Source of the DNA: Anadara kagoshimensis
Taxonomy: Eukaryota > Mollusca > Bivalvia > Arcoida > Arcidae
Assembly (NCBI GenBank): GCA_021292105.1
Contig: CM037861.1
Span: 33,944,172-34,008,171, forward strand
DNA: 64,000 bases
Direction of reading: 5' to 3'
Shown: one piece after another, positions 1-64,000 of the stretch
Layout: every line of letters begins with the position of its first letter
Numbering within the stretch: position 1 is the stretch's first letter
The notes under the pieces: generated by a model
Databases searched by the model: none
What the model saw: the letters and a program-made list of their open reading frames with translations, nothing else
Told to the model about the DNA's origin: nothing
Position numbers and translations under genes: made by a program

Positions 1-996
1 AAACGGTGCCGTGATGAATATATGGATAGATATGTTTGTCAGAAAAGATCCCCAGGTGTTTGTAGCATTAGTTACGACTGAAGTTTATATAAAGTTGATT
101 TACCTTATTCCACGTCCCCATAGATATCAACTAAATATTTTCATCCCTCCCATATATCATTTTAAATTTACCTTAATCTATCCACGTTAGTGTAAGGAAG
201 TGTGCAAATTAATTTATACTATTTATTATATAAATGGTGTTTTGTTTTTTATTTCTAAAAATTTATTTCAAATATACACCAAGGTATATAATAAACTATT
301 GTATAACAGTTATTGACGGACTTCGGTAGGCTTTTTATCATTCAGTGTTTGTTTGATTTAAGGAATTAGAATCCCTCTAAAGTTTGAAGAATCAATCTTA
401 GTACCAGTAGTAATTGTTGGAAACATAAGTACAGTATTTTACATTGATGTATATAAAATTTTAATTTATTTATTACTTATAAAAGTCTTTAAACAATGCC
501 CTTTTAAAATTGCTTCTTGAGTTACGGTGTTGATTTGAAAAAACAAAACAAAAAACAGTAACATTTGTGTTGGTTTTTATTTTACAATATTTTTACTACA
601 ATGCATACATTTACAGACACATTTCTTCCGCTCTGAAATGGGCTGATTACAATGATCTTAATGTTATATTAATATGCTTTTTCAAAATACATGCTGAAAA
701 TTATCAGATTTGATTAAATGAAAAATAAAATGGACGGACAATGCTTTGTGAAAAATCGAGGTGTTTCCGTCAATGAACCAATGGTAATAAACGGATTTTG
801 GGACAACAACAAAAAATAGGACGCATTGTTTTTCAGATGTATACGAGGACGAGTCAATTAGTAACCAGCCTATCCCATTTCCGATTGTCCGACTCGTTCA
901 TGATTTTCGTCCCTTGTTTCAATACACGTTTTATACCTGGATACAAAATTAAACACGTATCGAGTCATTCTTTAATGAGATATTGAATGTCAAACA
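1..996. other. AT-rich intergenic stretch, no gene seen
   Basis: Only short chance reading frames are present. I see no homology, splice pairs or strong repeats. The right end runs into the mariner remnant. Confidence 0.5.
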
Positions 997-1700
997 TGGC
1001 TAGTGGTGCAAAGACATGCGTTTCATCTAAAGTTGAAAACCATGCTGTAATTCGGTATTTAAAAAGATAAAAAAGATAAAAGCTTGCAAAGAAATACAAG
1101 GCGAGTTAGTTGATGTTTATTGGTCTTCTACACCATCTTATGCTGTGGTTAAATTCTAGGTAGAGGAATTCCAACGCAATAGAACATCTTTAGAAGATGA
1201 AGCCAGGTCTGGACGCCCACTTGATGCCACTGACGAAAAATGTTTGACGATGTTCGAGATCTATTATGCTCTGATATGCAAATTCAGGATGAAAGAATAA
1301 CGCAGACATTGGGCATTTCACATGGTAGCGTTTTAACAAATTATACATTGATCGTTTAGATGATGCGCATACATCCGAAATCTCATAGCGATGAGCAAAT
1401 GGCAACCAGAGCATTAGTGTGTAGCGCCTTGTTGTAGCGTTTTAGTTCAAAAGATCATTTTCTGGTGACTTTAGATGAGACTTGCGTTCATATTATGTCA
1501 TGGATCCCCGCGGCTAAAGAATTTCAAACCGCAACCATCTGCTGGCAAGGTGACGGCCAAAGTATTTTTGGAAGCAAAAGGCAATATTATATCAGACTTT
1601 TACTCTAGAGGAGTGTACTTTGCAAACTTACTAGATCAGCAATTACATGCAAAAAGAGGTGGATCTCAACTGGAAATAAGTTAGGCTGATAATTTATTGA
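997..1700 (+). pseudogene. Decayed mariner/Tc1-family transposase remnant
   Basis: Translated pieces follow a mariner transposase in the right order. First comes an N-terminal helix-turn-helix part (SSKVENHAVIRYLK), then a stretch ending TPSYAVV, then the family hallmark RTSLEDEARSGRPLDAT near 1186-1232, then GISHGSV near 1313-1333, a catalytic-region remnant (TLDETCVH) near 1470-1490, and finally KVTAKVFLEAKGNII near 1543-1590. The pieces lie in different frames and are interrupted by several stops and frame changes, so this is a dead DNA transposon. The usual length is about 340 aa, and the C-terminal third is not recognisable. I could not define terminal inverted repeats. Family identity rests on motif recognition, not on a search. 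Confidence 0.8.
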
Positions 1701-1789
1701 CTCACCCTCGTGTAAGTCGGGAAAAAGTGATTAAAGATAAAAATCATCAGTATTTCAACTCGGGATATTGCAAGTCAAGGCTTATCAAT

Positions 1790-2815
1790 GTCCTTAATAA
1801 GTCATCACAATATTGTTGATAAGTATGAGGTCTCTGTATCAAAATGTATTCTACATACGGTATGTGACGTCCAAATCTCGATTTTGATTTTACACATGGC
1901 GGTTGCGGTTAGGTAGACAGGGGTGCTTACCCTTCCGAAACACCGGCTCCACTTCCCTGATGGTGTAAGTCCAAATTCTACTGTAAAAATAATGAGTCAC
2001 CTTTATATATAGCTCTAGGACTTTATATGTATAAATAAAAATAAAGTAGTTCAGTGAAATACATGCAAGTCAAACATGATCAGTTCATATGTATTTCATT
2101 TAGTTCAGTGAAGATATATGGCTGGATCGTTAAAATCTAAGAGTGGAGTTATGTAGTTATCTGTTTTACATCCGGGTATTAAGTGCTCACTTATATCGAG
2201 GCGGTCAGCTATTTGGTGATTCTCTCAGATGCTTTGAATCATTGAATCTGGGACTGATGTACGGAACATACCAATTCTAGTTACAACTGATCTATTGTTC
2301 AATACACAGAAGAAATATTTGTATTTTTAATTAGGTAATTGTCTTCATCTTTTATTTCAAATGTACAAATGTATATACGTACGTTTCTATAGTGACCTAC
2401 ATTATTCATTCTACAGCGTTAGTTTTTGTGGGTAAATCGTGCCAAATGTCACCTGGAATCAAACACACATACACACTGTTCCTTTTCATTATTACAATCC
2501 CATAGGCGTAGTCTAGCTTTCGGGTGAAGCTTGCTATAAAGAAGGTGCTTACCCTCTTCCGGAGCACCTGGCATCACTTCCAATCTGTTAGTTAACAACT
2601 CCATTACTAGAAATTTGCTTTATCCAGAAAATGAAGCCGGTGCTCCGGAATGGTAATCAAATCCTGTCAAGCTTGCAAACCAACCCCGTGTGAAGTGAAT
2701 ATTTAGAATGAAAAAGAACTTGAAACTATCGGACGTCAAGTATATTCAAGATAATTTTGGAGACAAAGACACCATACTTATCAACAATATTGTGATAACG
2801 GTCATAAAACGTTTT
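1790..2815. repeat. Inverted copies of a dispersed repeat family
   Basis: A block containing ATCACAATATTGTTGATAAG near 1803-1822 and a CACCGGCTCCACTTCC block near 1941-1956 reappear in opposite orientation as GCCGGTGCTCCGGAAT near 2636-2651 and ATCAACAATATTGTGATAAC near 2778-2798. Related fragments occur at 2535-2585, 5510-5540 and 7370-7640. The whole region between the mariner remnant and the C1q gene therefore looks like old transposon sequence. The family is unknown. Confidence 0.6.
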
Positions 2816-2892
2816 TGGAGCCTTGAACACACTAGGTGTGTGATATCCCTTTGTTAGAAATTCATTTGGAAAGCGGTCGCTTGCTTCGTCGT

Positions 2893-2899
2893 ATAAAGT
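2893..2899 (+). promoter_or_regulatory. Possible TATA box of the C1q gene
   Basis: GTATAAAG lies about 130 nt before the C1q start codon, which would give a 5' leader of roughly 100 nt. A roughly 50-nt block around it recurs at 36568-36620, so the motif may simply belong to a dispersed repeat. Weak call. Confidence 0.2.
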
Positions 2900-3023
2900 T
2901 CCCGTATTTGGAACAAGCTCTACCGTAACATATTTTTGAGGTGACCTTAAACCTTATCGCAGTAATTGTGTCGTAAGTTATCGGTCAAGACAGTTTAAAG
3001 TTAAGATAGAGACAGGTTCCAAC

Positions 3024-6000
3024 ATGAAGTTTGTTAAGGTTAATTGTATCGTTTTATCTTTTGTGGCTTCAAGTTTTTGTTTTCTTGATAATGGCGGAGA
3101 AACTGGAGTCTTTGACACAGAAAAAAGGTTACAGATGCTGGAATCAGAAAACTCTCAACAGAGGACGCTACTTTATTCTTTGTCCAATCAGATGTCAACG
3201 GTACTCTCCAAACTACAAAACCTACAATCGGAATACGGTAAATTTGTCAGATTTTTTTACTGAAGGGAGAGATCAATATTGCAAACCACTGAAACGTCCT
3301 GTATTAGGAACTACATACACTTCGCCTAATGGAGTGAGGTAATGGTGTTTAACGCCCCAGTCAAGATTCTTTCTAGTCAATTCTTGTATGGTGGAGGAAA
3401 CCAGAGTGCCTGCCTTTGGCAAGCGAACGATGAACTTTCTCAGACATGAACTACCTTAACTTTGACTAATGGCGTGAGGTAATGGTGTTTAACGCCCAGT
3501 CAAGATTCTTTCTAGGTCTTGTATGGTGGAGGAAACCGGAGTGTCTGTACTTAACCACCTACGATGAACTTTCTCAGACATGCACTACCTTAACTTTGAC
3601 TAATGGAGTGAGGTAATGGTGTTTAACGCCCAGTCAAGATTCTTTCTAGGTCTTGTATGGTGGAGGAAACCGGAGTGTCTGTACTTAACCACCTACGATG
3701 AACTTTCTCAGACATGAACTACCTTAACTTTGACTAATGGAGTGAGGTAATGGTGTTTAACGCCCAGTCAAGATTCTTTCTAGGCCTTGTATGGTGGAGG
3801 AAACCGGAGTGTCTGTACTTAACCACCTACGATGAACTTTCTCAGACATGAACTACCTTAACTTTGACTAATGGAGTGAGGTAATGGTGTTTAACGCCCA
3901 GTCAAGATTCTTTCTAGGCCTTGTATGGTGGAGGAAACCGGAGTGTCTGTACTTAACCACCTACGATGAACTTTCTCAGACATGAACTACCTTAACTTTG
4001 ACTAATGGAGTGAGGTAATGGTGTTTAACGCCCAGTCAAGATTCTTTCTAGGCCTTGTATGGTGGAGGAAACCGGAGTGTCTGTACTTAACCACCTACGA
4101 TGAACTTTCTCAGACATGAACTACCTTAACTTTGACTAATGGAGTGAGGTAATGGTGTTTAACACCCTAGTCAAGATTCTTTCGCGGACAGTTCTTGTTA
4201 GGTGGGTGAAACCGTAGTGCCCGTTGAAAATCATCTACTTTCGGCAAGCGAAATGATAAACTTTCTCACACTAGGATATGTCCCCAATAGGATTCGAACG
4301 GCCTTGGCGTTGAAAGGCCCTGTAAGTGATCCGTAACCTGGCGTTTTAAACCTGACGACCATATCAGTCCCCTTTCACTGATGGAGAAAGCAGTCCAAAC
4401 AGAATATTGAAGCATAAACGGAAACGGAATATTGCAGCATAAAATGAGCCAAAAAGACCATGTAAACAACACGGGAGTAAGTTGAAAACGGTTGTTTTTT
4501 CTCTTCTGGTCATTTTACGATGCGGTGTGCGTTGAATCGTCAAGAGGACACATAAATGATTAAACTGAAATAGTCAATTGCATCTGTTACACTGTTTAAA
4601 CATGAAAACAAACTTGGTGAAGCGAAGTGCTCATGGATGATTTTTAACTCCGAATGTTTCTTTCAATTTTCTTCTTATAATTAAACATTCTGAAGCATAC
4701 AATCAAAAACAAACATACTAATCCATGTCCGAATCACAGTCCAGAAGGAAAATTTAAACTTTGGAACTGACAAGTTAGGTTAAACTAGTCCGACTAATCA
4801 GCCCACTAAACCCCCATTTTGATTTTTGACTTGTTGGAGTTTGTGGTCTGTCAGCTTCCATTATTGAATTCTTGAAAATTCTGGCGAAAACGACAGAAAC
4901 GAAAACACGCGTCGATACCATCCAGTATTACCTTACCTCGCTCTTTCTGGCAACATGGAACACTTCCTAAAACATTATTCTACCGACCCAAGCTTAACTT
5001 TTACTTAAAATCCGTCGATATCGGTAGAAATACATGGTTTTCTGATGTCTCTACAGCTCTCTGTCACTTTAGCATCGTGAAGACATTACTAATCTGCAGT
5101 GACCAATCAGATCGCGTGTTGCATTTGGATGATGAAACTCGCAGTTCTGTATTTAGAAAACAAATGGCGATGTTTATTTACATTACCAATTCGCGTTATT
5201 AATGGTGTTCTTACCCGTATTACTTACAAAAAAGTATCATTAAAAATGTATGTATTGAAAATATTTGGAGATATAATAGTCAGATTTGTATGTAGACTTT
5301 AAAATGGAGTAACATCTTCTTTGTACATTTTGTATATTCTTGATCCCGCTCATGTTTTCTGAACTAGTATCCTGGCAATATTACTCCAGTAATTTTAGGG
5401 AAAAATCCAAGCATTGTCCTGCAGACCACAAACCCCAAACAATCAAAAATCAAAATGGGAGTTTAGTGGGCTGATTAGTCGGACTTGGTTAGACACGTTA
5501 ACTTCCTCGGGGAAGTGAGGCCAGGTGCTCCGGAGGATGCTCAAAACTACAGGTCCTACTAATTTGAGATTAATATCTCGCCAAATAAAAGAGCAGGAGA
5601 CGTTTAAGAAAATAGCCTGAAAACATAAATTGATAATTTGATATGTTGTACATAGGTGGCCATTTTCACGACATAAATCATCAAAGTATAAGCACTGGTA
5701 TCAACAAATAAGCTTTTATAAATTTTTGTTATGCTTAGTAAACAAAATGTCTTGCATTTAAATTAACCATTATGTCATGAAGATTATTTGGACCTATTGA
5801 ATTTTACTTGCGCTCACGTGGGAATCAGTTCCAATCACGTTAAAATACCAGAAGAGCAAAAAATCGGCTTTCAACTTGCGCTGGTGTTTACATGGGTTAG
5901 ATACTCGGCTCAATTTATGCTACAGTACCCCGTGTAGCTGTAGCACATGTACATGTTATGCAATTGATGGTTTTTGATAAGGTTGATATCAAGATTTATT

Positions 6001-6509
6001 GATCCCGGGAAGGTTAAAAGCATTAATACTTAATCATATTTTGATATTTTCCAGATGCATTGAGCAGGAAAGATAAAAATTCTGCATTTTTTGCCTATCT
6101 TAAGAACGATTTGGTTAACCCAGCAGTAGGTACTACAATAGTATTTGATGAAATCGTTACTAACGTAGGGCGAGATTACGACCCAACACATGGAGTATAC
6201 AGTGCACCAATCAATGGTTCCTATCACTTCGCAGTCTCGGCAGCTTCACCAAATAACCCCGACGTGCATGCCACTCATCTGTTCCTTATGAAAAATGGAA
6301 TGAAAGTGGCCTATATGTTCTTGGATGCACAGCGCGCCAGTCCAACGTGGACTTTCAATGATGTTTCAGCCGTGTTGCACCTTGATACGAACGACAGGGT
6401 TTGGGTTCAAGTGGACGCAACAGCTGGAAACCCCACTATTGGCGGACATAGAACCACCGACGATGCTCAGCACACTCACTTATCAGGATTTCTGATTCAT
6501 GCCGACTAA
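3024..6509 (+). CDS. Secreted C1q-domain-containing protein (two exons)
   Basis: Coding exons are 3024-3237 and 6055-6509. The intron is GT...AG and phase 1, and joining gives ...SEYDALSRKDKN..., a 222-aa protein ending at TAA. Residues 1 to about 20 form a hydrophobic signal peptide (core IVLSFVASSFCF). Residues about 33-72 are heptad-like and rich in L, Q and E, probably a short coiled coil for trimer formation. Residues about 80-222 are a C1q head with family landmarks: AFFAYL, IVFDEIVTNVG, YDPTHGVYSAPINGSYHF and the C-terminal HTHLSGFLI. Such soluble C1q proteins are strongly expanded in bivalves and act as secreted pattern-recognition lectins; a specific ligand cannot be inferred. The head is not preceded by a collagen stalk. 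The ATG at 3024 is the first in frame with the signal peptide; a second frame opening at 3031 lacks homology. AATAAA follows the stop closely. Confidence 0.93.
3331..4330 (-). repeat. 134-bp tandem array derived from a SINE-like repeat, in the C1q intron
   Basis: The word GGAGTGAGGT recurs at 3331, 3471, 3605, 3739, 3873, 4007 and 4141. After the first interval of 140, the spacing is exactly 134 bp. Each unit carries the 'agtcaagattctttc' and 'ggaggaaaccggagtg' blocks that end a dispersed SINE-like family found elsewhere on both strands. The last unit continues into the SINE body, including a tRNA-like GGATTCGAACGG at about 4290. Units 3-6 are nearly identical, indicating recent expansion. 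Confidence 0.85.
4787..5485. mobile_element. Non-autonomous DNA transposon with about 65-bp terminal inverted repeats
   Basis: The block 4787-4854 (AGTCCGACTAATCAGCCCAC...) matches the reverse complement of 5419-5485 almost base for base, with one short gap. GGTTA occurs immediately outside both ends and may be a target-site duplication. The interior has no transposase. The element sits in the C1q intron and has split an older dispersed repeat, of which an uninterrupted relative lies at 7370-7515. Confidence 0.75.
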
Positions 6510-6512
6510 GAA

Positions 6513-6518
6513 AATAAA
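6513..6518 (+). promoter_or_regulatory. Poly(A) signal of the C1q gene
   Basis: AATAAA lies 4 nt after the C1q stop codon, so the 3' untranslated region would be very short. This is plausible for a compact secreted-protein mRNA, but a later signal could be used. Confidence 0.45.
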
Positions 6519-6694
6519 TATATATAGAAATGAACTAGTCGTGTTTCTTTCAAGGACATTTTAGTTCTGGTTAAATATCTTGGGATCTGAACAAGAACCG
6601 AAAATAGTCAGAGACCTCTCTTGCGCCAAGTACTCTGCATTTAGTTATTTACTCCAGAGTTTTTTAGAGACATCAAAAACATATGGTTAACGTC

Positions 6695-6825
6695 AAACAG
6701 GTGCGACATGTATGTACTTTGCCTTGGGTGCACTGTAGAGGCATTTCAGCTATAGCTGGTGGTGTCTCAATGTAAGTGACTCAGTGAAAGCCTTGCCTGG
6801 GACGTTAAACTCGTTTTAATTAATC
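6695..6825 (+). mobile_element. SINE 3'-end fragment (tRNA-SINE family 1)
   Basis: It contains the family's conserved 3' segment, including 'agctatagctggtggtgtctcaatgtaagtg' in pieces and ending GGGACGTTAAAC. It matches the ends of the near-full copies at 32817-33176 and 39553-39906. The tRNA-like head is missing. Confidence 0.6.
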
Positions 6826-7369
6826 TTGGTACCTCAACAGTTCTCGAAGAGGTTCTAATCTGATTTTGTAAGGACCTCTATATCAACCAATGTAAGATAC
6901 AGATTTTGGAAAAGTCCTTAGCTAGTGTTCAATACCAATTAACCAAAATAGGTTTATGTCGGTAAGAAGTCTTATACTTATATTGAGGCTTTCGATTCCG
7001 GAATGGTTGGGGAAACCTGAATACTCAGGAAAACCAGCAAACTGAAAAATCCCCCACTTTAAGTTACACACACACTGTAGTCCATAAGTGGACACTTTGA
7101 CCATTTAGCTCCCGATCATAGGATAAGGGATGGTAGGCTTAAACATTGGAAAATACCAGCTAAACAAAACAGCTAAGAAATATGTAAAATTACATATATC
7201 TATACATACCACGAGCAAGGAGTTTTACAATTGAATAACCCCCACCATTCCTCATTTCCCTTATTAATTTATCAGCAGAATTCAACTTATTTCTATGTGG
7301 GAGACACTGCAAATGTAAGGTAATGATCATCAGTATGTCATACCAAACTAGTAAATTAGGGATTGTGAG

Positions 7370-7640
7370 GAATCAAAAACAAACATACTAGTCTATGTCC
7401 AAATCACAATCCCAAAAACTAAGTAAATTTTACTTTAAGAACTGGCAAATAAATCTAAACAGTTACACAGGAACTTTTATCTGAGAAGTGAGGCTGGATG
7501 CTCCAAAAAGGGTAGGTAACTCATCTCTCTAGCTAAAACGGCCACACGAGAAATCAAAATCGAGGATAAAAGGAACATGGGACCAAGATAATTTTGGATA
7601 GAGACATCATACTTATTAACATTGTGATGATGGCTACATT
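7370..7640 (+). repeat. Dispersed repeat, uninterrupted relative of 4690-5540
   Basis: It shares AATCAAAAACAAACATACTA, an 'aaatcacaatcc' block, GAAGTGAGGCTGGATGCTCC and a 'catcatacttattaaca' block with the repeat around 4690-5540 and with 1790-2815. The family is unknown. No coding capacity was seen. Confidence 0.55.
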
Positions 7641-7884
7641 ACTAGAGGCGCCACATATAATAATGTAAACCAACTTTTATTCTCTACCAATTAACATTTC
7701 TGTGTTTGGCAAGGACAAAATAATTGTGATAGTTAATTGCCGCAAATGTGTGCAAATATGGTTTTATTTATACCAAAATTATTGACCTAAAGTCCATATC
7801 ATGAAGGTTAAAATTCACAAAATGGTTTGGCAAGAGAATCGTGAAAGTTAATATCTGCAAATAAAATATGGTTTACTGCTTAGG

Positions 7885-8045
7885 TTTAAACTCCACTCAG
7901 GTCAGACCTTAGTGTGAGAAAGTTTGCCAAAGGTTAGTGGTTTTCTCCAGGCACTGGTTTTCTCCACTATTCCTAAAGTGAACACTCAATAACTCAATAT
8001 AAATGAAAGATTCCTTACTGAAGTGCAAAACTCCATTACTCCACT
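7885..8045 (+). mobile_element. SINE-like fragment (family 2)
   Basis: A 'gtgagaaagtttgcc' block is followed by a 'ggttttctccaggcac' block and a tail resembling 'aaaactccattactcc'. Relatives lie at 11200-11335 (-), 35212-35350 (-), 57815-57990 (-) and 58670-58890 (+). It lies downstream of the VDAC stop codon. Confidence 0.55.
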
Positions 8046-8089
8046 TCACTATTTAATGACAACAATCAGAGAATCACATCACATATAAA

Positions 8090-8973
8090 TTTATTATGTA
8101 ATCTATACACATACAGTGTAATAATTCAAGATATACATTTTCATAATCGGTCATTTTGGTTTTTCTTTAAAATTTGTAACCCATTTTCCACCATTAATTC
8201 AAAGATATCTAAAATTTTATGTCATTCAGTCACACAAATACAAAATGTAATGTCATTTAGATCTGGTTCCACACTTTTGTTGATGATGAAAAACAATTAA
8301 CAAACTACAAACCACATGTAACCATTCATTCTGGCGTATACCTCATTGGTCATGCCCACTTTTTGTTCAAAATCAAAAAATAGTGCATAGCTTTGTTTTC
8401 TTTAGTAGTTAAACTTTTAGGAATTAGGAAATTATGCCACCCACATACTAAATAATCCCTATCCCACCTTCCTGTATGGCCTTACAGTTTGATGTCACTA
8501 CTAACAGAACATAAAATGTTCAACCTAGTTCCAGATAGAGCAATTTGAAAAGAATAATGAGATAATTAAGAAAACCATCCCAATGAAGACTTATAAACTT
8601 GAACAATGAAAAACAAAACAAAAACAAAATGGATGAAAACAAAAGGTCCCAATCAATTTTAGTTATATTAAATGCACTCGACACAAATGCTGTAATGGGA
8701 CCTTATTTTCTACATGAATTTTGTACCACTTAGTTCATTTTCCCCCACTCTAACTCTACCACAATTAATGAAAACAAGCAGACAAACCTAGTTTTCTCAA
8801 GTTGAAAAAAATGTCCAAATATATTTTATAGTAAATTTTAATTAACTCTGTAAATGGCAATACTTCCATTTGGAAGGAAAATGAGAGTTATTGAGTTTTT
8901 TGTATTATCACTATATTTGCCAGGATTCTGAAAGCTGACTATATGTCAAAGGAAAACCACACAAGTCGGTCAT
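8090..8973 (-). other. Probable VDAC 3' untranslated region
   Basis: AT-rich sequence without open frames follows the VDAC stop codon. A minus-strand AATAAA (TTTATT at 8090-8095) would end an mRNA with a leader-proximal tail of about 880 nt. Transcript evidence would be needed to fix the end. Confidence 0.35.
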
Positions 8974-11900
8974 TTAAACATCAATGTCTAGTCCAAATCC
9001 AACTTTATGTCCTCCTTGGCTAAAGGTCTTTCCTTCTAGCAGCAATGAGCAGTTCAATTTTACACCTGTGAAAAAAAAAAAAAAAATAAAAAAAAAAATG
9101 TATAAAATTATTCAGTCAAATATTACTTATACAAAACAGTTACAAAAGTATATAAAGATTTATTACCAATCTCCTGTCTACCAAATAAACAAAATGAAAA
9201 GTCATGTTTTTTCTTTTTCCTATTTTAACTTTCAAGGAAATGATTTCCAAGAGAAACAAAACATCAACATATAACAATTACTGATTTAAAATGAAGTATT
9301 TTCTTTACAGATTATGCCAAGAGAATAGCTGCCCATTTTTGTCAAGATCATTCTTAAAAAAAATTTCATTTGCAAAAAAATCTTACATATACATACATTC
9401 TTGGTGATTGTTCTGTGCAAGTTTGAAGAAGATTGGACAAACAATGTGGCTCCTAAAAAGTCACCCAGTATTTTCTATGATCTGAATTTGACAAGTTAGT
9501 GACCTACTTTTAACCCAACATGACCAAACTCAAAATGTTGATTGACATTGGTCACAATAGGTTTGTGTTCAGGTGAACTAAAAATCATATGACTTACCAT
9601 CTCTTACTTTCTGTGTGTAGCCCAATCCTATCTGACTGGAATTATTAACTTTGGCCTACAAAATTTTCAAATACCATTTACAATGAATTACTTCACTCCT
9701 ATTAAGCAAGATTTTACAATGACTTATAATGTACATATCAAAATAGCAAATCATCTATGGTTTCTGGAGGGTAAACAGTGTTCATTCTGGAAGGGGGACC
9801 ATAGGGTTACTGATCCTTTATTTTCCCAAATGGCCCATTGTTGAGGCCTTAAAGGGTCATATTAAACATCACATGAATGCATATATTGATGTTTTTGTGG
9901 GGTTTTTTTTAATGATCCAATCTGAAAAAAATCCTAGAATGAACACTGGGTAAGAGTTCTTTAAAATATTCAGATTAATAAATACAGAAATATTTTGCAA
10001 TAATGTTGCTATTCTGATTTCCGTAACTACCCACTTTTCACTGTTTAACCCTAAACAGAGAACCGGATTATACAAATTTCTAGCTTAGTAATAGTTTCAA
10101 ACAATTGTATCATTTTCTTTTCTACTATAGCATAGTGCAATAATTCTGTAATTTTCAACAAAATTAGATAAGTCTCCAAATCTATGTTTCCATTCCTGGT
10201 AGCTAAAATCGCCATTGGCTACTAATTTCTGAGGAATTCTTTCAAAAAGTAACCTATTTTAGCAAATTTGTGGAAAAATACTTTAAAAAGGACTATATTT
10301 TCACAAATTTTGGAAATTTGGCTACTAATTATTTTAAATTTAAGGAAACCTAGCAAATTCATATGCAGTCAAACCTGCCTTAAAGGTCGTCTCTTTATTA
10401 GGGATACCTGCTCTTATAGGCCAGTAAAACTTTATCTCATTTGCTCTTTATTCTACTGTTTGAACCTGTATATGAGGGTTACCTGCCCATAAAGGTCTTC
10501 ACAACTGGTTCACTTAGGTGACTTTTATAGACAGGTTTGATTGTTATATCGATATATAATGACACTTACAGTTACAGATGCATCTTTATCTACGATGTAT
10601 TTACAACCTAAACCAAACCCTGTGTTGTTATTTCCTGCACTATAAGAAATGTTTGCTCCTACTTCAAGGTCATCTGATACTTTCTGGTAAGCTGATCCAC
10701 AGAATCTGGCACCATCATCTCTGCAACAGATATAGTCAAAATTATAATAATTATCACATACACATCAAGAAGAGTAAGAAAATCTATATTTATAACAAAG
10801 AAGGACCTTTTATTGATTTCCTCTCAATTTTTGTTAAATAGAAGTTTATGAAAACAAGAAATCCTTGCAGCATCACATCTCATCTGAAGAATAACTTTTT
10901 AACCAAAATCTAAAAAGTTGATAAAGACTACCCTTACAATCACATGACTGCCATGTCGTTATTATACCTTAACTTTTGTACTTCACGGTTTGACATTAAC
11001 TTTTTATACCATCTATCTGGTCAGGCAAGTATCAAGTTTTCACTTGTTCCCATTAAAAATTATTTGTTCATGCCAGTTTTATCTAAATAAAACATTTGGA
11101 AAACATAAGGTTTGTTTCATGATAACACGACCACTTCCAATCTTGTTACAGTTCTATTTACAAGCTTACTAAGGATGTACATGTCAAACATCAGTAGAGT
11201 GGATGCCCGAATCAAGATTTTACCAAAAATGGTGGATGGTGGAGGAAACTAAAGTGTCCTGAAAACCCTCGACTTTTGACAAGCAAACTGACAGACATTC
11301 TCACTAAGATCAATCCTGAGTGGGGTTTCCCCCTAAGTGACGAGAGATTTATTTTTTCATTTACACATTTGTAACTATGTGCTTAAGTACACAATACCCC
11401 AGCCGACCCAAAATCTTTCGGTTAGTGAGAGGTGAGGTAACACAACTGGCATACTACTGACTCGGGTAGATCTGGTCTGTTTTACCAGTCAGACAAGTTA
11501 TTTTCACTTGTCTCTAGGGCAGTCTGACCAGGCAGGGTTAATGCTGAACCCTGTACTTTCATATATACTTACATATTAGAATGCAGAGTCAAACCATCCT
11601 TTGAATAACCTACAGCAAAGTTGCTCTTTGTAAGTTTTGATTTTGAAGTATCAAATGATAATTGTGCACCTGCTAACCAACCATTGTACCTAGAATAAAT
11701 GAAAATCGTTTTTTTAAAAATGTTACATTCTCCTTCAAAAACAGTCATGCTCAACTGCCCGTATAACAAAAATAACATTGTAAAAGTCATATGGAAATCT
11801 TAACCATTTAATTTGGTTCAATTCCTCCCAGCCAAGAAGAACATATAATCCAATCAATAATGAATTTATTTGAACATTAGTTTCACGATCTAAGAATTTC

Positions 11901-14334
11901 TAAGAAATATTACACTGTTACATATACTAAGTGGTTATACATATACCCTCTATGTATTGAAATTGAATTTCATATTAATAATTTAAGATGATAATTGGAT
12001 GTATCTTTTATTCTATCAAAACAAAAATAAACCAAATACTTTTGTGCACACTACAGCTATATTGCACAATTTTATTCTGAACAGACAGAAATATTCTTAG
12101 TCAAAATTATAATAAATACTAAACTTACCCCAAAACACCATTTCCATGGATGGTTGGACCGGCAAAATCAAAATTTACATCACTTTCTAAATTAACATAA
12201 TCTGTCTTGTAGCCCAACTTCATTTTTCCATCTTTTTTCCTGAAATAGTTTTTAAAAATTGACTAATATACAAAATATATAATATACTGTTGTCACTTAA
12301 GGCATGGTATTATATATTTTATACAAGAGACTTGGGGAGAGAGAAGAGTTGAAACTTTATTTAAAAAAAAAAATTCAAGCTATGCAAGTTGCAAGGCAAA
12401 GTCACAATTTTTCTCAATCCGCGTTTTTATCTCAACTGTTACTGCTAAATCAATTCACCTGATAGGCAAGAGTTTGGTTATCAACTAACCATGTATACCA
12501 AGTTTAGTAAAAATATCTTTAACAGTGTTGGAAGAGTAGATGGGATAATCTATTACAGCAGACAGACCTACCAACATCTTTCCATTCCAAGTTCTGTTTC
12601 TTTTCTTACATTTTTAAAACTACCTTCTGCCTTTTAAATTGGGGAAAAATTGAAGTTCTGAAATACAGCAAACTGCATTAGGATCCACAAACTGCATTAG
12701 GATCCACATTGCAAAGATGTTATATTGTCACAATATTTACCATTTTGTGGGCAAGGACAACTAGGTTTAATTTGCTAGTATATCACTCTCGTTTTGGGGA
12801 ATTTTAGTGAGCAAATTGAGAAATTTTAGTCATTTTTCCCCAGGGAAAACACCCTTAATTCAGTAGTAATTTTAGGCAAACAAAATGATTTGAAAGTGTG
12901 GCTATATATTTAGATATTGCAGCAGAACATTTTCAATATAATATAAAAGTAAAAGAATTAGAGTCACATAACATTATATGGTACAGAAAAGGTGTCCTGA
13001 TTATTGGAAAATCTTTGCTGCATAGTTCAGGTTATCCAATCAAGTAAAAACTTACCCTGTCTGTGGTGCAAAAGATGTATCAAATGACAATTTAAGTCCT
13101 TTTGTAAACAAATCTTCAAAGGAAACATCAACTGATAATACATTATCTGTAGTCCATTTTTCTTTAAATGTTAAACCTGTGTAATAAAACAATGGTTTAT
13201 TGTAGTGGGATGTCATTACTATGTCTCACAAATGAAGCAAACAATCAAATAAATAGCTTTATTAACCATTGAAAATTGTCTGTGATTGAAAATTTTAACA
13301 GGATGGAAAAAGTTGCAAACAAATAAGAAACTTAGGCTCAGAAATACATATGGTACAATCCTAAGTTGGTACAGGTTTACCAAACTGATTTATGAATTAA
13401 ACATAACATGCTAATCAGGTGGATTAAGGAGTGTTTACCCTTACAATTCAAGATGACAGAGTAGTTCTTTAACAATCTAAACACACCAACCTCTCTTGCA
13501 TGTTTCAAAGAAAACCCTCAATTGGAATTTTAAGTTACATGTAAATGCATAGAAAACAATTTTGAATCTATATTTTTCTCTTGTCAAATCTTGTAAGATA
13601 AAAAATCTCCTACTGTTGCTGAAAAATCTTAACTTCAGCATAAAACTTGATTTACTTTACTTAATTTTCTCTCATAAAGCAGATGTTTTATACTTACCAT
13701 ATTCACTACATTTATATTTAGTTTCTAAACTACCATTAACTTTTCCAGAATCATGGCTGGAATTCAGATTGGATGTGAACTCTGCTCCTACATCTGTTTT
13801 TGTTTTGGCTTCCAATTTGTAAAACCCATAGTCTGAAATAAAAATCAGAATGATAAAAGATTTAAAATACAAAATTAATGTACATTCTATCTAGTTCAAT
13901 TGTAATGAATAAGATTTTAAACTTGCAATAAATACTAAAAACAACATCACAAATTTTCAGTAATCAGGGCTCTACAATGTGAGTAAAATACTCACATTGT
14001 AATACTCTCATTTGGGAGTACTTATTTGTAGTTGCGAGTGGTTTATCATATTCACTCCCCCGTGTGCGAGGAGAATATCAAGTCAAATCTGGATTGTCCT
14101 TTCCGTTTCCGACAACGAAATCACTTTCTTCAAGCAACATCTTCAAAGTGCATAAAAATCATAACACTGCAATATGTCAATTTTTAAGCGCTTGTGTGGT
14201 CACGTTTTCACATGCCAGAAAGGTAAACAAAACGGGCAAATATCTTTGTTTTTCCAAGTCCGTGACTATGAAAATAAATGCAATCGTAGAGCCCTGGTAA
14301 TGTATAAAGGGCCCATTTCAATTTTAATATAATG

Positions 14335-14384
<50 letters not shown>

Positions 14385-14553
14385 GAGTCACTTTTTAAGT
14401 TCTCAGAAACATTGGTGTGCAAATTAAGAACAGTTAATTTACAATGAAATTTCTTAAGATTATTAATAAATATGATAATTTTAACATACTGTATCCTTTG
14501 CTAAATAGATCCCTTGCAGATTTTCCTAGATCTGAATATGATGGTGGAATCAT
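8974..14553 (-). CDS. VDAC: Voltage-dependent anion channel (mitochondrial porin), eight coding exons
   Basis: Minus-strand coding exons are 14553-14490, 13832-13698, 13176-13056, 12239-12129, 11689-11573, 10720-10570, 9655-9598 and 9065-8974. All have GT/AG borders and consistent phases, giving 282 aa plus stop, the normal VDAC length. The start [17 protein letters not shown] is the N-terminal helix. [79 protein letters not shown] and [13 protein letters not shown] are porin landmarks in order along the 19-strand barrel. Glu72 matches the bilayer-facing Glu73 of human VDAC1. The small 58-nt exon is fixed by phase: using the stronger GTAAGT donor at 9597 gives [11 protein letters not shown], while the earlier donor would run into a stop. 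The protein sits in the outer mitochondrial membrane and carries metabolites such as ATP and ADP. The introns hold several MITEs. VDAC is head to head with SAMD8. Confidence 0.97.
10187..10362 (+). mobile_element. MITE family A copy in a VDAC intron
   Basis: This element of about 175 bp has ends GTTTCC...GGAAAC and internal words TTTCACAAATTTTGGAAATT and TTGGCTACTAAT. Further copies lie at 24408-24560 (same orientation) and 34205-34395 (inverted), with fragments at 20010-20032 and 21705-21766. It has no coding capacity. Confidence 0.7.
10372..10546. mobile_element. MITE family C copy in a VDAC intron
   Basis: The terminal inverted repeats are CAGTCAAACCTGCCTTAAAG and its near reverse complement ending ACAGGTTTGATTG. 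Copies lie at 25552-25726, 31455-31697, 51975-52168 and 57628-57812. The ends resemble Tc1/mariner-type MITEs. The 'aaaggtcac' words inside are also inverted. Confidence 0.75.
11200..11335 (-). mobile_element. SINE-like fragment (family 2), VDAC intron
   Basis: The reverse complement carries the 'ggaggaaactaaagtg' and 'gacaagcaaactgacag' blocks of family 2. It is truncated and diverged. Confidence 0.5.
13965..14296. mobile_element. MITE with CAGGGCTCTAC ends and 5-bp target duplication
   Basis: The left end CAGGGCTCTAC and right end GTAGAGCCCTG are perfect 11-bp inverted repeats. GTAAT flanks both sides, as expected for a 5-bp target-site duplication. It is 332 bp with no transposase. An internal hairpin (AATGTGAGT / ACTCACATT) lies near the left end. 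CAGGG-type ends suggest a hAT-related non-autonomous element, possibly of the 5-bp-duplication group. It lies in the intron after VDAC coding exon 1. Confidence 0.82.
14339..14381. repeat. (GT)n microsatellite
   Basis: About 21 uninterrupted GT units in the first VDAC coding-region intron. Confidence 0.95.
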
Positions 14554-15444
14554 TTTTAATCTGGAAGATAAATAAATAAATAAATAAAAGCCCATATTAA
14601 GCATAGTAGTTACTAGCATTGTTCAGTGTATGACACAATACATAAATATACCCTCATTCCTACAAGTGCTACATCATTTGACATCAGCCTCAGTTAGGTC
14701 TGATAATTGAGTGTTGCGTTAAAGAAACAGTTTATCAACCTCACTGACATGAATTCAATAAACTATTGTAAATATGTTATAGTTGAAGTTCAAAATGTAC
14801 TAATGAAATTACATTGTAAATGTGAAATACAACCTCTTAAAAATCTTTCAAGAAAATGAATAAACAAATAAATAAATAAATAGTAATAATAACAATATTG
14901 CACTACAACATTAGTTAGAGTTATTCCCCTTTTACAAACATGTGGTAATGGCTTCTATTCAACTCCCAATTTTCTTTCGAGATGATTTTGCTGATTTCAA
15001 TCAGAAAATGTTTTAATTTGTTGATTCCTTTTTAAAAAGTGGTAACTACTGATGACTATTTAACAAAGCAGCTGACTAAGCTGTTACTTCAAATCCAAAA
15101 AGCCATTACAAAAGACATTGGGCCAAGTGAGCTAAAATTTATACACAAGACAGTGGTAGCCAAATACATTAGATCTGTTAACTAATGAATTGCGGACGAC
15201 ATTTTTGTAACACTTATTTGTGACCTAATTGTAATCACACACACACTCCAATGATGTAGATGAAGACATGTCCTCAAATATGTTGAACAAGGTCATTGTG
15301 ATAAAAAATAATTTTCTGCAGACCTTCTCATTGAATTCATTTCAGATATAACATTAAAGACTAAAAAAGAGAAATTATGATAAATGCGCATCCCTGTCTT
15401 TATGGGCAAGAATTACTCTGGTCACTTTGAATGATGCAAAAAAT

Positions 15445-15460
15445 GGGGGGGGGGGGGGGG
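15445..15460. repeat. Poly-G homopolymer
   Basis: A run of 16 G lies between the VDAC and SAMD8 start codons. Its length is likely to be uncertain in any assembly. Confidence 0.9.
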
Positions 15461-15717
15461 TTGAAGCAGTGCTCACTGCACCGGCATAGCGGCATTCAAA
15501 AGTGATAATTACTTGCAAACAAAAACATTCTAGCTGTCTAGATACAGATCAAAGAAAGGGTTTTGAAATTTTGCATGCTGTAACATGGTGACAATAAATG
15601 AAACATTTTTGCATCCCTGCTCATGCAGTTTGGGATTCCCAAAGACCCCAAGAACATAAATGCACAGTTTTGACGTTTTAATAGATGTCAGATGACATGT
15701 ACACGCCGATATTTTAC

Positions 15718-15974
15718 CTGAAATGCAACGAATAAATATGATATGTAAATGGGAGACTTAATAAATTGATAACGACAAAAGCAATCACCTTCAGTAGCAA
15801 TGCAGAAGCTACAGCAAGAAATTTCACCTTCAAGGTCACCGGCGAGTTGTCTACTTCCGGTTTCATAAGGGGATTCTGATATCAAGAAAGGGAACATAAT
15901 TATGAAACTCTAACAATTAACAATGGCAAAAACTTTCTAATAAAAAACAGCTTTCAAAATTATGGACTGTACAG
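15718..15974. promoter_or_regulatory. Putative bidirectional VDAC/SAMD8 promoter with ETS-type site
   Basis: CCGGAAGT on the minus strand (15853-15860) is the consensus bound by ETS/GABP factors, typical of TATA-less promoters of mitochondrial and housekeeping genes. On the VDAC side a CAG|GTAAAA donor ends a possible non-coding exon at 15718. On the SAMD8 side an ACAG|GTAATG donor ends one at 15974. A start near 15855 in each direction would produce two short non-coding first exons. Motif and donors are seen; promoter function is inferred. Confidence 0.4.
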
Positions 15975-16786
15975 GTAATGATCATTGTTGATTTTTGTTT
16001 CGAAAGAAATTCCCATGGTACTGAAGAGACCCTTACCGGTATAAACATTGCGTGTCTACTTCCTGTTGAAATGGCAATCGTGCTTGTGGTCAGTCACATG
16101 AGCAAAGTTCGTTGAGTATGTGCACTGATGTCATGCACAACTTTGTCAGTGAGTCTCTTTTACAGCGACACTGCTAAATTTGAAAATTAGTGGTAAATTT
16201 GGTTTTGCCAAATGACAAATTTGTTATATTTATGTGTCACCTGGTTATGTTACCCCCCCCTCCCTTCTGGGGTTCTACATCAAAATAATTCATACACATG
16301 AGAAATGCCCCAAAATAAAAAAATTAAAGGATCTCTTAGACACGAATAAATTATTTGTCTCTTTAAACATCAAAATTGTGAGACAGTTTTAGATATCTAC
16401 AAATGATTTTCCATTTCACCAGCTGCCAAAACATCAAAATTGGTCAACATACTTGGGAACAGGAGTGAATTTTTTTTCATTAATTTTTAACAACTTTCAC
16501 ATATAAAAATATAAATAAGCTGCCAGAATGGTAAGAAATTGGTCCAGGATTGGAACGAATTCACATAGTTTGGATTTGCCAGTGCACATCATTTGAGCAA
16601 TACCTTGTAACTTTCATGCGGATGTCATGAATCCTCAAGTAACATCATTTGTACTGGAAAACAAGGCTATATTATTCCTTTATTTAAGAGAAATAATACA
16701 GTTAGTATCACAACAGGGATTAAGATAAGCAGGGGCTGAGCTGTAACCTGTCTGGGCTCCTTAATTTTATATATTTTAACGGTATC

Positions 16787-18073
16787 GGGTCAATTCGCCC
16801 CACGGTAAATTCGTCCCCGTCAAATTTGCCCCCACTTTCATCAAATTCGCCCCCATGTCAAAATCGCCCCCACTGTCAAATTCACAAATGATTTTTAAAA
16901 AATCATATTCTTTTATTTAAATTGTAAAAGTACAGGGATTTATCAAGGGCATATTTAGGGCCGAAATTCAGCCCCATTCCCAATGGAAAAGCATTGATTT
17001 TTTTCCCAAAATGGGCTGAGTAAATTCCCAATTAAAAAAATACACTTAAGAAATCATGATTCAATAACTCCATAATGTCACCCAAAAGCAAGTTTTACAC
17101 AAAGCGCCTCAAGACAGAGGATGCAAAATCAAGTAAAAAGATTCTAGATTATTTTAACCCAACATGAAATACCGCTTCTACATCAAATGCATGGCTTCTG
17201 AGACCATGAGTATACAGACTTCTGACGTTGAGATTGAAAGTAAAGCGGCAAAATGCAATGATGACAAACTCGAACATCAAGTTTAATTAAACACTGATAA
17301 ACACTTAACGGCAGAAAAAGATTATTCATTATTAAATGGCATAAAAAATGATGTCGAAGTTTTCCCAAAATGAGCAAAAATTGATAGTTTTTTCCCAATT
17401 TTTAGTTTAGGGCCTTTACCCAAAGGACCCTGATAAAACCCTGAAGTAACATAAAATTATTTTTTAAGACCTCGGATATGCCAATTATTTGTAAATATGT
17501 ATTCACGGTTTTTATTGCAATCTTATTTTTTTGTCGCGCATTCATATCAAAAGTCCTTTGTAAGATTATGTTATAATCATGACAGTGGGTACAGTAAAAA
17601 GAAAATACTTAACGTTTATTAACAATAACATTAGAGTATTGATAGATTACATCATTGAGAGAAATCATTTAAAACGTCTTTTTCAACATACCAGGCGCTC
17701 CTTCTGTTCCTGGTAACATCCAATTCATTGTTCACTTGAACGCTTCTACTATGTCAGTATTTTATATATAAAAAATATTTTGTCAAAAGCAACATTGGAA
17801 ACATTTAATAATACAATTAAATATAAAAGTTAAATCCATAATTATATGGATGCATTGATATGTTTCATTTCTAAAGTAGCATTATGTTTTATTTATTTTT
17901 TATAAAAAAAATAAAAATAACAAATTATTTTGTTATATGGTTATTGGAAAAAAATGGGGGCGAATTTGCAAGAAGTGGGGGCGATTTTCACATGGGGCGA
18001 ATTTGTTGAAGGTGGGGGCGAATTTATCGTGGGACGAATTGACTTGAATTAAAATGGGACGAATTGACTTGAA
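16787..18073. mobile_element. Foldback-like element with about 105-bp G/C-rich inverted ends made of subrepeats
   Basis: The left arm (16787 to about 16890) is built of 'aaattcgccccc' words. The right arm (about 17950-18050) is its reverse complement with 'gggggcgaattt' words. The outermost 'gacgaattgacttgaatt' of the right arm is duplicated, ending at 18073. No transposase was found. A younger MITE (16933-17443) lies inside. The element sits between the divergent VDAC and SAMD8 start codons. Confidence 0.75.
16933..17443. mobile_element. MITE with CAGGGATTTATCA ends, nested in a foldback element
   Basis: The left end CAGGGATTTATCA and right end TGATAAAACCCTG match at 12 of 13 positions when inverted. 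AAGTA flanks both sides as a 5-bp target duplication. The subterminal 'tttttcccaa' and 'ttgggaaa' type words are shared with the MITE at 32196-32586, so the two are relatives. It is 511 bp and non-coding. Confidence 0.8.
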
Positions 18074-18696
18074 TTCATTTTAACTATTACTGCTACAAAT
18101 TCTATTCTGAGGAGAAATGGACCTCTAACTCAAAATAGTGAAGATTCATCTCTGTGCACATGTTATATTATTATTTGGTATAAAAAAACGAATTTCCTCC
18201 TGCAAAAAATATGTTTCATAGATTCAATTGACATAGAAAAAGAAACTTTTGATGTTTTGGAACATTAATTTTTGCTTTGTTCTCAATCTCTGAAAACATT
18301 TTTTACCAAAGGACAGCATTTTTGCATCTGACATGTATAAGGGGAGATAACTTTGTACTCTGCCATTTTATTGTGTCAAATTTGCCTTGGTTTAATCTAG
18401 TGGTATGTCACCTGTAAGTTACTGTATAAATTTGTTAGAGCTGAGCTGCTGACAACTCTTGCCTTACTGTAAACTGCATTTTATTGAGTGCTCCAAACTT
18501 TCGGGTTGGACCTGTAGTTGACTGATATGTGTAGTAAAAAATTTTAACATCTTATCATTCACTGTTCGGTTTGGAATGTGTAATTAATTGTTTACTTATA
18601 TACCCATACTGTAGAATCACTAATATTCATGCGGTTAAAATTGGGTGCGAGAGAGTTTCATTGAAACTGCATTTTGTGAAAATCAATCACATTTTG

Positions 18697-18968
18697 TGCC
18701 TTTTTAAGTAAAAAACTTCCCTTAATATTATATTTTGTGGTTTCTTAACATTATATTTTATGGTTATAACTATTCCACAAAAATCCCTCTGTTGTCCATT
18801 TTCACTAAAATTACATTCTTGCCAAAAGAGGAATGGTATAGAAACTTTGCATACCTTTCAAGTTTGTGCAGCTAGTTGACTAGTGCCTTTTCAAGTAAAA
18901 ATTTTCCTTAACATTATATTTTGTGTTTATTTAACAATAAATTTTGTGGTAATAACTATCCCACAAAA
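18697..18968 (+). repeat. Two direct copies of a block of about 90 bp
   Basis: The blocks 18697-18790 and 18883-18968 share 'aagtaaaa', 'taacattatatttt', 'ttttgtggt' and 'aactatcccacaaaa' words in order, about 186 bp apart. This is a local duplication of AT-rich sequence upstream of SAMD8. Nothing else is recognised at 18074-19076. Confidence 0.6.
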
Positions 18969-19073
18969 GCAGCGAATTAAATCCCAAATGGATATTTGTG
19001 ATTTTATAGAACTGTTTTGTATATGTCATAGATAATGCTTAAGTAATATTTCCTTTTATAACACCAAGCTATG

Positions 19074-19076
<3 letters not shown>

Positions 19077-19128
<52 letters not shown>
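19077..19128. repeat. (TA)n microsatellite next to the first SAMD8 coding exon
   Basis: About 26 TA units end roughly 40 nt before the acceptor AG at 19167-19168, replacing the usual pyrimidine tract region. Confidence 0.95.
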
Positions 19129-19131
<3 letters not shown>

Positions 19132-19169
19132 CAGTACATGTATAATTTTTGTATATATGTAATTCTAGG

Positions 19170-22100
19170 ATGAAAATGGCTGATGTTAACTCATGGACGT
19201 GTAAACAGGTAGCTGATTGGTTGAAAAAGAACGGCTTTGGACAGTATAAAAAGTTGTTTTGTGATCAACATAAAATTGATGGAAGAGTTTTATTAACGTT
19301 ATCAGAATCTGACTTGAAGCAACCACCACTGGAGTTGTCTGTCCTTGGTGATATAAGACGATTGTTATTGTGTATAAAAGACTTAAAAAGAGAAACCTTA
19401 ATTAGAACCAGTCAGGTCACATCCAATGGGAATGCAAAATTCTCTAGATCGGAAATATTTACCAAAAAATCTGTGCAAAGACTTGAAAGTAGCGAGCAGG
19501 ATGTCATTTCTGGAGACGAAGCGGAAGAAGAAGAGGAAGTATACTTTAAACATTCTAAAAAGTCAGGAATTCAGTCCAAAAATCTAGATCCAGAAATCTG
19601 GAAAACTGTTTTGAGTTTTCTGTATGTATTTACTGTGTTTTTGATCACAGCCTTTGTGATGGTTGTTGTACATGACAGAGTGCCAGATATGGAGAAATAT
19701 CCACCATTGCCAGATATATTTTTGGATAATGTACCTTATATTCCGTGGGCATTTCAAGCGTGTGAAGTAATAGGATTATTTTTAGGTTCAATTTGGTGTG
19801 TCATACTTGTTTTTCATAAACACAGGTGTGTATGTTTTAGTATTTTCTAACTGTCACATTATAATGCCTCTATGTTTCTTTTCTTCATTCTTCATTCAAA
19901 TAGATGTTTCTCTATTCCTGGTAGACAATATTGCCAAGGAAGTCTTCCAAAAGTACAAAATATACTGTAAAAAAACTATGTTTTCATAATTTTTAGGTAT
20001 AAATTCGGCTTTAAATAATTTTAAATTTATGGAAACCTAATAAGTGTCTTATGGCATGTTGCTACTAAGACCTGTAAAATCACAAATGTTATGAGTGTTT
20101 GAGATTGTGTTCCGAGTGGTAGGGATTAGATTTTCAGTGTTTCCATTGGTTAGTAAATGCCACAGAATTTAACATCAATAATTTATTTTAATGAGTACTA
20201 TATGTCAACAGAATCACTCTTTTTAGGGTTTAAATTTAAATGTGTGTGTATTTGAATAGATGTTCAGATGAGCTACAATGTCCTATAACCTTTTCTTTAT
20301 TTCTCTTTCAGATTTATATTATTAAGAAGGATGTTCTCGTTAACAGGGACAGTATTTTTACTTAGATGTGTTACAATGTTGATAACGTCATTATCAGTGC
20401 CAGGGGTACATTTACAGTGTGAAGGAAAGGTAACATAATAAATGTCCTGTGTTTATTGAACTTTAATTTAGAAAGGACCCTTGTGTCATTGGCCCCAATA
20501 AAACTAGAACTATCTATTGAGAGCCAAATACCCCCCTCCCCCAAAATTTTATGTTTTCCTGCGACTTTGGTTTAGGAACATGGCACACCTTTGGGCCATG
20601 AAGATTATTCATGTCAAGTTTTATGACAATGGTCCAAAGCAATTATGAGATATGGCCTGGACAGGATTTTTACACAGACAGACAGACATGGTGATTCTTA
20701 TATCCCCCTAGTTTGGGATGGGTATAAACACACTGGCCAATTTTGACCCATCTTTTCAATACCAATATTAATTGATATTTTGCTGTTCCTTTTTTGGGAA
20801 CACGTTACTATTACATGTATTATTATTGTATGAATGAGGAAATACAAAACATATATTTCAGATAAAATGGAACAATGTATGTCATGATGTCGACCCCCTT
20901 TTTAAAAAATTGGCCCCTCTTTTTTCAAGGCCTTGAACAGAATGGCACAACTTACCTCAGTTCTAGATTGAACACTTTATGTCACTAATATTGGCACAAG
21001 GGGACACTCATCTCATTTTGCACTGGGATTTACACTGTAGGGCATTCTAGGGTCTCTGATCGCCTATTGTACTTGGATTTAGGCAATAGAAATTGGATTT
21101 TGGGTTATTTAGGGGAAATGAATTAAAAAAAACTAGTAAAGCTCTGTAGCAAATTTGATACTACTGGATTTATTAAAAGTGACAAAAACATTTACAAATA
21201 AATTCATTTTGAAAAAAAATGTCGATTTTAAACTCTAATGGGAATGGGGGCCATTTTCAGCCTAATATGAAGTAGATTGACAGTTCTGTTAGTCTATATC
21301 AAAGCACCATCTTCAAGTTAAAAATATAAAAATATCTATTTGGGTTTTAATTATTCAGAAAACCCTTTAAAATTTTACAGGACATACAAAATATGTGAAC
21401 CCAAATTGGAATTATTTTTGACCTGTGCTTGAAAAAATGTGAACTTGAATGAGGCCCTTTCCCTTATTGTTTGTATGTACTTTCAGATGTATGGTGATAT
21501 TTATGCAAAACTGAGGAGGACGTTTGAGATTTGGGTTGGATTCGGAATGACTATACAAGGTGTTCGTTCCTGTGGTGATTATATGTTTAGCGGACACACT
21601 GTCATAATTACTATGTTTAATTTCTTCATTACTGAGTGTAAGTGAAAATATTAAATTCTGTTGTTTTGGGGGTTTTCACCGTTTGTTGTCTGACTTCCAT
21701 TGGTATTTTCCTCAGAAATTAGTAGCCAATGGCGATTTTGGCTACCAAGAATGGAAACATAGGGTTTTCCTTCCCTTAATCACAGTGTCCGGTTATTTGA
21801 AGGCGCCGGAGGCTCGCCTTTCGCCACTGTCACTCAGCTGCCAAAGCATTTCCAGGGTCACCAAAACGAGGAGGTGTGACAAGTGACTTGCTGGCAGAAC
21901 CTATTTGAGATGGTGGGCATTAACTCGCGGTTTTTGTTAGTGTATCTCCGTGACCAGAGAGACACCCCTCAAGACCCTCACCAGCATTTGACACCCCCCC
22001 CCCATGAGGTTTGCTGACTTGAATTTGCATTACAAAACAGGTACATGTATATACCGAAACTTTTTTCTTAACAGAGAAAAACCAATGTGGTGTATATACA

Positions 22101-23228
22101 TGTATACACCCAAATGTACCCCAAATAGGTGTAAATCACACCTAGTTGACCTGCATATTAATTATTATCACACAGGTAAAAACAAGCTTGTTTTTCAGGT
22201 GTGCAGATTTAGGTTTTTACTTATACAAAATGTATATGTTTAATAATTACCCCTCCTGCAATGCACTGAATTTGCATAAGGCACAGATAAAGGGAGTGTG
22301 CAGTGTTTGAAAAAACAAACAATTTTCAATATGTAGAACAAAACCAGATGGCTGCAGAACACTTTTTTACATTTAATTTGGCTTTTATATTTTGAATTCA
22401 TTATGTATAACATCAAATACAAACATTAGACATAAAAGCTTGATTTGCAAATAAGTGACTATCTAAGTTCACTGGAACAATGGTAGTGTGGCACCTGATC
22501 TAGTCTACATACATGTTTGTCTGGCAATAAAAACTCTTTTATTATGTTTTATTAAATCAGTTGCAGGACAAGTTTCCAGGACAAAAAATTGACGTATCGC
22601 CGGCCATGCCCACAATGTTCCGTCAAATGACCGGATGCTTGATAGAATGAAAACTCGGCATGAATAGCGCCATTTAATAACGTCACTGACACTAGTACGT
22701 CATTAGTTGCCGTGACGCTGCTTTGGCACCGTGATGGCGGCCTTTGTCAGAACATTGTGGGCGTGGCCGGCGATACGTCAATTGGTTGTCCTGTAGGTTT
22801 TTTATATACGTTTCTTATCACTGACACCTTAAACACTGAAATGATGTAACTATTTGGTTTTTTTTTTCTCTATTTCAGATACATTTAAAAAACATGTGTA
22901 TTACCTACATACTGTAACCTGGGTAGCCAATATCTTTGGACTTTTCTTCATTCTAGCAGCTCATGAACATTACTCCATAGATGTGTTTGTAGCCTTCTAT
23001 ATAACCTCCAGACTTTTCCTATACTACCACACGCTTGCCAACAATCGTTCTTTGATGTTGAGAGATAAAACTAGGACCAGAATTTGGTTTCCGCTATTTT
23101 CGTTTTTTGAATCGAGGTGTAGTGGGATTGTTCCAAATGAATTCGAGTGGCCTTTACCAAGTTTAGAAGACATAAAAGTATTTTATAGAAAAAGAAAGAA
23201 CATTTTACAGAAAAAGAAAGATAGTTAA
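19170..23228 (+). CDS. SAMD8: SAMD8 / sphingomyelin synthase-related protein (four coding exons)
   Basis: Coding exons are 19170-19825, 20312-20429, 21487-21637 and 22879-23228, all GT/AG with matching phases (2, 0, 1), giving 424 aa. Residues about 8-72 are a SAM domain ([28 protein letters not shown]). Residues about 112-130 form an acidic linker, and several membrane segments follow. The four family motifs are present: PPLPD (178-182), [25 protein letters not shown] with His295, and HEHYSIDV with His339 and Asp343, the lipid-phosphatase-like catalytic triad. Vertebrate SAMD8 is an ER enzyme that makes ceramide phosphoethanolamine and senses ceramide; the SAM domain separates it from SMS1-like proteins without this ER role. 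ATG 19170 follows an acceptor AG; a second ATG two codons later is also possible. A highly basic tail ([12 protein letters not shown]) ends the protein. Confidence 0.97.
20499..20730 (+). repeat. Dispersed repeat fragment, left end of the 31993-33297 family
   Basis: It begins AAACTAGAACTATCTATTGA and contains 'gacagacagacatggtgatt', which matches the flanks of the MITE at 32196-32586 without the insertion. It lies in SAMD8 intron 2. Confidence 0.65.
21705..21766 (-). mobile_element. MITE family A fragment
   Basis: Reverse-oriented piece with TTAGTAGCCAATGGCGATTT and the GGAAAC end, in SAMD8 intron 3. Confidence 0.6.
22577..22793. mobile_element. GC-rich MITE with about 43-bp inverted ends
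   Basis: The left end CAGGACAA...ATTGACGTATCGCCGGCCATGCCCACAATGTTC (split here) mirrors the right end GAACATTGTGGGCGTGGCCG...TTGTCCTG with few mismatches. It is 217 bp, much richer in GC than its surroundings, and ends 85 nt before the last SAMD8 exon. Target duplication unclear. Confidence 0.8.
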
Positions 23229-23400
23229 ATAGAATTATAGTTTTAGTACATTTGTAGGATGGTAGTGAAAATGTTGGTGATTGTGCTTGGTTGCAATGAA
23301 AATGTTATTAAGTATGCTGTCATATGTATAATTAATAATTTTTACTTATTTTGCAGTTCACATTTTTCTGCAAAAAAAAAAAAATAAATAAAAGGCCTTA
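23229..23400 (+). other. SAMD8 3' untranslated region with poly(A) signal
   Basis: AATAAATAAA near 23383 follows the stop codon by about 155 nt, after a short A-rich run. This is the first good polyadenylation signal. Confidence 0.5.
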
Positions 23401-24405
23401 AAAAGTATGTGTATCTGTATCAGATCAAATTTGTCCTCATACTATGAAAATTAGTCCCTGCGAATTAGTCAAGAGTGCTTAAAGCTGCAAAATTTGTACC
23501 TGCTAAAAAAGTACAATCACAGTAGTAATTATTATTTACTAGTATTTGTTTATTTACTTATTTATTTATTTATTTATTTATTTATTTTTTCATTTTAAAG
23601 CTTCTCTTGATGCTGATTAATTTAATTTTGTCAATAGCAATAATATCCCCTTGTACAATGAAATTTCTTGACAAACATGGATACCTAAATATTATTTATG
23701 GTCTCAATGTAGATGATAATTATGGACTCTTGGGTTCAATATTGACTGTGAAAATGAATATTGACCAAGTTGACAGTCAATATTGCACCATATTTATCTA
23801 CTCTAAAGTCCATCATTCTTTATTACATAAATGCCAATTTGAAAAGATTCAAAACACTTGAAATAACGTAAAACTTTATAAATTATTTCCAATCATCAAT
23901 GCAGATGCACTATACTGTTTACAGCTTTTTTGTGACTAAGATTATGAAGTCATTAATCTGTCTTCAAAATCTCCCTATATACATGACAAATATGAATATA
24001 AAATTGTATTTTTCTTGTTCATGGACAAAAAATTGAACAATCACAAAATATTTTATATTTTATATTTTAATGATAATTTTTGTTCATCCTTTAAGTAATT
24101 ACTTGAACACCCAGGTAACATGTTTGGTGCAATTCAAATTACGTGAATTAAAATTTCACTCTAAAGTTAAATATGAAGAAATATTCAGGGTTTAAGATAA
24201 GTTTTTTATCCATTTTATATTTGCCTATTTTTGGCTCGTGTAGCCAGATAATGAGTATGAATCGTATCGTGTAGCCAGGTAATGAGTATGAATCAATGCT
24301 CATACAATGCCTATTCTTGGTATACAAATGACCGTCCATCATGTCTGTTTATCTGTCATCCTGTTGTCACACCAGAACTCAACAGAGTGATGGTCCATTA
24401 TATGT
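23401..24405. other. AT-rich intergenic stretch
   Basis: It contains a (TTTA)n run at 23546-23590 and a small direct duplication (TCGTGTAGCCAG) at 24236-24296. No gene seen. Confidence 0.5.
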
Positions 24406-24407
24406 GT

Positions 24408-24560
24408 TTCCATTCCTGGTAGTCAAAATCACCATTGGCCACTAAGTTTTGAGAAATTCTTTTAAAAGTAACTTATTCTGGCAAAGGGTTTGTGAAAAAT
24501 TGCTTTTAAAAAGACCATATTTTCACAAATTTTAGAAATTTGGCTACTAATAATTATAAA
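24408..24560 (+). mobile_element. MITE family A copy
   Basis: It begins GTTTCCATTCCTGGTAG and runs through TTTGGCTACTAATAATTAT, matching 10187-10362. Confidence 0.65.
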
Positions 24561-24905
24561 ATCATTATTACTTGCCTTTTCTTGGTTTTGCTTATAAAAT
24601 CATGGAAAAAGATTGTTTGGGTTATATTAATTGTTCTGGTATAGACAGGAAGACATTTATTCTCCTTAGATCCTCATTCAGTACTTTCAGTACTTTGATT
24701 TTTGATCAAACATCTGAACCACTCACTTACACAGATCACTCTGTAGCTCCCTGCCAAGGTTTGAATTGCACTCCTAGGCAGATTTTAGTGGGATAAATTT
24801 TGTAAGTTTGCTTGCCAAAGACTGTTGGTTTTTTAAGGGCATTCAGTTTTCCTACACTTTTTATGGGCATTCAATTTACCTACACCATCCCAGAACTGAT
24901 TTACG

Positions 24906-25094
24906 TACAGTAAAACCTTGTTATAATGCCCCTCAATAACTTTGCCACCTCGCTTATCGCTACACTTTTGAAGTCCCAAAATCCATTTTCTTTATGTTTT
25001 TCTTTATGGGCCTTCCTCGATTTATTGCCAAACCCCTTTATAACGCCAAAATTTGACTGAACAAATGGTGGCGATGAATCAAGGTTTTACTGTA
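24906..25094. mobile_element. MITE family D copy
   Basis: It starts TACAGTAAAACCTTG and ends AAGGTTTTACTGTA, perfect short inverted ends flanked by TA as in Tc1/mariner-type MITEs. Internal words include ATAATGCCCC and GAACAAATGGTGGCGATGAA. A very similar copy lies at 60391-60581 and a decayed one at 62116-62315. Confidence 0.8.
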
Positions 25095-25339
25095 ATTGAA
25101 AATCTAAGACTAGAGAAAACTCCATTGCTCCACTAACTGTTGCTATAGCGTTAATGTGAGTTATCTCCCCTTTACCTGTAGTAATTTTCAGTGCACTGGG
25201 TATACTGTTTATCGATTCATCATTGCATGATGAGTACTTAAACCAGCAAGGCATTAATAGGCGTTATAACCCTTATATGGCATTAATCTGTACTCTCAGA
25301 ATTTTGGGGTTGTATCAAATCATTGAACAATAGAAATGA

Positions 25340-26170
25340 AGTTTCATTTAGAGATGGTATAAGCAAACAACATTGACCTGTCAGCTTGACCTTTCAGTTG
25401 GATAATTTATGTATAAAATTGCCCATGCATGTATGGGTAGTGTTAGGATTTGTAGGTAGTGGATGTGACAGCAAAGTTTTACAAAGAGTCCCATTTTATT
25501 ATTAGGGTAGTTACCACAAATCATGTAATGTCCTGGTTGTATATACAGTCAAACCTGCCTTAGTGGCCACCTGTATATAAAGGTCACTTGCTTATAAAGG
25601 CCAGTGATGTTTGATCCTATATCTTCTTGAACCATGTAATTTGATTCTGTATATAAAGGTCACATGCCTATAAAGGTAACTTTTACTGGCTCCCTTGGGT
25701 GATCTTTATAGACAGGTTTGACTGTCTAAGATTACACTCCATTATTACCCATTCATGTAGCCATATTTATAAACACCCTCCCATCAGATCACGAATGATC
25801 TATACATGTACTATATTGTTTATAATGTCAAGGTCACTTTTTAAACTTGGTTTTTTTTTTAAAAAAAAGATTTGTCTAAAGTTCAGAGTCTAACAGCTCT
25901 GGTATCTTCTCGTGATGATAGTAATTATCTACATATAATTATGAATATAGGCAAACAATTTTGACCTGTCAGCATGACCTTTCATTGGGAATATTCATAT
26001 TGTAGGGTCCATGACATAGGTAATGTTAAGATTCGCAATTAATACAAAATCACGAACTTTTTTTCTGTTGTTGACAAAATAAACATCTTTGTTCCCTATA
26101 AGTAAATATACTGGCCCAGGATAAATATTTAAATGAAAGGTCAAGGTGACAGGTCAATGTTGTTTGTAAG
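25340..26170. repeat. Scattered 'tgacctgtcag...gacctttca' repeat fragments
   Basis: Short blocks near 25370-25410, 25955-25990 and 26130-26165 carry the 'aacattgacctgtcag / gaccttt' theme or its reverse complement. The same theme forms the tandem array at 52520-53390. No gene. Confidence 0.55.
25552..25726. mobile_element. MITE family C copy
   Basis: The ends ACAGTCAAACCTGCCTTAG and GACAGGTTTGACTGT are inverted. 175 bp. Confidence 0.75.
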
Positions 26171-26638
26171 TATATAAGTTGATAAATTTAATATAAGTAC
26201 ATGTTTATGTATTTAAGTTACAGGTAAGAAAGTTCAAATTTACCAACTGGTCTTAAATAGACAAAGTTATGCAAGAATCTAGTATGCAAATTTATTTAAA
26301 TGTATTGTGTATTTGTTTACATATTTAAAACGCTAAACATTGAGACATTTTTGATGTTTCATACTTACACCCTTCAACGGGAATGTTTACTTGCTGCTGC
26401 TGCTGTATAGCGTTTTTTTTTTTATTAATAACAAGAGACTATACATATACATGTAGTCTGTATTCAAAAACATAACAGAATTTATTCTTTGTAATCTCAA
26501 ATATAGAATAAATCTTCATTACAAAGAATAAATTTAGTTATGTTTTAGAAAACATTTTAACTACTTTCTGAGTTTTGAATATATGTATATAGTTTTATTG
26601 CCATAGAGAACAAAACGGCATTCCCTGATATCTTTTTT

Positions 26639-29258
26639 AGCTCACCTGACCGAAGGTCATGTGAGCTTATGGCATAGCGCAGCGTGTGTATGTGCGTGCG
26701 TGTGTGCGTGCGTGTGTGCGTCGTTAACACCTATTTTCGACTTCTCCTCTGAAACTACTGGACAGTTTTTAATGAAACTTTGTCAGAAGCATATATGGGC
26801 CGGTGCAATTCAGATTTGTTCGCGGCGTTGCTATGGCTACCATAACTAGGTCAAGGTGACCTAGGGGTGCAAAAATCTTAAAAAATCTTCTTCTCCGAAA
26901 GTACTGATTGGAGAAAAAATCTGATGTGATATTTGGCTTCTCTAGGGTCTTAAGCCTATAGTTTGTTCATTTTGTGAAATTCGGATAAAAAATAGGTTAC
27001 GCGTTTTTGCGTTTAATTTTGAAAAAAATCGTAAAATAGCTTCAAATTGTTATAACTTGACTATTTGACCAGATAATGACATGGGGTTTTCAGTTTTGAC
27101 ATTTTCTTGTTAGTATCTTCAAAATGAGGTCAAGGTCAATTGTGAAGGTCGTGACCTAATTTTTTTTACCTCTGATTATAATTATAATCTCGAAAAGTAT
27201 AAACTTTTTGTATAGGCATGTATATAAGACTGTTGTAGGCATCGATACAACGATCATTTTGATGTATAGGAAAAGGTCATGGGTTCAAAGGTCAAGGTCA
27301 CAGATGCGAAACAATACTGAAATGGTTAATTATCTCGAAAACTATAAACATTTTGTATAGGCATGTATATTAGAATGTTGTAGGTATTGATACAACGATC
27401 ATTTTGATGTATAGAAAAAGGTCGTGGGTTCAAAGGTCAAGGTCATAGATGTGAAACATTACTGAAATGGTTAATTATCTCGAAAACTATAAACATTTTG
27501 TATAGGCATGTATAATAGAATGTTGTAGGTATTGATACAACGATCATATTGATGTATAGAAAAAGGTCATGGGTTTAAAGGTCAAGGTCACAGATGTGAA
27601 ACATTACTGAAATGGTTAATTATCTCGAAAACTATAAACTTTTTGTATAGGCATGTATTTTAGAATGTTGTAGGTATTGATACAATGATCATTTTGATGT
27701 ATAGAGAAAGGTCATGGGTTCAAAGGTCAAGGTCACAGATGCGAATCAATAACGAAATGGTTAATTATCTCGAAAACTATAAACTTTTTGTTGTTTTATA
27801 TAGGCATGAGTATATTTTTTAGATGTTGTAGGTACCGATACAACGATCATTTTGATGTATAGAAAAAGGTCATGGGTTCAAAGGTCAAGGTCACAGATGC
27901 GAAACAATACTGAAATGGTTAATTATCTCGAAAACTATAAACTTTTTGTATAGGCATGTATATTAGAATGTTGTAGGTATTGATATAACGATCATTTTGA
28001 TGTTAGAAAATGGTCATGGATTCAAAGGTCAAGGTCACAGATGCGAAACAATACCGAAATGGTTAATTATCTCGAAAACTATAAACTTTTTGTATAGGCA
28101 TGTATATTAGAATGTTGTAGGTATTGATACAGCGATCATTTTGATGTATAGAAAAAGGTCATGGGTTCAAGGGTCAAGGTCACAGATGTGAAACAATACC
28201 AAAATATTTAATTATCTTGAAAACTATAATCTTTTAGTATAGGCATGTATATTAGAATGTTGTAGGTATTGATACAACGATTATTTTGATGTATAAAAAG
28301 GTCATGGGTTCAAAGGTCAAGGTCACAGATGCGAAACAATACTGAGATGGTAAATTATCTCGAAAACTATAAACTTTTTGTATAGACATGTATATTAGAA
28401 TGTTGTAGGTATTGATACAACGATCATTTTGATGTATAGAAAAAGGTCATTGGTTGAAAGGTCAAGGTCACAGATGTGAAACAATACTGAAATGGTTAAT
28501 TATCTCGAAAACTATAAACTTTTTGTATAGGCATGTATATTAGAATGTTGTAGGTATTGATACAACGATCATTTTGATGTATAGAAAAAGGTCATGGGTT
28601 CAAAGGTCATGGCACAGATGTGAAACAATACCGAAATGGTTAATTATCTTGAAAACTATAAACTTTTTGTATAGGCTTGTATATTAGAATGTTGTAGGTA
28701 TTGATACAATGATCATTTTGATGTATAGAAATAGGTCATGGGTTCAGAGGTCAAGGTCACGGATGCAAAACAATACCGAAATGGTTAATTATCTCGAAAA
28801 CTATAAACTTTTTTGTATAGGCATGTATATTAGAATGTTGTAGGTATCGATACATCGATTATTTTGATGTATAGAAAAAGGTCATGGGTTCAAAGGTCAA
28901 GGTCACTTATGCGAAACAATACCGAAATGTTTTATTGTCTTGAAAACTATAAACTTTTGTATAGGCATGTATATTAGAATGTGGTAGGTATTGATTCAAT
29001 GATCATTTTGATGTATAGAAAAAGGTCATGGGTTCAAAGGTCAAGGTCACATGTGAAACAATACTCAAATGGTTAATTATCTTGAAAACTATTAACTTTT
29101 TGTATAGGCATGTATATTAGAATGTTGTAGGTATTGATACAATGGTTATCATGATGTAAAGAAAAAATTCATTGGGGTTTAGTATTTATTTTTCTTTAAA
29201 TCTACCAGCTAGCCATTAGTTATCAGGTGAGCGTATCAGGCCCATGGGCCTCTTGTTT
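26639..29258 (+). mobile_element. Element with internal 145-bp tandem array (pearl/Helitron-associated type?)
   Basis: The left part starts AGCTCACCTGACCGAAGGTC, has a (GTGC)-rich stretch and then unique sequence to about 27140. About 13-14 units of 145 bp follow (TTAATTATCTCGAAAACTAT recurs at 27326, 27471 and 27616), ending in a right part ATCAGGTGAGCG...GGGCCTCTTGTTT. The end words AGCTCACCTGA and TCAGGTGAGC are inverted. Head, array and tail resemble the non-autonomous bivalve elements with tandem cores (pearl/CvA type) assigned by others to Helitrons; that assignment is inference. Other copies are 33347-33821 and 63197-64000. Confidence 0.8.
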
Positions 29259-30269
29259 AGAAAGTGTTATACACTGGATAGCACATTTTGTTACAATGAT
29301 AAAGAATGCTCCTTATCCTTACTTTGTTATTTATGGATGAACCAATCACAGAATGTTTATTTATAGTTTGATATTTTATATTTATAATTACAATATGCTA
29401 TGCTTTCGAAGCTTGGATTTTTGATGTATTGTTAAGTTGCATGATGATAATAATTGCTCAACACAAAGAGATTGCCAAAAATAAATTTATTTTGAGTTTG
29501 ACTTTTTAGTTTTTTTTTATCCCTTCCACCCCCCACCCTGTTGAATCTCTCTTTTCAAAAAATAGAAAGAAAACTTTCTTTAATCTTTGTTTAGGACTAA
29601 GTTTTGCCACCCTCGAGTATTTTTAAAAAAATTTTAAACTGTATACATGCAGTATGTCTCATGATATTTTTATTTTTGGCTTTCATCTTTACCTTTATTG
29701 CTGAACTTGTTGCCTTATGTACAGTTTGCCTTTTTGATTGAGGATTTAATATATATGTAACTGCTGGAGTAATTCCATATTTTTATGCTACAGTTATCTA
29801 CTGTAAATGTTCCTTATTTGTGACAGCTAAGGTTTCTGTATCTTGAAAATTGTGAGATTAAAAATAAAGCAATGTACTGTAGGCTACTCTTGCTTATTGA
29901 AGTTATTCTCAAAGAGAAGAATATTTGAACAAAAATATGAATGGTCAAATGATTGTATATTTTGTGAAGACATTTTGGTGCTTTTTAATTCAGATGTATT
30001 CTCTTGAAACAAGTTTCTGTATCATTCATTCCAAGGATACTTGGCCACTTTTGGGTATTTTGACGTCTTTGTCTTTTATTTGGTTAATGTGAAAAGATAT
30101 ATTTTTATGGTGTGCCCTGATCCACAAATTTACATGTCAACGAAATATGTTACAAATTTACCTTCAACAGAACTACAAACCATGAATTAATAACCCTTAG
30201 ATATGAGCCACCAAAATAAAATATTTGAAATTAGTTTGCTACAATTAAAAATGCTGACTACAATACATT
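29259..30269. other. AT-rich intergenic stretch, nothing recognised
   Basis: No gene, no clear repeat. Confidence 0.5.
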
Positions 30270-30855
30270 ACATTAATTGTATTACATATTACATGTAACT
30301 TTTTAAATTACATGCAGCTTATTGGTATTTTACATGTAGGATATTGTATTACATGTAGCTTACTGGATTATATGTAGCTTACTGGATTACATGTAGCTTA
30401 CTGAATTACATGTAGCTTGCTGGTATTTTACATGCAACTTACTTCATTACATATAGCTTATTGGAGCGATATCTACATGTAGCTTACTGGATTACACATA
30501 GCTTACTGGATTACATGTAGCTTACTGGATTACACATAGCTTACTGGATTACATGTAGCTTACTGGATTACACATAGCTTACTGGATTACACGTAGCTTA
30601 CTGGATTATATAAAGCTTACAAGATTATCTGGATCACATCCAGCTAACTAGTATTTTACATGTAGCTTACTGGATTATATGAAGCTTACAAGATTACATC
30701 TGGATCACATCCAGCTAACTAGTATTTTACATGTAGCTTACTGGATTATATGAAGCTTACAAGATTACATCTGGATCACATCCAGCTAACTAGTATTTTA
30801 CATGTAGCTTACTGGATTACATGTAGCTTACTGGATTACATGTAATTTATTTAAT
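30270..30855. repeat. 19-bp minisatellite with a nested 70-bp unit
   Basis: The basic unit is CTGGATTACATGTAGCTTA with ACATG/ACACA/ATATG variants. From about 30590 a longer unit of about 70 bp (with ATCTGGATCACATCCAGCTA and ACTAGTATTTTACATG) repeats three times. Confidence 0.85.
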
Positions 30856-31207
30856 TATATAGCAATATATGTTTCTCATAGAAATTAAACAATAAATCCA
30901 GAGGCGTTAGCATGTAAATATACATACAAACTGACATTTGCACTAAAACTTTGTTCCGGTCTTAGGTTTCCCAAATAAGTTTTTCATATTGCAAATTTTG
31001 TCACATGGAACTGTGGTTTATGACGTTATATGGTTGTTGTAACATGACTGAAGATGCCATCATTGTGTTGTTTCATATTGCACTAGTTCTTTTATTCTTA
31101 TACAAGAACTAGTGAAATATTTACATATTGCCAGACAAAATTGTATTTTTTAGATGAAGTAGGGCCTACTAGTGGGAAGAAATAAATATTTCACTATATA
31201 ATAAAAT

Positions 31208-31306
31208 GGTTATTGGACTGATATTGTGAAATATTGTCCCTCGCTGATGTGAGTGCAAATATCTGGTAAACTTAGGACAATATTTCACAATATCAGTTCA
31301 ATAACC
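31208..31306. repeat. Hairpin: 32-bp inverted repeat
   Basis: The arms 31208-31239 and 31275-31306 (core GATATTGTGAAATATTGTCC) are inverse with one mismatch around a 35-nt loop. Probably a foldback MITE remnant. Confidence 0.75.
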
Positions 31307-31454
31307 CTATATTATTTCTTGTTGATACATTATGAGATTATATACTGGTAATATATACAAGTATTATTAACTTACAGTAAAAAGCTGCAAACTACCAATA
31401 TAGTGTATATATACCTCTTTTGGCTTTAGCCAATGAAATTGTATCTAGTCAAAT

Positions 31455-31697
31455 ACAGTCCAACCTGCCTTAAAGGCCACCTCTATATAAGGGTCACCTG
31501 CTTATAAAGGCCAGCAGAATTGTATTCCAATTGTTATTTATTCATATTATTTGAACCTGTATATAAAGGTCACATGCCCATAAAGACTATTTTCACCGGT
31601 TCCCTTTGGTGGCCTTTATAGACAAAGGTCACATGCCCATAAAGACTATTTTCACTGGTTCCCTTTGGTGGGATTTTATAGACAGATTTGACTGTAT
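31455..31697. mobile_element. MITE family C copy with internal duplication
   Basis: It starts ACAGTCCAACCTGCC and ends AGACAGATTTGACTGTA. A segment of about 60 bp containing 'aaaggtcacatgcccataaa' and 'ggttccctttggtgg' is present twice in tandem, so it is longer than its relatives. Confidence 0.7.
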
Positions 31698-32195
31698 CAC
31701 AGTTCAGACAACAAATTGATGAGGAAATACATCTACTAGTACAGGTATACCAACATAAATCAAGGAATAACTCCTTATATTTTATAGATGAATGAATGTT
31801 GATTTAATTTGCTGTGTGAGATTGAATTATATTATTGTATTGTGTGTAGTTGAAGCAGCCTTAGTGAACAACCATACATAACTACACTGGATCTGAAGAT
31901 TTTACTTCTCGTCCACAAAAGTTTGTGTGGAAATAACGGGTCATGACTGACAAAAAAACTTTCAGACAAAATAAAAATATGGGCATTTAACACAACTAGA
32001 AATGTCTCGTGACAGCCAAATACCGTCTGCTCCCAACTAAGATTTTATCTTGTGACCTTGACCTTTGACCTACACATCTAAATGTGACATTTGATGTCTC
32101 ATATTGGTATACATTTATGCCAAATTTAATCAAAATTCATTTTAGATATGACAGTTATGGAGCTGACACAATTTTACATATAGACAGACAAACAT

Positions 32196-32586
32196 CAGGG
32201 ATTTTTCTGACCTTTTTGGGAAAAGGACCTTGGGATGAAATTGGGAAAATGCTCAACAAAAATTAATTTTGGGAAAAATCACAACAACATATTAGAAATT
32301 CTAGACCACTAAAATACTGGTAATTGAACAAATTATATCGTTGTTCACAGCAAAATAGTGCTGTCTCTTTTGTCTCTATATAAATCATCCATCAAAATGT
32401 GGGTTAATACAGATTGAAATTGTTATCAGAACAAGATATCCTCTGAATTCGATGTTTTTTTCTCAAAAAATTGATAAACATAGCTAATTGGGAATTTTTT
32501 ACTACAGAATTGGGAAAAATGTATGTTTTTTTGCATTGGAAATGGGTCCCTTTACCGGACCCTGTGGATACCCAGAAAAATCCCTG
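32196..32586. mobile_element. MITE with CAGGGATTTTTCTG ends and 5-bp target duplication
   Basis: Perfect 14-bp inverted ends (CAGGGATTTTTCTG / CAGAAAAATCCCTG) are flanked on both sides by AACAT. The uninterrupted target is seen in the relative near 20681-20710. Subterminal 'ttgggaaaa' words link it to 16933-17443. 391 bp, no transposase; probably hAT-related. Confidence 0.88.
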
Positions 32587-32816
32587 AACATGGTGATTCC
32601 TATATACCTGGTACTAAAGTTTTGGGATGGGTCATAATAAAGACTGCTGGTATTATACTTTCGCAAGTTGCAGGTGGTTTATAGGAATCACCATGTCTCT
32701 CTTTCTGTCTGTCCATCCATCCATCTGTCTGTCCATGTAAAATCATGTCCGCACTATATCTCTTCATTGGATGACTGTCATAAAACTTGACAGTAATAGT
32801 CTTGGGTCAGACCGGG

Positions 32817-33176
32817 TTCGAACCTAGGACCTCCCACTTTCAGTTGGTAGAGTGCTCGCTCCATAAGTAGGAGGTCGTGGGTTCGAACCCCAACCGGGTC
32901 TGACCCAAGACTTGAAAGTGGGTAGTGACTGTTCTTTCGCCAAGCACTCGGCATTACAAAATGAAAGTCACGGTTCTTTCAGATGGGAACTTAAAATAAA
33001 CGAGGTCCCGTGTCACGGTGGGCTTTGCACGCTAAAGAACCCTGCTGTATAATGCCATCAGCGCAACGCACAGGCAAAATTTCTGCACCTTCGCATATAG
33101 CTGGCGACGTCTCGATATAAGTGAAATAATCTTGACTAGGACGTTAAACACCATTACTCAACTCAACTCAACTCTT
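32817..33176 (+). mobile_element. tRNA-derived SINE (family 1), near full length
   Basis: The A-box-like AGTTGGTAGAGTGC and B-box GTGGGTTCGAACCCC lie about 40 nt apart. The SINE body includes AAGTGGGTAGTGACTG in altered form, and the tail is CATTACTCAACTCAACTCAA. About 85-90% similar by eye to the opposite-strand copy at 39553-39906. A mirrored piece of the head (GACCGGGTTCGAACC) precedes it at about 32810-32826, giving a palindromic 5' end. Confidence 0.85.
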
Positions 33177-33346
33177 CATGGTCCAAAAGTGTGTCATGAC
33201 CTTGAACCAAGTTCATATCAGAAAGGTCAAGGTCGCATGAAAACATTAAATGTTAGGGGTGGGAGTATTTGGCTCTCAAGAGGCAGTTCTAGTTTTATTG
33301 AGAAAAAATTAGCATATTTTGTAATGGAAATCGCCATACCCAAATA

Positions 33347-33821
33347 GTAAATTATCTCGAAAACTATAAACTTTTTGTATAGGCATGTATATTAAAATGT
33401 TGTAGGTATTGATACAACAATCATTTTGATGTATAGAAAAAGGTCATGGGTTCAAAGGTCAAGGTCACAGATGCGAAACAATACCGAAATGTTTATCTCT
33501 AAAACTATAAACTTTTTGTATAGGCATGTATATTAGAATGTTATAGGTATTGATACAACGATCATTTTGATGTATAGAAAAAGGTCATTGGTTCAAAGGT
33601 CAAGGTCACAGATGTGAAAAAATACTGAAATGGTTAATTATCTTGAAAACTATTAACTTTTTGTATAGGCATGTATATTAGAATGTTGTAGGTATTGATA
33701 CAACAGTCATTATGATGTAAAGAAAAAAGTCATTTGGGTTTCAGTATTTATGTTTTCTTTAAATCTATCAGCTAGCCATTAGTTATCAGGTGAGCGTATC
33801 AGGCCCATGGGCCTCTTGTTT
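33347..33821 (+). mobile_element. 5'-truncated copy of the 145-bp-array element
   Basis: It contains about three 145-bp units and the same right end (ATCAGGTGAGCG...GGGCCTCTTGTTT) as the copy at 26639-29258. The left part is absent. Confidence 0.8.
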
Positions 33822-34204
33822 GTTCTGTGAATGATAATTTAAGGGACCTTTTGAGTGAATCAATCTCAGTATCGGATCATTTAGTTGTCACGAGTTCAGC
33901 TTATGTTTTCCAAAAACTGCCAAATCCATAGAAGATATTACATGTATGTCACATTATGTAAAATTTCTGTAGAACAGACTTTTGACGCTAAAAAATACCT
34001 GTAGTTGATTACCTTAATAATTAAATGATCCGGTCCTGTCATCGTTTTTAATTAAATCCTCATTATGGAAAGAAAATTTATAACCAATATGCAATATAAT
34101 TATATCTCATTTATAAATACTGAAGATTGATTGGACTGATGAGCACAGCCAGATGGCCAGAAAAGAAATATGACTTGTTGCAGGTGAACAAATGTTCATA
34201 TCTC

Positions 34205-34395
34205 TCTCAAACAAAGGCAATACTAGGTTTCCACAAATTTAAAATAATTAGTAGCCAAATTTCCAAAATTTGTGAAAATATAGTCCTTTTTAAAGTATTT
34301 TTCCACAAATTTGCTAAAATAGGTTACTTTTTGAAAGAATTCCTCAGAAATTAGTAGCCAATGGCGATTTTGGCTACCAGGAATAGAAACATAGC
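34205..34395 (-). mobile_element. MITE family A copy, inverted
   Basis: It runs from AGGTTTCCACAAATTTAAAA to GGCTACCAGGAATAGAAAC, the reverse of 10187-10362. Confidence 0.7.
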
Positions 34396-35211
34396 AATAA
34401 ATGTATTGGTTTGTTTATAAATGCATTGGATAAAATAAATATGTTAAATGGTAATTTTGTTAAGAGAAAATTATGCAGTGTGATTAAACATTTAAAATGG
34501 AACAATAAATACTCCGACATTTTGTTATAATTAATCTATGCACCTGTTATGATAAATGGTAGTGATAGATATCACTAAGGTTTTTTCTGATTTCTTTTGC
34601 TGATTTGGAAATAAATGCCAATATGGTCACAAGTGTAAACTCCGTTAAAAACTATGTTGATCCTCTTGAGTGACATTTTTATATTTTTACGTAATTCTGG
34701 TAATGTCCAAAAATGCCTTCTTGTTGTTTTTACATATTTTTCACATTATAATATTATAATGTGATTTCTACATACAAGCTTGAAAAAATATACATTTTGA
34801 AAAAAACCCTTTTGCAATTGGCTTTTATTTGGGGAGCATCCATCGGTTCTACCAATATTCTTGTTTCATTGACTAGTAAACAGCATCATTTCATATTGTA
34901 AATGTTTATTTAAGATTATGCTTATTTTATGAAGCTCAAGAATCAACAGGTTAAATGTCACTATGTTTACTGTGCAATAAAACATATATGCATTATTATT
35001 GTTATTATTTTCTTAATTGTAATTCATGATTTACCTCTGGGCTTCACCAATGTACCCAATTGCAATGTTTTTTAATGTTTTGGTTTCTGGTGATATTTTG
35101 GCAACAGGGAATTTTGTGTGTACATAGATGAAAAACATGCATTGGAGACATTTTGGCATCTGAATATGCCCAAATCTTGAAAGATGGTTTCACATATATC
35201 GAGGTGGTCAA
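34396..35211. other. AT-rich intergenic stretch, nothing recognised
   Basis: Only a short palindromic word (CACATTATAATATTATAATGTG near 34740, given in outline) was noticed. Confidence 0.45.
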
Positions 35212-35700
35212 TTTTAGGATGATGGAGAGAACCAGAGTACCCAAAGAAAACTACAATCTCCTCGCACTAGGATCTGTCTATGCAGGGTTGATACCTTGGT
35301 AGCTAGAGGGGCCGTCATCGGCTTTAGACCACTTGGCAACTAGGACCATTCATCTGATGTTAAGTTATTTGAGTCATCTATAGAACTGATGGACTTCAAA
35401 ATAAAAGGTCTTGGGGACCAAATAACGTGGGTGGAGCATGTGTTTGTGCATGCATGCCTACATGTCAATTAGTGTGTTGTTACTACTCACCACTGTGAGT
35501 TCGAGTCCCGCTCAGACCACATGTGGGAAAGTAAATTTTTCTTGCCTTTGGCCTTTACTGGTTCACCCGGTGTTAATATTATGTGACTGAGTGAGTGGTA
35601 CGCTTGTCTGCGGCATACTGACTAGGTGAGCTAGCCTCTAAGTGTGTGCTGATACAAGACAGACCATCAAACACACTCGCACTTCACATGCATGCACGAC
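35212..35700. mobile_element. SINE fragments (family 2 on minus; another tRNA-like unit on plus)
   Basis: 35212-35350 is a minus-strand family-2 piece ('gagaaccagagtaccc' block, then a head remnant). About 35480-35700 on plus has a B-box-like GAGTTCGAGTCCCGCTC and a downstream body. Both are diverged. Confidence 0.5.
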
Positions 35701-36929
35701 ATTGTTCATAGATTAATCCATAGTTCTCGTGAATAGTTGAGAAGTTGTTAAACAACTTTCAACAACAATTACTACTTTGGCCTACATGTATACATAATTA
35801 CATGTGACACCGGAGATATGTTTTAATTAGAATCACCAGTATACCTGCGACAAAATCAATATGTTGTGTGTAATGGGAATATTTTAGTGTCATTATAATG
35901 TCATGATGTGGAAATTATCAATACTATAATTCAGGTATCATGGGACAGTTTTAATATAACCTTGTCATCACTCTGTTATGTGTATTACATTCTGTATTGT
36001 GAAAGGTGTTGGTTTCCTTAAGGTCAAGCCAAATTAATTTTAAATCTGTATAGTTCCACCCGCCTGTGAAATTTAGCATTAAGAAAATAATTTAAAAAAA
36101 TTATTTCCAAAGTTTTCCTCCTGTCCAAAGGTGTGTATATGTTTTGTTTATTGGTGGTAAAATACCGGTAATTTGGTTGATTAAATTTCCAACAAACCAT
36201 ACGATTGCAATCCCATCACAAACTTGATACCTGTGGTCAGCGACATTTAATACAGATCTGTATAAATAGACTTTGTTTTCAGTCACACGTACTAAATAAA
36301 TTATATGTAAAAGTCACCATAGATGGGTAATAGAAAAAGCTAGAACTAATGAATTTATGGACTAATACACTTCACTAATACATGTATTTTGATTCTACAA
36401 TGACACCAGTGGTCATCCCCGAAACCTCGGTCGATTACAGCCAGGAACCAACCTACTGGCCAGCATCTAGACATGTAAATCAAAGCCAGTATATGTTCTA
36501 TCTACAAACTTTTTTAGTGCACTGATAAGCCTAGGTCTGCATTATCCTTTCGTCAACAGTTGTATGTAACCAGCTTGCTTCGTTGTATAAATTTTCCGTA
36601 GTTGGAACAAGGTCTACCATAGTGTATTATTATTGTGAAACAAATACACCATAAGCAGGAGAAACGGATATATTCCTGCATGGAAAAAGAAAGTTAATTG
36701 ACAATAGAAAAATTGGAAGTAGCCATGTTTGTCAAATGTACAACAAAACCTTTTTGCCGCGGAGGAATAATGAATGGTCGTTAAAATGCACAATCAAAGA
36801 TTTTAACAATATTATGACAAATTGTTTCCTATCATTAAGTAACATATCTTATGATACTAACATTCAAAGTGAAACATAGCCAGTTTATACGAAAATATTA
36901 CGATTTGTTTTTCTCTATTGGTTTCTCAG
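35701..36929. other. AT-rich intergenic stretch
   Basis: A block of about 50 bp at 36568-36620 resembles 2878-2930 upstream of the C1q gene. No gene seen. Confidence 0.45.
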
Positions 36930-37990
36930 TCTTTCATCTCCCTTAAGTTTCTTGATCCGTGTTTTGGTATGGGGATTCCAGACCGATGCACTGTACTCCA
37001 GTGATGGGATTAGTGCCTTGTATGCTGATGCTTTGATTGTTTCATTGCCAACCCGGATATTTCTACGTAGATGCCCAGGGTGTTGTTGCTTTTTTCACAG
37101 TCGATGTGATATGGTTCTATGACAGCGTCTGAGATATGGTAACTCCGAGGTACTCCTATGTTATCGTTGGCTAGCTTGGTTCCCTTCAAAGAGTAGTTAA
37201 ACTCTATGGTCTGTTTCTATTGACACGTAGAATGGAACTGTTCTCAGAATGCAGACACACTGGAGGTCATCTTGGAAGAGGTTGATAGTCTTCTTTGCTG
37301 TTGATTTCTCTGAAGACCACTTGCGAAGACTCTGGTTTTAAATGACACTTGTAGATGAAGATTGTTGATAGAAATTAAAAACAAGTACGCCACTTATAAT
37401 TTGCGCTGGTTCCGAACTAGCTCCATCAACCGTTACTGCACTGTCTAAGCTCAGTTGGTCAAGAATACCTCCAACCATTGCAGAATTCGTCCCAAGGTCA
37501 TAATGGCCCAGTTCTGCTACTGGTGACTCATGTGGTACGCGGTCAAACGCTTTGTTGAAGGACAACGAAGCAATGCTTTAAATATTCTTAATATTTAATG
37601 ACTTCATAAGCTCGTCCGTTAATGTTAAAAGTTGCGTTTCGAAACTGCATTTTCTTTTGAACCTGTGGCCCAGTTCTGCTACTGGTGGCTCATGTGGTAC
37701 GCGGTTAAACGCTTTGTTGAAGTCAAGGACAGCGAAGAAATGCTTATTCTTGTTATTTAATGACTTCATAAGCTCGTCCGTTAATGTTAAAAATTTCGTT
37801 TCACAACTGCATTTTCTTTTGAACCTGTGTTGGCAGTCTGTAAACATGAGGAACGCGGTCAAACGATTTGCTGAAGTCAAGGACAGCTAGGCCATGCTAG
37901 TAACTTCATAAGCTCGTCCGTACGTGTTAAAAGTTACGTCTCACAACTGCGTTTTCTTCTGAACCAGTGTTGGCAGTTTGTAAGCACCTC
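36930..37990 (-). pseudogene. Decayed LINE reverse transcriptase with internal tandem duplications
   Basis: On the minus strand the 5' part encodes reverse-transcriptase pieces CSCETKFLTLTDELMKSL and VLDFNKAFNRVPHEPP, followed by VDGASSEPAQIISGV. Towards 37075-36940 comes the C-terminal signature RRNIRVGNETIKASAYKAL and YSASVWNPHTKTRIKKLK. The KAFDRVPHE / SSEPAQIISGV combination is typical of Jockey/CR1-like LINEs. The CSCET-to-RVPHE segment is repeated in tandem, two to three times, between about 37480 and 37990. Stops, frame changes and missing segments (including the catalytic YADD region) mark it as dead. No 5' ORF or endonuclease was seen. Confidence 0.85.
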
Positions 37991-38170
37991 ATATTCATCT
38001 AAGTGTTTCGTCATATTGCTTATTCAAAAATATTTTGATTTGCAGCTTCGGTCATTGGTCCGAGCACTACCAATGACGAATTTTATTCCTAGTGTTGCAA
38101 AGATTAAAACAGGTTTAGTAATAATTGCCCAGTTTAGTCGTTAAAACAATATTTTTAATTATCGATACCA

Positions 38171-38429
38171 GGCCCCGTTTTCACAATCGTTCCTTAGCTA
38201 AGATTTTCCTTAACTTAAATCTTGCAAAATTTCCATCCTTTATAATTTTGTTAATTTTGAAGATGTTTAGGATTTTTAGGTGTTAATCTTAAGATATTTT
38301 CTAGATTAAAACATTTGCATTTAGTTTTGACAAAAATATTCATCAGTAGTTCCAAAAAATGATTACCAAAATTTGCTAAATTTAAGTTAAGAAAAATCTT
38401 AGCTAAGGAATGATTGTGAAACCGGGGCC
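38171..38429. mobile_element. MITE with about 60-bp inverted ends
   Basis: The left end GGCCCCGTTTTCACAATCGT and right end ATTGTGAAACCGGGGCC are inverted, and the match continues through TTAGCTAAGATTTTCCTTAA. 259 bp, non-coding. Confidence 0.8.
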
Positions 38430-39552
38430 AGGCCAATACATCTTTCACTATCAATATGTCATCGCGTTTTACAGGTGTAAATTTACTTTCATAAACACTG
38501 TATATCATGTCCAGTTATGAAATAGCAATACAAATGGACACCCTGAAATCTGATCAGAGATAGTAAATAATTAAAGTGGGAATGCCTAAAGCCAGACATA
38601 TTCATTGTGGTACATGTACCGTGACCGGTTCAATAGGCTACACCTTCTCACACACGTATTGAGTTACAGGTATGTTTGGTACGTGGGTACGGATCACTTC
38701 CCCAAGAATCCACGGTAAATCTACTAAATATAGCAAATAATGGCCAGAAGGGTTATGACACTTTTGATGTCTATATCCCGATTTTGTTTTTACGTTAATG
38801 GTGAAATTATGTGTTCTTTTATTGTTACTAAATTTGGAGAGGAATTCCATTTATACCATACCCAGAGACACATAAATATATGTTTTATATGTCTCTGCCA
38901 TACCCTAAAATTTTAATGCTGGCTGGAAAAGTCCAAATATGACGGGATCGAGTATTTTTGATAAAAATTATTTTCAGAAAGTTTAAAGGTGGGGTACATA
39001 AGCATAAGGAAGTCCTATCTAAATGTTGAATTAAAAATTCGGAAGTTAGTGCCAGAGTTCAAATTTAGGGGATTATGGGGTCCCATAAGTGGAGGGATAG
39101 TTTAAATGAATTAATGATAGCTTCATGTACACTAGATAGGCACTATGGATTCACATGAAGAATGCACGGCTTAGACTACAATGTATTCTTTAACATTAAA
39201 ATCCGCTTACAAACGTTCGATTTATGCATCGGTCAATCTGAGGTTATTTTATAAAATATAATTTTGACCTTTAATTGAAACGATACACATACTATAATAC
39301 TATACTGACATGAACCCTGATAAAAAAAATTATGGCCACTAGTTGAAAAAGGAGGGTCATTCAGAAAACAGGGATGCCTGAAGGACTTCCATTTGTTACC
39401 CCCTTTCCACTAAAATTTGATTTTTTTTCGAAAGTTTACATAGAATTTAATAGCGGAGTGGTTTACAAAACGGTAATGCTGGAAATATGTTCCCGTGAAT
39501 TACATTATACTTCAACCACACCACTGGACAATGTTTACATTCATTTGGTCTT
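38430..39552. other. Intergenic stretch, nothing recognised
   Basis: Short open frames only, without homology or splice structure. Confidence 0.45.
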
Positions 39553-39906
39553 GGCTTAGAGTTGAGTTGAGTAATGGTGTTTATTGTCCCAGTCAAGAAT
39601 ATTTCACTTATATCGAGACGTCGCCAGCTATAGACGACGGTGCAGAATTTTTGCCCATGTGTTGCGCTGATGGCATTATACAGCAGTATTCTTTAGCGTG
39701 CCAAACCCATCGTGGCACGGGACCTCGTTTATTTTAAGTTCCCATCCGAAAGAACCGTGACTTTCATTTCGTAATGCCGAGTGCTTGGCGACAGAACAGT
39801 CACTACCCACTTTCAAGTCTTGGGTCAGACACGGTAGGGGATCTAGCCGGTGACCTCTCGCTACCAGAGCGAGCACTCTACCAATTGAGTTACCGCAGTG
39901 GTTGTA
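39553..39906 (-). mobile_element. tRNA-derived SINE (family 1), near full length
   Basis: On the minus strand the A-box-like TAACTCAATTGGTAGAGTG is followed by a degenerate B-box (GGCTAGATCCCCT). The family body then ends at the CATTACTCAACTCAACTC tail near 39560. Opposite orientation to 32817-33176. Confidence 0.85.
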
Positions 39907-40055
39907 CATGGCTTTGAGACATAGAACATTTCACACTTAAAAAGGCATCAAACAACATTCCATTAATCAACGCAAAGCACCCGTTTGGTCTATTTGTCCC
40001 CATTGACAGAACGTTCTGGTTTATAATGACCAGTGCTCGAACACTCTCCCAATTT

Positions 40056-40128
40056 TGATGTCTGGCTTAGGTTTGCAGAGCACCTGTCTATGAGGAGTGT
40101 AAGATTCGACTCTTGGTCCAATCCAGAG
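40056..40128 (+). mobile_element. tRNA-like head abutting the 48-bp array
   Basis: An A-box-like TGGCTTAG (40063-40070) and B-box-like GATTCGACTC (40103-40112) lie 40 nt apart, with CACCTGTCTATGAGGAG between them as in a tRNA anticodon region. The B box passes directly into CTTGGTCCAATCCAGAG, the core of the 48-bp unit. It is a degenerate SINE head, not a functional tRNA gene. Confidence 0.5.
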
Positions 40129-43100
40129 TTCCGTTTTCTTCTAACATCGGTACTAGATCTTGGTCCAATCCAGAGTTCTCGCTTTCTTCTAACATTGACT
40201 CTAGATATTGGTCCAATACAGAGTTCTCGCTTTCTTCTAACATTGACTCTAGATAATGGTCCAATCCAGAGTTCTCGCTTTCTCTAAAATTGACTCTTTC
40301 CTCTCCAAAATTGACTCTAGATCTTGGTCCAATCCAGAGTTCTCGCTTTCTTCTAACATTGACTCTAGATCTTGGTCCAATCCAGAGTTCTCGCTTTCTT
40401 CTAACATTGACTCTAGATCTTGGTCCAATCCAGAGTTCTCGCTTTCTTCTAACATTGACTCTAGATCTTGGTCCAATCCAGAGTTCTCGCTTTCTTCTAA
40501 CATTGACTCTAGATCTTGGTCCAATCCAGAGTTCTCGCTTTCTTCTAACATTGACTCTATGTCTTGGTCCAATCCAGAGTTCTCGCTTTCTTCTAACATT
40601 GACTCTAGATCTTGGTCCAATCCAGAGTTCTCGCTTTCTTCTAACATTGACTCTATGTCTTGGTCCAATCCAGAGTTCTCGCTTTCTTCTAACATTGACT
40701 CTAGATCTTGGTCCAATCCAGAGTTCTCGCTTTCTTCTAACATTGACTCTATGTTTTGGTCCAATCCAGAGTTCTCGCTTTCTTCTAACATTGACTCTAG
40801 ATCTTGGTCCAATCCAGAGTTCTCGCTTTCTTCTAACATTGACTCTAGATCTTGGTCCAATCCAGAGTTCTCGCTTTCTTCTAACATTGACTCTAGATCT
40901 TGGTCCAATCCAGAGTTCTCGCTTTCCTCTAAAATTGACTCTAGATCTTGGTCCAATCCAGAGTTCTCGCTTTCTTCTAACATTGACTCTAGATCTTGGT
41001 CCAATCCAGAGTTCTCGCTTTCTTCTAACATTGACTCTATGTCTTGGTCAAATCCAGAGTTCTCGCTTTCTTCTAACATTGACTCTAGATCTTGGTCCAA
41101 TCCAGAGTTCTCGCTTTCTTCTAACATTGACTCTATGTCTTGGTCCAATCCAGAGTTCTCGCTTTCTTCTAACATTGACTCTATGTCTTGGTCCAATCCA
41201 GAGTTCTCGCTTTCTTCTAACATTGACTCTATGTCTTGGTCCAATCCAGAGTTCTCGCTTTCTTCTAACATTGACTCTATGTCTTGGTCAAATCCAGAGT
41301 TCTCGCTTTCTTCTAACATTGACTCTAGATCTTGGTCCAATCCAGAGTTCTCGCTTTCTTCTAACATTGACTCTATGTCTTGGTCCAATCCAGAGTTCTC
41401 GCTTTCTTCTAACATTGATTCTATGTCTTGGTCCAATCCAGAGTTCTCGCTTTCTTCTAATATTGACTCTATGTCTTGGTCCAATCCAGAGTTCTCGCTT
41501 TCTTCTAACATTGACTCTATGTTTTGGTCCAATCCAGAGTTCTCGCTTTCTTCTAACATTGACTCTAGATCTTGGTCCAATCCAGAGTTCTCGCTTTCTT
41601 CTAACATTGACTCTAGATCTTGGTCCAATCCAGAGTTCTCGCTTTCTTCTAACATTGACTCTAGATCTTGGTCCAATCCAGAGTTCTCGCTTTCCTCTAA
41701 AATTGACTCTAGATCTTGGTCCAATCCAGAGTTCTCGCTTTCTTCTAACATTGACTCTAGATCTTGGTCCAATCCAGAGTTCTCGCTTTCTTCTAACATT
41801 GACTCTATGTCTTGGTCAAATCCAGAGTTCTCGCTTTCTTCTAACATTGACTCTAGATCTTGGTCCAATCCAGAGTTCTCGCTTTCTTCTAACATTGACT
41901 CTAGATCTTGGTCCAATCCAGAGTTCTCGCTTTCCTCTAAAATTGACTCTAGATCTTGGTCCAATCCAGAGTTCTCGCTTTCTTCTAACATTGACTCTAT
42001 GTTTTGGTCCAATCCAGAGTTCTCGCTTTCTTCTAACATTGACTCTATGTCTTGGTCCAATACAGAGTTCTCGCTTTCCTCTAAAATTGACTCTAGATCT
42101 TGGTCCAATCCAGAGTTCTCGCTTTCTTCTAACATTGACTCTATGTTTTGGTCCAATCCAGAGTTCTCGCTTTCTTCTAACATTGACTCTATGTCTTGGT
42201 CCAATACAGAGTTCTCGCTTTCTTCTAACATTGACTCTAGATATTGGTCCAATCCAGAGTTCTCGCTTTCTTCTAACATTGACTCTATGTTTTGGTCCAA
42301 TCCAGAGTTCTCGCTTTCTTCTAACATTGACTCTATGTCTTGGTCCAATACAGAGTTCTCGCTTTCCTCTAAAATTGACTCTAGATCTTGGTCCAATACA
42401 GAGTTCTCGCTTTCTTCTAACATTGACTCTATGTTTTGGTCCAATCCAGAGTTCTCGCTTTCTTCTAACATTGACTCTATGTCTTGGTCCAATACAGAGT
42501 TCTCGCTTTCTTCTAACATTGACTCTAGATCTTGGTCCAATCCAGAGTTCTCGCTTTCTTCTAACATTGACTCTAGATCTTGGTCCAATCCAGAGTTCTC
42601 GCTTTCTTCTAACATTGACTCTAGATCTTGGTCCAATCCAGAGTTCTCGCTTTCTTCTAACATTGACTCTATGTCTTGGTCCAATCCAGAGTTCTCGCTT
42701 TCTTCTAACATTGACTCTAGATCTTGGTCCAATCCAGAGTTCTCGCTTTCTTCTAACATTGACTCTATGTCTTGGTCCAATCCAGAGTTCTCGCTTTCTT
42801 CTAACATTGACTCTAGATCTTGGTCCAATCCAGAGTTCTCGCTTTCTTCTAACATTGACTCTATGTTTTGGTCCAATCCAGAGTTCTCGCTTTCTTCTAA
42901 CATTGACTCTAGATCTGGTCCAATCCAGAGTTCTCGCTTTCTTCTAACATTGACTCTAGATCTTGGTCCAATACAGAGTTCTCGCTTTCTTCTAACATTG
43001 ACTCTAGATAATGGTCCAATCCAGAGTTCTCGCTTTCTTCTAACATTGACTCTATGTTTTGGTCCAATACAGAGTTCTCGCTTTCTTCTAACATTGACTC

Positions 43101-46100
43101 TATGTCTTGGTCCAATACAGAGTTCTCGCTTTCTTCTAACATTGACTCTAGATATTGGTCCAATCCAGAGTTCTCGCTTTCTTCTAACATTGACTCTATG
43201 TTTTGGTCCAATACAGAGTTCTCGCTTTCCTCTAAAATTGACTCTAGATCTTGGTCCAATCCAGAGTTCTCGCTTTCTTCTAACATTGACTCTAGATCTT
43301 GGTCCAATCCAGAGTTCTCGCTTTCTTCTAACATTGACTCTATGTCTTGGTCCAATACAGAGTTCTCGCTTTCTTCTAACATTGACTCTAGATATTGGTC
43401 CAATACAGAGTTCTCGCTTTCTTCTAACATTGACTCTAGATATTGGTCCAATCCAGAGTTCTGCTTTCTTCTAACATTGACTCTATGTTTTGGTCCAATC
43501 AGAGTTCTCGCTTTCTTCTAACATTGACTCTATGTCTTGGTCCAATACAGAGTTCTCGCTTTCCTCTAAAATTGACTCTAGATCTTGGTCCAATACAGAG
43601 TTCTCGCTTTCTTCTAACATTGACTCTTGTTTGGTCCAATCCAGAGTTCTCGCTTTCCTTTCTAACATTGACTCTATGTCTTGGTCCAATACAGAGTTCT
43701 CGCTTTCTTCTAAAATTGACTCTAGATTTGGTCCAATCCAGAGTTCTCGCTTTCTTCTAACATTGACTCTATGTTTTGGTCCAATCCAGAGTTCTCGCTT
43801 TCTTCTAACATTGACTCTATGTCTTGGTCCAATACAGAGTTCTCGCTTTCTTCTAACATTGACTCTAGATTTGGTCCAATCCAGAGTTCTCGCTTTCTTC
43901 TAACATTGACTCTATGTTTGGTCCAATCCAGAGTCTCGCTTTCTCTAACATTGACTCTATGTCTTGGTCCAATACAGAGTTCTCGCTTTCCTCTAAAATT
44001 GACTCTAGATCTTGGTCCAATACAGAGTTCTCGCTTTCTTCTAACATTGACTCTAGATATTGGTCCAATCCAGAGTTCTCGCTTTCTTCTAACATTGACT
44101 CTATGTTTTGGTCCAATACAGAGTTCTCGCTTTCTTCTAACATTGACTCTATGTCTTGGTCCAATACAGAGTTCTCGCTTTCTTCTAACATTGACTCTAG
44201 ATATTGGTCCAATCCAGAGTTCTCGCTTTCTTCTAACATTGACTCTATGTTTTGGTCCAATACAGAGTTCTCGCTTTCTTCTAACATTGACTCTATGTCT
44301 TGGTCCAATACAGAGTTCTCGCTTTCTTCTAACATTGACTCTAGATATTGGTCCAATCCAGAGTTCTCGCTTTTCTTCTAACATTGACTCTATGTTTTGG
44401 TCCAATCCAGAGTCTCGCTTTCTTCTAACATTGACTCTATGTCTTGGTCCAATCAGAGTCTCGCTTTCTTCTAACATTGACTCTAGTATTTGGTCCAATC
44501 CAGAGTTCTCGCTTTCTTCTAACATTGACTCTATGTTTTGGTCCAATCCAGAGTTCCGCTTTCTTCTAACATGACTCTATGTCTTGGTCCAATACAGAGT
44601 TCTCGCTTTCCTCTAAAATTGACTCTAGATCTTGGTCCAATACAGAGTTCTCGCTTTCTTCTAACATTGGACTCTATGTTTTGGTCCAATCCAGAGTTCT
44701 CGCTTGCTTCTAACATTGACTCTATGTCTTGGTCCAATACAGAGTTCTCGCTTTCTCTAAATTGACTCTAGATTTGGTCCAATCCAGAGTTCTCGCTTTC
44801 TTCTAACATTGACTCTATGTTTTGGTCCAATCCAGAGTTCTCTCTTCTTCTAACATTGACTCTATGTCTTGGTCCAATAGAGTTCGCGCTTTCTTCTAAC
44901 TTGACTCTATATTTGGTCCAATCCAGAGTTCTCGCTTTCTTCTAACATTGACTCTATGTTTGGTCCAATCCAGAGTTCTCGCTTTCTTCTAACATTGACT
45001 CTATGTCTTGGTCCAATACAGAGTTCTCGCTTCTTCTAACATTGACTCTAATCTTGGTCCAATACAGAGTTCTCGCTTTCTTCTAACATTGACTCTAGAT
45101 TTGGTCCAATCAGAGTTCTCGCTTTCTTCTAACATTGACTCTATGTTGGTCCAATACAGAGTTCTCGCTTTCTTCTAACATTGACTCTATGTCTTGGTCC
45201 AATACAGAGTTCTCGCTTTCTTCTAACATTGACTCTAGTTTGGTCCAATCAGAGTTCTCGCTTTCTTCTAACATTGACTCTATGTTTTGGTCCAATACAG
45301 AGTTCTCGCTTTCTTCTAACATTGACTCTATGTCTTGGTCCAATCAGAGTTCTCGCTTTCTTCTAACATTGACTCTAGATTTTGGTCCAATCCAGAGTTC
45401 TCGCTTTCTTCTAACATTGACTCTATGTTTGGTCCAATCCAGAGTTCTCGCTTTCTTCTAACATTGACTCTATGTCTTGGTCCAATACAGAGTTCTCGCT
45501 TTCTTCTAATTGACTCTAGATCTTGGTCCAATCCAGAGTTCTCGCTTTCTTCTAACATTGATCTATGTTTTGGTCCAATCCAGAGTTCTCGCTTTCTTCT
45601 AACATTGACTCTATGTCTTGGTCCAATACAGAGTTCTCGCTTTCCTTCTAACATTGACTCTAGATCTTGGTCCAATCCAGAGTTCTCGCTTTCTCTAACA
45701 TTGACTCTATGTTGGTCCAATCAGAGTTCTCGCTTTCTTCTAACATTGACTCTAGTCTTGGTCCAATCAGAGTTCTCGCTTTCTTCTAACATTGACTCTA
45801 GATATTGGTCCAATCCAGAGTTCTCGCTTTCTCTAACATTGACTCTAAATCTTGGTCCAATCCAGAGTTCTCGCTTTCTTCTAACATTGACTCTAGATCT
45901 TGGTCCAATCCAGAGTTCTCGCTTTCTTCTAACATTGACTCTAGATCTTGGTCCAATCCAGAGTTCTCGCTTTCTTCTAACATTGACTCTAGATATTGTC
46001 CAATCCAGAGTTCTCGCTTTCTTCTAACATTGACTCTAGATCTTGGTCCAATCCAGAGTTCTCGCTTTCTTCTAACATTGACTCTAGATCTTGGTCCAAT

Positions 46101-47058
46101 CCAGAGTTCTCGCTTTCTTCTAACATTGACTCTAGTCTTGTCCAATCCAGAGTTCTCGCTTTCTTCTAACATTGACTCTAGATCTTGGTCCAATCCAGAG
46201 TTCTCGCTTTCTTCTAACATTGACTCTATGTCTTGGTCCAATCCAGAGTTCTCGCTTTCTTCTAACATTGACTCTAGATCTTGGTCCAATCCAGAGTTCT
46301 CGCTTTCTTCTAACATTGACTCTAGATCTTGGTCCAATCCAGAGTTCTCGCTTTCTTCTAACATTGACTCTAGATCTTGGTCCAATCCAGAGTTCTCGCT
46401 TTCTTCTAACATTGACTCTAGATCTTGGTCCAATCCAGAGTTCTCGCTTCTTCTAACATTGACTCTAGATCTTGGTCCAATCCAGAGTTCTCGCTTTCTT
46501 CTAACATTGACTCTAGATCTTGTCCAATCCAGAGTTCTCGCTTTCTTCTAACATTGACTCTAGTCTTGGTCCAATCCAGAGTTCTCGCTTTCTTCTAACA
46601 TTGACTCTAGATCTTGGTCCATCCAGAGTTCTCGCTTTCTTCTAACATTGACTCTATGTCTTGGTCCAATCCAGAGTTCTCGCTTTCTTCTAACATTGAC
46701 TCTAGATCTTGGTCCAATCCAGAGTTCTCGCGCTTCTTCTAACATTGACTCTAGATCTTGGTCCAATCCAGAGTTCTCGCTTTCTCTAACATTGACTCTA
46801 GTCTTGGTCCAATCCAGAGTTCTCGCTTTTCTTCTAACATTGACTCTAGATCTTGGTCCAATCCAGAGTTCTCGCTTTCTTCTATTGACTCTAGATATTG
46901 GTCCAATCCGAGTTCTCGCTTCCTCTAAAATTGACTCTAAATCTTGGTCCAATCCAGAGTTCTCGCTTTCTCTAACATTGACTCTATATCTTGGTCCAAT
47001 CCAGAGTTCTCGCTTTCCTCTAAATCTTGGTCCAATCCAGAGTTCTCGTTTTCCTTTT
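40118..47058. repeat. Giant 48-bp minisatellite, about 145 units
   Basis: The unit core is CTTGGTCCAATCCAGAGTTC, followed by TCGCTTTCTTCTAACATTGA and CTCTAGAT. Variation concentrates at three places: AGATCT/AGATAT/ATGTCT/ATGTTT, ATCCAG/ATACAG, and TTCTAACATT/CCTCTAAAATT. Because 48 is 16 codons and the unit lacks stops in four frames, very long frames open by chance: 40256-43474 (+, 1072 aa), 40290-42947 (+, 885 aa) and 42903-40249 (-, 884 aa). Their repeats are IDSRSWSNPEFSLSSN, a hydrophobic TLDLGPIQSSRFLL type, and MLEESENSGLDQDLES. From about 43450 onward many 1-3 nt indels break every frame. I find no splice sites, promoter, non-repeat domain or codon signature, so I call it a satellite. 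Confidence 0.97.
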
Positions 47059-48015
47059 TTATTGAACGAAATATTCAACAACAACGGTAGTACTGAAGAC
47101 TTTTTTTCAGTTTATGTAAAATTTTTGAAGAATAACTTTTCACAAAAATGTTCAAAATTGATTTATTCTGATTTTTAACTCTTCAGTTTCGGTCGAAAAA
47201 AAATTATTGGAGGATACAAATGGAAGTCTTTCCCAAAAATCAGCAGGTACTAATTTTGATTACTTCATTCAAAACACACAGCTTAAATTGTTCTGTGCTA
47301 TTTTTTTTTAAATAAAAAACCATGACACATGTAACGGATTCGCGTGAATCAGTTGTAAATAAACCGCCAAAACCGAAAGAAGAAAGTCAGACATAAAGAA
47401 AAATTCACCGGATTATAGGATTAGGCAAACTTATAACAGTTATTTAAACTTTCTAAATACACAAAAAATTTTAACATGATGTTTATACGGTTGACCAAAT
47501 TTAAATCCCATGCAGTGTTTGTCTGTTAAAAAGAAACATTTTGATATAATACACTTCCTTGATAAACACACTTTATATAACAGATAGCCGTGATCATTGG
47601 GTGAGAATGAATCACAATTGACTGGGTATATTGTTATTAAAAGCTGTCTATATATATGGGGTATATATATAAACGTAAAGCCGACCTAAACATTGTGAAC
47701 CATTAAACCTACCATACCGTGAAGAAATACTACCTTTTCAATATACATTGGATTTTCTGTTGTTCCTCTCTACCGCTTAACGTTAAATAAGCAGCACGGG
47801 TGTGGTCAATGTTAATTTTCGGATAAATTGGATAATTTCGAGGATTATTCCACAAAAAAGCAAAACATCTACCTATCTACACCTTTATTCCTGATATATT
47901 CATCGGATCTATATTCAGTTATTATAGTTATGATGGTGTATTAGTGCTAAAACAAACCAAGGTCTCAGATTCCAGAGAAGGAGTGGAGTTAAAAAATTTA
48001 AAGATCACCTGTAAA
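47059..48015 (+). promoter_or_regulatory. Upstream region of the lectin gene
   Basis: Mostly AT-rich single-copy sequence. A TATATATAAA word lies near 47664-47673, about 345 nt before the start codon, and could be a TATA box with a long leader. No other motif stands out. Confidence 0.3.
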
Positions 48016-51000
48016 ATGGATGGATATGGGACACTTTGTATCTTGTTCGTGTTTCTGCTCTCCAGCTCGTCAATATTAGCGGTAAGATCGATATATCTCT
48101 TCAGTTGAGTAGCCATGTTTTTATTATGTTAATTAACATGTTTAAATACACCTGTTAATGAATTGATTACATTATGTACAACTATTTGCATATTTTCACG
48201 TTCAGACACAAGTGCAATTCAATATTCTAGACATGTGACAATCCAAAGTACCAGAAGCAAATTACATAGTACCTGTTCATGTCAGATGGTACCCAGTTCG
48301 ACAACAACAATCTAGTATTAATCTTATTTCCTGGATCGATTTGTTAGTTACACGTGAATAGTAGCACATTTTTAAAACCGTAACCTGAAATAAATTACCC
48401 GTGTATAGAACATGAAATAAATTACCCATACACATCCGCATACTGACCTAAAATTGATTAACCGTGTGTATATAAACGACAAAATTGGCAACAATTTCAT
48501 GATACACGTTGAACTACATGTACTTGATTGAATCAGAAAATTGTTTAAAAATTTTCTTTGATATTTTTAAACCACTAAAATGAATGTATTAATAATTTAC
48601 AATTATTGATCAAAAATGTAAACATGTTATTTTGTTTAGGACAAAAGTTACATAAACTTATCGGTATTATGTACCGCACCTAAAAAGTTAATGAATAATT
48701 ACTTTTCATGACAATAAAAAAACTAGTAAAACGACTTGTATAAAAAAAGGTAAAATATTACAATCCTTAATAAAGTAAGATTTTATAATTAATGTCAATG
48801 TTTGACATGTTGATGACAGTTATGTTAAACTGTGAAATGTTGTTGTACGTGCACTACGCTACCATCACCCTCGGAGAAAATATGTCTCTCCTAACAGCTT
48901 TGTCAGACATGTTTATAGTCTTATGCATGTATTAATGTAAACTTTTGATGGATTATTTAAATATTTCAAGACAATGGTTGTAAAACCAATCCCTCATGCG
49001 TGAAGTTCAGTACTTTTCACGGTAACCAATTTATAAGGGCGATGCCCACTTCCTGTGTCTAAGTTTCTACTTAAGAGTTTTCAATCGATGAATGGCATTT
49101 TTTCACACTGAAGAAAAATGTTAAATCAAACACCAGTCAAAGAGAATCCCTCAACTGGAAATCTTTTGTGTCTTAAAGTTATGTGTTACATTTTTTTCTT
49201 GCACGTCTATGTATATTAGCCAGTTAATATTATACCGTTTGTGGGGAGGTCGGGTTTCGAACCCCCTGTCGGGTCTGAACAAGACTTGAAAATAGGAAGT
49301 GGCTGCTCTTTTGCCAAGCACTTGGCTTTTGGAAATGAAAGTCACGGGGTCCTCCGTAAGAGACTGTAATACCCGTGACACGTTATGGAACCCTCCCTGC
49401 ACATTCAGCAATGCAAATTGTCTACCACTTCGTTTATAGCTGACGACATCTCGATATAAGTAAAATGTATCTTGACTGGGTGTGTATCACTTTTATTTGT
49501 AATAACATGTGCAGAATTTTGAACTTTTTCTGTAAAAGATATATTTGTTTCCAAAATTCTGCTCATGACAATTGCAGAATCTGCTCATGACAATTGCAGA
49601 AATCTTGAATATTGCTTTTGACCAAAACTTGAAAATAGGTTGTGACTGTTTTTCCCCAAACACTCGCCATTACGGGATCTTTCGGAAGAGACATGAAAAT
49701 TGATGCCCCGTATCACGACAGGTGTGGCAAGTTAAAGAACCCCAAGAACACAACCGAAGATCGCTTCAACATAATTCCAATTCTACCAACACTTCCTACA
49801 CCGAGCCTTTGAGAAAAGTATTTTCAGACGATAAAATTCACGCCGGTTATTGTTTTTCCAAAATCTACACTTTAACCAAAATATCATCAGATCTGCTATC
49901 TGAATATTAACCTTGGGCGGAGGAAACCGGAGTGCATGAAAAAAGCTACCTAACTAACTTTGGCAAATAAACTACATCTACTGGATTGGAAACTGTACAG
50001 CGGCGTCTTATGCTCAAGATAAAAGACCAGGGGATGATAAAATTTCCCTTCAATTAATAAACTTAACACATTCATTGAGACATTTTATTAATATGCCAGG
50101 CAGAATTTTCTGAAGTAGCTTCAAGTGTTGAAACGAAATTCTCATTTTGACTATATAAAATCTAATAATTTGATAAGGTAGAATCTGGACTTGCTTGGTT
50201 GAATTTCATTTCACAACATTTATTTACGTGTTATCATTTCAATTGAAAATTTGGGCTAGGCATGTTCATGATGAAATTCAAAAGTCAAGTCACGATTTTG
50301 ATGTGAATCATTAGGCCTTTATTGGAAGCTAGTAGGTACATTTTGAAAACAGGGGAGTTTTCTTTCAACCTTTAGAAAACAGCGTGATTTTAACAAAATA
50401 GTTAACAGGCGTTTCTTAAAATTGATACTTATGGGCGTGTCACTGAAGTATGTCTCTTAATTATGAAGTTACCATCGTAATTTATTCAGATCCGTAATAT
50501 TAAAAGTAAACATTGGTTTCTCGTCTCTTCTTAGTCAACCATAAATATGTTTGAGTTTTAAATATTTTTCGACGCAAAACTATTTTAAATCAATATTATT
50601 AAAATGACTTAAAAATGAAATACTCTGTTGTTATTTAGCTGTGCCAGTTCATTTTTTTACTGGTGGAATATATGTAGCGAAAATATATCCAACTGGATAA
50701 AAAATACAGTACAAAATTAAACGAACTTACACATCGGAAAGACGTCGGATTTAATTTAAAATGCAAATAAACACGAAATCGTATCATATCTAAAACAATA
50801 TGCGTTTTGAAAAATTATATAGATCTACTAGTAGAGGGTTTAAATATCGTGGTAGGAAAGATTCTTAGTTGAATTAAGGTTCCGAATAACTGAACGTCTG
50901 AACTCTTGTGTCACCATTGATTTTGAAAAGGATGTTATTTAGTCATATGAGCTATTATAATGGCGATTTACGGTATACACAGCACTAGTGAGACCATATT

Positions 51001-54000
51001 CCGGGGATTTTATGTTCCTTTGCCCTAGAATAGGATATTTTAAATATGAAAACTATCAAAACTATAAATGATATTAAAAATGAATCCTCATGACCTCTTC
51101 TCATATATATTTGACATTTGATAGTTTTTAATAAATTTTGATATCGCCCCCAGATAAAATACACGTGTTAGATTTCGGAACACATGCGCGTAGCGATATA
51201 GGCATTACTTAAATCACGGGTTATATAAAGACGAAGTTTCCATGGTGATAATGTCACAAGTTAAGCGTCATTGTAAAATTCCAGATTTAGCAAGAGGCTC
51301 ATTAATTCATTTCCAATTGGTAAGTTTTTATATTTATAGTCCCATATTCTAGGATAAAGAAACATTAAATCACCGGAATATGGTCTCTATATCGCATACC
51401 GTAATCGGATGGTCAAAATGGTGTCAACATCGCTGTGGACGGTCATACGACTCTTGAAAGATTTTTTGAGTGGATTTATATTTCGTTTGTGTATTTGGTA
51501 ATGTGTTTGGTATCACACCGTGCCATATCATACCCCTTCTAAAAATATTAAAATTGTGGTGCCGGGAAGGGCAGTAATTTATTCGACTTTCTGTGTGATA
51601 GAAATCTTAATTTGATGGTAGTCCTGGAGGTGTCTTACCACTTAAACACCATTTTAACATTCCACTTTTCCCACTTATTAAATAAACATTCAAGATTTCA
51701 CCGCCTTACAGACCCTTTCTCAGCCTTTGACTTTTTCCTGGTATTTTAATATTTGTTTTATATATTATAGTACTATTGAATCAGTTATGTGATTTGTGTG
51801 CAGACCATAACTACAATAGCGTGATTGTGAAAGTGTGATTGCAATATTGTAGACATATTAACAGCATGATTACCGCAGACACTTATTTGTAACAAAAATG
51901 ATTTGTCCCATATCCTTATTGTTGTATTAGGAGATAGAGCAAGGTATTTTGGTTTACAAACAAATGCCTGTTGTTGATTAGTAGAACAGCCAAATTGTCT
52001 ATAAGGACCACCCAAGGGAACCAGAAAAAGTGGCCTTAATGGGCAGGTGACACTGATATACAGGTTCAAATAATGAACAAAAAGCAATTGGGTTGAAATT
52101 TTACAGACCTTTAAAAGGAGGTGACCCTTATATAGAGGTTGATTTTCAGGTGGGTTTTGACTGTAGTTGGAATCTTGATGTGCATATTGTAACTTTTTGA
52201 CAAGTTGAGCACCTCTACAGAAAACTTTGAAATAGACATTCTTGGACTCAAAAAGTACAAATGATAGATGGTGCAAGAGTAAAGGTTGGCATTCCTTCAT
52301 TTCTGCCAAGTGTTAAAACAAAACTTTGAAAGAAAAAATTATTTTATAAATACACTTTTGCTATTGGCAATAAACATTGACCTGTATGGTTGACCTTTGA
52401 TTTAAATCATGCATTTAAATGTATAAGAAAACAAAAGAGTATATTTCATCTTCATCTACATCATGGCAACCAATGCTGATTTCAGAGTTAGCAACTTAGC
52501 ACATGTATTGTGCATGTATTACATATGAATCCTAACACTACCCATGTATTGGTGTATTCACCTATATGAATATTCCATGAAAGGTCAAACAGACAGGTCA
52601 ATGTTTGCTGATATTCATGTATTGGTGGATTCTCCTATATGAATATTCCCCATGAAAGGTCAAACAGACAGGTCAATGTTGTTTGCTGATTCCCATGCAT
52701 TGGTGGATTCTCCAATATGAATATTCCCCATGAAAGGCCAAACAGACAGGTCAATTTTGTTTGCTGATACTCATGTATGAGTGAATTCTCCCAAATGAAA
52801 GGTCAAACAGACAGGTCAATGTTGTTTGTATTGGTGGATTCTCCAATATGAATATTCCCAAATGAAAGGTCAAACAGACAGGCCAATGTTGTTTGCTGAT
52901 ACCCATGTATTGTTGGATTCTCCAATTTAAATACTCCCAATGAAAGGTCAAACAGACAGGTCAATGTTGTTTGTATTGCCGAATTCTCCTATAGGAATAG
53001 TCCCAATGAAAGGTCAAACAGACAGGTCAATGTTGTTTGTATTGGTGGATTCTTCTATATGAATAGTTCCAATGAAAGTTCAAACAGACAGGTCAATGTT
53101 GTTTGTATTGGTGGATTCTCCAATATGAATATTCCCAAATGAAAGGTCAAACAGACAGGCCAATGTTGTTTGCTGATACCCATGTATTGTTGGATTCTCC
53201 AATTTAAATACTCCCAATGAAAGGTCAAACAGACAGGTCAATGTTGTTTGTATTGCCGAATTCTCCTATAGGAATAGTCCCAATGAAAGGTCAAACAGAC
53301 AGGTCAATGTTGTTTGTATTGGTGGATTCTTCTATATGAATAGTTCCAATGAAAGTTCAAACAGACAGGTCAATGTTGTTTGCCAATATGTATACCTGTA
53401 TAATATTGTGTAACCAAGCATGATTTATAGGTTTTATGGTACAAAGTACTATAATGTGTGTATGAATTTTAATAAGACCTTTAATACATAAAATATTTAG
53501 TAATTTTATAATTCATAACCTTGTTACAGTTATGATTGATGGATGTATACAAATGTCATACTCCATTTATCTTCTGAATATGTTAACAAGTTGAAGAAAG
53601 TTATTTTAATATTTTAAATTAATCATTTCATGTTTATTTTTCATTCTGATTATAAGAAAATGTGAAAAAGATATTCAAAGTTTTCAATTAATATTTGTTA
53701 TGGTGACAGGTTTTTAAAACTTAATTTGAATTTTATAACTATAAAGTAGTTAGTTTCAGTCATGAACTATTATTTCACTAATGTTTTTCAATTTGTTAGA
53801 CATTTAAAAAAATAAATAAAAAGCAACAAAAACAAAAGTAGAAAAAGCTGAAAGAACATACTATTTATTGTATTTGTTATATAGTTTTGTGGGGCTAAAA
53901 TTTTGTGGTTTTGTAATTTAAAAAAAAACCAGATGGTATGGAGAAAATTTTGAGAATTGTGTTTTTTGAAAATAAATCTAATTAAGGGTCTTGCCAGTTG

Positions 54001-54592
54001 GTAATTATAATTTTGATTGACAATAAAGTATGTGGTATTGACTAATCCACAAAAACAAAGAAATTCAATCCCCCATAAATATTTGATTTCCTTTGGGAAC
54101 TTTGGTTTCCTCCACAGTATATTATTTTTTTGATATATTTATGTGATAATCTTACTTATTTCAATCATGATTTGAGGTTCATTTAAGTTTACTGTATATA
54201 CCTCATTATTTAAGTTTGAAGGATAAATCATTAATTGATGGACATTGACCTTCATCCAAAGTCATAATGGCATTGCATGTGTGACCCTAAAATGGTCTTG
54301 ATAGCAACAGAAAAGCTTCAAAACAAATTATCTGACTGCTGACCCCTTGACCTATTCAATACTAATACACTGTCTACAAATATTGTCATATTCAATGTCA
54401 TACTTTCTACAAGTATTGCCCTATTTGATATCATACTTTCTACAATTATTGCCCTATTTGATATTATCAAGTATTGCCCTATTTGATATCATACATTCTA
54501 CTACTATTGCCCTATTTAATATGATCCTGTCTACTACATGTAATATTGCCCTATTCAATGCAATGCTATCAACTGGGATTTATTTATTTATT

Positions 54593-54635
<43 letters not shown>

Positions 54636-57600
54636 TTATTTATTGTTGCTTAAATATTGCATTTTATATTGAACTTATTTCTTTTTCTTTTGTAGCAAAG
54701 GTCCATTCCTTACACCTGTCCATCAGGTAAGTTAAAATTGTTACTAGTATTTTACAAGTGCTTACATTTAACCTTTTTATTGTATTTTATCAAAGTTTCC
54801 CAAAAAGTTAAGATGTCGCTTCCTGTAGGTTTGAATCCCACATTAGCAGATAATAATCCGCTAGTGAGGAAAGATTATAAGTTTACTTGAAGATGGTCAG
54901 TGGTTTTTATCAGCATTAAGGTTTCTTAAAACTTTAAAGAACTGACTGCCTTGATTTAAGCAAATGAATCTTGACTGGGATGTAAATTAACTTTATCTCA
55001 GCTTTAAGATGGGCTTTACCCAACTTCAGCTACTATAGTGCTTATAAACATCCAAAGACAGATTAAAAACTATGTGTATATATTACAAATTTCCTTGCAT
55101 AAAACCCACACTTTTAAAACAAAAATTAAAAAAATATATATATGAGAAGCGGTTGCAGGTTAAAAGTGGTAGTGTGAATGCTGCGTACACAAAAAATAAA
55201 AATTGGAGAAGGGGTTGCAGGTTAAAAGGGGTAGTGTAAATGCTCTGTACACAAAAATTAAAAAATTGAAGAAAGGGGTGCAGGTTAAAAGTGGTAGTGT
55301 GAATGCACTGTACATAAAAAATTTAAAAAATGGAGAAAGGGGGTGCAGGTTGAAAGAGGTAGTGTGAATGCTCCGTACACAAAAATAAAGATCGGAGAAA
55401 GGGTTGCAGGTTAAAAGGGGTAGCATGAATGCTCCATACTTCGTTAAAAGGGTTAAAAACTTTACAAACTACAGTAAGACCTGTATATAAAGACCACCTA
55501 CAAATACCTATAAGTTACAGGTTAATAACATGTTCATCCTGTTACACCTGTAAACATGTGGTATGGTCTATAAATCAAAATAACTGGATCATACCACTGA
55601 CAACCAAGGGATGAAAGGACTATACAAGTCTCACTGTGTCATGTGATAACATTTGAGATATTCTATATGTTATGTGCCCTTCCCCCCCTCAGAAAACTGT
55701 TTCAGGTTTCAGGTGGAGTGTTGAATTCCACTAAAATTTAAATATAGTTGGATTCAGACTTTTAAAATACATTGAACTTTACCTAGATTGTTGAACTTTG
55801 AGGTGTTATACTTATGGGGTTCAGTGTCAGATTACTATTCTGTTACATATATACATTAAATATGTTACCTTTATGCAGGTAGATGACTATATTATTATAT
55901 AAAACTAACTGCATGGCAGTAACACCGCTTTTAAAAATAAATGTTCTAAAATGTCAGTGCAGGAAAAACATCTGATACCAAAGATTAAGTTCTATTTTCT
56001 CAGGGTATAACATGGTGGAACAATTTACCTGGGTTGACTGGTTTAGATTACAGGTGATTTACACACCCAGGGCCATTATACCCATTTTTGGTATTGGGTT
56101 TCAGTGGTACTGTAGTATGATTCAGTTATTTTGGTTTATAGACCATAACACATGTTTAAAGGTGTAACAGGATGAACATGTTATTAACCTGTAATTTATA
56201 GCACAGATAGGTGGTCTTAATATACAGGTCTTACTGTAGCTTGTAAAGTTTTTAACCATTTTAATGAAGTATGGAGCATCCACACTACCTCAACGCGAGA
56301 TGCGAGATCTTAAAAACTAATGCCCCATGTCATGGTAGGTGTGTCATGCTACAGAACCCTCCATGCACATTATCTGAACACGCTGCAAAGGTAAAATGTC
56401 TGTTGCTTTACCTATAGCTGGTGACATCCTGATATAAGTACAATATTCTTGATCATTTTGTAAGAGAGGATTTATGTGATCTTAATTAAGCACTTAGATG
56501 AAAACTTTGCAACTTGTGTGTCAAAAGTGGTTCATAAGCTCTCTTTATAAATAGGAATAGTTTAATTAAATACAGGTAGTTTAAAATGTTTTTATTCTCT
56601 GACATATGGAACTGGTATGGTCATCAAAATCATTTGTATTGTGAATGGAAAATATGTTGCTCATATTTTTATACCATATGTAACAATAAATTGCCTACTG
56701 ACTGACCACCTGTTGGTTTGGTAGGTGGGTGTATAGTAGATGGTCAATAGGAGCAACTACTCATCAAACACACACAGTCCTACCCACCCACCCTCCATCT
56801 TACTTTGTGATCAATCTACCAATCAACATGCTAATGTAATTGCTTGGTGTTTTAAAAGAAGACAATCTTATCAATGTGGAATCATTAATTTTTGTGGTGT
56901 TTCCAATTTTATGTAATTTGTAGTTTTGTTTTTTTGTTTTTTTTTTTTTTGTGTTGGCACCTCGATCTGGGATTTACATGTCAACGAAATTATTAATTTT
57001 TGTGGTGTTCCAATTTTTTTTCTTGCACTGGCACCTTGATCTATGATTTCCATGTTAAAAAAATAGTATGTATTATAAACTTCCTCAAATCAGTAACCAC
57101 AAAATCACAATTTTATCACACAATGGAAAACAGTATTTTTTTCTGAAAATCACAAAAATAAGTGATGTCGTTTAGAGATATATTATAGCGGAGCTAACTA
57201 ATTTTTGTTGTCAGGCAAGTAATTTAAGACACCACACTTGCCCCTGGACAAGTAAAACATAATGTGCAATCATTTTTATCAGTCACAATAATTTCCAGTT
57301 TCAAATGTAAACATTCAGTCTTTCATAGGGTAGGGTAGGTAATTTTTGTAGAAGGACAAGTGAATTAACTGATCCAAACTGTCAAGTGTCTGAAAAATCA
57401 ATTTGTCTACCCCTGTATATTGTGTTTTTCAGATTGGGAAAGGATTGGAGTATCATGTGTACGTGCATTTGGTACAAATGCCAACAAAGTGCAGACATGG
57501 GAGATGGCACAAATTATGTGTAAAGGGTAAGCATAGATATTAACAGCCCTTTGGCTTTGTCAGCTATTTTAATATACAGAGTAGATCAGAACAACTGTTT

Positions 57601-60600
57601 TATACCCCAGGCAAGATTCTTTTAATTACAGTCAAACCTGTCTATTAAGGCCACCCAAGGGAACCAGTAAAAGTGGCCTTTATGGACAGGTGCCCTTTAT
57701 ATACAGGTTCAAATAATATGAATAAAGAACAATTGGGATACAATTGTACTGGCCTTTATAAGCAGGTGACCCTTACATAGAGGTGGCCTTTAAGGCAAGT
57801 TGGACTGTATATTAAGGTGATCAATTCTTTATGGTGGAGGAAACCAGAGTGCCCAGAGAAAACCACTGGTTTTTGGCTAGCAAATTGACAAACTTACTTA
57901 TACTAGGATTGACCAAGAGTGGGATTTGAACCTAGAGGTTCCGTGATCCATGAACATGTGCTTTAGACCACTAGTTCACTGGTTCTGGGGTTCTGATTTC
58001 CTCAGGTTAGCAATTTAAAACCCATGAGCTTTTTATTCATATGCTATGGGACTTGGACCAATTTTGGAATGTGGGACTAAGACTTTTATATATTTTATGA
58101 TTTTGTATTTTATATTTTAACAGGAATGGCGGTTATCTGGCCAAAATTGACGATCACTTGACCAATTATGAACTAGGAGAGTATGCCAGAAGTAAAGGGG
58201 CTCAGATGTTTTGGATAGGTAAGTCATTTTATATACCATTATCTAAAGGTTAAGGTGTATATGATAGGTGGTGTTATGGGCCTTTTTAGGGATACATGTT
58301 GTGTCATTGTTGTGGTCCTTATTGGGGATACCTGTACTAGTGTTTAGGTCATTGTTGACCCATGTTATAGAAAGGTTCATGTGATAAATGATGTCATCAA
58401 TAGCAATGTTCTTTGACTGAAGGGTTGTGGTTTTCTATGGGCACTTTGGTTTCCTGTACATTGGTAAACTGACTACCTTAATGTAAGTGAAAGAATCAAG
58501 ACTGGGGTGCAAAACTCCATTACTTCACTTCCCTGTGGTTATTGCCAACAGGTCTATATCATTAAAATTTGACTGAACAAATGGTGGCAATGAATGGAGG
58601 TTTTTCTTTAAGTACTGCTGTCTTATGTTATACATGCACTGCCTTCATTGCATACAGGGTCCTCACTTTCTTAGTAGCCTGAAGCGTGCATTACAGATCA
58701 CACACAGTGCCTCTCATCACCTAAGTTTAAATCCAATTTGGAACTAATGTGAGAAAGTTTGCTTTCTAAAGGTAGGTGGTTTACTCTGGGCACTCTGGAT
58801 TCCTCCAGCATCTTAGAATTGACTGCCTTGATATAAGAGAAAGAATCTTGACTGTGGCATAAAACAACATTACTTCACTCCATTCAATTCAGATTGATTA
58901 ACTCTTATTTTACAGACAATAAATATTTGATTGTAAAATATTTACAGTATGACTGTATCTCTCTTTGATGAAACACGCAGAAGCAATTGTATTGCAATTC
59001 CCGTTAAAAGACAATAGGGGTCATGACCCTTGATGTGTATGAAATTTCCCACAAGATGACAACATGTCCCCCACAGGATGACATTATATGTGATTGTCTT
59101 TTGATTATGACTGTCACTAAAGGTTTAAATAATAGTCATGTGAGAAATGTCGATCTCGCATGGCAAAAAACCCTATCTCACATGAGCAGGTATGGAAAAA
59201 ATAGTGCCAAGAGTTGAAACAAATATTTACAAAATATTTATTGAAAGAAAGAATTATAAATATAAGAAATGATGTTTCTCTCATTGTATTTCAAGAGGTA
59301 ATGCAAGATAGTATGGCGTGTGCCAAATTCACATGCCACACTTTCTTGCATTACCTCTTGAAATACCATGATCAGAATGTCATTTCTTAAATGGTAATCT
59401 TTTTCAGGGATGAACAGAAAAGAAGTATCAAAGTCTGATACAGAGAAAGTAGAATGGGGAAATGATATGGACGGTACAGTGTATGAGGGCAAATGGAATA
59501 ATAAGAGTCCAGATGTTCAAAATGGAGATTGTGTGTATGTCAAATATATGATGGAACATGGTTATGTGATGCAGTTTGAAAAATGCAAATCAAAAATGGC
59601 TTATATTTGTCAACGGCCATCTTGTCCATCTGGTAAGTCTTGAAATCAATTTACAGGGTGGTAAGCATTCCTGTTTTTTCCTATTTTATTGAAAATTGCT
59701 ATATTTTGAGAAAAAAGTTTCTATTTTCAGTAATTTTACAATATGTTTACAATATTCCGAATAGGTGTTAAGATTCTTTGATCTGAAATTACAAGTTTTT
59801 AAGTATCTGAAACATCAAAACCTAATAGGTTATTACATGTATATACCATGTTTTTGTTAAATAAAGGGAGATAATTCTTGCAAATCAAGGGACTCTATTG
59901 CTTAACCTTTGAAACTGATTTATTTTCCTTATTCAAAAAGTATCGCTAAATTTTTTTTTATATCTTGTTAAGCCCACTTGACCCAATTAATTAAATGTTT
60001 GTGATATTATTCAAGTGTCGGTATACAAAGTGCATTCATTCATTCATAATTTATTTCCTCTTAAATAGAGATTTTTACATATAGAATTTCATATAATAAC
60101 TACATGTGCTTAATTAAACAATAAACAGAACATGGTGCATAATTTTTTCGATCCAAAAGACAGAATGAAGTTTTTCTGTAACAAGGTAACAATATCATGG
60201 GACTATGTACTTATATTACAGGGAGTTTTTTCTGTCACAATGGTAACTGTCTCAGTTCCAATCTCATGTGTGATAATTATGATGATTGTGGAGATTATTC
60301 AGATGAGACAAACTGTGGTAAGTATAATGTAATGTTCACTTTCATTTTCTAAACAGATTTAAACAGTATTAATATTAATAAAAATAATAATACAGTAAAA
60401 CCTCGTTATAATGCCCCTCGATAACTTTGCCACCTCGCTTATCGCCACACTATTTTGAAGTCCCAAAATCCATTTTGTTTATGTTTTTCATTATGAGCCT
60501 CTCTCAATTTATCACCAAACCCCTTTATAATGCCAAAATTTGACTGAACAAATGGTGGCGATGAATCAAGGTTTTACTGTATATAATTATTGACATTTGA

Positions 60601-62631
60601 TGAGGTAGACATAAGGATTTATCAACCTCAAAAATGTGATATTTAACAAGACCGCATTGGATTTTGAAGGTTTTGGCAAGAGAATCACGAAAGTTAATAT
60701 CTGCAAATAAAAGCTGGTTTACAGTATTCATTAACTGAGTTTTTGGTATGACTGAAGTTTAGTGCATGGCAAAGTTTATGGTGCAATCTAATCAGTCATG
60801 TCTATATAATATAATATTGAAGTTAATGGTCTTGGGTCATAGGAACGAGTGCCAAATTGGCCTTGGGTCATAGAAAGGAGTGCCCAATTGGGCTTGGGTC
60901 ATAGGAACGAGTGCCAAATTAGCCTTGGGTCATAGGAACGAGTGCCAAATTGGCATTGGGTAATAGGAATGAGTGCCAAATTGGCCTTGGGTCATAAGAA
61001 CGAGTGCCAAATTGGCCTTGGGTCATAGGAACAAGTGCCAAATTGGCCTTGGGTCATAGGAATGAGTGCCAAACTGGCCTTGGGTCATAGGAATGAGTGC
61101 CAAACTGGCCTTTGGTCAAAGGGACAGTGTGTTAAATTGGAGACCGCTAATGTGTTGTTGTTGATTATTTTATATATAGAACCTAACTGTAGACGTAAGA
61201 TTCAGATGACATCTGGTACAATATCATCACCTTCATCTGGTGGCAATGGGTTCTATGACAGCTCAAAAGTGTGTGTTTGGACCATTATCGGACCAGAAGG
61301 ATCCAATGTTTTCATTAATGTAAGTGATGACATTTTTAATACTGTAAAGGTATTTGATTTAGCGTGTATTTATTTTCGCTTTATGTGAAATTTAGAATTA
61401 TCCTCGAGGTTAAATTTTCACCTTTTTGAAATATGTTTAATAAGACAATCAGCATAATATAATTTTCGCTTGGTATTTAATTTTGTGCAAAGCAAACGAC
61501 CGCAAACCAAGCAAACATTAGTACACCTCAAAAATAAATATGTTTATAGTACTGAATAAAGAGAAACATTAACGGTAGGAAACTTTCGTAGTTTTGATCT
61601 TCTAAGCTATTTCATGATAAGAAACTTTCACAATTCCTACTGTAGGGAAAGTGTATCAAGGGATGATATATACATATTATATACACAGTGTGTATGTACA
61701 ACACTCAGTATCAGGTCGAGTCCTTTTTTCGTAGCCGTATCACTACGAGTCGCGCTTGCGCGACGAGTAGTGATACAGCCACGAAAAAAAGACGAGATCT
61801 GATACGAAGGGTTGTACATACACACTGTGTATATAATATTTTTATCTAACATTTCCAATAAGGTTATTTAAAATAATGAAAAAACAATACTTTATGTGAA
61901 AAAATTACATTTTACCACAGAAAACCACTGAACTATGTTATGACCGACAAATCCAAGACTCCCTGATGACGTAACAATGAGAAAGTGCACGCGCGCTTTA
62001 CCGCCAATGTTGTATCACCACAGTGTGGTGATACAAGATTCTGTATCACATGTGTTCGATAAAACTTGTATTTCGTCAAATCAGATAGAAAAACTAGTCT
62101 AATGTTAGATAAATTCACAGTACAAGAGTCACTGCTCTAATGCCACTCAATAACGTTTGCTACCTGGCTTATTGCCACAGTATTTTGTCCCGAAATCCAT
62201 TTCTCTATTATTTTTTTATTATTATATATTTTTTTGATATGGTTGCCTTGATTTATGAAAAACTCCTTTATAACACTAAATCTTGACTGAACAAATGAAT
62301 CATGTTTTTACTGTACTATGGTTGGGATATTTTGTGATGCTTAGTGAGGTTGTAGTTGCTTAATTTAGGTATTGCAGTGGATTTAATAACTTTATATAAT
62401 TGTTTTGTAACAATTTACAGTTTACAAGGTTTAATACAGAATACCGCAGAGATATGGTCAATATTTTAGTTGGTGGTGAAACAGAGTCCACTTCTATATC
62501 CATAGCTCAGTTATCAGGACAGCCAGATTTAAACACTCTACGTTTCAGAAGCTATAACAATTTTATGATTGTGACATTTTCAACAGATTCAGCGGTTACA
62601 AAGCCTGGATTTAGTGCCAATTTCCAAAGTT
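48016..62631 (+). CDS. Secreted C-type lectin - LDLa - CUB protein, 3' end beyond window
   Basis: Exons are 48016-48081, 54696-54726, 57433-57526, 58124-58218, 59408-59632, 60222-60317, 61180-61319 and 62421-62631. All are GT/AG with matching phases (0,1,2,1,1,1,0,1), giving 319 residues in view. Residues 1-22 are a signal peptide ([16 protein letters not shown]). Residues about 30-167 are a C-type lectin domain ([54 protein letters not shown]). The usual EPN/QPD sugar-site triplet is replaced by KSP and no WND is seen, so Ca-dependent sugar binding is doubtful. Residues about 168-203 form an LDL-receptor class A module with six cysteines and [12 protein letters not shown]. Residues about 206-319 are a CUB domain ([30 protein letters not shown]). 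Exon 8 ends at a GTAAGT donor, so more exons follow. Likely an extracellular or surface recognition protein; orthology unknown. Confidence 0.92.
49232..49492 (+). mobile_element. tRNA-derived SINE (family 1), diverged
   Basis: B-box-like GTCGGGTTTCGAACCCC is followed by the family body (ACAAGACTTGAAAATAGGAA, GAAAGTCACGG, CATCTCGATATAAGTAAA). The A-box region is lost. In lectin intron 1. Confidence 0.75.
49618..49990 (+). mobile_element. SINE fragments in lectin intron 1
   Basis: 49618-49745 repeats the middle of family 1 (CTTGAAAATAGGTTGTGACT to AAAGAACCCC). 49912-49985 resembles the 'ggaggaaaccggagtg' part of family 2. Confidence 0.5.
50963..51408. mobile_element. Non-autonomous transposon with about 75-bp inverted ends
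   Basis: The left arm (about 50963-51040, GAGACCATATTCCGGGGATT) is mirrored by the right arm (about 51330-51408, CACCGGAATATGGTCTCTAT), including CCCTAGAATA / TATTCTAGGATA and the outer CGGTAT / ATACCG. The interior is AT-rich and non-coding. Confidence 0.75.
51975..52168. mobile_element. MITE family C copy in lectin intron 1
   Basis: Opposite orientation to 10372-10546; contains ACCACCCAAGGGAACCAG and ends GGGTTTTGACTGTA. The left terminus is worn. Confidence 0.65.
52520..53395. repeat. Tandem array with 70-85-bp units
   Basis: GGTCAAACAGACAGGTCAAT followed by GTTGTTTG recurs about 11 times, with 'ggattctccaatatgaatattccc' spacers of two length classes, with or without 'ctgatacccatgtatt'. 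A segment of about 240 bp is itself duplicated (52830-53090 and 53110-53370). Confidence 0.85.
53396..54340. other. AT-rich intron sequence, nothing recognised
   Basis: Part of lectin intron 1; no gene or strong repeat. Confidence 0.45.
54344..54645. repeat. Degenerate minisatellite of about 35 bp followed by (TTTA)n
   Basis: TATTGCCCTATTTGATATCA with 'tactttctacaa' repeats about six times to 54565. (TTTA)n runs at 54579-54645, ending 50 nt before lectin exon 2. Confidence 0.8.
54815..54990 (+). mobile_element. SINE-like fragment (family 2)
   Basis: A tRNA-like GTAGGTTTGAATCCCAC (B-box) begins it and GACTGCCTTGATTTAAGCAA with 'aatcttgactggg' ends it. Confidence 0.6.
55145..55440. repeat. 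Five-unit tandem array of about 62 bp
   Basis: GGTTGCAGGTTAAAAG...GGTAGTGTGAATGCTCCGTA recurs at about 55151, 55213, 55275, 55338 and 55401. The last unit forms the outer end of the inverted repeat at 55418-56288. Confidence 0.85.
55418..56288. mobile_element. Large inverted repeat, 175-bp arms
   Basis: The left arm 55418-55595 and right arm about 56112-56288 match as reverse complements at about 90% by eye, from GAATGCTCCATACTTC through ACAGTAAGACCTGTATA to TAACTGGATCATAC. The spacer of about 515 bp is non-coding. Inner TACAGTAAGACCTG ends look like MITE termini. In lectin intron 2. Confidence 0.8.
56290..56455 (+). mobile_element. SINE family 1 3' half
   Basis: From CGAGATCTTAAAAACTAATG to the 'agctggtgacatcctgatataagta' end. 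It directly abuts the right arm of the inverted repeat. Confidence 0.6.
57628..57812. mobile_element. MITE family C copy in lectin intron 3
   Basis: Well preserved: starts ACAGTCAAACCTGTCTATTA, ends GGCAAGTTGGACTGTA, with GGGAACCAGTAAAAGTGGCC inside. Confidence 0.78.
57815..57990 (-). mobile_element. SINE-like element (family 2)
   Basis: The reverse complement has a tRNA-like head with B-box GGTTCAAATCCCACTC, then 'gaaaaccactgg' and the 'ctctggtttcctcc' body. Confidence 0.65.
58670..58890 (+). mobile_element. SINE-like element (family 2) in lectin intron 4
   Basis: GTGAGAAAGTTTGC, GGTTTACTCTGGGCACTCTG and GACTGCCTTGATATAAGAGA follow a worn tRNA-like head. A tail piece of MITE D (TTTGACTGAACAAATGGTGG) lies just upstream at 58566-58605. 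Confidence 0.65.
59263..59389. repeat. 127-nt hairpin just before lectin exon 5
   Basis: Arms of about 60 nt: TAAGAAATGA at the left base pairs with TCATTTCTTA at the right. A perfect 22-nt stem lies at 59287-59308 and 59344-59365 (TATTTCAAGAGGTAATGCAA). The inner stem is imperfect with a small loop near 59326. It ends 18 nt before the exon. Confidence 0.8.
60391..60581. mobile_element. MITE family D copy
   Basis: Ends TACAGTAAAACC / GGTTTTACTGTA. About 90% similar by eye to 24906-25094. In lectin intron 6. Confidence 0.82.
60828..61125. repeat. 31-bp minisatellite upstream of the CUB exon
   Basis: About nine units of CTTGGGTCATAGGAACGAGT + GCCAAATTGGC. The array ends about 55 nt before the exon at 61180. 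Confidence 0.9.
61674..61839. repeat. Long, nearly perfect palindrome with CpG-rich centre
   Basis: Arms of about 80 bp read ATATTATATACACAGTGTGT ... GTATCACTAC and mirror each other with few mismatches. The centre is TCGCGCTTGCGCGA. A 27-bp relative (TTGTATCACCACAGTG...) at 62009-62035 is also self-complementary. In the intron that splits the CUB domain. Confidence 0.88.
62116..62315. mobile_element. MITE family D copy, decayed
   Basis: Shares TAATGCCACTCAATAAC, GCTTATTGCCACA, TTTATAACAC and TTGACTGAACAAATGAATCA with family D in order. The left end is worn. Confidence 0.6.
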
Positions 62632-62700
62632 GTAAGTAGAAATCATCAGTTTAGACAGCAGACAAGTTTATAAAGGATAATGGTTTAAAAGAATGTTTAT

Positions 62701-63011
62701 GATTGATTAATGTCCCAGTCAAGAATATTTCTCTTATATCAGGATATCACCAGCTATAGGTGAAAATGGAAATTTTTGCCTTTGCAATGTGCTCAGGGCA
62801 ATGTGCATAGAGGGTTTTCGAGCATGCAACACCTATTATGACACATAAGTGTTTTTAGGTCTCTTATGAAGAACCTCATGACGTTCATTTCTTTATGCAG
62901 AGAGTTTATCCAAAGAACAGTTGCTTCGTGTTTTTCAAGCCTGGAAAGACTTTGAACCTTGACCTCCTACAAATGAACTAGCATGCTACTAACTGAGCTA
63001 CCATAGTGGTT
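62701..63011 (-). mobile_element. tRNA-derived SINE (family 1)
   Basis: The minus-strand A-box TAGCTCAGTTAGTAGC and B-box GGTCAAGGTTCAAAG are followed by the family body, ending in TTGACTGGGACATTAATC. Immediately downstream of lectin exon 8. Confidence 0.75.
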
Positions 63012-63196
63012 ATTGATTCTTTAAAAGAGAACAAAGACCAGTCTTCAAGGCTTCAATCTATTGAAATGCCTCTTCAGTTCTGGGTGGATCCTCCTATATG
63101 AATATTATTCCTTATGAAAGGTCAAGTGGACAAGTCATTGTTGTTTGCCTATACTGTACATCACAGATAAAGAAATATTTCAAGACAAATCTTTTT

Positions 63197-64000
63197 AGCT
63201 CACCTGACCAAAGGTCATGTGAGCTTATGGTATGGTGCAGCGTGTGTATGTGCGTGTGCGTGCGTGCGTGCGTCGTTAACACACATTTTCGACTTCTCCT
63301 CTGAAAGTACTCAGCAGATTTCATCGAGACTTGGTCAGAAGCATGTCTGGGTCGGTGCAATTCAGATTTGTTTGTGGCATTGCCATGGCTACCATAACTA
63401 GGTCAAGGTGACCTAGGGGTGCAAAAATCTTAAAAAATCTTCTTCTCCGAAAGTATTGTTTGGAGAAAAAATCTGATGTGATATTTGGCTTCTCTAGGGT
63501 CTTAAGCCTATAGTTTGTTCATTTTGTGAAATTCGGTCAAAAATGGGTTACGTGTTTTTGCGTTTAATTTTGAAAAAATCGTAAAATAGCTTCAAATTGT
63601 TATAACTTGACTACTTGACCAGATAATGACATGGAGTTTTCAGTTTTGACATCTTCTTGTTAGTATCTTCAAAATGAGGTCAAGGTCCATTGTGAAGGTT
63701 GGACCTAATTTTTTTTACCTCTGATTATAATTATTATCTCGAAAACTATAAACTTTTTGTATAGTCATGTATATTAGAATGTTGTAGGTATTGATACAAC
63801 GACCATTTTGATGTATAGAAAAAGGTCATGGGTTCAAAGGTCAAGGTCACAGATGCGAAACAATACCGAAATGGTTAATTATCTCAAAAACTATAAACTT
63901 TTTGTATGGGCATTTATATGAGAATGTTGTAGATATTGATACAACGACCATTTTGATGTATAGAAAAAGGTCATGGGTTCAAAGGTCAAGGTCACAGATG
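63197..64000 (+). mobile_element. 145-bp-array element, cut by the window end
   Basis: Starts AGCTCACCTGACCAAAGGTC and follows the head of the 26639-29258 copy closely, including the (GTGC)n run near 63245-63272. It then enters the 145-bp array at about 63720. The right end is outside the window. Confidence 0.85.

Follow-up and report, generated by a model that had tools for sequence, protein, structure and literature searches.

A 48-bp minisatellite array present at two places on one contig of the Anadara kagoshimensis assembly, probably as two alleles

The window analyzed here is a stretch of 64 000 nucleotides (C5:33944172-34008171). Genome-wide searches were run on the assembly from which it was taken (1.115 Gb in 36 contigs); they score the best candidates, and the repeat counts reported below are lower bounds. 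The feature under study is a tandem array of a 48-bp unit (Table 1). Wrap-around alignment to the 48-base consensus placed the array at positions 40111-47053 (6943 bases, 144.6 units), which agrees with the approximately 145 units at 40118-47058 proposed in an earlier note made from the sequence alone. Tandem Repeats Finder reported period 48 and 141 copies for the slightly shorter region 40310-47023. The alignment comprises 147 rows including partial units. A length of exactly 48 bases is seen in 99 of the 144 nearly full units, and 37 are identical to the consensus. The array itself is far beyond chance. Six unit positions (10, 11, 13, 24, 41 and 47, counted from zero) vary commonly, and not three, as had been claimed. 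In a large part of the array the units additionally follow a three-unit higher-order pattern, with a lag-3 similarity of 0.78 (z = 6.3 compared to shuffled unit order). The first and the last units are more diverged or truncated than those of the interior, as is usual in arrays homogenized from within.

Table 1. Coordinates of the array, its parts and the features downstream of it (window positions).
Feature	Position	Strand	Remarks
48-bp minisatellite array	40111..47053	.	144.6 units, consensus ATTGACTCTAGATCTTGGTCCAATCCAGAGTTCTCGCTTTCTTCTAAC on the + strand; alignment, Tandem Repeats Finder
Left part of the array, 54 units	40310..42901	.	Zero indels relative to consensus
Higher-order pattern, three units (144 bp)	41990..45840 (approximate)	.	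Similarity peaks at lags of 3, 6 and 9 units and, further out, 13, 16, 19 and 22
Right part of the array, 73 units	43429..46883	.	57 bases deleted and 8 inserted; deletions clustered at variable unit positions
Probable first coding exon (secreted or membrane protein)	48016..48081	+	Direct reading: hydrophobic 22-codon stretch from the ATG at 48016, followed by a GTAAGA donor
LDL-receptor class A domain	60224..60316	+	Pfam PF00057, E 2.7e-06
CUB domain	62412..62624	+	Pfam PF00431, E 8.6e-09

To the right of the array, direct reading of the + strand points to a signal-peptide-like, probable first exon of a probable LDLa/CUB gene (Table 1). Domain scans covered the three + frames of positions 48017-63000, one frame of the 9.8 kb past the window end and four open reading frames (ORFs). 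In addition to the two domains listed in Table 1, they detected a CUB and a Sushi domain past the window end, in the one frame scanned there. We infer that the exon, the LDLa and CUB domains and the domains beyond the window probably belong to one gene. Farther to the left, at 19149-19850 on the + strand, a 233-codon ORF encodes a SAM domain (PF00536, E 9.5e-16). A search of the window for RNA genes yielded neither a tRNA nor an Rfam match above the gathering threshold.

The window is also rich in other repeats. A dispersed repeat of approximately 330-346 bases is present at 32840-33169 and 39558-39903 (on opposite strands), the latter copy being just left of the array, and again at L009 1161-1506 and 8514-8843. 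The window and left-copy members of this repeat are 89-93% identical; by eye it is partly tRNA-like, although no tRNA was called. Just right of the array, 47113-47244 is a dispersed repeat with 76-82% identity elsewhere (38 of the 40 matches listed). Copies of a high-copy dispersed element at 4786-5413 occur across many contigs, mostly at 84-87% identity, and an inverted copy is often located about 1 kb from them. Several places of the region (27187-29166, 33336-33734, 63733-64000, L029 754-2090 and L012 1-1400) share a related tandem repeat of approximately 145 bp. A check of the array edges for a mobile element, with each flank searched alone, revealed three imperfect inverted-repeat pairs.

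The unit of the array is confined to very few places in the genome. A two-unit query produced at least 71 matches, all of them either in the window array or at C5:33604592-33605156. When a 22-base unit core was searched with a tolerance of three mismatches, at least 146 forward matches were obtained, and all the places listed are at these two loci. The search returned zero reverse matches, and the reversed control likewise gave zero. The second array (C5:33604556-33605197) consists of 13.4 units and is located about 386 kb to the left of the window array. The flank junctions are the same at both arrays, and the mean pairwise difference between units is 4.5% in the window array versus 7.5% in the left copy. 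Contamination was rejected as a source of the array, the 22-base unit core being without an exact match in either the bacterial and archaeal or the viral contig collections.

Taken by these properties, the array looks like an ordinary non-coding single-locus minisatellite. Its tandem units of 48 bp (144.6 of them) fall within the range of roughly 10-100 bp, and the matches listed are confined to two places on contig C5. As in minisatellites or VNTRs, units of tens of bases are arranged head to tail at one locus, the end units are diverged or truncated, the interior is more uniform, and the two copies contain very different numbers of units. The comparison differs in one respect, as the allelic status of the two copies is here derived from the assembly and not from variation among individuals. 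The array resembles satellite DNA in being long, uniform and tandem with a short higher-order pattern. However, among the matches listed it occurs only at one locus and its duplicate, and not in high copy number at several places. On these matches a dispersed satellite is rejected, and the suggestion of the earlier note that the array might be an unusual satellite gives way to a minisatellite at a single locus. The array would grow or shrink in unit steps through unequal exchange or replication slippage, the general mechanism of minisatellites.

Long open frames run through the array on both strands. The unit is indeed open in two plus and two minus frames (+0, +1, -0 and -1), as had been pointed out. 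Such openness is unremarkable because, when the bases of the unit are shuffled, at least four of the six frames are open in 13% of cases (20,000 shuffles). Stop-to-stop open length in the array reaches 1073 codons on each strand. The frames previously described, of more than 1000 codons on one strand and 884 on the other, both exist (from the ATG, 1072 codons on the + strand and 884 on the - strand), but the longer one is a chimera. Where one base is missing from the unit at 42902, this ORF passes from the IDSRSWSNPEFSLSSN frame into the LTLDLGPIQSSRFLLT frame, and it survives only because this next frame is open as well. The array of the left copy also has one + frame that is stop-free over all 13.4 units (228 codons stop to stop), again because of a frame switch of the same kind.

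Could the array nevertheless be an exon of a young repeat protein, built of 16-residue units encoded on one strand? The period is divisible by three, open frames extend to 1072 codons, and the true frame could be even longer should the deletions toward the right end of the array prove to be artefacts (see below). Variation among units speaks against this possibility. For the coding test we used the variants present in at least three of 65 clean units (n = 7; positions 10 and 11 were treated as one variant and the two changes at position 13 as separate). The residue is altered by five of the seven variants in frame +0, six in +1, seven in -0 and six in -1, and none of the open frames displays a synonymous excess (7 variants, 65 clean units). 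Moreover, the +0 frame of the unit contains a stop in two units (40242 and 42997), one unit of the left copy has suffered a 14-base deletion, the four open frames are within chance, and the next + strand exon (48016) resembles the start of a separate gene.

Comparison with known families and structures did not yield a convincing relative. One of the three array ORFs scanned against Pfam had no family at all. For the other two, the sole family with its own matched stretch was Fibrinogen_BP (E 0.81); TonB_2 and Autoind_synth pass the Pfam whole-protein cut-offs without a matched stretch of their own, and we read their scores as sums over repeats. For the 1072-codon frame, a PDB comparison of its first 384 codons gave no matching chain at E 0.01. 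A repeat protein would be recognized by a single frame kept throughout and an excess of synonymous changes. Neither was observed, and frame-breaking changes are found in both copies, those of the window possibly being artefacts. On the basis of the residue-changing variants and the lack of convincing Pfam or PDB relatives, we reject a protein-coding array and consider a repeat-protein exon highly improbable; the non-coding reading, toward which the earlier note leaned, is supported. The long open frames would simply result from a period divisible by three in combination with a unit in which four frames happen to lack stops.

The two arrays reside within two copies of a much larger region. The left copy spans about C5:33364685-33796652 (432 kb) and the right copy extends from 33797672 to about 34179898 (382 kb). 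They are separated by exactly 1000 N (C5:33796672-33797671); a run of N in this data set can also mark withheld sequence. Homology extends up to the gap, as the left match ends 19 bases before the N run and the right match starts at the first base after it. The sequence at the start of the right copy corresponds in the left copy to a tandem repeat (period 122 bases), in which a contig would be likely to break off. Around the arrays, ordered matching blocks stretch from window position 17444 to 5.3 kb past the window end and are interrupted by unmatched stretches of up to several kb in either copy. The leftmost 2.9 kb of the left-copy stretch compared had no match of at least 250 bases to the window-side sequence. 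In the whole-genome search, nine of ten flank or spot queries had a colinear counterpart on C5. The remaining spot query is full of dispersed repeats, and no counterpart was found among the 40 of 6654 candidates scored. Gene counts around C5:33796672-33797671 may be doubled, the two copies of approximately 400 kb being colinear.

Substitution divergence between the copies is 3.5% (range 1.1-8.9%), as estimated from 20 blocks that are on the same strand and measure 800 bases or more (about 36 kb in total, partly overlapping). The divergence is uneven, since one 2.5-kb piece is 99.6% identical. However, most of this piece is a dispersed element whose other genomic copies are 94-98% identical, and therefore it lends weaker support to a haplotype origin of the copies. 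Unit number differs about tenfold between the two copies (13.4 versus 144.6).

Colinear, diverged copies that meet at an N gap resemble haplotypes left in tandem. The arrays therefore probably represent two alleles of a single minisatellite rather than products of a true duplication. In its treatment of false duplications, PMC9516828 ('Widespread false gene gains caused by duplication errors in genome assemblies') characterizes them by a gap between the two members on one scaffold, by read depth reduced to half, by linked reads that are discordant and by k-mers present as single copies. Our region resembles the false heterotype duplications described there in having two diverged colinear copies on one scaffold with an assembly gap between them. 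Of these marks, the present comparison covers the gap, which is there, with 1000 N reached by homology from both sides.

The two copies could instead represent a true tandem segmental duplication of approximately 400 kb, after which the minisatellite either grew about tenfold in one of the paralogues or lost units in the other. Such an origin would be in line with flanks and exons in the same order in both copies, with several-kb unmatched stretches on either side and with the average divergence of 3.5%, which fits an older event. The near-identical piece, being largely a dispersed element, need not mean haplotypes. The left copy of the signal-peptide-like exon (C5:33606183 on) carries one extra T and has lost its frame, as might be seen in a decaying paralogue; the extra T may equally be a sequencing error or belong to a broken allele. 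Against this origin speaks the boundary between the copies, which coincides on both sides with the 1000-base gap. An assembler could have broken a true duplication at its junction, but a divergence of 3.5% alone should not stop a long-read assembler there. We therefore regard a true duplication as unlikely and prefer the two-haplotype origin. Two haplotype contigs would have been scaffolded in tandem with their overlap kept, so that the region is held twice. One haplotype would carry 13.4 units and that of the window about 145.

The right part of the window array differs from the left part in its indels (Table 1). We set the boundaries of both parts after inspecting the array. Indel density relative to the consensus is about 19 per kb in the right part; outside the array, 103 one-base gaps in approximately 36 kb separate the two copies (about 3 per kb). 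For a test of where the deletions fall, we took the variant positions (7 of 48) from the 65 units at 40310-43428, which contain a single deletion. In the right 73 units, 36 of 57 deletions are at these positions compared to 8.3 expected (P = 7e-17). If each position and background is counted only once, the corresponding numbers are 27 of 48 and 7 expected (P = 2e-11). Of the 67 deletions in all 144 nearly full units, the six variant positions account for 40, the 19 homopolymer positions for 20 and the 23 others for 7. Plain read error thus contributes, because 20 of the 67 deletions occur in homopolymers at non-variant positions.

The concentration at variant positions makes a consensus-calling artefact the probable source of the deletions in the right part, since merging of reads out of register would drop just the bases that differ between units. 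We know of no mutational process that would do so. As the pattern suggests, reads in different repeat register would be merged and bases dropped where units differ, which would break the frames. Some of the recurrent deletions may still be true variants spread together with the higher-order repeat. The concern expressed earlier that the array might be an assembly artefact thus applies in a different form. The assembly does contain the array, but the duplicated state of the neighborhood and some of the array's base sequence look like assembly products.

The location of the array raises the question of a regulatory role. It lies upstream of the probable LDLa/CUB gene, ending about 960 bases before the probable start codon (ATG 48016), and is present in both copies. 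It could act as a promoter-proximal VNTR that modulates this gene through a putative protein-binding site in each unit. Such a role would be compatible with the minisatellite explanation and would add a function to it. However, position alone is a weak argument, and single-strand DNA folds of two units are modest (z = -1.35 on the + strand, equalled or bettered by 22 of 200 shuffles; z = -2.25 on the - strand, by 6 of 200). The same folds led us to reject a hairpin function. A hairpin sketched by eye would allow pairing between unit positions 10 and 24, and these two positions show an association across units (Fisher P = 2e-5). We did not rely on this association because the units are related through the higher-order repeat and so are not independent. 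Overall, we consider a regulatory VNTR improbable, and even somewhat more doubtful is a role in which two alleles of one individual, with about 13 and about 145 units, would control an LDLa/CUB gene (secreted or membrane product) according to their length.

The explanation that we find likely as a whole thus combines a minisatellite, haplotype copies scaffolded in tandem and an unreliable right part of the larger array. The array illustrates that a period divisible by three can give rise to kilobase-long open frames on both strands without coding. The gathering of deletions at variable unit positions provides a simple warning of an unreliable consensus in a long array. Finally, a repeat and its neighboring gene can appear twice in a chromosome-scale assembly, here probably because both haplotypes were kept.
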